From the NCBI GenBank assembly GCA_913020475.1, contig CAJVZM010000008.1:1-34268 (forward strand): a DNA stretch of 34,268 bases, given 5' to 3'. This document shows positions 1 through 34,268 of the stretch, piece after piece. Below the pieces are notes generated by a model that did not search any database, was not told where the DNA came from, and saw only the letters and a list, made by a program, of their open reading frames with translations. Within the stretch, counting starts at the first letter, position 1; each line of letters opens with the position of its first letter. The translations under genes were made by a program, and so were the position numbers. This DNA comes from an uncultured Flavobacteriaceae bacterium (GTDB taxonomy: Bacteria; Bacteroidota; Bacteroidia; Flavobacteriales; Flavobacteriaceae).

Positions 1-2
1 GC

Positions 3-137
3 ACACCTCATATAGCGATGGGAATGATAGGCTTAGTAGTAGTTGGTAATGACCTCAGCAATTTAGATGATATTAAAAAAGTAAAAATGCGTGGTAAATC
101 AAAGAAAATTTTTAGGGAACTTTTAAAAGAACTTTAA
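3..137 (+). CDS. C-terminal fragment of a pseudoazurin-like blue copper protein
   Basis: The frame is open from the window edge to TAA at 135-137 and gives 44 residues. It begins TPHIAMGMIGLVVVG, which fits the type-1 copper loop of pseudoazurins (C-T-P-H-x4-M): the His and the fifth residue after it, Met, are in place, and the ligand Cys would lie just outside the window. The Lys-rich tail also fits pseudoazurins, which are small periplasmic electron carriers. Pseudoazurins are mostly proteobacterial, and the next gene starts with a proteobacterial-style thioredoxin-like domain, so this end may not belong to the organism that carries the rest of the window. It could instead be another member of the plastocyanin/azurin group. 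The family call is fairly firm; the host is uncertain. Confidence 0.7.
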   Translation, partial: TPHIAMGMIGLVVVGNDLSNLDDIKKVKMRGKSKKIFRELLKEL

Positions 138-168
138 GTTGGTAAAAATTCTTACAGAAAAAAATTAA

Positions 169-2568
169 ATGATTTTAATATCAAGGTTATTGAATAAATT
201 TAACTTCCTTGTAATCTTTATTTTCTTTTTTTCAGTAAATCCGTCTTTTGCTGAAAAAAAACTTCTTATGGTAACTGCTAAATATTGCTTATATTGCCAA
301 ATGTGGGAAGAACAAATTGGAGAAATATATCCCAAAACTGATATTGCTAAAAATTATCCCTTAGAAAAAGTAGAACTCGATAAATTTTTAAAAAACGATA
401 CTTTTGGTGTAGAAGTAATACAAACGGATGTACAAACAACAGAATCTGGAGAAACAGCAACCATTGGTTTTGTATTAATTACTCAGCCTACAGCTAAGGT
501 TACCATTGGATTAAGTCTTTCAGATACTACAGAAGTTAAATATGGTACAAATCCTTTAGTAGCAGATTCTGATGATGATGGTCTTACAGATGGAGCAGAA
601 ATTCGTTTAACCACCAATCCACTAAATAATGATTCAGATGGTGATCAAACCCCTGATGGGGTTGATGATTTCCCACTCAATCCAGATGAAGATACTGATA
701 CTGACTATGATGGAATTGGAAACAATGTTGATACAGACGATGATAATGATGGAGTGTTAGACCTTATAGATAACTTCCCTACAGATGCATCCGAGGTAAA
801 CGATATTGATGGAGATGGAGTTGGAAACAATGCTGATATAGATGATGATAATGATGGGGTTAATGATTTTACAGAATTACAATTTATTGCTCTCTTTCAG
901 CCACTAGATATATCCTTTTCAACTACTACCGCTACCGATACGCTTGAACAAGACAATCGAGGTGGATTATCCAATCCATTTAGAGGAGTTGGTAAATGGA
1001 AAATAAGAAAGAAAATTTCTGGAGGAGCTGATGCACATTTATTTACTGTTAAATCCGGAGAGCCGGGATCTAAACAAGATTATCAAAATACTCCTCAGAG
1101 ATATAGCATTAGTAGGAATCAGGATCCTGAGCAAGAAGAACAGGAAGATGAATCTGAGGGAATATTGGCCTTTATTGATCCGCCTGATCCGGACAACCCT
1201 AAGGACCATAATAAAGATGGTGTTTATGAGGTAGTAATAGGCTATGTTAATACTGAACTAGGAGATTTAAATGTTCCCATGCCAAGTGTTCCTTTGAATG
1301 TAATCTATTCAAATACAGCTAGTTCGTCAACTGACAGTTCATCTTTAGAGGTCGTTAGTTTAAGAACCAACCAGGTTCCTTTAGATGAAGTTGATCCAGA
1401 TATAATACAATCTGATACCGATGCAGATGGAAGAGTTAACTCAATTGATCCAGATGACGACGGAGATGGAATTTTTAGTGAATTTGAAGCAAGATCATCC
1501 TTCGGCTTTTCAGAAAGAGGCTACTCTAGACGAAGATCTGATGATTTTGACGGAGATGGAATAGTAGATTCTCTGGATCCTGATGATGAGAATGATGGTA
1601 TATTTACTCAATATGAAAACCCTGATCCAAATGGGAATAAAAGAGCTGAGGATGCACAAGATACTGATGGGGATGGTCTCCCTGATTATATTGACGAAGA
1701 CGATGATGGGGATGGCATCCTAACTGTACTTGAAGGGACGGACCCTAATTTCGATGGAAATCCTGATGACTCAGTAGATTCTGATTTAGACGGAATTTAT
1801 GATTATATAGATTTTGATGATGATAATGATGGGGTTCCAACTTCAATTGAAATAGGTAATAAGAGTAGTTATAGAGACTCTGATTATGATGGTATATCGG
1901 ATTATCTTGATCCAGACGATGATGGCGATGGGATATTAACACGTCTAGAGGTAGATCAAGAGTCTGAAGATTTTCAGTCAAGATTAATTGATTTAGATGG
2001 TGATGGTATTCCTAATTATCTTGATAGAGACGATGATGGAGATGGATTGCTGTCCATATATGAAGATCTAAATTTAAATGGAGATCCAACTGATGACGAT
2101 ACCGATGGTGACGGGATGTTCGATGCATACGAGTCGACCTTTTTGGATTGTGACCAGGATGGGGTAAACGACGAGTTGGATGCCGAAAACTGTGATCCAT
2201 ACAATGATACCGATGGCGATGGATTTTCCAACATGGATGAGATAAAATGTGGTACCGACCCTAACAATATCAACAGCTATTGTCAAGATTTTGCAGCCAT
2301 CAATTTGGAGATTGTTGATTTCTTCTCTCCCAACGGAGACGGGAGCAACGACCAATGGGTGGACGATGCCTTTAACCGATACATAGACAACAAGGTTTGG
2401 ATATACAGCCGATCGGGTCAGTTGGTATTCGAGAAAAGCAATTACCAAAACAACTGGGAAGGAGAATTTGAAGGTGCTGCGCTGCCCGAGGGAAGCTACT
2501 ATTACCTAATTGACTTTAACAACGACGGAACTCCCGACTATCAGGGATGGCTCTATTTGACCCGTTAG
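169..2568 (+). CDS. Secreted calcium-repeat (thrombospondin type 3) protein with type IX sorting domain and half a thioredoxin-like domain at the N-terminus
   Basis: Residues 1-28 form a signal peptide (cut after SFA). Residues 30-75 resemble the first half of a SoxW-type thioredoxin-like domain, with a CLYC motif at 40-43 and an IYPKT segment, but the second half of the fold is missing. Residues 80-120 look like the start of an extracellular beta-sandwich domain (ESGETAT, QPTAKVTIGLS). Asp-rich TSP3-type calcium repeats (DxDxDG) fill about 132-235 and 408-705, with a cadherin-like segment at about 265-380. Residues 709-799 are a gliding-motility-type C-terminal domain (FSPNGDGSNDQWV ... GSYYYLI), the type B signal for type IX secretion. 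The PorP/SprF gene follows 1 base downstream, as is usual for such substrates. Known family behaviour suggests a cell-surface or released adhesin-like protein. The thioredoxin/TSP3 join is unexpected and may be an assembly artefact near 394-415; the true start of the Bacteroidota protein may be missing. Confidence 0.75.
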   Translation: MILISRLLNKFNFLVIFIFFFSVNPSFAEKKLLMVTAKYCLYCQMWEEQIGEIYPKTDIAKNYPLEKVELDKFLKNDTFGVEVIQTDVQTTESGETATIGFVLITQPTAKVTIGLSLSDTTEVKYGTNPLVADSDDDGLTDGAEIRLTTNPLNNDSDGDQTPDGVDDFPLNPDEDTDTDYDGIGNNVDTDDDNDGVLDLIDNFPTDASEVNDIDGDGVGNNADIDDDNDGVNDFTELQFIALFQPLDISFSTTTATDTLEQDNRGGLSNPFRGVGKWKIRKKISGGADAHLFTVKSGEPGSKQDYQNTPQRYSISRNQDPEQEEQEDESEGILAFIDPPDPDNPKDHNKDGVYEVVIGYVNTELGDLNVPMPSVPLNVIYSNTASSSTDSSSLEVVSLRTNQVPLDEVDPDIIQSDTDADGRVNSIDPDDDGDGIFSEFEARSSFGFSERGYSRRRSDDFDGDGIVDSLDPDDENDGIFTQYENPDPNGNKRAEDAQDTDGDGLPDYIDEDDDGDGILTVLEGTDPNFDGNPDDSVDSDLDGIYDYIDFDDDNDGVPTSIEIGNKSSYRDSDYDGISDYLDPDDDGDGILTRLEVDQESEDFQSRLIDLDGDGIPNYLDRDDDGDGLLSIYEDLNLNGDPTDDDTDGDGMFDAYESTFLDCDQDGVNDELDAENCDPYNDTDGDGFSNMDEIKCGTDPNNINSYCQDFAAINLEIVDFFSPNGDGSNDQWVDDAFNRYIDNKVWIYSRSGQLVFEKSNYQNNWEGEFEGAALPEGSYYYLIDFNNDGTPDYQGWLYLTR
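394..415. other. Suspected chimeric junction inside the repeat protein
   Basis: Upstream of here the translation matches a proteobacterial-style thioredoxin-like protein (CxxC, IYPKT, PLEKVEL). Downstream it matches a Bacteroidota extracellular domain followed by TSP3 repeats. The thioredoxin fold stops about halfway, without its second half, and no linker is seen. The reading frame stays open across the join, which by chance is not rare in such AT-rich DNA. The position is estimated from the protein families, not from a visible DNA scar. Confidence 0.45.
577..2280 (+). repeat. Imperfect DNA repeats encoding Asp-rich calcium-binding motifs
   Basis: Units built on GATGATGATAATGATGG recur, for example near 841 and near 1816, with many variants such as GACGATGATGGAGATGG. 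They encode DDDxDG calcium-binding loops. Identical stretches of about 20 bases at distant places make this region prone to collapse or mis-joining in short-read assemblies, which matters because the protein's domain order is odd. Confidence 0.7.
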
Positions 2569-2569
2569 C

Positions 2570-3484
2570 ATGATGAAAAAATATTTGTACATACTGTTGA
2601 TTTTACCGTTGGGCGCCAGCGCCCAACAAGATGCATATATGTCCCTCTACCAATTTAATATGTCCATAATCAATCCAGCCTATGCTGGTGCGGAGGGACA
2701 GCACGTGATCTCGATGAACACCAGAAACCAATGGAGCAATCTTAAGGACAGCCCAAAGACTACTGCATTGTCTTACAGTGCTGCCAGTGGTAAAAATGTA
2801 GGCTTGGGGATTTCGGTGGTTTCTGATCAGATATTTATCGAAAAACAAACTGCCATCAATGCTGATTTTTCCTATCGTTTGACCCTGTCGAACGATGCAG
2901 CACTATTTTTGGGCATCAAAGCAGGAGGGAACTCATACAGTTCCGATCCTACTGAGCTCAGATCCTATAGCGCAGCACTGGATCCTGCAAAAAAACCGCT
3001 TAGCAGATTCAATCCCAATTTGGGCGTTGGGTTCTATTATCAAAGCAGCAACTACTGGTTTTCTGGAGCCATGCCTCGTTTGTTCAATGCCAAACGCGAT
3101 GGTGGAGATATAGAAGTACAATCCCGCGATAGAATACATACCTATCTTGAGGCAGGTGCCATTTTCACTATAAATGACAAATTTACCCTCAAACCCAGTT
3201 TGATGTATCGAAATACAAAAGGTATTGGTGCGGTGACAGACGTGGGAATCAGTGGGGGGTATGGAGGTTTATTTGAATTGGGGCTATCGGTAAGGACGGG
3301 ATCGATATTTTCTGTTCAGGCGTTGGTCAACATCAATGAAAACTTTTCTTTGGGATACGCATATGATACTTATGGAGCAGATCAACTTTCTGGTCTCAAC
3401 CTAAAAGCGCATGAAATTGCTGTGCGCTTTAAGTTTGGAGCAAAACCCGACACCACAGAATTGGAGGAACCCTCAGTAGATTGA
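2570..3484 (+). CDS. PorP/SprF family type IX secretion system membrane protein
   Basis: This 304-residue protein has a signal peptide ending in GASAQ and then the typical family opening (QDAYMSLYQFNMSIINPAYAG), an NQW motif and alternating beta-strand segments that suggest an outer-membrane barrel. PorP/SprF proteins act with the type IX secretion machinery, and many genomes carry paralogues encoded just behind a type B sorted substrate. Here it starts 1 base after the stop of the repeat protein, so the two are almost surely co-transcribed and functionally paired. Either of the two tandem ATG codons (2570 or 2573) could be the start. Base composition is clearly higher in GC than its neighbours: the line at 2941-3000 counts 30 of 60, against 15 of 60 at 4201-4260 in the next gene. 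Confidence 0.9.
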   Translation: MMKKYLYILLILPLGASAQQDAYMSLYQFNMSIINPAYAGAEGQHVISMNTRNQWSNLKDSPKTTALSYSAASGKNVGLGISVVSDQIFIEKQTAINADFSYRLTLSNDAALFLGIKAGGNSYSSDPTELRSYSAALDPAKKPLSRFNPNLGVGFYYQSSNYWFSGAMPRLFNAKRDGGDIEVQSRDRIHTYLEAGAIFTINDKFTLKPSLMYRNTKGIGAVTDVGISGGYGGLFELGLSVRTGSIFSVQALVNINENFSLGYAYDTYGADQLSGLNLKAHEIAVRFKFGAKPDTTELEEPSVD

Positions 3485-3525
3485 TTTACTATATTTATAG
3501 ATAATAATTTTCTTGTTCTAAGTAA

Positions 3526-3663
3526 TATTATCATCGACAAAACAGGACTTTTGATCCTGCTTATAAGGGGGAGGGTGTAGAACGGTTTTTTAAAAGTTTA
3601 TGGGAAGCTGTGGAGGCTAATAAACAATCACGGCTTATTAAATATATTTTACTTTTATTTTAA
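3526..3663 (+). pseudogene. Possible remnant of an unidentified coding sequence
   Basis: The 207-base gap between two genes holds a stop-to-stop frame of 45 codons with protein-like composition (FDPAYKGEGVERFFKSLWEA, then VEANKQSRLIK) and no start codon. It is denser in charged and aromatic residues than random AT-rich spacer would give. I do not recognise the family. It could be the tail of a gene lost by deletion or rearrangement, or chance. The rest of the gap is AT-rich with no clear promoter; a small hairpin (CAGGA/TCCTG at 3543-3559) lies inside the same stretch. Confidence 0.3.
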
Positions 3664-3691
3664 TAATTTAATTTTCAAAATTTAATCTCCT

Positions 3692-5341
3692 ATGAAGATA
3701 AAAAAAATATTAGCCTATATACTAATCATTGTGGCCTCATTTACAATTGTACTTTATGTTTTGGTTAATATTTTTGGTGGAGCGGGGAGAAAAATGGATC
3801 AGCCAATTGAACTTGGAAACGTTCAAATCCCCAAAGAGCGCTCATTTTCTTTCCACAATAATTCAAATCTAAAACAAAAAATTCTAGATGGGTGGACATC
3901 TAAAACACCTCAAGATTGGAAGCCGGATGAGAAGGTGAATTTAAAAAATTCACGTATTGTAATAAGTTGTTTGTTAGAAGGTAAAAGGGTGGAGGAGATA
4001 AATAGATATCTATTGAATCAAAAAGCAGTAGGTCACCCAGGATCACCTTGGTTGCTATATCCCCTGGGCGACTATGATTTTACGGCTATGGCATTTACCG
4101 CTGTACTTTACCTTTTTGGAGAAAGCCCTGACTTATTGTACCCCAAAACCAGGGATCACTTATTGGATAATATACTTACAATAGAAGGAAGTGAATTCAG
4201 AAAAAATGTCGGTTATATGTTTTTGGAAGATTCTGAAAATCATATTTTAATGACAGAAGGTTCTCGATATTTAAAAAACCAATGGCTTTGGAATCATGGA
4301 AATACTGATCCAAAATATGATAACAATACCAATGGTGTTGCGCAAAAGTTGAAGTTGGTTTTGGAAGAAATAGAAACTTATGGATTCTATGAATTCAATT
4401 CAGCACCCTACCTGGGATATACCTATTGTGCACTGTTGAATCTTTATGAATTTGCCTCTGGTGATATTAGTTTCCTTTCGGGGAAATTATTGGATCGTCT
4501 CAATTGGCAATACGCACTGAGCAGTTACAAGTTCAAACATTTTCCTCCAAACCGAAGAAGGTTTGGTAAAAGTTTTAAAACTAATATTGATTCAGACTAC
4601 CATACGGTAATGCTCAAAGTCTGGGCGAGTCTATACTACGATTCAATATCGATAGATATGTCACGAGGAGAACATCATGCCTTGTGGGCAACTTTTGCCT
4701 CATACAAACCTGCAGATGAAGTGATGGAATGGATTTTAAACAAACCAAAGCCATATTTTGTTAAAATGGGTCATGGATATAATTCTTGTCCAGAAATAAT
4801 TTCGGGTGATAAGGATTACCTATTATCAGCAGGTGGGGCAAACCAAGGCAATCGCTCCTTAATTGTTGCCAAACCCATTATGCTGTTTTTGAACGATAGT
4901 AAATCTGAAATGGTGGATACCTTTCACATGTTTGGTCCAGGAGATAATTTTGTGGACTGGAACAATACTGGAGTTTATAAAGAATTTGGATGCACCAAAG
5001 GAAAAGTAAATATTCCCAAGGGAAAACAAGCAATAATATCATCAGCTAATTGGCAAATATTTTATATCACAAAAGGGATTTTTCTGGCTACTTACTCGAA
5101 AAAAGAATTGGGTTTAATGGCAATTGTCCATTCAAATTCCGCTAAAAATGTTTTAGAAAGAATCATTGAAAACAATAGTGATGAAAAACAATTAAACCAC
5201 CTTTTTTATCACCCTAATGGCAATAAAATTGAGTATGATCTTGAATCCCCCAAGGATCAATGGGTGATCACAAGTGTAAATGATAATAATACGGATAGGA
5301 ATTTCTCAAAATGGCCTTTTTTTGAAAGTCCGTCTTTTTAA
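3692..5341 (+). CDS. Membrane-anchored protein of unknown function, possibly a toroid-fold polysaccharide-active enzyme
   Basis: The protein has 549 residues. Residues 5-29 form one hydrophobic N-terminal segment without a clear cleavage site or lipobox, so it is probably a signal anchor with the rest in the periplasm. Residues 60-350 appear alpha-helical and rich in aromatic residues, with a SENH motif at 181-184 followed by LMTEGSRYLKNQW. That pattern recalls the (alpha/alpha)-toroid proteins of the heparinase/alginate-lyase type, in which Asn and His near this place act on the substrate. The C-terminal 150-200 residues look beta-rich, again as in toroid-plus-sandwich lyases. I cannot assign a family. 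The neighbouring glycosidase-like and sulfatase genes support a role in polysaccharide use. The gene is very AT-rich compared with the preceding PorP/SprF gene. Confidence 0.6.
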   Translation: MKIKKILAYILIIVASFTIVLYVLVNIFGGAGRKMDQPIELGNVQIPKERSFSFHNNSNLKQKILDGWTSKTPQDWKPDEKVNLKNSRIVISCLLEGKRVEEINRYLLNQKAVGHPGSPWLLYPLGDYDFTAMAFTAVLYLFGESPDLLYPKTRDHLLDNILTIEGSEFRKNVGYMFLEDSENHILMTEGSRYLKNQWLWNHGNTDPKYDNNTNGVAQKLKLVLEEIETYGFYEFNSAPYLGYTYCALLNLYEFASGDISFLSGKLLDRLNWQYALSSYKFKHFPPNRRRFGKSFKTNIDSDYHTVMLKVWASLYYDSISIDMSRGEHHALWATFASYKPADEVMEWILNKPKPYFVKMGHGYNSCPEIISGDKDYLLSAGGANQGNRSLIVAKPIMLFLNDSKSEMVDTFHMFGPGDNFVDWNNTGVYKEFGCTKGKVNIPKGKQAIISSANWQIFYITKGIFLATYSKKELGLMAIVHSNSAKNVLERIIENNSDEKQLNHLFYHPNGNKIEYDLESPKDQWVITSVNDNNTDRNFSKWPFFESPSF

Positions 5342-5387
5342 AGATAAATTATAATTAATGAATAATATTTGTTGCATTTACAAAAAA

Positions 5388-6185
5388 ATGATAAAAACAT
5401 TTATAATGTTTGCTTTGGTTTTTTTCGCATTTAGTTGTGAGAAAAAATCTACCAGTGTAAAAGTGGCTGCCTACAATGTGGAGTTTAGCAAAAATGCCAC
5501 GGCTGCTGAAATAGGAGAGGCATTGAAAAGTCATAATTTTGATGTTGTCTGTTTTTCGGAGGCACCTGGTGGTAATTGGACACAACAGGTTGGTTCAGTC
5601 ATGGGGCTTGATCATGTTGTGTTAGGGAAATATTCCACAGCTGGTCACAAAGACAAATACAAAACCATTGCCAGCCGGATACCTTTATACGGTTACGAAG
5701 AGGTGCTGATGGGCGATACCCTACATTCGGCTACCAGCGTGAAAATAAAAATTAATGATACCGAAATGGTAATTTATAGTGTTCATTTCCCATTCGCACC
5801 AAAGGGTCATCCACAGGTTTTTGTTGATAACGTTACCCACAAAATACAGACCCTTGTAAGTCATCTGAAGCAACGACAACAAAATGAACTTTCTATTGTA
5901 GCTGGCGATTTTAATTTTGTCCCAACAAATACTTACTTGGAAAACCCATATCATAATATGTTTGTAGATATTGGGTTAGATGTAAGCTGGAAGGAACTAG
6001 AGCTTGACTGTACCAAACGAAACACATACAATGCACTTAGACCGGAAGACAATGGAAGTGGCAATGTCATTGATCATATTATGTACAATACGGCAAAAAT
6101 GAAAGCTCTAGAAGGAAATATCTTTGAGATGGAAAAACACCTTTCTGATCACAAGTTGGTATGGGCGTTGCTTGAATTAAGATAG
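5388..6185 (+). CDS. Endonuclease/exonuclease/phosphatase-fold lipoprotein
   Basis: With the start at ATG 5388 the protein has 265 residues and a lipoprotein signal (FFAFSC, lipid Cys17). An upstream ATG at 5358 would add ten residues ahead of the signal peptide and is less likely. The family motifs are present in order: AAYNVEF near the mature start, the metal-binding Glu in FSEAPG, GDFNF in the middle and SDHKLV near the end. This fold hydrolyses phosphodiester or phosphomonoester bonds with a divalent metal; members act on DNA, inositol phosphates or sphingomyelin. As a periplasm-facing or surface lipoprotein it probably scavenges phosphate esters outside the cytoplasm. Its stop faces the stop of the next, oppositely oriented gene 34 bases away; no hairpin terminator is visible there. 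The substrate cannot be read from sequence. Confidence 0.85.
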   Translation: MIKTFIMFALVFFAFSCEKKSTSVKVAAYNVEFSKNATAAEIGEALKSHNFDVVCFSEAPGGNWTQQVGSVMGLDHVVLGKYSTAGHKDKYKTIASRIPLYGYEEVLMGDTLHSATSVKIKINDTEMVIYSVHFPFAPKGHPQVFVDNVTHKIQTLVSHLKQRQQNELSIVAGDFNFVPTNTYLENPYHNMFVDIGLDVSWKELELDCTKRNTYNALRPEDNGSGNVIDHIMYNTAKMKALEGNIFEMEKHLSDHKLVWALLELR

Positions 6186-6219
6186 GACAAATGTTAATTG
6201 AATATAAATTATATAAAAA

Positions 6220-8664
6220 CTAATTTAAATGGGGTGTTAGTTCAAAAGCATCAATAACAACACCACAATCAGATGCTTCTCCCTCTTTTTTTCCAGTCAC
6301 AACTATTTTAATGGTATGTGATCCTTTTGAAAGTCCTGAAACAGAGAAAATTTCCTGCTTTTCAGGGATTACGTATTTTAAATAATCTTTTAGATATTTT
6401 GTAGAATGGGCAGAAGTTTGAATACCTGGTTCTTTTAACCGATCTGCAAATCCGTTTGCTGTGTAAATTTTTTTACCGTCCAGAAAAATATCAGCATAAC
6501 CCAAATTTTCACTTTTAGTCCCAAGAAGAGAAATTCCGCTTCCATTAAATGTGAATTCAGCGTAGTCACCTTTATTTGCACTAAAGTGCTCATCTCGATT
6601 GAAACTGACCAAAGCCATTTGGTTGTATGTCCATTCTCCTTTGTAGACTATTTTTGGGTCAGTATTATTGATCACTGTAGTTTCCGGTGCAGAATCTCCG
6701 GGCTGAACAGTGCAGATAAATGATTCAAAAGGTGGGACAAAGACACGAAATGAAAGAATGTCTTTGTCAGCATAATCTGGACCGATCTTTCTTTGATTAT
6801 ATACATCTTTAAGATGGTAAGGACCTGATCCAAGACCAAGCTGTTTTCGTGATATATTAATTGTGTAAACTCTGGATACTGCATTTTCGATACGATACTG
6901 AAAGTTGACGATCTGCATGTAATTTATACCTTTACTCTTCCACATTGGCCATAAACCAAGCTGTTGATCGTTCTGAAAAGAATGACCTTTTGCCTTTAAA
7001 ACATTATTGATTTTTGATGCCATTTCCGCAGCATCTGGATTTGCAAAATATTTACCATCGTTTGGTGGTGGCTCCCAATAGATTGTATTTGGTAGATTTT
7101 GTAATTCGGGATCAATCGTATTGCTAGCACCAATAATCATTATTGAACCACCTTTTTTTGTATAATTTTTAATTTGTAAAATAGTTTCATCCGGAAGCTG
7201 GAAAGGTGAGAATAATATAGGAAAATCTCCTGCGTTTTGTGTATTGAAATCCTCAATCCGCGCAGAGGAAGTTGCTGTGATTCCAAGATTCATTAAGAAC
7301 GAAAAATGGAAATCTGAATATTCGCCAAGATCAATACCTTGAGCATTTTTATTCATCCATAACAATCCTTCTCGATTGTAAAATAGTCTACATCCATAGG
7401 CTTTTTCTACTCCGTGTGCAGCCATAGATGCCCCTTCAAGAGTTGCTTTCATAAACGAAACCTGATCTTGTGAAATCAAGCTATTCTTTTCATTGGCTCT
7501 TGCTCGGTCGGCAAATGCAAGAGAAAAGCCATTAGGTGGATTTAACTCGCCATCATATGATGCATAAAAAGTATTGGCATATAACCATGCCTGCATTCGA
7601 TTATTAAAACGAGATCTAGTTAAAGGAGCGTCGTCATATTCCCAACCTCCAGTCAATTCAACTAATGGAAGTATTCTGCATTTTGTTTCGGCAAGCTGAG
7701 CCTGAGTTACAGCTAGATAAGCTTGCTGAGCTGCATAACTACATGAAAATATGTGAGGTTTATAATAGTCATTCCAAGCGACACCCCACGATTCAATTAC
7801 ATAATGATCTAATAAATCATTGCTAGCGAGTGCATTACTGTCAAATCCCTGACCACGGAGATCGCCTGTAGCAGGTCCTGCAGAATTATAACCAATGCAA
7901 AGTAATGACGGCCGGGCTTTTTTTAGCTCAACCAGAAAAGATCTTACACCCTGGTAAAAGTCTTCATTCCATTTATGCGGTGGTACGCCATATGCGTGAC
8001 GAAAGGTCATAAAGTCGCGCATTTCCAATGCATCAATACCAGTCGCTTTTGAGAAATCAGCCATTTGTTTAGCAAAAAAATCATAAAAAGGGGTACCATT
8101 AGGAATCCCATCCGGATACACAGCGTATATGTTTTTATCTCCCTTCAATGGACTCTGATATCTCAAATTATATATTGGGTATGTCTCTGGGTGGCGCTCT
8201 TTCCATTGGGATCTTTCTAAATCGTAAAGTTGTGGACCTCCCCAGAACCAGATAGCAACTTTGAAATCGTAGAATCCATACTTTGATGCTGAATTTTTAA
8301 TGGTAGTAACCAGTTCTCTAAACTCTCTTCCTGTCCAAGGTGAATATTGATGACCTGGCATTTTGAAGGTTGGAAGAATTAGTTGATCGTCTAGATTCCC
8401 TGTCCAGCAAGCTACCATATCAAACATCCATCCTGGATTGAGAACGATTCCTTTTTCACCTCCAACCTTTCCATACAAAGGACCTATTCGGGAAAAAAAT
8501 TCATTAACACTTCCTTTAATATCCCTAGGCTTAAACCACAGAAGATCACATTCTATCCAACGATCCTCGAGAGCTAGTTCAGATTTACTTATGTCGAAAT
8601 TTTGGCCTCTTAGAATTCCATAAATTCCAATAAGCAAAAAAAACAATAGCCATCTTATTTTCAT
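6220..8664 (-). CDS. Large secreted glycoside hydrolase-like protein with C-terminal carbohydrate-binding-type sandwich
   Basis: The protein has 814 residues and a signal peptide (1-20, before QNF). Residues 35-435 look like a TIM-barrel glycosidase with many Trp and acidic residues at strand ends; candidate acids are Glu214 (DALEMRD), Glu291 (VIESWG) and Glu336 (LPLVELTGG). Residues 450-530 resemble the glutamine-amidotransferase-like domain that follows the barrel in GH42-type enzymes (FPILFSPFQLPDETI ... GGSIMIIGAS). Residues 672-812 form a galactose-binding-like sandwich with the common GDYAEFTFNGSGISLLG and GSHTIKIVVTG segments. This architecture is typical of exported polysaccharide enzymes, but I cannot match a numbered family. 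It is transcribed toward the phosphatase-fold gene and away from a 476-base spacer with operator-like repeats. Catalytic residues are inference. Confidence 0.7.
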   Translation of the reverse strand: MKIRWLLFFLLIGIYGILRGQNFDISKSELALEDRWIECDLLWFKPRDIKGSVNEFFSRIGPLYGKVGGEKGIVLNPGWMFDMVACWTGNLDDQLILPTFKMPGHQYSPWTGREFRELVTTIKNSASKYGFYDFKVAIWFWGGPQLYDLERSQWKERHPETYPIYNLRYQSPLKGDKNIYAVYPDGIPNGTPFYDFFAKQMADFSKATGIDALEMRDFMTFRHAYGVPPHKWNEDFYQGVRSFLVELKKARPSLLCIGYNSAGPATGDLRGQGFDSNALASNDLLDHYVIESWGVAWNDYYKPHIFSCSYAAQQAYLAVTQAQLAETKCRILPLVELTGGWEYDDAPLTRSRFNNRMQAWLYANTFYASYDGELNPPNGFSLAFADRARANEKNSLISQDQVSFMKATLEGASMAAHGVEKAYGCRLFYNREGLLWMNKNAQGIDLGEYSDFHFSFLMNLGITATSSARIEDFNTQNAGDFPILFSPFQLPDETILQIKNYTKKGGSIMIIGASNTIDPELQNLPNTIYWEPPPNDGKYFANPDAAEMASKINNVLKAKGHSFQNDQQLGLWPMWKSKGINYMQIVNFQYRIENAVSRVYTINISRKQLGLGSGPYHLKDVYNQRKIGPDYADKDILSFRVFVPPFESFICTVQPGDSAPETTVINNTDPKIVYKGEWTYNQMALVSFNRDEHFSANKGDYAEFTFNGSGISLLGTKSENLGYADIFLDGKKIYTANGFADRLKEPGIQTSAHSTKYLKDYLKYVIPEKQEIFSVSGLSKGSHTIKIVVTGKKEGEASDCGVVIDAFELTPHLN

Positions 8665-9140
8665 TTGAGTAGTTTTTTAAAGATATTAATTTTTTAGATA
8701 TTTAAAGTTTAAACAATGTCTTAATGAGTTCCAAATAGTGTCTTTCTCATTGCTGCTAAAAATCAATACATACAGGTATGTTAGTTTGTTTCACTTTGAA
8801 ATTAAAATAGTGTCTATTTGAAAATTATTTTTATTCAATGATTAGTATAAGTAATATGACAGCAAGTGATTTGTTAGAGAATGTTATTTGCCAAAAAACA
8901 ATCCAGCTAATTATTTTGGAAGAACGGCCTCAATAATAAGCAGAATATTTTCTTTGTTTTCAGCCCAACTTAAAATTTTAATGGTCCTTACTTGATATTT
9001 GATGTGAATTACACCCGATAAGTTTCGTAGGTTTCCTATAGCTCTTTTAATATTACGACGAATTATTCTTTCAGATTTGCCAAAAATGTTCTTCTCAGTA
9101 GAACTAAAAAGCTTAAATAGGATATACCTAGTTTTAAATT
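8665..9140. other. 476-base intergenic region between two minus-strand genes
   Basis: The part nearest the 814-residue gene (8665-8880) is AT-rich and contains repeated operator-like sequences, entered separately. The distal part (8911-9156) is an open minus-strand frame without a start codon, also entered separately. I see no RNA gene, no insertion-sequence end and no clear TAnnTTTG promoter on the minus strand. Confidence 0.5.
8711..8819. promoter_or_regulatory. Operator-like repeats upstream of the 814-residue glycosidase-like gene
   Basis: AAATAGTGTCT occurs exactly twice (8733-8743 and 8805-8815), and a 9-of-11 match occurs at 8711-8721. The copy at 8805 extends into the perfect inverted repeat AAATAG-TGT-CTATTT (8805-8819). 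A second inverted repeat, ACATAC-AG-GTATGT, lies between them at 8768-8781. All are 45-155 bases upstream of the start codon on the minus strand, a plausible place for regulator binding. No regulator gene is in the window, and AT-rich DNA produces such patterns by chance. Confidence 0.35.
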
Positions 9141-9156
9141 TTAATTTAAACGGGCT
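8911..9156 (-). pseudogene. Start-less open frame, possible gene remnant
   Basis: Reading the minus strand downstream of the sulfatase stop, one frame stays open for 81 codons to TAA at 8911. It translates to a Lys/Arg-rich, helical-looking sequence (for example KSERIIRRNIKRAIGNLRNL and a KILSWAENKENILLIIEAVL stretch). There is no ATG, and the frame overlaps the last bases of the sulfatase gene. It may be the C-terminal remnant of a deleted gene, or chance. I do not recognise a family. Confidence 0.25.
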
Positions 9157-10571
9157 TTATAATATGAATTTACCTCTGTAGGAATAGGTGCATCAGTTTT
9201 TTTCCACCACGCTTTAAGTTCATCTAGCAACTCCTGTTTTTTTAAATTATTGACTTCTGCAAGGTTATTTCTTTCCTCTATATCATCTTTGAGATTAAAA
9301 ACCTCAACATCATTGTCCTCAAAATAATAATGCAGTTTCCAGTCTCCTTTTCGGATTACAGAACCGGGTCGGGTTCTAAACAGTGAATCTCTATTTTGAT
9401 TGTCTTTGATGTCATAGCCTTGGAGGTAAATGGGAAAATGCCAGAAAAAAGATCTCTCCTTCAAGGCTGTCTTTTTGGTTGTTAAAGACAAAAGAGAATA
9501 ACCATCCAATTCATTTACCATGCTATCATCTCCCACAAGATCCATTAGGGTGGGGAAAATATCGAGATGAGAAATAGTAGTTTGAGTATCTTTGCCGGGA
9601 CTAATTCTATCTTTCCACAAAAAGAAGAAAGGAACTCTGATCCCTCCTTCGTAATAGCTTCCTTTGCCAGCCCTTAGTGGTTTTTGCATAGTGATTTTAC
9701 CATAATAGCCTCCGTTATCAGAAGTAAAGATTATAAAGGTATTATCAAAAAGCTTTCGCTTTTTAAGCATGTCCACCAATAGACCAATGTTGCGGTCGAG
9801 GTTTTCAACCATGGTAGCGTATCGTGGATTTTTTTGGCCTTTGTAAGGTGGCTTATTTTCGTATTTATACAAAAGGGAATCAACCGGATGTATTGGGGTG
9901 TGTACAGCATATGGAGAATAGCTTAAAAAGAAGGGATCCTTGACATCTTCCAAAAACAGCAAAGTTTTTTCCATGATCAGATCAGTCAAATACTCACTTT
10001 TCCCTCCCTCTACTTTAATCTGATTATTAATATTTCCAAATGGGGAGTAATAACTTCCTGGAGCACCATTTGGCCCTCCGGCAATATTAATATCAAAACC
10101 ATATTCTAAAGGATCATCACTTAGATGCCACTTACCCGAATGGCAGGTAATATAGCCTTGTTGTTTTAGCTTTTGTGAAAGGGTCGTAAATTTTTTATCC
10201 AATACTGTAGTGTTCTTGATAGGAATCAACTTTCGATCCGATGCTTTTCCACGATCTGAATGGGCTACTGTATAAATTTGGTGTCGTGTCGTCCATTTTC
10301 CTGAATGAATAGAGGCTCTACTTGGAGCACAATTTGCTGAGGCGGCATAGCCTTGGGTAAAAACCAACCCCTGATCCGCTAAGGCATCAATATGAGGGGT
10401 GTCATAGTATTCACTTCCCATAAAACTGACATCATTCCACCCCATATCATCTATATTGATCAAAACTATATTAGGTTGTGTTGAATGATTATCTAGAGTG
10501 GCACATGAAAATATTGTGATCAACAGCGTCAATTGTAGTAATATGACTGTGATGTTTAGATGTTTTTTCAA
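9141..10571 (-). CDS. Sulfatase lipoprotein (formylglycine-dependent, S1 type)
   Basis: The protein has 476 residues with a lipoprotein signal (ITIFSC, Cys23), so it is probably outer-membrane anchored. The alkaline-phosphatase-fold sulfatase features are in order: NIDDMG at 39-44 (metal Asp pair), the modification motif CAPSR at 81-85 in which Cys81 would become formylglycine, GKWHL, HTP, and TSDNGG (metal Asp/Asn) in the second half. It hydrolyses sulfate esters, presumably on the sulfated polysaccharide handled by this locus. It is transcribed divergently from the next sulfatase, with 111 bases between the start codons. Substrate and sulfate position cannot be read from the sequence. A separate maturation enzyme is needed and is not encoded here. 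Confidence 0.93.
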   Translation of the reverse strand: MKKHLNITVILLQLTLLITIFSCATLDNHSTQPNIVLINIDDMGWNDVSFMGSEYYDTPHIDALADQGLVFTQGYAASANCAPSRASIHSGKWTTRHQIYTVAHSDRGKASDRKLIPIKNTTVLDKKFTTLSQKLKQQGYITCHSGKWHLSDDPLEYGFDINIAGGPNGAPGSYYSPFGNINNQIKVEGGKSEYLTDLIMEKTLLFLEDVKDPFFLSYSPYAVHTPIHPVDSLLYKYENKPPYKGQKNPRYATMVENLDRNIGLLVDMLKKRKLFDNTFIIFTSDNGGYYGKITMQKPLRAGKGSYYEGGIRVPFFFLWKDRISPGKDTQTTISHLDIFPTLMDLVGDDSMVNELDGYSLLSLTTKKTALKERSFFWHFPIYLQGYDIKDNQNRDSLFRTRPGSVIRKGDWKLHYYFEDNDVEVFNLKDDIEERNNLAEVNNLKKQELLDELKAWWKKTDAPIPTEVNSYYKARLN

Positions 10572-10682
10572 GTTTTTGTTTTTTTATATTTTTTTAAATT
10601 TAGTTATTAATAAATAGACGTTAACCTTACATCAAAAAAGTTTTATGTGATTATAGTGTTTTGGCAACAAAAACAAATACCT

Positions 10683-12230
10683 ATGAGAAAATCAAATTTT
10701 TATCTATTGTCGATGTTTTTTTTAATGACAGCATGTCATTCAATTGATAAAAAAAAACCCAATATACTATTTGTAATTTCAGATGACCAATCTTATCCAC
10801 ACACCAGTATTTATGGCACTTCATGGATTAAAACTCCTGGCTTTGACCGAGTGGCTCTAGAAGGTTTATTATTTACTCAAGCATATACAACTAACGCAAA
10901 ATGTTCTCCATCACGATCATCGATTTTGACAGGAAGAAACAGTTGGCTTCTTGAGGAGGCTACCAATCATGTCCCCTATTTTCCTGAAAAATTCACCACA
11001 TTTCCAGAGGTCCTTAAAAGCAATGGCTTTAAAACGGGTTATACGGGAAAGGGGTGGGCTCCGGGTACAGCGAACAGAAACGAAAAAAAAAGAGATTTGA
11101 TCGGGAAGGGTTATAATGAAAAAAAATTAGACCCTCCTGCCTCTTTTATCAGTAATATAGATTACTTCGAAAATTTCAAAAATTTTCTCAACGAAAAATA
11201 TGAGGATCAACCCTTCTTCTTTTGGGTGGGTGGTCATGAACCCCACAGAGCCTATGAATACGAAGTAGGACTTAGAAAGGGCAAGAAAAATATCAACGAA
11301 ATTGATCACATCCCCGACTATTGGCCTAACTCTGTCAATGTGAAAACCGATATGCTAGATTATGCCTTTGAGATTGAATATTTTGATCGTCATTTAGTCG
11401 ATATCATTGACGAATTGGATAAAAGAAATTTACTTGAAAATACAATTGTGGTGGTCACCTCGGATAACGGGATGCCTTTTCCTCGGGTCAAAGGTCAAGT
11501 CTACCCCTTTGACAACCGCCTGCCCTTGGCCATTCGGTGGGGTAAAGGAATAAAAGACCCTGGAAGGGTAATCAGTGATTACTTTAGCTTTTCAGATTTT
11601 GCACCAACTTTTTTAGATTTGGCAGATATCCCAGTAGGGAGCCACAATATGAAGCCCTTTTCGGGAAAAAGCTGGAGAAATATTTTTGATAACCAGATCG
11701 ATCCAAACCCTAGACCATATATGATTTTGGGAAAGGAACGGCATGATGTGGGTAGAGAAAACGACCAAGGATACCCAGTAAGGGGTATTTTGAAAGGTAA
11801 ATATTTTTACAGCCAAAATTTTAAACCCGATCGGTGGCCTGCTGGAAACCCCGAAACAGGTTATCTCAATACTGACGGAAGTCCGACTAAAACTGAAATA
11901 TTGAACCTTAACCGTCAAGGAGAAAATTCAACCGATTGGAACTACTGTTTTGGTAAAAGGCCAAATGAAGAGTTGTATGACATCGAAAAAGACCCTCTAT
12001 GTTTGGAAAATTTGGCTGGCTATGAGGAATTATCTGATCTAAAAACCAAACTTCAAAATCAGCTAATCAATGATCTAAAAGAACAGGGCGACCCCAGAGT
12101 TTTGGACAATGGAGACATTTTTGACCAATACCCCTATTCGGGTGAAAATGTAAAAAACTTTTACAACCGATACATGGGCGGTGAGAAGATCGAAACCCAC
12201 TGGGTAAATTCCACAGATTTTGAAAAATAA
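10683..12230 (+). CDS. Sulfatase lipoprotein resembling heparan N-sulfatase-like S1 enzymes
   Basis: Starting at ATG 10683 the protein has 515 residues and a clean lipoprotein signal (FLMTAC, Cys18). An in-frame ATG at 10647 adds twelve residues before the signal and is unlikely. Motifs are VISDDQS (metal Asp pair), CSPSR with the formylglycine Cys at residue 74, GGHEPHR, and TSDNGMPFPR. The DDQSYPHTSIYG opening and the SDNGMPFPR pattern resemble the N-sulfoglucosamine sulfohydrolase-like branch, but in marine Bacteroidota this branch also acts on other sulfated sugars, so heparan need not be the substrate. It is divergent from the preceding sulfatase and convergent with the following one, with only 20 bases between stops. 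Confidence 0.92.
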   Translation: MRKSNFYLLSMFFLMTACHSIDKKKPNILFVISDDQSYPHTSIYGTSWIKTPGFDRVALEGLLFTQAYTTNAKCSPSRSSILTGRNSWLLEEATNHVPYFPEKFTTFPEVLKSNGFKTGYTGKGWAPGTANRNEKKRDLIGKGYNEKKLDPPASFISNIDYFENFKNFLNEKYEDQPFFFWVGGHEPHRAYEYEVGLRKGKKNINEIDHIPDYWPNSVNVKTDMLDYAFEIEYFDRHLVDIIDELDKRNLLENTIVVVTSDNGMPFPRVKGQVYPFDNRLPLAIRWGKGIKDPGRVISDYFSFSDFAPTFLDLADIPVGSHNMKPFSGKSWRNIFDNQIDPNPRPYMILGKERHDVGRENDQGYPVRGILKGKYFYSQNFKPDRWPAGNPETGYLNTDGSPTKTEILNLNRQGENSTDWNYCFGKRPNEELYDIEKDPLCLENLAGYEELSDLKTKLQNQLINDLKEQGDPRVLDNGDIFDQYPYSGENVKNFYNRYMGGEKIETHWVNSTDFEK

Positions 12231-12250
12231 ATTGGTATCTTAAAACGCTA

Positions 12251-13777
12251 TTACTCTTCCAAAATAGGAATTCTGAAGTTTTCCTGTGAAGCAGTGGTAT
12301 GAGCTTGATCCAAAAAATTTTCCATTTTTTGGACAATCTCCGGATACTTAGCAGACAAATCATTAAGCTCCTTGGGATCTTTAGAAAGATCATAAAGCTG
12401 TAGGTCTGACATACCTTTGAACAAGTTCTTTTTGAATCCTTTCCACGAACCCATTCTGATGGCCTGTTGACCTCCATAGGCCGGAAACTCCCAATACAGA
12501 TAATCATGCTGTTGCTGGGGTTTTCCCGTAAGTGATGCATAATAACTGATTCCATCGATTGGATAAGGAGGCTTTACGCCCAGAACATCACATACTGTGG
12601 CGAAATAATCATAGAAAATACTTGGGTGATTGGATTTTGTTCCTGCTTTAATTTTATTCGGCCAGGTAGCGATCGTAGGAACTCTAATCCCCCCTTCATT
12701 AACATTTCCTTTTACTGTTGTTTTGGAGTTAATAAAAATTCCAGTACTATTAAAAAAATTAATATCGACCTGTTTATCTTTATGGGTAGGCCCATTATCA
12801 CTGGAAAAAATAATGAATGTATTTTCATATCTACCAATTTCTTTGAGTTTTGCTACTACCTCCCCAACCTGCTCATCCAAATAAGAAATCATAGCAGCAT
12901 AAGTAGCCCTAGGGGTTCTGTTGGGGTAATAGCCAGAATTCCCCAAATAAGGCTTTTCAGGGCCTAATTTTTGTCTGTAGTAATCCACCCATTTTTGTGG
13001 CGCTTGCAATGGTAAATGAGGTAAGGGACTAGCGTAATAAAGAAAAAATTTCTCATCTTTATTTCGGTCTATAAATTGCATTGCCTCTTGATGCATCAGA
13101 GTAGGGGCATAGTCATTCTGATTGAAAATTGCATAACTTGCCTCATCGTTGGGGTCTAAATTGGCGGCAAGCCTTTGTTTATCTACAATTTTATTATTGA
13201 GTATATGTCTTTCTTGGTTTCTCCACAAGTGAGAGGGATAGAGTGAATGCGCTTGACGTTGGCAATTGTAGCCGTAAAAGAAATCAAACCCTTTTTTATT
13301 GGGAATACTTGAAGTATTAGGAGCTCCGAGACCCCATTTACCTACCATTCCTGTTTTATATCCTTGATTTTTTAGCACAGTTGCTACGCTAACGATAGAA
13401 TCTGGCATGGGTCGTTGACCTTCCAAATTTGGGTTTTCAAACATTGCGTTAAAATCCCATACCTCTCCTCGTTCTTTCCACTCACTATTTCCTCTAACAG
13501 GGTTGTTTCCAGAGTGGAGACCTGTCATTAAAATTGCTCTAGCGGGAGCACAAACTGGAGCACCGCTATAGTGGTCAGTTAAAACCATTCCTTCTTGAGC
13601 CAGTTTGTCAATGTTTGGGGTTTCAATCCATCTTTGTCCTTGAATACCAATTTCTCCATAGCCCAAATCATCAGCCAGAATAAAAATAAAATTAGGTGAA
13701 TCCTCAGACTTTTTGGGGGAATTACTGCATGAGGATAAGAATATGAACAGTGAAATTATATAAAAAATATTTTTCAC
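12251..13777 (-). CDS. Sulfatase lipoprotein resembling arylsulfatase A / GalNAc-6-sulfatase-like S1 enzymes
   Basis: The protein has 508 residues with a lipoprotein signal (FLSSCS, Cys17). Key motifs are ILADDLGYGEIG (33-44), CAPAR at 76-80 with Cys76 as the formylglycine precursor, GKWGLG, and SSDNGPTH. CAPAR carries Ala where the usual motif has Ser before Arg; this C-x-P-A-R variant is accepted in the family. The middle region (GYNCQRQAHSLYPSHLW) matches the arylsulfatase A-like branch. It faces the preceding sulfatase tail to tail. The 158-base upstream spacer (13778-13936) is AT-rich, with no recognised promoter. Confidence 0.93.
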   Translation of the reverse strand: MKNIFYIISLFIFLSSCSNSPKKSEDSPNFIFILADDLGYGEIGIQGQRWIETPNIDKLAQEGMVLTDHYSGAPVCAPARAILMTGLHSGNNPVRGNSEWKERGEVWDFNAMFENPNLEGQRPMPDSIVSVATVLKNQGYKTGMVGKWGLGAPNTSSIPNKKGFDFFYGYNCQRQAHSLYPSHLWRNQERHILNNKIVDKQRLAANLDPNDEASYAIFNQNDYAPTLMHQEAMQFIDRNKDEKFFLYYASPLPHLPLQAPQKWVDYYRQKLGPEKPYLGNSGYYPNRTPRATYAAMISYLDEQVGEVVAKLKEIGRYENTFIIFSSDNGPTHKDKQVDINFFNSTGIFINSKTTVKGNVNEGGIRVPTIATWPNKIKAGTKSNHPSIFYDYFATVCDVLGVKPPYPIDGISYYASLTGKPQQQHDYLYWEFPAYGGQQAIRMGSWKGFKKNLFKGMSDLQLYDLSKDPKELNDLSAKYPEIVQKMENFLDQAHTTASQENFRIPILEE

Positions 13778-13936
13778 AAATGGTCTAGTTTAATATAATT
13801 GATTCATATTCTATTTTAGTCTGACGATTCATTATAGTAATAATTTAGAAATAAATTGTAACTCTAGAAAAAGTGTTCGTTGATTGATTAATTTTCATTG
13901 CAATTTACTTTTTTTTATCTAATTGAAAAAAGACAC

Positions 13937-14347
13937 CTACCTACCCCCTATAACCGTTATTACTAGTTTTCTCGACCCTCCCTGGTTTCTATGTTCGCAG
14001 AGGTATATCCCTTGCCAAGTCCCTAACAGTAATCTTCCGTTTTGGATAGGAATATCGACACTGCTTCCTAAAAGACTGCTTTTAATATGAGAGGTCATAT
14101 CATCTGGTCCTTCTAGGGTGTGTAAAAAATGATCGGCAGATTCAGGAACCATAACATTAAAATGGGTTTCAAAATCTTGTCTGACTGTCGGATCAACGTT
14201 TTCGTTTAGGGTCAAACTCGCAGAGGTATGCTTGATAAAAATATTGAGTAATCCACTACTTTTGGGCAACTCCCTAATGACATGGTTAGTAATTAAATGA
14301 AAGCCCCTTGAAAATGGAGGAAGGGTAATTTCTTTTTGAAAAATCAT
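13937..14347 (-). CDS. yjbQ: YjbQ (UPF0047) family protein
   Basis: This 136-residue protein has the full length and conserved motifs of the YjbQ/UPF0047 family: HTSASLTLNENVDP at about 40-53, SADHFLHTLEGPDDMTSHIK, the GTWQGIYLCEH segment and RNQGGSRKLVIT at the end. The family is small, cytosolic and near-universal; some members have been linked to a secondary thiamine-phosphate synthase activity, but the true role is unsettled. It is divergent from the glycerophosphodiesterase gene with only 30 bases between starts. I see no link to the polysaccharide genes, so it is probably a housekeeping neighbour. Confidence 0.92.
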   Translation of the reverse strand: MIFQKEITLPPFSRGFHLITNHVIRELPKSSGLLNIFIKHTSASLTLNENVDPTVRQDFETHFNVMVPESADHFLHTLEGPDDMTSHIKSSLLGSSVDIPIQNGRLLLGTWQGIYLCEHRNQGGSRKLVITVIGGR

Positions 14348-14377
14348 ATTTCTATTTTTATTAAAATTAAGTAATTA

Positions 14378-15169
14378 ATGATTTTTTTATCCAAACAAGG
14401 TTTTATAAAGTTTATAATCCCTATATGTATGGTATCATTTTCTGCATTAAGTTGTAACGAAAATTACCAGCCATATATCATAGGACATCGCGGAGCCAAG
14501 GGTCATGTAGCCGAAAACACTCTTCCCTCTGTTGCTAAGGCAATAGAATTAGGGGTGGATGGAATCGAAATTGATGTGTTTTTGTGCCAATCCGGAGAAT
14601 TAGTTGTTTTTCACGATAAAACCTTGGATAAACTAACCGATTCACAAGGATATATTGAGGATTTGTCCCTAGATACTATTCGAAAAATTAATGTTTTAGG
14701 AGGGTATAAAATTCCCACCCTAGAACAAGTGTTGGAATTAATCGATGGAAAAGTATTCTTAAATATTGAATTAAAAGGTAGCGGAACAGCAGAGCCCACA
14801 CATAAACTTTTGACTCTTCTGCTAAAGAAAAAAAAGTGGAGGGCAGACCAATTCATCATTTCAAGTTTTAACTGGAAGGAACTCAAACTTTTCCATGGAC
14901 TCAATCAAGAGGTACCCATTGCAGTCCTGACCGATGCAGATCCTTTAGATGCAATGCCCATCGCTAAAGAATTAAAAGCTCAGGCCATTAATCCTTCTTT
15001 TAAAGCCTTGAACCAAAAAAATGTCAAAAAAATTCAGCAGGCAGGCTATAAAGTCATTCCATATACAATTAATAAGCCTGAGGACATCCAAAAAATATTG
15101 TCTTTAAAAGTAGATGGGATCATTACAGATTATCCGGAAAGGGTAAATGAAGCATTATCCGCTGACTAG
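14378..15169 (+). CDS. Glycerophosphodiester phosphodiesterase lipoprotein
   Basis: The protein has 263 residues with a lipoprotein signal (FSALSC, Cys26). The GDPD TIM-barrel motifs are clear: GHRGAKG (36-42) with catalytic His37 and Arg38, AENTLPS (45-51), DGIEIDV with metal ligands Glu64 and Asp66, FHD with catalytic His79, then LNIELKG and a terminal GIITDYPE. It hydrolyses deacylated phospholipids such as glycerophosphocholine to sn-glycerol 3-phosphate and an alcohol, here outside the cytoplasm. It sits tail to tail with glpF and overlaps its stop codon by 4 bases (15166-15169), so there is no intergenic terminator. The context of glpF/glpD/glpK suggests use of glycerol backbones from lipids, though no glycerol-3-phosphate transporter is seen. 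Confidence 0.93.
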   Translation: MIFLSKQGFIKFIIPICMVSFSALSCNENYQPYIIGHRGAKGHVAENTLPSVAKAIELGVDGIEIDVFLCQSGELVVFHDKTLDKLTDSQGYIEDLSLDTIRKINVLGGYKIPTLEQVLELIDGKVFLNIELKGSGTAEPTHKLLTLLLKKKKWRADQFIISSFNWKELKLFHGLNQEVPIAVLTDADPLDAMPIAKELKAQAINPSFKALNQKNVKKIQQAGYKVIPYTINKPEDIQKILSLKVDGIITDYPERVNEALSAD

Positions 15170-15906
15170 ACACAAAAGATATAGGCAAATCCGGCCAAAG
15201 CCCCTCCTGCCATTGGAGCCAAGATGGGGATCCAAGCATAAGGCCAGTCAGCGTCTTTATTTTTTCTGGGTAACATTTGATACATTAATCTAGGGCCAAA
15301 ATCCCGCGCAGGGTTTATGGCGTAGCCAGTTGTTCCCCCCAATGCCATACCGATTACCCAGACCAAAATAGCTACAGGTAGTGCTTGTATGGCTCCCAGA
15401 CCAAAATTGTCCACAACTACACCTTCAATTTCTATATTTGGAACTGCTATAAACAGCACACCAAAAACCAAAACAAAAGTGCCGACAAATTCACTAAAAA
15501 AATTATTCTTAAAGTTCCTGATGGCAGGCCCAGTAAAAAAAGTACTGCGCACTACACCTTCGTCCTCAGTAAGACGATAGTGGTCAATGTAGGTAAGGTA
15601 ACACGCCCAAGCACCAAACATGGCACCCAAAATCTGGGCTATAACATAACCTGGAACTAACGTCCAAGAAAATTTTCCTGCAACTGCAAGCCCCAATGTT
15701 ACCGCAGGATTGAGATGTGCTCCACTGAATTGACCCGAAATAAAAACACCGACAAAAACAGCAAATCCCCATGCACTAGTGATTAGTACCCAAGGGCTTT
15801 GCCCCTCGGCAATAGTGTTTTTAAGTGTCACATTAGCAACTACTCCAGTACCCAACAACAGAAGGAAAAAAGTGCCAATAAATTCTGCGATATAAGGATC
15901 AATCAT
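15166..15906 (-). CDS. glpF: Glycerol facilitator (aquaglyceroporin)
   Basis: The 246-residue membrane protein has six hydrophobic segments and the two half-helix motifs of the family: HLNPAVT with NPA at 66-68 and INPARDFGPR with NPA at 198-200. The Asp after the second motif (Asp202) and the following Arg205 are the signature of glycerol-conducting members rather than water-only aquaporins. It passively admits glycerol, which GlpK then traps. Its start overlaps the end of glpD by 4 bases (ATGA-type arrangement), so it is the last gene of the minus-strand operon symporter-glpK-glpD-glpF. Confidence 0.95.
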   Translation of the reverse strand: MIDPYIAEFIGTFFLLLLGTGVVANVTLKNTIAEGQSPWVLITSAWGFAVFVGVFISGQFSGAHLNPAVTLGLAVAGKFSWTLVPGYVIAQILGAMFGAWACYLTYIDHYRLTEDEGVVRSTFFTGPAIRNFKNNFFSEFVGTFVLVFGVLFIAVPNIEIEGVVVDNFGLGAIQALPVAILVWVIGMALGGTTGYAINPARDFGPRLMYQMLPRKNKDADWPYAWIPILAPMAGGALAGFAYIFCV

Positions 15907-17453
15907 AATCTATAATTTTTTGTTTGAGTCTCAAATTGTTCAAGTTCCTGAGCAATCCAATTCTCATCTTTATCAAGTGCAATTGCCATAATTGCAGCCA
16001 CCTTAGGTGCAATTTTCAAAGTTTCCTTAGCATCCAAAAACAAACATCGCACTCTTCGAGCCAAAACATCCTCTAGGTGAATAGCCATTTCATTTTGAAC
16101 GCCCCATAGAATTGTATTTTTACTAATATAAAACTTTTCAGATAAGGAATCGTTGTCCTGGGGTTTTCCCATCGATAGAATCTTTTCACGGTCAGAACCA
16201 TATACATGTAAGGGATCCTCTGCGGGAGCATCATTATCATAGCCATGTAGTAGTAGTTTTTTTGTTTTACACTTTTTTTCTTTCAAACCACCTACCACTG
16301 CAGCAGTATTGATAGTATCTTCCCCCATTTTTCTGTAGGTTGTCCACTTGCCACCCAAAACACTAATCAATCCGCTGGTAGAAACATTTACCTTATGGTG
16401 ACGCGAGACCTCTTTGGTTTTTGTAGAATCGCCTTGTATCGCTGCTAAAGGTCTCAATCCAACAAAAACACTTTTGACATCCTCTCGCATGGGTTTCTTG
16501 GTCATATACTGAGAGGCATTGCTGAGAATAAAGACAATCTCTTCCTCCAAGGCTTTGGGTTCTTCGTCCGCGTGATCTATGGGAGTATCTGTCGTTCCCA
16601 CTACTACGTGATCGTGCCATGGTACAGCAAATAAAACCCTACCATCGCTGGTATGGGGAATCATAATGGCGTGGGGGCCTTCCAAAAAAACCCTTTCCAA
16701 TACCAAGTGAACCCCTTGGCTGGGTCTGATCATGGGCCTAGCTTTAGGTTGATCCATTTTAACAATCCGATCGCTAAATACACCTGTAGCATTGATAACT
16801 ACCTTGGTCTTTACCCTAAACTTTTCTCCCGATTCACCATCCAAAAATTCCAAACCCGAGATAAGATCTTTTTCTTTAATCAAATTCGTTACCTCCGCAT
16901 AATTAATCAGGGTGGCTCCAAGATCAATAGCGGTCAAACTCAAGGTAATCGCCATCCTTGAATCATCAAATTGACCATCGTGATAAATCACTCCGCCCTT
17001 GAGCCCCTCTTGATTAATGTTATTAATCAGTTCAATAGTTTCTTTTTTATCCAACAAAATAGAAGGGCCCAATCCCAACTTACCAGCCATCATATCATAA
17101 ACCTTCAGACCCAATCCATAAAAAGGACTATTCCACCAATCATAAAAAGGGATCACAAAACTCATGTCTTTGACCAATTGGGGGGCATTTCTTTTCATAA
17201 CACCCCGTTCTTTTAAGGCCTCAATTACAAGTGATATATCTCCATTCTGAAGGTAACGTACCCCACCATGAACGAGTTTAGTGCTTCTTGATGAAGTTCC
17301 TTTGGCAAAGTCATTTTTTTCAAGCAACAATGTTTTATACCCTCTTTGTGCAGCGTCAACAGCAGCTCCTAAACCGCTTGCACCTCCACCAACAATGACG
17401 ATGTCCCACTTATCTAACTTGTTAAGCTCCCTTAAACTTGTGGTTCTACTCAT
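15903..17453 (-). CDS. glpD: Aerobic glycerol-3-phosphate dehydrogenase
   Basis: The 516-residue flavoprotein has the FAD-binding loop at 19-27 (IVGGGASG), the family motif KGTSSRSTKLVHGGVRYLQ, and downstream GGKWTTYRKMGEDT, all typical of GlpD. It oxidises sn-glycerol 3-phosphate to dihydroxyacetone phosphate at the membrane and feeds electrons to quinones. Length is close to other single-subunit GlpD enzymes. It overlaps the end of glpK by 8 bases and the start of glpF by 4 bases, so expression of the three is tightly coupled. Confidence 0.96.
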   Translation of the reverse strand: MSRTTSLRELNKLDKWDIVIVGGGASGLGAAVDAAQRGYKTLLLEKNDFAKGTSSRSTKLVHGGVRYLQNGDISLVIEALKERGVMKRNAPQLVKDMSFVIPFYDWWNSPFYGLGLKVYDMMAGKLGLGPSILLDKKETIELINNINQEGLKGGVIYHDGQFDDSRMAITLSLTAIDLGATLINYAEVTNLIKEKDLISGLEFLDGESGEKFRVKTKVVINATGVFSDRIVKMDQPKARPMIRPSQGVHLVLERVFLEGPHAIMIPHTSDGRVLFAVPWHDHVVVGTTDTPIDHADEEPKALEEEIVFILSNASQYMTKKPMREDVKSVFVGLRPLAAIQGDSTKTKEVSRHHKVNVSTSGLISVLGGKWTTYRKMGEDTINTAAVVGGLKEKKCKTKKLLLHGYDNDAPAEDPLHVYGSDREKILSMGKPQDNDSLSEKFYISKNTILWGVQNEMAIHLEDVLARRVRCLFLDAKETLKIAPKVAAIMAIALDKDENWIAQELEQFETQTKNYRL

Positions 17454-18933
17454 TATTTGTTAAAATTCTAGATACCCTCTTCTCCCAAAGAGAAATAGTC
17501 TTTTCAGTCTCTTGTCTTGCTGAAGATTCAAATCGTTGATCCTCTTCCCAAAGATCTTTGAGCATATCGATTGAAGACCAGAAACCAGTGGCCAAACCCG
17601 CCAAAAAAGCGGCACCTAAAGCAGTAGTTTCGGTAACTTTTGGTCGAATTACATCAGCATTTATAAAATCGGCTTGGATTTGCATCAGTAAATCATTATT
17701 ACTTGCACCTCCGTCAACTTTTAAGCTTTTAAAATCAATTCCTGCATCTTTTTGCATTTCAATAATGATATCTCTTGATCTCAGAGCAATCGACTCTAAA
17801 GCAGCTCTGGCAATATTACCTTTGTTGGTTCCTCGAGTAATTCCCATAATGGCTCCAGTAGCACTTGGGTCCCAATAGGGTGCTCCCAAGCCAGACAGCG
17901 CTGGAATAAATGTTACTCCCCCATTGTCTGGGACAGATTCTGCTAGAGCTTCGATATCAGCAGAAGACGGAATCATATGTAATTGATCTCTAAGCCATTG
18001 CACCAACGCTCCAGCTGTAAAAACACTGCCCTCCACGGCATAGGTAACCTGTCCTTTGATTTGCCAGGCAATGGTAGTTAACATTTTATTTTTGGAAACA
18101 ATGGGTTTTTCACCCGTATTCATAATGCAAAAACAACCCGTACCATAAGTGTTTTTTACATCTCCTGGTTGAAGACACAGTTGACCAAATAGAGCCGCTT
18201 GTTGATCACCTGCAATTCCTGCAATATTTATGGATGCGCCAAGTATTGATGATTTTGTCTTTCCAACTATCTCGGAAGAATTGACCACCTTCGGCAAAAG
18301 TTCCTTGGGAATATCCAATATATCTAAAAGTTCCTGATCCCACTGATTGTCGTGAATATTATAAATCATAGTTCGACTGGCATTGGTAGCGTCTGTCACA
18401 TGACAAGCTCCTCCAGTAAGGTTCCATATCAACCAACTGTCCACGGTCCCAAAAGCCAGCTCACCTTTTCGAGCACGATCTCTTAGGGATGGGTCTTGAT
18501 CCAAAATCCATTTGATTTTGGTAGCTGAAAAATAAGCGTCAACAACCAAACCGGTTTTTTGGGTAAAAAGATCCGCCTTACCTTGAGTTATTATCTCCTC
18601 ACAGGTTTTGGCCGTTCGGCGATCTTGCCAAACTATGGCATTGAATACTGGAACTCCAGTGGCTCGGTCCCAAATAATGGTCGTCTCTCTTTGATTGGTA
18701 ATCCCTATAGCATCTAATTGCTCAAACTTAATGTCCGCTTTTTTGAGGACATTTTTTACAGCATTGATTTGAGTCTCCCAAATCTCTACAGCATTGTGTT
18801 CAACCCACCCCTTTTCTGGAAATATTTGAGTAAATTCTTGTTGCGCAACCGCAATTTGATGTCCTTTTTTATTAAACAAAATGGCTCTAGAACTAGTCGT
18901 TCCAGCATCCAATGACAGTACACAATTTTTCAT
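17446..18933 (-). CDS. glpK: Glycerol kinase
   Basis: The protein has 495 residues, close to the usual length of about 500. The FGGY-kinase features are present: DAGTTSSRA at 9-17 (phosphate-binding loop), GITNQRETTIIWD, WQDRRTA, and in the C-terminal half the GDQQAALFGQ and GALVQWLRD segments and the KVDGGASNNDLLMQ adenosine-binding region. It phosphorylates glycerol with ATP to glycerol 3-phosphate, the substrate of the adjacent GlpD. It starts 16 bases downstream of the symporter stop and overlaps glpD by 8 bases. Confidence 0.97.
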   Translation of the reverse strand: MKNCVLSLDAGTTSSRAILFNKKGHQIAVAQQEFTQIFPEKGWVEHNAVEIWETQINAVKNVLKKADIKFEQLDAIGITNQRETTIIWDRATGVPVFNAIVWQDRRTAKTCEEIITQGKADLFTQKTGLVVDAYFSATKIKWILDQDPSLRDRARKGELAFGTVDSWLIWNLTGGACHVTDATNASRTMIYNIHDNQWDQELLDILDIPKELLPKVVNSSEIVGKTKSSILGASINIAGIAGDQQAALFGQLCLQPGDVKNTYGTGCFCIMNTGEKPIVSKNKMLTTIAWQIKGQVTYAVEGSVFTAGALVQWLRDQLHMIPSSADIEALAESVPDNGGVTFIPALSGLGAPYWDPSATGAIMGITRGTNKGNIARAALESIALRSRDIIIEMQKDAGIDFKSLKVDGGASNNDLLMQIQADFINADVIRPKVTETTALGAAFLAGLATGFWSSIDMLKDLWEEDQRFESSARQETEKTISLWEKRVSRILTNNE

Positions 18934-18949
18934 AAAAATAATTTTATTA

Positions 18950-20602
18950 TTATCCAGTAAAATACAATAAAACAGACACCACCAAACCGATGAGGATCAG
19001 AGACAAAATCAAATCAGCTCTGTTGAAAGAATTTTGATATTCTTCTTTCATATCTGGCGTCATGGTTCCAAAAGATAAACCTTTGATTCTGGCATAATCT
19101 GGACGAGCCGAAAGCAGACTAACACCTACACATACAAATATTGAAAAGATAAACATAAATATTGCCATGTGGGCAAAATTGATAGTGGCAAAAGTAAAAG
19201 CTATCCCAGAGATGCTCTCCCCAGAAAGGATTTCTTCTTGAAAATAAATCTCACTTCCCAATCTCGATATAAGCAAGATCAATCCACTAAATAGTGTGGC
19301 AATCGCTGCATCAGAAGTCATCCTTTTCCAAAGTATTCCCAAAAGAAAAACAGCAGTAACTGGTGGAGCAATATATGACTGAACGTTTTGAAGGTACTGA
19401 TACATGACCCCTCCTCCAATTTTATCCATAATAGGTATCCACATTATTCCCATTATTACAATGATGGTAGTGGCAATTTTACCGATATTAATGAGAGATT
19501 TTTCTGACTTTTCTGGTCTAATTTTTTTGTAAATGTCTATAGTGAAAATAGTGGAACACGAATTAAAAACCGAAGCCAAAGAACTCATCAAAGCAGCCAT
19601 CAATCCACCAGCAACCAATCCTTTCAGTCCAACAGGCAAAAGGGTTTTTACTAACATAGGAAAAGCACGATCCGCTCTTTCTATGACAAAAACATCAGGT
19701 TGTTGAAGTGTCAAGGCAAAAGCAATAATTCCAGGTACAAGGAAAATTAAAATAGGTAATAATTTCAAATAAGCCCCAAAAATGGCTCCTCTGCGGGCAA
19801 TGGTGATATTATTGGCCGCCAAAGTTCGTTGAACAATATATTGATCAGTACACCAATACCAAATCCCAACAATGGTCCCACCAATCAGCAATCCCGTCCA
19901 AGGAAAATTAGGATCAGTTATGGGTCTCCACATATTGAAATGATCAGGACTTACTGCAGTAACTGTTTCTCGCAACTTTCCCCATCCACCGACTTCCTTT
20001 AGTCCTAGTACGGTAATGACTACAGAACCAAAAATAAGAACAATAGTTTGAAGCGTTTCCGTGTAAATGACCGCTTTCAATCCACCAATGACGGTATAGA
20101 CACCCGTAAAGGCAACAATCCCTATGGCTCCATACCAAAAGGGAATTCCAAGCAATTCAGATACTACAATACCTCCGGCATAAATAGTAATGGACACTTT
20201 AGTCAATACATAGGCCAGCAATGAAAAAACAGAGAGAAACCAACGAGAACGGCTGTCAAATCTCTTTTCTAAAAACTCGGGAGTGGTGAATGCTCCACTT
20301 CTAATGTAGAATGGGAGAAACAACCAACCTAACAATAAGACAATCCATGCATGAAGTTCGTAGTGCGCCATCGGCGTTCCCGTTTCAAAACCAGTGCCTG
20401 CCAATCCCACCACGTGTTCAGAACCTATATTAGATGCGAAAATGGAGGCTCCAATGACGAACCAACCCACATTTCGTCCTGCCAAGAAATAATCTTCTGT
20501 ATTTTTATTTTTTTGAATAAAAACCCAAACTGCAACACCGATAAGTGCAAAAAAATAAATACCCAAAACGATCCAGTCCAACTCTTGGAGTACTGATGTC
20601 AT
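18950..20602 (-). CDS. Sodium:solute symporter (SSS family), SGLT-like
   Basis: The protein has about 550 residues and some 13-14 hydrophobic segments. I place the start at ATG 20602 (MTSVLQELDW), because the ATG at 20647 adds a hydrophobic stretch of fifteen residues not typical of the family. The SSS pattern is clear: EDYFLAGRNVGWFVIGASIFASNIGSEH near the N-terminus, then GGLKAVIYTETLQ in the middle. The SNIGSEHVVGLAG form resembles sugar (SGLT-like) branches. It imports a solute with sodium. It is first in the operon with glpK-glpD-glpF, so the substrate could be a glycerol-containing compound such as a glycosylglycerol, or a sugar; this is inference. The 242 bases upstream are shared with the divergent fucose operon. 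Confidence 0.88.
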   Translation of the reverse strand: MTSVLQELDWIVLGIYFFALIGVAVWVFIQKNKNTEDYFLAGRNVGWFVIGASIFASNIGSEHVVGLAGTGFETGTPMAHYELHAWIVLLLGWLFLPFYIRSGAFTTPEFLEKRFDSRSRWFLSVFSLLAYVLTKVSITIYAGGIVVSELLGIPFWYGAIGIVAFTGVYTVIGGLKAVIYTETLQTIVLIFGSVVITVLGLKEVGGWGKLRETVTAVSPDHFNMWRPITDPNFPWTGLLIGGTIVGIWYWCTDQYIVQRTLAANNITIARRGAIFGAYLKLLPILIFLVPGIIAFALTLQQPDVFVIERADRAFPMLVKTLLPVGLKGLVAGGLMAALMSSLASVFNSCSTIFTIDIYKKIRPEKSEKSLINIGKIATTIIVIMGIMWIPIMDKIGGGVMYQYLQNVQSYIAPPVTAVFLLGILWKRMTSDAAIATLFSGLILLISRLGSEIYFQEEILSGESISGIAFTFATINFAHMAIFMFIFSIFVCVGVSLLSARPDYARIKGLSFGTMTPDMKEEYQNSFNRADLILSLILIGLVVSVLLYFTG

Positions 20603-20844
20603 GATCAACCCTATTAACCTAATTCTTAAAAGATACAATATAATCAAATCTGAACGCTATTTTATACTTTTTTTGAGTTGACAAACCCAATCTTAGTTCA
20701 ATCTTGACTTTTCAAAATAGAATACCATATTCCGTTCATAAAATTTGATTATTCACCAAAATAATTCATAATTAAATCAATTGACACGAATAAAAATTAT
20801 ATTCAATCCCCACTTAAAAAATTTATATATTTAAAAAAAAAACC
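20603..20844. promoter_or_regulatory. Divergent control region between the glp operon and the fucose operon
   Basis: This is the only gene-free stretch ahead of both the symporter-glp operon (minus strand) and the 12-gene fucose operon (plus strand), so it must contain both promoters unless transcription comes from elsewhere. It is strongly AT-rich. I looked for TAnnTTTG on both strands and found only imperfect forms (for example TAAAATTTG near 20739), so no promoter is called. No hairpin or known riboswitch pattern is visible. Confidence 0.4.
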
Positions 20845-22194
20845 ATGTATCAATTATCTAGAAGATCATTCTTAAAATCTACCACCACGGCTTCAACTGG
20901 GTTACTTTTTATTCCAGACTTTCTAAAAAACGCCCCAACTAATCGGCTCAACGTTGCCGTAATAGGTGTTGGGGGAAGAGGGAAGGCGAATTGGAGTAAG
21001 GTTCCCAATGAAAATATTGTAGCACTATGTGATGTTGATGATAACAGAGCTTCCTCGGGATTTAAAATGTTCCCAAAAGCCAAAAAATTTAAAGACTTCA
21101 GAGTCATGTTCGATCAAATGGCCAAAGAAATTGATGCCGTAATAATTACCACTCCAGACCATACTCATTTTGCGGCTACAATGATCGCTATGGAACTGGG
21201 TATGCATGTCTATGTAGAAAAGCCATTGGCGCACAATATTTGGCAGCTTAGAACTCTGAAAAAAGCTGCTAAATACTACAATGTGGTTTCTCAAATGGGA
21301 AATCAAGGCCATACTACCAATGGTATACGTTTGATCAAAGAGTGGTATGAGCAAGGAATATTGGGAGAAGTTACAGAAGTTCATGCTTGGCATGGTGCCT
21401 TTAATTATGGACCCGGAAAATACTTTACAAAACCGGAAAGTTTTCCACCTCCTGTTCATCCCATACCTGACTATTTGGATTGGGATCTTTGGTTGGGTCC
21501 AGCCAAATATCGGTCGTTTAACTCTGCATATGCTCCAAAATCATGGAGAGGTTTTTATGACTTTGGAAATGGACAATTGGGTGACTGGTCGTGTCATACC
21601 CTCGACGGACCATTTTGGTCACTAGATTTAGGAATGCCTCATACCGTTCAAGCTACTGTTCCCAACCCTAGAACAAAACACGGTTTTATTGCTGATCAAT
21701 CGGTAACCCATTATGAGTTTGGCGCGAGGGGCAATAAACCTCCTGTGACACTGAAATGGTATGAGGGAGGAGAAAAACCAGCAATCAGACCTGAATGGGG
21801 TATTGAGAAATTTGATCGCTCGGGAATGATTATGATTGGTGATAAGAAAACATTGTTAACTGGTGGAAGACCCAATAAACCTCAACTTTTGGTCTCTGAC
21901 GAGGAGTGGAAAGCTTTCCAAGAAAATCCACCTGAAAGAACAATTCCAAGGGTACATGAAGAAGGTCCTGTACAAGAGTGGGTAGATGCCATCAAAGAAA
22001 ACAGCTTACCTGGTTCCCATTTTGGTTATGCCGCCGAACTAACAGAAATGGCATTGATCGGGGTACTAGCGCAAAGATTTGCTGCTAAAATCAAATATGA
22101 CGCTGAAAAGATGAAAGTAACCAATCGGCCCGATATCGATGCTTTGATTAAAGAACCCGTAAGAAATGGATGGTCTTACGGTGAAAATCTTTAA
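20845..22194 (+). CDS. Tat-exported Gfo/Idh/MocA family protein (oxidoreductase or GH109-like)
   Basis: The protein has 449 residues. A twin-arginine signal (RRSFLK at 6-11, then a hydrophobic stretch) indicates export in folded, cofactor-loaded form. The Rossmann loop GVGGRG is at 41-46 and the family signature EKPL at 125-128 (HVYVEKPLAHN), followed by QMGNQGHT and the C-terminal beta domain of the family. Such proteins bind NAD(P); some Tat-exported members are NAD-dependent glycosidases (GH109) that work by transient oxidation, others are dehydrogenases. As first gene of the fucose operon it likely acts on a sugar of the target polysaccharide in the periplasm. The exact reaction is unknown. 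Confidence 0.9.
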   Translation: MYQLSRRSFLKSTTTASTGLLFIPDFLKNAPTNRLNVAVIGVGGRGKANWSKVPNENIVALCDVDDNRASSGFKMFPKAKKFKDFRVMFDQMAKEIDAVIITTPDHTHFAATMIAMELGMHVYVEKPLAHNIWQLRTLKKAAKYYNVVSQMGNQGHTTNGIRLIKEWYEQGILGEVTEVHAWHGAFNYGPGKYFTKPESFPPPVHPIPDYLDWDLWLGPAKYRSFNSAYAPKSWRGFYDFGNGQLGDWSCHTLDGPFWSLDLGMPHTVQATVPNPRTKHGFIADQSVTHYEFGARGNKPPVTLKWYEGGEKPAIRPEWGIEKFDRSGMIMIGDKKTLLTGGRPNKPQLLVSDEEWKAFQENPPERTIPRVHEEGPVQEWVDAIKENSLPGSHFGYAAELTEMALIGVLAQRFAAKIKYDAEKMKVTNRPDIDALIKEPVRNGWSYGENL

Positions 22195-22212
22195 GGCATA
22201 AACCACTGATAA

Positions 22213-22770
22213 ATGAAACAGTTTTTGTTTTTTTTTATGCTATCCTCTTTGGCTATGGCCCAAACTGAAATGCAATCATATAGTGTAATTCAAAAGATTT
22301 CGGGTGCTGAAATACGGTTTTATCCCCCTGTGATGATGGCTAAGTACACCTCCAAAAATGAGGGATCAGGCTTTGGAAAACTCTTTGGATACATCTCCGG
22401 AAACAACACCAACAATTCCAAAATTGCCATGACTACTCCTGTTCATATGGAAAAAAAAACAGGAGAAAATTCTATGGCCTTCGTACTGCCCAAAACATTT
22501 ACGGACGTCAATACCCCCCAGCCTAATGACAGTTCGCTTAGTGTTTTTGAAGATAGAGGAGGATACTTTGCCGCCATAAGATATTCGGGATATACTAATA
22601 CGTCTAAAGAAAAAGAATACACCAAGATACTTCAGAAGTTGCTCCAAAAAGAAAATATAGCTGCCTCAGGTTCCCCTAAAATTCTGGTTTACAACAGTCC
22701 GTATAAGATCATCAACCGAAGAAATGAAATATTAATTCCCATTTCTTTAAAAGTTGAAAAAAATGACTGA
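22213..22770 (+). CDS. SOUL-family haem-binding protein, exported
   Basis: The protein has 185 residues with a signal peptide (cut near AMAQ). The mature part follows the SOUL/HEBP pattern: YSVIQKISGAEIRFYPPVMMAKY, FGKLFGYISGNN, KIAMTTPVHME, MAFVLPKTF and a closing IINRRNEILIPI. SOUL proteins bind haem or related tetrapyrroles with low specificity; bacterial roles are poorly known. It lies 18 bases after the Gfo/Idh gene, and its stop overlaps the start of the fuconate dehydratase gene by 8 bases, so it is a fixed member of the operon rather than a stray insertion. Why a haem-binding protein belongs in a fucose operon is unclear. Confidence 0.88.
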   Translation: MKQFLFFFMLSSLAMAQTEMQSYSVIQKISGAEIRFYPPVMMAKYTSKNEGSGFGKLFGYISGNNTNNSKIAMTTPVHMEKKTGENSMAFVLPKTFTDVNTPQPNDSSLSVFEDRGGYFAAIRYSGYTNTSKEKEYTKILQKLLQKENIAASGSPKILVYNSPYKIINRRNEILIPISLKVEKND

Positions 22771-24085
22771 TTTAAAAATTACTGCAATAAAGACCAAAGA
22801 CATCCGCTTCCCTACCAGTGAAAATTTAGATGGATCGGATGCTATGAACCCTGACCCTGACTATTCCGCAGCCTATGTAATTTTAAAAACAGATCACCCC
22901 GACGGATTAGAAGGTCATGGACTGACATTTACTATTGGTCGAGGCAACGAACTTTGTGAACAGGCCATTCAATCCCTATCATACCTATTGATCGGAAAAT
23001 CTTTAGGGAGCTTTACTCAGAATATGGGACAATTTTGGACAATGATGACAGGAGACAGCCAACTCCGGTGGCTTGGGCCAGAAAAAGGAGTGATTCATAT
23101 GGCTACAGGGGCATTGGTCAATGCAGTATGGGATTTGTATGCCAAAATTAAAAAAAAGCCCCTATGGCAATTGGTAGCAGACATGAGTCCAGAAGAATTG
23201 GTCGAATGTATTGATTTTACTTACATTACCGACGCCCTAAATAAGCAGGAGGCACTGCAAATCCTTAAAGAAAAAGAAAAAGGGAAGGAAGCCCGCATAA
23301 CCCATCTGAAGAAAAATGGATACCCTGCCTACACTACTTCGGCGGGATGGTTGGGTTATTCCGATGAGAAAATAAGAAGACTATGTCGAGAGGCAAAAGC
23401 AGATGGCTTTACTCACATCAAAATGAAAGTAGGATCTGACCTACAAGACGACATTAGAAGAAGTAAAATCATTCGTGAAGAAATTGGATACAATATTAAA
23501 TTAATGATGGATGCCAATCAGAAATGGGATGTTGATGAGGCCATAGAAAACATGAAGCAGTTGTCGAAATTCCGACCTTGGTGGATTGAAGAGCCTACTT
23601 CTCCAGACGACGTCTTGGGGCATGCCAAGATTGCACGAGCCGTTAAACCAATTCATGTAGCCACTGGAGAACACTGTCAAAATCGGGTCATGTTCAAGCA
23701 ACTGATGCAATCCAATGCTATAGGTATATGTCAAATTGATAGTTGTAGAGTGGGGGGCGTTAATGAAATACTGGCCATATTGTTATTGGCTACAAAGTTT
23801 AATATACCTGTTTGTCCTCATGCAGGAGGGGTTGGACTTTGCGAATACGTTCAACATTTGTCCATGATCGATTATCTCTGTATTAGTGGATCTATGGAAA
23901 ATCGAATGATTGAATATGTAGATCACCTCCATGAACATTTTGAAGATCCCGTGGTCATTGAAAATGGAAAATATGTGGCCCCTTCTCTTCCTGGTTATAG
24001 TATCGAAATGAAAAAAGAATCTTTGGAATCATATGATTTCAATAATGGATCCATTTGGAAAATGAGAAAAAAACGACTATTGTAA
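22763..24085 (+). CDS. fucD: L-fuconate dehydratase (enolase superfamily)
   Basis: I take ATG 22763 as start (440 residues); an upstream TTG at 22754 is less likely. The enolase-superfamily catalytic set is present: the KxK pair in HIKMKVG (Lys220 and Lys222), metal ligands Asp250 (MMDANQKWD), Glu276 (WWIEEP) and Glu303 (TGEHC), and catalytic His353 (CPHAGG). Spacing and the long N-terminal part match characterised L-fuconate dehydratases. The enzyme removes water from L-fuconate to give 2-keto-3-deoxy-L-fuconate in the cytoplasm. Its start overlaps the SOUL stop by 8 bases, and the next gene begins 1 base after its stop. The related rhamnonate or galactonate dehydratases are less likely given the fucosidase and FucP in the same operon. 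Confidence 0.93.
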   Translation: MTDLKITAIKTKDIRFPTSENLDGSDAMNPDPDYSAAYVILKTDHPDGLEGHGLTFTIGRGNELCEQAIQSLSYLLIGKSLGSFTQNMGQFWTMMTGDSQLRWLGPEKGVIHMATGALVNAVWDLYAKIKKKPLWQLVADMSPEELVECIDFTYITDALNKQEALQILKEKEKGKEARITHLKKNGYPAYTTSAGWLGYSDEKIRRLCREAKADGFTHIKMKVGSDLQDDIRRSKIIREEIGYNIKLMMDANQKWDVDEAIENMKQLSKFRPWWIEEPTSPDDVLGHAKIARAVKPIHVATGEHCQNRVMFKQLMQSNAIGICQIDSCRVGGVNEILAILLLATKFNIPVCPHAGGVGLCEYVQHLSMIDYLCISGSMENRMIEYVDHLHEHFEDPVVIENGKYVAPSLPGYSIEMKKESLESYDFNNGSIWKMRKKRLL

Positions 24086-24086
24086 A

Positions 24087-25226
24087 ATGAAAAACAAAGG
24101 ATTCTTGTTATTGGTTCTTGTCTCACTGAGTTTTTCATTACCCCCCAACAGTGAAATATACCAAGCCCTAGAAAAAGCCCCTTTATTTGAAAAACAAATG
24201 CTTTTTGAGGGTGAGCGATTTCCCAATGTGATAGTGAGTACAGATGGAACTGTCGTATCAACTTGGGGTCAAAAAAATTGTGTGAGTCGCAGATCGATAG
24301 ATGGAGGAGATACTTGGCAGCCTGTAGTAAAAATTGATCAGGGCATCAATGGAGGCGGCCTTATGGTGAACGAAAACAATGGTCAAATCATAACCTTTGT
24401 AGAGAAAGGTGAGCACCCCCCTGCTCCAATTCTACCCTACTTCAGCAGTGATCAGGGTCAATCTTGGCAAACCAAAAAAATAAAAATCCATCCCGATAAA
24501 AATGGTAACCTTCCCTCAATGCACATGAATGAGCACGGTATAACACTAAAAGCAGGGCAATACAAAGGGAGACTGCTCCGGACCACAAGGTATTACGGAC
24601 AAGGGAATGATCGAGAGTATTGGCCCAGTCATTACACTAACGCCATTTACAGTGATGACGGAGGAAAAACTTGGCATACAAGTAATCCTTTCCCTGCCAA
24701 TGGAACGGGCGAGGCAGCTGTTGTTGAATTGAACGATGGATCTCTTTATTACAACACCCGAAGACACCTATCTACCGACGGGCTAAATCCTAGAATGCGA
24801 CACATTGCCAGCAGTATAGACGGAGGAAACCATTGGAAAAACCTCTATGTCAGTAAAGTATTACCTGACGGAGAACAAAATCGAGATTATGGCTTGATGG
24901 CTGGATTGGATCGTCTTCCCTTCAAAGGTTACGATCTTTTAATTTTTAGTAATGTTGATTCATTCAGCGGTCGTAAAAATGGTACCGTATGGTTAAGTTT
25001 TGATGGCGGAAAATCCTGGCCAATCAAGAAAGTTGTTGAGGAAGCGGGATTCAAATATTCCTCTTTGGCAGTCGGAAGAAAAAACACTTCTAGTGAAGGA
25101 TACATATATTTGTTATACGAAACAGGAACAAATGACGACATTCATGCATATGGAGGTGGTATAATGGTACGATTTAATTTGTCTTGGTTAATGAAGGGAA
25201 AAGACATCAATGAATTTTTAAAATAA
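24087..25226 (+). CDS. Secreted Asp-box beta-propeller (sialidase-like) protein
   Basis: The protein has 379 residues with a signal peptide (ending near SFSLPP). At least five Asp-box motifs (S-x-D-x-G-x-x-W type) mark the blades: SIDGGDTW, SSDQGQSW, SDDGGKTW, SIDGGNHW and SFDGGKSW. RFPNVIV near the N-terminus stands where true sialidases have the R-I-P motif with the first catalytic Arg, and GTGEAAVVELNDGSLYYNTR carries a likely catalytic Glu and an Arg. The fold is that of GH33-like enzymes, but sialic acid is an unlikely target in a fucose operon. It may hydrolyse another sugar of the polysaccharide. Fold confident; substrate unknown. Confidence 0.85.
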   Translation: MKNKGFLLLVLVSLSFSLPPNSEIYQALEKAPLFEKQMLFEGERFPNVIVSTDGTVVSTWGQKNCVSRRSIDGGDTWQPVVKIDQGINGGGLMVNENNGQIITFVEKGEHPPAPILPYFSSDQGQSWQTKKIKIHPDKNGNLPSMHMNEHGITLKAGQYKGRLLRTTRYYGQGNDREYWPSHYTNAIYSDDGGKTWHTSNPFPANGTGEAAVVELNDGSLYYNTRRHLSTDGLNPRMRHIASSIDGGNHWKNLYVSKVLPDGEQNRDYGLMAGLDRLPFKGYDLLIFSNVDSFSGRKNGTVWLSFDGGKSWPIKKVVEEAGFKYSSLAVGRKNTSSEGYIYLLYETGTNDDIHAYGGGIMVRFNLSWLMKGKDINEFLK

Positions 25227-25230
25227 CCTC

Positions 25231-25977
25231 ATGAAGTTTGATTTAAGTGGAAAAAAAGCGGTGGTTACTGGAGGAAGTAGTGGCATAGGAAAATCCATAG
25301 CAGAGACCTTGAAAAAACAGGGAGCTCAAGTATTCATCGTCGATTTAAATGAAAATCCATCTCATGAAAAAGTAGGAATACATACCATTTTAGCCGACAT
25401 CACTCAAGCGGACGAACTCAAAAGCTCATTGGAACCCTTATCCAACAATATTGATATTTTGATAAACAATGCTGGAATTGGTTTTGTGGGTAACATCGAA
25501 CAAACTGAAGAAAAAGATTTTGATAGGTTGTATCAAGTCAATGTCAAAGGAGTCTTCAACTGTATAAAAGCCATTCTGCCCAGCATGAAAAAAAATGGTG
25601 GTGTTATCATTAATATAGCTTCCATCGTTTCTCATATTGCTGTCAAAGAGCGATTGGCCTACACCATGACCAAGGGAGCAGTTTTAGCCATGACCAATGC
25701 CATCGCCAAGGATTATATCTCTGATGGGATCCGTTGCAACAGCGTCTCCCCTGCCAGAGTCCACACCTCATTTGTAGACAATTACATAGAAAAAAATTAC
25801 CCAGGCAAGGAAAAAGAAATGTTTGATAACCTTTCTCAAACTCAGCCCATTGGAAGAATGGCTAAACCACAAGAGGTAGCAGATTTAGTTTTATACCTCT
25901 GTAGTGATGAAGCGGCATTCATTACCGGAACAGACTTCCCTATAGATGGGGGATTTATAAAACTTAATGGAAATTAA
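25231..25977 (+). CDS. SDR dehydrogenase, probable 2-keto-3-deoxy-L-fuconate dehydrogenase
   Basis: This 248-residue classical short-chain dehydrogenase has TGGSSGIG at 13-20 (NAD(P) loop), NNAG at 79-82, catalytic Ser near 131-134, and YTMTK (Tyr144, Lys148). The Asp after the second strand (IVDLN) suggests a preference for NAD. In the oxidative fucose route the step after fuconate dehydratase is oxidation of 2-keto-3-deoxy-L-fuconate to the 2,4-diketo acid, which the next gene's FAH-fold product would cleave. Gene order (dehydratase, propeller, this SDR, hydrolase) supports that assignment over L-fucose dehydrogenase, for which the later SDR is the better match. The specific reaction is inference. 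Confidence 0.85.
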   Translation: MKFDLSGKKAVVTGGSSGIGKSIAETLKKQGAQVFIVDLNENPSHEKVGIHTILADITQADELKSSLEPLSNNIDILINNAGIGFVGNIEQTEEKDFDRLYQVNVKGVFNCIKAILPSMKKNGGVIINIASIVSHIAVKERLAYTMTKGAVLAMTNAIAKDYISDGIRCNSVSPARVHTSFVDNYIEKNYPGKEKEMFDNLSQTQPIGRMAKPQEVADLVLYLCSDEAAFITGTDFPIDGGFIKLNGN

Positions 25978-25985
25978 AATTAAGT

Positions 25986-26834
25986 ATGAAACTCATTAGA
26001 TTTGGAAATTTCGAAAATGAAAAACCCGCTGTTCAATTGGACAACGGTCAAAGGATAGATGTTTCAGCCTTTGATTCGGATTATGACGAAAAGTTTTTTG
26101 GTACAGAGGGACCCAAAAGACTCAAAGATTGGCTTTCCCACCATCAAGACGAATGCCCACTAATAAATGATAACATTCGATTGGGATCTCCCATTTGTAG
26201 GCCCTCAAAAATCGTCTGTGTAGGACTAAATTACACCAAACACGCCCAAGAAAGCGGTATGGAAGTTCCCAACGAACCCGTTCTGTTTTTCAAAGCAAGC
26301 TCCGCTATAGTGGGACCATATGATGAGGTTATCTTGCCCAAAAACAGTAAAAAATCGGACTGGGAAGTGGAACTGGCAGTTGTCATTGGTGCCAAAGCAA
26401 GTTATGTAAGTGAGAAAAATGCCATGAATCATGTGGCAGGATATGTTTTACACAATGACATTAGCGAAAGAGAATATCAGTTGGAAAGAGAGGGACAATG
26501 GGTCAAAGGAAAAAGCTGTGATACTTTCGCTCCGTTGGGTCCATTTGTAGCCACCTCAGATGAGATTGAAAATCCTCACAATCTGCATTTATGGCTTAAA
26601 CTCAATGGCAAAACCATGCAGGATAGCAATACTTCGGATTTGATCTTTGGGATTCCCAAACTGATTAGTTACATCAGTGAATTTATGACCCTACTTCCCG
26701 GAGATGTCATCTCCACAGGCACTCCCTTTGGAGTAGGTCTTGGCTTGGATCCACAATTGTATCTGAAAGGGGGAGACGAGATGGAATTGGGCATTGATGG
26801 ATTGGGGGTTGCCCGTCAAAAAGTAAGAACATAA
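25986..26834 (+). CDS. Fumarylacetoacetate hydrolase-family enzyme, probable 2,4-diketo-3-deoxy-L-fuconate hydrolase
   Basis: The 282-residue protein has the FAH-fold motifs: VGLNYTKHA, the metal-binding Glu pair in DWEVELAVVIG, NDISEREYQ, KSCDTFAPLGP, and GDVISTGTPFGVG. These enzymes use a divalent metal to cleave C-C bonds next to a ketone. In the non-phosphorylating fucose route the substrate is 2,4-diketo-3-deoxy-L-fuconate and the products are pyruvate and L-lactate. It follows the SDR by 8 bases. Family very firm; substrate by context. Confidence 0.9.
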   Translation: MKLIRFGNFENEKPAVQLDNGQRIDVSAFDSDYDEKFFGTEGPKRLKDWLSHHQDECPLINDNIRLGSPICRPSKIVCVGLNYTKHAQESGMEVPNEPVLFFKASSAIVGPYDEVILPKNSKKSDWEVELAVVIGAKASYVSEKNAMNHVAGYVLHNDISEREYQLEREGQWVKGKSCDTFAPLGPFVATSDEIENPHNLHLWLKLNGKTMQDSNTSDLIFGIPKLISYISEFMTLLPGDVISTGTPFGVGLGLDPQLYLKGGDEMELGIDGLGVARQKVRT

Positions 26835-26849
26835 CCATCAAAGATTAAA

Positions 26850-28250
26850 ATGAAGCCCTACACAAAAATAATTCTCGGTATATTCATTTTGCTAATGACC
26901 TTTAACTGGTCTTGTCAAAATGCTCCAAAAGAAAAAAAAAATAAGCCTGTAGATTTTCTGAATGAGTCAAAAGAAGATTTTGATAAACGAATGAAATGGT
27001 GGAGAGAGGCCCGTTTTGGAATGTTTATCCATTGGGGCATTTATGCCGTTCCCGCTGGGATCCATAACGGATTTGAAACAAAAAGTGTGGGCGAATGGAT
27101 TCAACTTTTTGCTAAAATCCCCATTTCAGAATACGAAGAGTATGCCAAAAAGTTCAATCCCATAAAGTACGATGCTGAGGAATGGGTAAAACTCATGAAA
27201 AAGGCAGGCATGAAATACGTAGTTATCACTTCCAAACACCACGACGGTTTTGCGCTCTGGGACTCCAAAGTATCAGAATATGACGTAGTAGATTTTGCAC
27301 CCTATGGTAAAGACATTTTAAAATCGTTGGCGGCAGCCTGTAAAGCTCAAGGCATCAAGTTTGGTTTGTACCACTCGATTATGGATTGGCATCATCCACA
27401 AGCACAAGCCAATAGTGAACCAGAATACGATTACCAAAACCACCCCAATACTGAATTCCCCCAATTCGTTGAAAATTATCTGAAACCACAAATCAAAGAA
27501 TTGGTCGATAATTACGATCCGGATATTTTGTGGTTTGACGGTGAATGGATAAATGATTTTACCCACGAAATGGGTTTGGATATATATCAATTTGTGAGAA
27601 CCTTAAAGCCTAGTCTCATAATCAACAATCGAGTTGATAAAGGAAGAAAAGGAATGGCAGGAATGAATCGGGATGATCAGAAATACGCTGGAGATTTCGG
27701 AACCCCCGAGCAAGAAATTCTCGAAGGTACCTCAACCATGGATTGGGAATCTTGTATGACCATGAATGATACTTGGGGTTTCAAGTCTCTTGACCTCAAC
27801 TGGAAATCTGACAAAATTTTGATTCAAAATTTGGTGGATATTACCGCCAAGGGAGGCAACTATCTTTTGAACGTAGGTCCTACTGCAGAGGGATTGATCC
27901 CTGCAGCTAGTGTAGAACGATTAGAAAAAATGGGGAAATGGCTTGAGGTCAACGGAGAAGCCATCTATGCAACTCAAAAACTGGAAAAAGTTTTCAAACA
28001 AGGGGAAGGTATTCGTTTTACCAAAAAGAAAAACAAGCCGGATTATTACGTAATTACATTTAAACAACCTCATAAGGAATTGGTCATTCACCATATCCAA
28101 CCAGATGAAAAAAGCAGCATTCAACTCCTGGGTTATGATAAACCGTTGAAATGGACTTTTGATCTAAAAAAAAGCTTGATCATTCAAATTCCAGAGAGCA
28201 TACCTGGGGAGATAGCTTGGACTTTTAAAATCAAAGGAAAAGAAATTTAA
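26850..28250 (+). CDS. Alpha-L-fucosidase, GH29, lipoprotein
   Basis: The protein has 466 residues with a lipoprotein signal (TFNWSC, Cys22), so it is periplasmic or surface-anchored. GH29 motifs: RFGMFIHWGIYAVPAG (55-70), TSKHHDGFALWDS with substrate-binding His130 and His131, and DILWFDGEW with nucleophile Asp230. The C-terminal part after about 375 is a beta-sandwich as in other members. It removes terminal alpha-L-fucose with retention. Its place inside the fucose catabolic operon, 15 bases after the FAH gene, makes it the source of the free fucose taken up by FucP. Confidence 0.95.
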   Translation: MKPYTKIILGIFILLMTFNWSCQNAPKEKKNKPVDFLNESKEDFDKRMKWWREARFGMFIHWGIYAVPAGIHNGFETKSVGEWIQLFAKIPISEYEEYAKKFNPIKYDAEEWVKLMKKAGMKYVVITSKHHDGFALWDSKVSEYDVVDFAPYGKDILKSLAAACKAQGIKFGLYHSIMDWHHPQAQANSEPEYDYQNHPNTEFPQFVENYLKPQIKELVDNYDPDILWFDGEWINDFTHEMGLDIYQFVRTLKPSLIINNRVDKGRKGMAGMNRDDQKYAGDFGTPEQEILEGTSTMDWESCMTMNDTWGFKSLDLNWKSDKILIQNLVDITAKGGNYLLNVGPTAEGLIPAASVERLEKMGKWLEVNGEAIYATQKLEKVFKQGEGIRFTKKKNKPDYYVITFKQPHKELVIHHIQPDEKSSIQLLGYDKPLKWTFDLKKSLIIQIPESIPGEIAWTFKIKGKEI

Positions 28251-28258
28251 TAAACCAG

Positions 28259-29083
28259 ATGAGAATTGATTCTCACCAACATTTTTGGCAGTTCGATCCC
28301 GTCCGTGATTCATGGATTGATTCCTCTATGCAGAAAATTGCCAAAGATTTTCTACCCCGAGACATAAAGCCACTTCTCGAAAAAAGCCAAATGGAGGGTT
28401 GTGTTGCTGTTCAGGCAGACCAATCAGAAGTCGAAACTCAATTTCTTCTTAAATTGGCCGATAAAAATCCTTTTATTAAAGGCGTAGTAGGTTGGGTCGA
28501 TTTGTGTGCCGATGACCTTTCAGAGCGCCTTGAATTTTTCTCAAAAAATCCGATATTTAAAGGAGTCAGACATATACTTCAAGCAGAAAAAGAGGGTTTT
28601 ATGTTGCAAGATTCATTTTTAGGTGGAATTCGCCTGTTAAAAGATTTTAAACTGACTTACGACATCCTGATCTATCCGCATCAGCTAGAAGAGTCGATTG
28701 CATTGGTTGATATGAATCCAGACCAGCCTTTTGTATTGGATCATCTCGCTAAGCCATACATCAAAGATCAAAAAATCGAGGAATGGGCATCCAATATCAA
28801 AAAGTTGGCAAACCATAAAAATGTTTATTGTAAATTGTCAGGAATTATAACTGAGGCGGACTGGAGCCATTGGCAAGCCAAAGATTTTGACAAATACCTT
28901 TCAGAAGCTTTGGAGGCTTTCGGTACCGATCGATTGATGTTTGGGTCAGATTGGCCAGTTTGCTTATTGGCAGGCAGCTATCAACATGTTGTCAAAATTG
29001 TTGAGCTATTTTTAAAGGAACTCAAGCCTATTGATCAAAACAAAATAATGGGGGAAAACGCGCGCAATTTTTACAGCCTTTAA
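28259..29083 (+). CDS. Amidohydrolase-family L-fuconolactonase
   Basis: The 274-residue protein is of the amidohydrolase-2 type: metal motif HQH at 6-8 (MRIDSHQHFWQF), KGVRHILQ, VLDHLAKP in the middle and FGSDWPV (metal Asp) near the end. This pattern is that of the L-fucono-/L-rhamnono-lactonase group (cog3618-like). It opens L-fucono-1,5- or 1,4-lactone to L-fuconate, the step between fucose dehydrogenase (next gene, 2 bases away) and fuconate dehydratase. No signal peptide, so cytoplasmic. Confidence 0.9.
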   Translation: MRIDSHQHFWQFDPVRDSWIDSSMQKIAKDFLPRDIKPLLEKSQMEGCVAVQADQSEVETQFLLKLADKNPFIKGVVGWVDLCADDLSERLEFFSKNPIFKGVRHILQAEKEGFMLQDSFLGGIRLLKDFKLTYDILIYPHQLEESIALVDMNPDQPFVLDHLAKPYIKDQKIEEWASNIKKLANHKNVYCKLSGIITEADWSHWQAKDFDKYLSEALEAFGTDRLMFGSDWPVCLLAGSYQHVVKIVELFLKELKPIDQNKIMGENARNFYSL

Positions 29084-29085
29084 AG

Positions 29086-29877
29086 ATGAATCTATTACTC
29101 CAAGACAAGGTCGTTATTGTAACAGGGGGCTCAAAAGGAATTGGCCATGCCATTACTCATGTATTGGCAGCTGAAGGAGCTATTCCCTTCATTGTAAGCA
29201 GGAATGAAAAGAGCATACTGGAAACGGTTGAAGAAATCAAGAAAAAAGGAGGCAAATGTGCATATGCATTAGCAGAATTGACGGACCCAAAACAAGCACA
29301 AGAGGCAGTTAATAATGCTATTTCTGAATTTGGAACAGTTCATGGCTTGGTCAATAATGCCGGAGTCAATGATGGTGTAGGACTTGAAAATGGTGATGCA
29401 GAGCAATTTATAAATTCTCTCAAAAAAAATCTCGTCCATTACTTTGTAATGGCACAGGCTTGCTTACCCTATCTAAAAGAAAATAAGGGAGCTATAGTCA
29501 ATATTGGTTCAAAGGTCTCTGTCACTGGTCAAGGTAGAACCTCAGCCTATGCTGCAGCTTGTGGAGGTAGAAATGCACTTACACGCGAATGGGCGGTAGA
29601 ATTGCTTCCTCACTCTGTAAGAGTAAATACTATAATGGTAGCTGAAAGCTTAACTCCACTTTATAAAAAATGGATTAACACTTTTGCTAATCCCGAAGAA
29701 AAACTAAATCAAATCACTAATAAAATCCCTTTAGAAAAAAGAATGACCACGCCAGAAGAAATTGCCAACACGGTAGTTTTCTTAATGTCTGAAAAATCCA
29801 GCCATACCACTGGCCAATTGTTGTATGTAGATGGTGGCTATGTGCATTTAGATAGATCATTAAACACATTATCATGA
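29086..29877 (+). CDS. SDR dehydrogenase, probable L-fucose dehydrogenase, lacking the usual catalytic Lys
   Basis: The 263-residue short-chain dehydrogenase has TGGSKGIG at 13-20, NNAG at 90-93, Ser142 and Tyr155 at the normal 13-residue spacing. However, the usual Y-x3-K reads YAAAC, with Cys159 (codon 29560-29562) in place of the catalytic Lys. The following GGRNALTREWAVELL matches L-fucose dehydrogenase-like SDRs, some of which I recall as having a non-Lys residue here. It would oxidise L-fucose to the lactone with NAD(P). Position between the lactonase and fucP supports this. It overlaps fucP by 4 bases. Confidence 0.82.
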   Translation: MNLLLQDKVVIVTGGSKGIGHAITHVLAAEGAIPFIVSRNEKSILETVEEIKKKGGKCAYALAELTDPKQAQEAVNNAISEFGTVHGLVNNAGVNDGVGLENGDAEQFINSLKKNLVHYFVMAQACLPYLKENKGAIVNIGSKVSVTGQGRTSAYAAACGGRNALTREWAVELLPHSVRVNTIMVAESLTPLYKKWINTFANPEEKLNQITNKIPLEKRMTTPEEIANTVVFLMSEKSSHTTGQLLYVDGGYVHLDRSLNTLS

Positions 29878-31163
29878 AAAAACCCGTTGTATCAAAAGAA
29901 ATCTTATTGCCCTTTATCCTTGTAACCTCGTTATTTGCACTTTGGGGTTTTGCAAATGCGGTAACAGATCCCATGGTTCAAGCTTTTAAAAAAGTACTTG
30001 AATTATCCAATTCACAAGCAGCTTGGGTACAAATGGCATTTTACGGAGGCTATTTTTGCATGGCTCTGCCAGCAGCATTGTTTGTAAGGAAATATTCCTA
30101 CAAGGTAGGAGTGCTAATTGGTTTACTCCTTTATGCCAGCGGTTCACTACTTTTTTATCCTGCCGCGATTACAGAACAGTTTTGGTTCTTCTGTCTGGGA
30201 TTGTACATACTCACCTTTGGTTTGGCTTTCCTGGAAACCACTGCTAATCCCTATATTTTGGCTATGGGTGATCGTTCCACCGCTACACAGCGGCTCAATC
30301 TCGCTCAAGCTTTTAATCCATTGGGTCTTATTCTTGGCCTTCTGGTCGCCCAACAATTTGTTTTAAAAAAACTACAATCCGACAACATTGCGGATTTCAG
30401 TACCCTCGATACTGCCAAAAAGATAATGATCCGAACTGCTGATCTGATGGTCATTCGCGATCCCTACGTCATTTTGGGATTGGTTGTAATAGGAGTATTT
30501 GTCTTAATCGCTTTATCTAAGATGCCTCAGGCCAAAGACGATGGAGAAATGGCTCCGCTTAGTGAAACATTTAAAAGTCTTTTTCAAAATGTAAATTATC
30601 GGAACGGTGTCATATCTCAAGTGCTTTATGTTGGGGCTCAAATAATGTGTTGGACTTATATCTATCAGTACGCTGAGGCCATTGGTATTTCGAGTGAAAA
30701 TGCGGCCAATTATCAATTCATTTGTTTCATTGTTTTCCTGATTGGAAGGGCCATCGGCACCTACCTACTGAGATATATCAATTCCGGAAAACTCCTTCTC
30801 CAATTTGCTTTAATGGCAGGAATATGTGTTTTGGGAACCGTTTTTATAGAGGGAATTGCAGGTCTTTACGCACTAGTTGGTATTTCCTTTTTTATGTCGT
30901 TAATGTTCCCTACCATATATGGAATAGCACTTGAAGACTTGGACGAAAAAGAATCGAAGATTGGAGCTGCCGGTTTGGTAATGGCTATTGTTGGAGGCGC
31001 ACTTATGCCCAAGCTACAGGGAATGGTCATCGATCTGGGTGGAAGCGGGGTAAGTGATACGCAAATCTTGGGGGTACCAGAAGTCAATTTTTCTTTTCTA
31101 CTTCCTTTGTTGTGTTTTATGTTCATTGCTTATTACGGTAATAACGTAGCCAATCAATCCTAA
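29874..31163 (+). CDS. fucP: L-fucose:proton symporter
   Basis: The 429-residue major facilitator protein has about 12 membrane helices and strong resemblance to FucP: LFALWGFANAVTDPMVQAF at the start (the region with the conserved Asp and Asn), then FLETTANPYILAMGD and RLNLAQAFNPLG in the fourth and fifth helices. FucP brings L-fucose into the cytoplasm with a proton. The 4-base overlap with the upstream dehydrogenase and the mutarotase gene 1 base downstream fit that role. It could also carry other related 6-deoxy or galacto sugars. Confidence 0.93.
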   Translation: MKKPVVSKEILLPFILVTSLFALWGFANAVTDPMVQAFKKVLELSNSQAAWVQMAFYGGYFCMALPAALFVRKYSYKVGVLIGLLLYASGSLLFYPAAITEQFWFFCLGLYILTFGLAFLETTANPYILAMGDRSTATQRLNLAQAFNPLGLILGLLVAQQFVLKKLQSDNIADFSTLDTAKKIMIRTADLMVIRDPYVILGLVVIGVFVLIALSKMPQAKDDGEMAPLSETFKSLFQNVNYRNGVISQVLYVGAQIMCWTYIYQYAEAIGISSENAANYQFICFIVFLIGRAIGTYLLRYINSGKLLLQFALMAGICVLGTVFIEGIAGLYALVGISFFMSLMFPTIYGIALEDLDEKESKIGAAGLVMAIVGGALMPKLQGMVIDLGGSGVSDTQILGVPEVNFSFLLPLLCFMFIAYYGNNVANQS

Positions 31164-31164
31164 A

Positions 31165-31503
31165 ATGAAGAGATATTGTCTGGCCTTGGATCTTGTCAAC
31201 GACCCATTGTTGATTGACCAATACATCGAACACCACAAAGCAGTTTGGCCGGAAATCATTGAAAGCATAAAAGATAGTGGGATTCACGATATGCAAATTT
31301 TCCATGTTGCAGACCGACTTTTTATGATCATAGAAGTTGAAGAGGGTTTCAGATTTGAAAAGAAAAATAAAATGGATCGTCACAATCCATATGTCATCAA
31401 ATGGGAAGAAATTATGTCAACCTATCAAAAAAAAATACCCAACGCTAATCCCGGTGAAAAATGGCTTCTGATGAAAAAAGTTTTTGATCTTAAAATCCAA
31501 TAA
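31165..31503 (+). CDS. L-fucose/L-rhamnose mutarotase family protein (RhaM-like)
   Basis: The 112-residue protein has the RhaM/DUF718-type pattern: MKRYCLALDL, EHHKAVWPEI with a likely catalytic His, SGIHDMQIFHVADRLFMIIEVE and a closing EKWLLMKKVFDL. These small dimeric enzymes speed interconversion of alpha and beta anomers of 6-deoxy sugars. In this operon the substrate is most probably L-fucose, delivered by FucP and presented to the dehydrogenase in the correct anomeric form. It is unrelated to the FucU fold used by enterobacteria. Confidence 0.9.
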   Translation: MKRYCLALDLVNDPLLIDQYIEHHKAVWPEIIESIKDSGIHDMQIFHVADRLFMIIEVEEGFRFEKKNKMDRHNPYVIKWEEIMSTYQKKIPNANPGEKWLLMKKVFDLKIQ

Positions 31504-31505
31504 AG

Positions 31506-32966
31506 ATGATTCGACTGCTTGTTGTTTTACTATCCACCCTTTTTATTGCTTGTAATTCATCTTCTCCTAAAGCACCTGTGGACAACTTGCCAAATATTCT
31601 ATTTTTGTTTGCAGATGACTATATCTTTGATGCTATTCACGCTTTAGGAAACGATGTTATCCAAACTCCCAACCTAGATCGATTGGTTCGCAATGGCACC
31701 CATTTTAGTCAAGCCTTTAATATGGGAGGGTGGAATGGAGCTGTATGTGTGGCTTCAAGGGCAATGATCATCAGTGGTCAAAGCATTTGGAATGCTAAGG
31801 CAATCAGCGATCAATGGCACAATAAAAAAAAAATTGAGGCTTCACAGGAAAGTTGGGGTAAATTGTTAGAACAAAAAGGCTATCAAACCTACATGACAGG
31901 AAAATGGCATTTACCCATTGATCCCAATAAGATTTTTCAGACCGTGCGTCATATCCGTCCTGGTATGCCCGGAGATTTTTTTGGAAAAGGAGATGAAAAG
32001 GGTTATCATCGTCCTATTGAGGGGGAAAAAGACCAATGGAATCCTGCCGATTCCCTAAATGGTGGATTCTGGCAAGGAGGGAAACATTGGAGTGAAGTAA
32101 TCAAAGATGATGCCTTGGACTTTTTAAATCAGTCCAAAGAAAAAAAAGGTCCATTTTTTATGTATCTAGCTTTCAATGCGCCCCATGACCCAAGACAGTC
32201 TCCCCAATCTTTTTTGGATCTTTATCCTTTAGAAAAAATATCGCTTCCTGAAAACTGGCTTTCCAAATATCCTTACAAAGATGCAATAGGAAACCCCAAA
32301 ACCCTAAGAGATGAAGCTTTGGCTCCCTTTCCAAGAACTCCATTTGCCATCAAAACACATATCAAAGAATACTATGCCATCATATCTCATTTGGATGAGC
32401 AAATTGGGAAAATTTTAGACTCATTGGAGGCCTCAGGCAAGGCCAACAACACCTATATCTTTTTTACTGGTGATCACGGCTTGTCGCTGGGAAAACACGG
32501 TCTCTTGGGAAAACAAAGTATGTTTGATCACAGTGTTAGGGTGCCGTTAATTATGACTGGGCCGGACATTCCGAAAAGTAAAAGCATCAACCATGAAGTT
32601 TACTTACAGGACATCATGGCAACGAGTCTGGAATTGGGAAATGTTATACCTCCTCAAAACATTGAATTCAAAAGCTTTTTAAGTTTAGCCAAAGGAGAAA
32701 ACGATATTACTCCATATCCCAATGGTATCTATGGCGCATACATGGATTCACAACGAATGATTCGAAAAGATGGATTTAAGTTGATAGTTTACCCAAAAAT
32801 TAAAAAAATTCTTCTTTTTGATTTGAAAAATGACCCCTTAGAACAGCATAATATTTCTGGCCAAAATCAATACAAGGGTAAGGTCAAAAATCTTTTTGAA
32901 AATTTATTATTACTCCAACGAAAATATAGAGACAGTCTTGATTTATCGGATATTTTAGTATTGTAA
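31506..32966 (+). CDS. Sulfatase lipoprotein at the end of the fucose operon
   Basis: The 486-residue protein has a lipoprotein signal (LFIACN, Cys16). Motifs are LFADDY (35-40, metal Asp pair), CVASR at 81-85 with Cys81 as formylglycine precursor (Ala in place of the usual Pro, an accepted variant), GKWHLP, NAPHDPRQSP and FTGDHGLSLGKHGLLGKQ, the last typical of the iduronate-2-sulfatase/choline-sulfatase-like branch. Co-transcription with the fucosidase (2 bases after the mutarotase gene) suggests that it desulfates fucose or fucosides, for example at O2 or O3; the position is inference. Last gene of the 12-gene operon; no hairpin with a T-run follows. Confidence 0.92.
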   Translation: MIRLLVVLLSTLFIACNSSSPKAPVDNLPNILFLFADDYIFDAIHALGNDVIQTPNLDRLVRNGTHFSQAFNMGGWNGAVCVASRAMIISGQSIWNAKAISDQWHNKKKIEASQESWGKLLEQKGYQTYMTGKWHLPIDPNKIFQTVRHIRPGMPGDFFGKGDEKGYHRPIEGEKDQWNPADSLNGGFWQGGKHWSEVIKDDALDFLNQSKEKKGPFFMYLAFNAPHDPRQSPQSFLDLYPLEKISLPENWLSKYPYKDAIGNPKTLRDEALAPFPRTPFAIKTHIKEYYAIISHLDEQIGKILDSLEASGKANNTYIFFTGDHGLSLGKHGLLGKQSMFDHSVRVPLIMTGPDIPKSKSINHEVYLQDIMATSLELGNVIPPQNIEFKSFLSLAKGENDITPYPNGIYGAYMDSQRMIRKDGFKLIVYPKIKKILLFDLKNDPLEQHNISGQNQYKGKVKNLFENLLLLQRKYRDSLDLSDILVL

Positions 32967-33044
32967 GTTTTAATCTAACAACGCAGCTCAATTATTTTAG
33001 TTTACACTTGTGTTAGTTTAAAAGCTAAATGATTGAATTTTAGT

Positions 33045-33052
33045 TATATTTG
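33045..33052 (+). promoter_or_regulatory. Bacteroidota-type -7 promoter element (TATATTTG)
   Basis: TATATTTG is an exact match to the Bacteroidota -7 consensus TAnnTTTG. It ends 35 bases before ATG 33088. No convincing -33 TTTG is seen at the usual distance. Its placement supports 33088 as the true start of the following secreted-protein gene. Confidence 0.5.
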
Positions 33053-33087
33053 TATTGCACAGTGCATAAAAATTTTAACCATTTATT

Positions 33088-33443
33088 ATGGGGGTTCACA
33101 AATTTACTTTACAGAAGAACTTAAGCACGTTACTGTTTTTTTTTGCCTTTTTGCCTACCCTCAACTCTCTACCAATTTAATTCTAAATATTGATGCCAAC
33201 AAGATCTCAAGCTATGGTGGTAGTGGTAACATAATCAATGATTTAAGTTTAAGTGGTAATCATCATAGGATTGTTAACGATGTAACACATATAGCCGATT
33301 TAAACGGTTATTCAAGTTTCAATTTTGGAGGAAGCCCAGATTACTTAAAACTTAACTCTGCTCCATTTAATGATTTATTTGAGGGTACTAACTACACTAT
33401 TGTTATTTTAGTAAATTTATTAGTGTCAATTTTTCAAGTTTAA
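33088..33443 (+). pseudogene. LamG-type (concanavalin-like) secreted protein, frameshifted and cut off
   Basis: ATG 33088 gives MGVHKFTLQKNLSTLLFFFA, a good signal peptide start, but this frame ends at a stop near 33178. The other frame carries CLFAYPQLSTNLILNIDAN and then a LamG-like opening (NIDANKISSYGGSGNIINDL ... SFNFGGSPDYLKLNS ... NYTIVI). One extra T in the run of nine T at 33136-33144 would join the two into a normal signal peptide plus lectin-like domain. The domain then breaks off after about 90 residues; a second shift near 33408-33412 could extend it slightly (SKFISVNFSSLKIYAYKS) before the suspected junction. Such domains are common in type IX-secreted surface proteins. The frameshift could be a sequencing error, a phase-variable tract or decay. 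Confidence 0.6.
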
Positions 33444-33490
33444 AAATTTATGCTTACAAATCACTTTTGGCGGAATTTATTGTTTCTTGA
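33440..33490. other. Suspected chimeric junction between Bacteroidota and alphaproteobacterial DNA
   Basis: On the left a LamG-type gene on the plus strand loses its remainder; on the right a trpF gene on the minus strand loses its second half. They meet tail to tail. Counted GC is 18 of 60 at 33241-33300 and 31 of 60 at 33541-33600. Recognisable TrpF sequence stops at QLHGQET (about 33483), so the break is at or just left of that. No IS end, tRNA or duplicated target is visible. Confidence 0.75.
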
Positions 33491-33753
33491 CCATGAAGCT
33501 GGAGAAAATCCGGGCGTGAGGCTTTGATTAACGCGCGTAAAGACGCCAATGTTTGATCAACAGTCAGTAACACACGCTGTGGCCCGGCGCTTGGCAATTT
33601 TTCGACCTGATCGGCAAGGCTGGCCAATGCCGAGATATCAAGATGTCTTGGTGATCCTGGGTAATAGACCATGCCAACCCAACGCGCACCAGCCGCCCGG
33701 CATGCCTGATAATCTGCAGGTGATGAAATGCCGCAAATTTTTACATCAATCAT
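33454..33753 (-). CDS. trpF: Phosphoribosylanthranilate isomerase, N-terminal half only
   Basis: From ATG 33753 the frame gives 99 residues, of which about 90 are TrpF-like: MIDVKICGIS with the catalytic Cys, GARWVGMVYYPGSPRHL, and DFLQLHGQET. Full TrpF has about 205-220 residues; here the sequence leaves the family after QLHGQET and ends nine codons later. TrpF isomerises phosphoribosylanthranilate in tryptophan synthesis. Codon use is GC-rich and unlike the rest of the window. With the LapA-like gene and ihfB tail upstream it follows the alphaproteobacterial order ihfB-lapA-trpF. An upstream TTG at 33765 is an unlikely start. Truncated by the suspected junction. Confidence 0.85.
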   Translation of the reverse strand: MIDVKICGISSPADYQACRAAGARWVGMVYYPGSPRHLDISALASLADQVEKLPSAGPQRVLLTVDQTLASLRALIKASRPDFLQLHGQETINSAKSDL

Positions 33754-33887
33754 AAGTATTTCCAATTTGTTCAGGGTAATCTGATCGCATCACATACTTA
33801 CATGGTCGTGGTTGAATGTCACTTTAGCGGTTATCGCGACTTGGATGTAACCCAATCAGAGTATGTGAGGTGATGAACTATGAGACG

Positions 33888-34214
33888 TTATATATCTGGA
33901 GAATGCAGCATAGTTTGGTTGGTGTCTTTTCCCGGTGATTGTGCGCTTTGTTTGTCTAATTTCCTAATCTGTAATTCTGCGCGCCATAATTTTGCACGAA
34001 TCGCCAGCATTTGCCCCCACATCAATATCGCGCCCAAAATACCGCCGATCACAAAGGCGCCGATGCCGAATAGCCACATGGAAATATCAAGATTTTGGGT
34101 CAATGGCCAAAGTGACAGGCTGATTATGGCGTTATTAGAGACTGTAAAACTGACAACGAAGGACACCAGCGCTACCATGATGATGATCCAAATTAGTCGA
34201 CCAAAAAAGTGCAT
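33888..34214 (-). CDS. LapA-like (DUF1049) small inner-membrane protein
   Basis: The 108-residue protein has two hydrophobic segments (about 5-25 and 45-68) separated by the NNAIISLSLWPLTQNLDISMWL stretch, followed by a charged, coiled-coil-like tail (IRAKLWRAELQIRKLDKQ). This is the pattern of lipopolysaccharide-assembly-protein-A-like DUF1049 proteins, which are anchored in the inner membrane. In many alphaproteobacteria this gene lies between ihfB and trpF, exactly as here. The gap of 134 bases to trpF shows no gene or clear terminator. Confidence 0.78.
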   Translation of the reverse strand: MHFFGRLIWIIIMVALVSFVVSFTVSNNAIISLSLWPLTQNLDISMWLFGIGAFVIGGILGAILMWGQMLAIRAKLWRAELQIRKLDKQSAQSPGKDTNQTMLHSPDI

Positions 34215-34227
34215 TAGTTAAGTCAGC

Positions 34228-34268
34228 TTAACGATTCAGGCGCTCGCGCATACCTTTGCCCATTTTAA
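34228..34268 (-). CDS. ihfB: C-terminal end of integration host factor beta subunit
   Basis: The minus-strand frame entering from the window edge reads KMGKGMRERLNR and stops at TAA (34228-34230). This resembles the IhfB end (F-K-x-G-K-x-x-R-E-R-x-N) and sits directly upstream of the LapA-like gene as in alphaproteobacteria. Only twelve residues are visible, so the call rests partly on gene order. Confidence 0.6.
   Translation of the reverse strand, partial: KMGKGMRERLNR

Follow-up and report, generated by a model that had tools for sequence, protein, structure and literature searches.

The DNA analysed here (the window, 34,268 nucleotides in full) comes from an uncultured member of the Flavobacteriaceae, probably a flavobacterium of marine habitat. 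The ORF list of the window places twelve genes, all on the plus strand, at positions 20845-32966. Pfam and NCBIfam assignments give the order Gfo/Idh, SOUL, FucD (MR_MLE), BNR, SDR1, FAH, GH29, amidohydrolase lactonase, SDR2 (L-fucose dehydrogenase), FucP, RhaM mutarotase and S1 sulfatase, with the following features.

20845..22194, plus strand: Gfo/Idh/MocA oxidoreductase with a Tat-type RRSFLK start, probably exported (Pfam; NCBIfam NF058561, 379.3 bits against a cut-off of 750; PDB 8tdf/8tdh)
22213..22770, plus strand: SOUL (heme-binding family) protein with a signal-peptide-like N-terminus (Pfam PF04832, 130 bits; in the clade's fucose operon)
22754..24085, plus strand: L-fuconate dehydratase FucD, enolase superfamily, with an alternative ATG start at 22763 (PDB 1yey, E 1.7e-172)
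24087..25226, plus strand: BNR sialidase-fold protein, probably exported; it retains the triad R44/R225/R296 along with Y324/E209 and lacks the acid/base Asp loop (Pfam, alignments, predicted structure)
25231..25977, plus strand: SDR1, probable L-2-keto-3-deoxyfuconate 4-dehydrogenase (PDB 8xwk/8y4j/8y11, E about 1e-43; adjoins FucD/FAH in relatives)
25986..26834, plus strand: FAH-fold hydrolase, probable L-2,4-diketo-3-deoxyfuconate hydrolase (NCBIfam NF053535, 335.5 bits, cut-off 500; PDB 8gsr, E 9.3e-74)
26850..28250, plus strand: GH29 alpha-L-fucosidase with a lipoprotein-type N-terminus (Pfam PF01120, 331.4 bits, cut-off 25.2; PDB 6gn6, E 1.4e-81)
28259..29083, plus strand: probable L-fucono-1,5-lactonase, amidohydrolase (NCBIfam NF052480, 278.6 bits, cut-off 400)
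29086..29877, plus strand: SDR2, L-fucose dehydrogenase (NCBIfam NF052481, 395.6 bits, above the cut-off of 300)
29874..31163, plus strand: FucP L-fucose:H+ symporter (TIGR00885, 522.2 bits, above the cut-off of 280.4)
31165..31503, plus strand: RhaM-family mutarotase, probably for L-fucose (Pfam PF05336, 102.7 bits)
31506..32966, plus strand: S1 sulfatase with a lipoprotein-type N-terminus and the formylglycine-type motif CVASRAMIISG (Pfam PF00884, 164.9 bits; motif read from the sequence)

Successive genes are separated by +18, -17, +1, +4, +8, +15, +8, +2, -4, +1 and +2 bases, and the overlap of SOUL with fucD is 8 bases if fucD starts at the ATG at 22763 instead of the TTG at 22754. The tight spacing of twelve plus-strand genes given in a preliminary description of the locus is thus confirmed, with distances between neighbours from -17 to +18 bases. 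The eight families and the sulfatase named there agree with Pfam and NCBIfam, and names can now be added for Gfo/Idh, SOUL and BNR. There is no regulator gene among the twelve. Gene spacing and conserved order suggest that the genes form an operon and are co-transcribed. A scan with E. coli-type patterns, which do not extend to Bacteroidota promoters, found 36 promoter-like sites (38.2 +/- 5.4 in shuffled sequences) and 15 terminator-like sites (11.7 +/- 3.6), and speaks neither for nor against an operon. Export signals were judged by eye from the N-termini, and the home genome (G000) is 80% complete, which makes gene absences provisional.

We consider it quite probable that the locus serves a flavobacterium with a small genome as a fucose-scavenging operon, combining exported trimming, import by FucP and oxidative catabolism. 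The GH29 fucosidase, S1 sulfatase and BNR protein, all probably exported, would trim fucose from those parts of decorated glycans that are short or terminal, and FucP would carry the free L-fucose over the inner membrane. There, the RhaM-type mutarotase would equilibrate the sugar, SDR2 would oxidise it to L-fuconolactone, the lactonase would open the ring to give L-fuconate and FucD would dehydrate this acid to L-2-keto-3-deoxyfuconate. SDR1 would then oxidise the latter at C4, yielding a product that the FAH protein would cleave to pyruvate and L-lactate.

Enzyme family membership is plain for these proteins, and their substrates are predicted with varying firmness. FucD is close to the L-fuconate dehydratase 1yey (577 bits, gap-free over residues 9-435) and scores only 78.8 bits with the L-rhamnonate dehydratase model, from which we predict its activity. 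This similarity, together with L-fucose dehydrogenase and FucP scores above their NCBIfam cut-offs, supports the oxidative route to pyruvate and L-lactate that had been proposed. The best PDB match of SDR1 is 4dqx, a 'probable oxidoreductase' (1.5e-45), followed in second rank by the structures 8xwk, 8y4j and 8y11, which the available text of PMC11199699 identifies as L-KDFDH, and none of the specific NCBIfam models passes its cut-off. For the FAH protein and the lactonase, the best NCBIfam models are the expected ones at scores below the curated cut-offs, and so neighbouring sugar acids are possible substrates. These scores tell against the scavenging reading, as does a route for L-lactate that shows in a search for LUD domains only as weak matches in 7 of 11 genomes.

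The expectation that the route runs without fucose isomerase also held: none of 10 clade genomes has the gene, and the same search of 14 control genomes matched two, E. coli and Thermotoga maritima, with one match above cut-off. The FGGY kinase encoded in the window is a glycerol kinase. The operon had been called complete, which is true of the full set for the non-phosphorylating L-fucose route, whereas Gfo/Idh, SOUL and BNR have no step in this pathway.

The sugar pathway itself is well known. Comparison of gene order places all seven core genes together in 26 of the 68 named fucD loci whose downstream sequence extends over 9.5 kb or more, which is not chance, and because this core recurs in Flavobacteriia the pathway must be regarded as ordinary. 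Among 80 named fucD loci, FAH occurs in 75, SDR1 in 74, SDR2 in 42, the lactonase in 40, FucP in 37 and RhaM in 32. The form seen in the window, with SOUL and BNR flanking fucD, occurs in 8 of the 80 (L001-L008).

Genomes of the clade measure 1.7-2.2 Mb and differ in their dehydratase. One of the same genus (G257, 91% complete) keeps the other eleven genes and has a fucD ortholog neither in the operon nor elsewhere, which counts against the scavenging reading. Another (G020) likewise lacks a fucD ortholog, and its relatives of FAH and lactonase lie on contigs apart from its GH29-FucDH-FucP-RhaM genes; here, an altronate-dehydratase-family enzyme adjoins SDR-FAH-lactonase. A gene of this family is present in 10 of 11 clade genomes, and since its neighbours are alike in the nine genomes with retrieved surroundings, G020 excepted, this gene is not established as a replacement for the fucD that G257 lacks. 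In G000, the one genome in which they were assigned by Pfam, these neighbours are mannitol-dehydrogenase-family, Gfo/Idh, cupin and AraC genes. The change of dehydratase among close relatives (FucD, none found in G257, altronate-dehydratase-family in G020) offers a small natural experiment in pathway evolution.

The AlphaFold model of BNR (pLDDT 78.5, pTM 0.83) has a six-bladed sialidase fold, and its top structural matches are sialidases (Foldseek, VIA-align), with Z values of 35.0-35.6 and rmsd 2.4-2.5 over 308-314 residues for 1eur and GH33 sialidases. R44, R225, R296, Y324 and E209 are invariant in all 11 BNR members and align to residues of 1eur that we take to be the Arg triad and the nucleophile Tyr with its Glu. 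The acid/base Asp loop after the RIP motif is absent from all 11 and a D-containing loop is present in all 14 of the more distant flavobacterial relatives in the alignment. The members read RFPN or RMPN at the RIP position, with the arginine kept, and share an invariant HMNEHGI motif whose E149 position is Gly or Val in 14/14 aligned relatives. An ordinary GH33 sialidase was therefore rejected for want of the Asp loop, even though the fold and other residues fit. Sialic-acid catabolism in the home genome was likewise set aside, as a search for one nan gene family, NanM, found it in 0 of 11 clade genomes and only in G129. A literature search for GH33 with ulosonic acid in marine bacteria found nothing. 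BNR points to a subfamily of the sialidase fold in which the catalytic set is altered, tied by position to fucose scavenging and, through its nearest relative outside the clade, to a sialic-acid-type PUL.

The Tat-type Gfo/Idh, SOUL and BNR appear to be exported proteins that mark a small clade. Gfo/Idh is related to the BT_2158 glycoside 3-dehydrogenase family and scores below its equivalog cut-off (379.3 bits, cut-off 750). Their conserved position places Gfo/Idh and SOUL in one unit with the fucose genes, where they may tentatively be given a role outside the cytoplasm, in fucoside oxidation or in the handling of cofactors around fucosides. Because the position of His78 in the operon SOUL varies among 19 non-operon SOULs (Tyr in 12, His in 5, Ala in 1, Thr in 1), no heme ligand is claimed.

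That Gfo/Idh, SOUL and BNR are passengers, functionally unconnected with fucose, deserves weight and is on balance unlikely. SOUL surroundings in other genomes (L176-L193, 14-20 kb each) contain homologs of FucD, FAH, lactonase, FucP, RhaM or GH29 in 0 of 18 cases, with no more than weak similarity to SDR, Gfo/Idh, sulfatase and symporter proteins, and non-operon SOUL loci have no common neighbour family (the sole one in at least 4 of 19 loci occurs in 5). The sialic-acid-type setting of the BNR relative and the absence of Gfo/Idh from L008 point the same way. However, 9/9 operons of this form (L001-L008 and G257) retain SOUL together with BNR, and in G020, which has SOUL and no close BNR, Gfo/Idh and SOUL stay beside GH29-FucDH-FucP-RhaM even where fucD is lacking. 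If the three proteins do act on fucose-bearing glycans, BNR might use a displaced acid/base, with E149 or H146 of HMNEHGI standing in for the lost Asp loop, to cleave a nonulosonic-acid or other alpha-keto-acid cap and expose fucose on capped sulfated phytoplankton glycans, with Gfo/Idh and SOUL as an extracytoplasmic redox pair on fucosides; this scheme is speculative and its odds are rather poor.

The preliminary description went further, reading the locus as a compact unit that takes sulfated fucose of the fucoidan type from polymer to central metabolism. The GH29 and S1 sulfatase genes of the operon would suit such a unit, as would three more sulfatases in the window at 9141-13777. The formylglycine motif of the S1 sulfatase, CVASR, has Ala where Pro is usual. 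However, of the window's 42 ORFs of at least 90 aa, 29 were scanned with Pfam, which recognised neither SusC/SusD nor an endo-fucanase (GH107, GH168 or similar families) in them, and the home genome has just two SusD matches, on contigs C1 and C84, both away from the locus. Furthermore, one clade genome (G155, for which there is no completeness figure) retains the other eleven genes and has zero GH29 matches anywhere. The published NS5_D case is itself divided: in the parts available of PMC9122927, the legend of Fig. 7 labels the GH29/GH33/sulfatase locus 'alpha-fucan' and the discussion deems use of fucose-containing sulfated polysaccharides unlikely. Because neither SusC/SusD nor endo-enzymes were recognised, polymer use was dropped as the main reading, and it strikes us as improbable. 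Scavenging fits better, as published for NS5_D flavobacteria, and the locus suggests how streamlined flavobacteria may obtain fucose without fucoidan machinery.

It is very unlikely that the catabolic genes act on a different, configurationally related sugar (L-galactose, D-arabinose or L-rhamnose), besides or instead of L-fucose, since the RhaM family of the mutarotase, the best match of FAH to an L-rhamnonate-route diketo-acid hydrolase model, the further substrates accepted by L-KDFDH and the promiscuity of the altronate-dehydratase family (the latter from the title of a cited work; both in the available text of PMC11199699) are set against a FucD far closer to L-fuconate than to rhamnonate dehydratase, L-fucose dehydrogenase and FucP above fucose-specific cut-offs, and GH29 inside the same operon.

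With a fucose-scavenging operon as the preferred reading, several known systems can be compared. As far as the accessible text of PMC11199699 and PMC5507952 goes, Xanthomonas campestris, Herbaspirillum huttiense and Acidovorax avenae use the same five enzymatic steps and a mutarotase to reach pyruvate and L-lactate; the window differs by joining GH29, sulfatase, BNR, SOUL and Gfo/Idh in one operon without a regulator. The BNR protein shares its fold and the positions of the Arg triad, Tyr and Glu with the GH33 sialidase of Micromonospora viridifaciens (1eur), but differs in the acid/base Asp and its loop, in RFPN/RMPN and in HMNEHGI. A literature search for SOUL together with fucose in Bacteroid genomes found nothing. 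In Maribacter dokdonensis 62-1 (PMC8072126), the counterparts lie downstream of a large ulvan/fucoidan PUL with PL33/PL40 lyases and several sulfatases. Candidatus Indicimonas (AEGEAN169), an oligotrophic marine clade, has GH29 within a non-phosphorylating fucose operon, and its fucose use was inferred without polymer enzymes; this clade is alphaproteobacterial, and the accessible text of PMC11366302 does not mention SOUL, BNR or Gfo/Idh for the operon. The NS5_D flavobacteria (Candidatus Maricapacicella, 2.02 Mb) have several GH29, at least two sulfatases and a second marker locus from which the altronate-dehydratase cluster of G000 (Pfam) differs, and the main text of PMC9122927, so far as available, does not contain the word 'fuconate'. 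Membership of the clade in NS5_D was considered, since its genomes of 1.7-2.2 Mb suit the published 2.02 Mb, and was not adopted. Their conserved GH29/GH33/sulfatase set was read by its authors as scavenging of fucose groups, and the likeness, as a parallel only, is that of small-genome marine flavobacteria in which a fucosidase, a sialidase-family protein and a sulfatase occur together for scavenging.

The twelve plus-strand genes noted in the preliminary description are confirmed as ORFs that fill window positions 20845-32966, with intergenic gaps of -17 to +18 bases. The window (C8:1-34268) belongs to a genome of 1.5 Mb that is 80% complete, and it stops 1.3 kb past the last operon gene. 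Because the nearest named relatives are records of uncultured Flavobacteriaceae or Bacteroidetes, we infer the family and marine origin of the organism. The operon, with export signals read from the sequences by eye, and its neighbours are as follows.

14378-20647, glycerol block: GDPD phosphodiesterase, aquaporin-family channel, GlpD, GlpK and sodium:solute symporter
Symporter: neighbour of the fucose operon and divergent from it, with glycerol kinase, glycerol-3-phosphate dehydrogenase and the aquaporin-family channel next in order
20845-32966, plus strand, fucose operon: Gfo/Idh, SOUL, FucD, BNR, SDR1, FAH, GH29, lactonase, SDR2, FucP, RhaM and S1 sulfatase
Gfo/Idh protein, plus strand: apparent Tat-type start
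SOUL and BNR (24087-25226) proteins, plus strand: apparent signal peptides
GH29 and sulfatase, plus strand: apparent lipoprotein-type starts

Three further S1 sulfatases with CxPxR motifs lie upstream of the glycerol genes (9141-13777), giving four sulfatases in 34 kb. Two long ORFs of 549 and 814 amino acids (3692-5341 and 6220-8664), which had no match in a Pfam scan, lie close to genes for PorP/SprF (type IX secretion) and CHU_C.

The proposal that these genes encode an oxidative L-fucose route is supported. FucP and the L-fucose dehydrogenase score above curated NCBIfam cut-offs, and the dehydratase aligns with L-fuconate dehydratase 1yey at 577 bits (residues 9-435, gap-free) but reaches only 78.8 bits against an L-rhamnonate dehydratase model. 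SDR1 is near the solved structures 8xwk, 8y4j and 8y11, identified in PMC11199699 as L-KDF 4-dehydrogenase, although 4dqx, an unnamed oxidoreductase, ranks just ahead. The top NCBIfam models for the FAH-fold protein and the lactonase are the expected ones, but these assignments are probable rather than certain because the scores fall under the cut-offs. The mutarotase belongs to the RhaM family. Together, the assigned enzymes are predicted to convert L-fucose to pyruvate and L-lactate, and fucose isomerase was found in none of 10 clade genomes.

A dehydratase scan of named genomes yielded 276 relatives, of which the best 80 loci were analysed (presence meaning at least 40% identity, more than 40% coverage and the same strand; contig ends cut some loci). 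Most of these 80 contain FAH (75) and SDR1 (74), and fewer contain SDR2 (42), lactonase (40), FucP (37) and RhaM (32). Downstream sequence extends for 9.5 kb or more in 68 of the loci, 26 of which carry all seven core genes, including fucD, and therefore the core is a common flavobacterial unit.

A clade-specific form, in which fucD sits between the SOUL and BNR genes, was found in 8 of the same best 80 loci. These eight, L001-L008, all belong to genomes of uncultured bacteria, 1.7-2.2 Mb in size. Gfo/Idh is the first gene of the operon in every one except L008, and a symporter, GlpK or GlpD gene precedes it in every one except L002, which begins at the operon. GH29 lies within six, being absent from L004 and L007. 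A genome-wide search of G155, the source of L007, gave no GH29 match, and the genomes G149-G154 and G156 have 2-5 matches each.

Two congeners depart from this form. In G257 (91% complete), locus L175 (C2:96001-116000; site 8296-10049) keeps the other eleven genes and lacks fucD, with no ortholog elsewhere in the genome. In G020, whose fucose genes are split across contigs (L109, L107 and L108), no fucD ortholog was found; L109 holds Gfo/Idh-SOUL-GH29-FucDH-FucP-RhaM together, a second contig carries an altronate-dehydratase-family enzyme with SDR1, FAH and lactonase relatives, and a third carries FAH-lactonase-mutarotase. A reference title in PMC11199699 places the altronate-dehydratase family in L-fucose pathways. 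Separately, the window's own genome has a locus (L204, C17, 7738-12284) with altronate dehydratase, mannitol-dehydrogenase-family genes and another Gfo/Idh protein, which scores 434 bits, below the cut-off of 750, against the family of the BT_2158 glycoside 3-dehydrogenase.

Because the operons of G257 and G020 retain Gfo/Idh and SOUL without fucD, these two genes seem tied to the genes for fucose uptake and oxidation more firmly than fucD itself. However, 34 of 299 family genomes, many of the 34 being about 2 Mb or smaller, encode similar SOUL-like proteins, and of 18 such loci examined outside the genus, none has FucD, FAH, lactonase, FucP, RhaM or GH29 beside SOUL, which counts against a firm tie for SOUL.

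In a profile search, the BNR protein matched solved structures of the Micromonospora viridifaciens sialidase best (E 5.6e-32). An AlphaFold model built from 11 relatives (pLDDT 78.5, pTM 0.83) superimposes on this sialidase over 308-314 residues (rmsd 2.4-2.5, Z 35.0-35.6). Active-site positions were mapped by sequence alignment to the same enzyme. R44, R225, R296, E209 and Y324, which we take to be the arginine triad and nucleophile pair, are invariant in all 11 subfamily members, as is the HMNEHGI motif, whereas the acid/base Asp loop is absent from all 11. For contrast, proteins from 13 loci were taken out of the 27 more distant ones, L148-L174, together with two from L194; 14 of these proteins could be aligned and one L194 protein could not. 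All 14 keep a D-containing loop at the acid/base position and have Gly or Val at the E149 position; H146 recurs in one.

Some BNR match exists in 49 of 299 family genomes, with close ones only in G257 (67%) and G129 (58%). The latter, the nearest outside relative, lies in L194 (C13:54001-74000), which looks like a sialic-acid-type PUL: the gene has SusC, SusD, two further BNR genes, two DHDPS-family (NanA-type) genes, a GntR regulator and a NanM-symporter fusion around it, and PhyH is also present. NanM was not found in 11 clade genomes. We infer that the BNR protein might be a keto-acid-glycoside hydrolase that would uncap glycans for the fucosidase. Alternatively, it may have a binding role or be catalytically inactive.

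The further claim that the locus carries fucose from polymer to central metabolism was not borne out. No SusC or SusD was detected among the 29 of 42 window ORFs scanned by Pfam, and the two SusD matches in the genome are on C1 and C84, which argues for scavenging of fucose. Similarly, PMC9122927 interprets a locus that is conserved in NS5_D flavobacteria and combines GH29, GH33 and sulfatase genes as one for scavenging, and PMC11366302 considers direct polymer use unlikely for a GH29-bearing fucose operon of AEGEAN169.

No description of this operon form, or of the altered sialidase-fold protein and the two neighbours that accompany it, was found in the open-licence literature searched. The L-fucose route itself is already known, and the core unit is also noted for Maribacter in PMC8072126. 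The form of the operon, above all the altered sialidase-fold protein and its two neighbours, is a variant.
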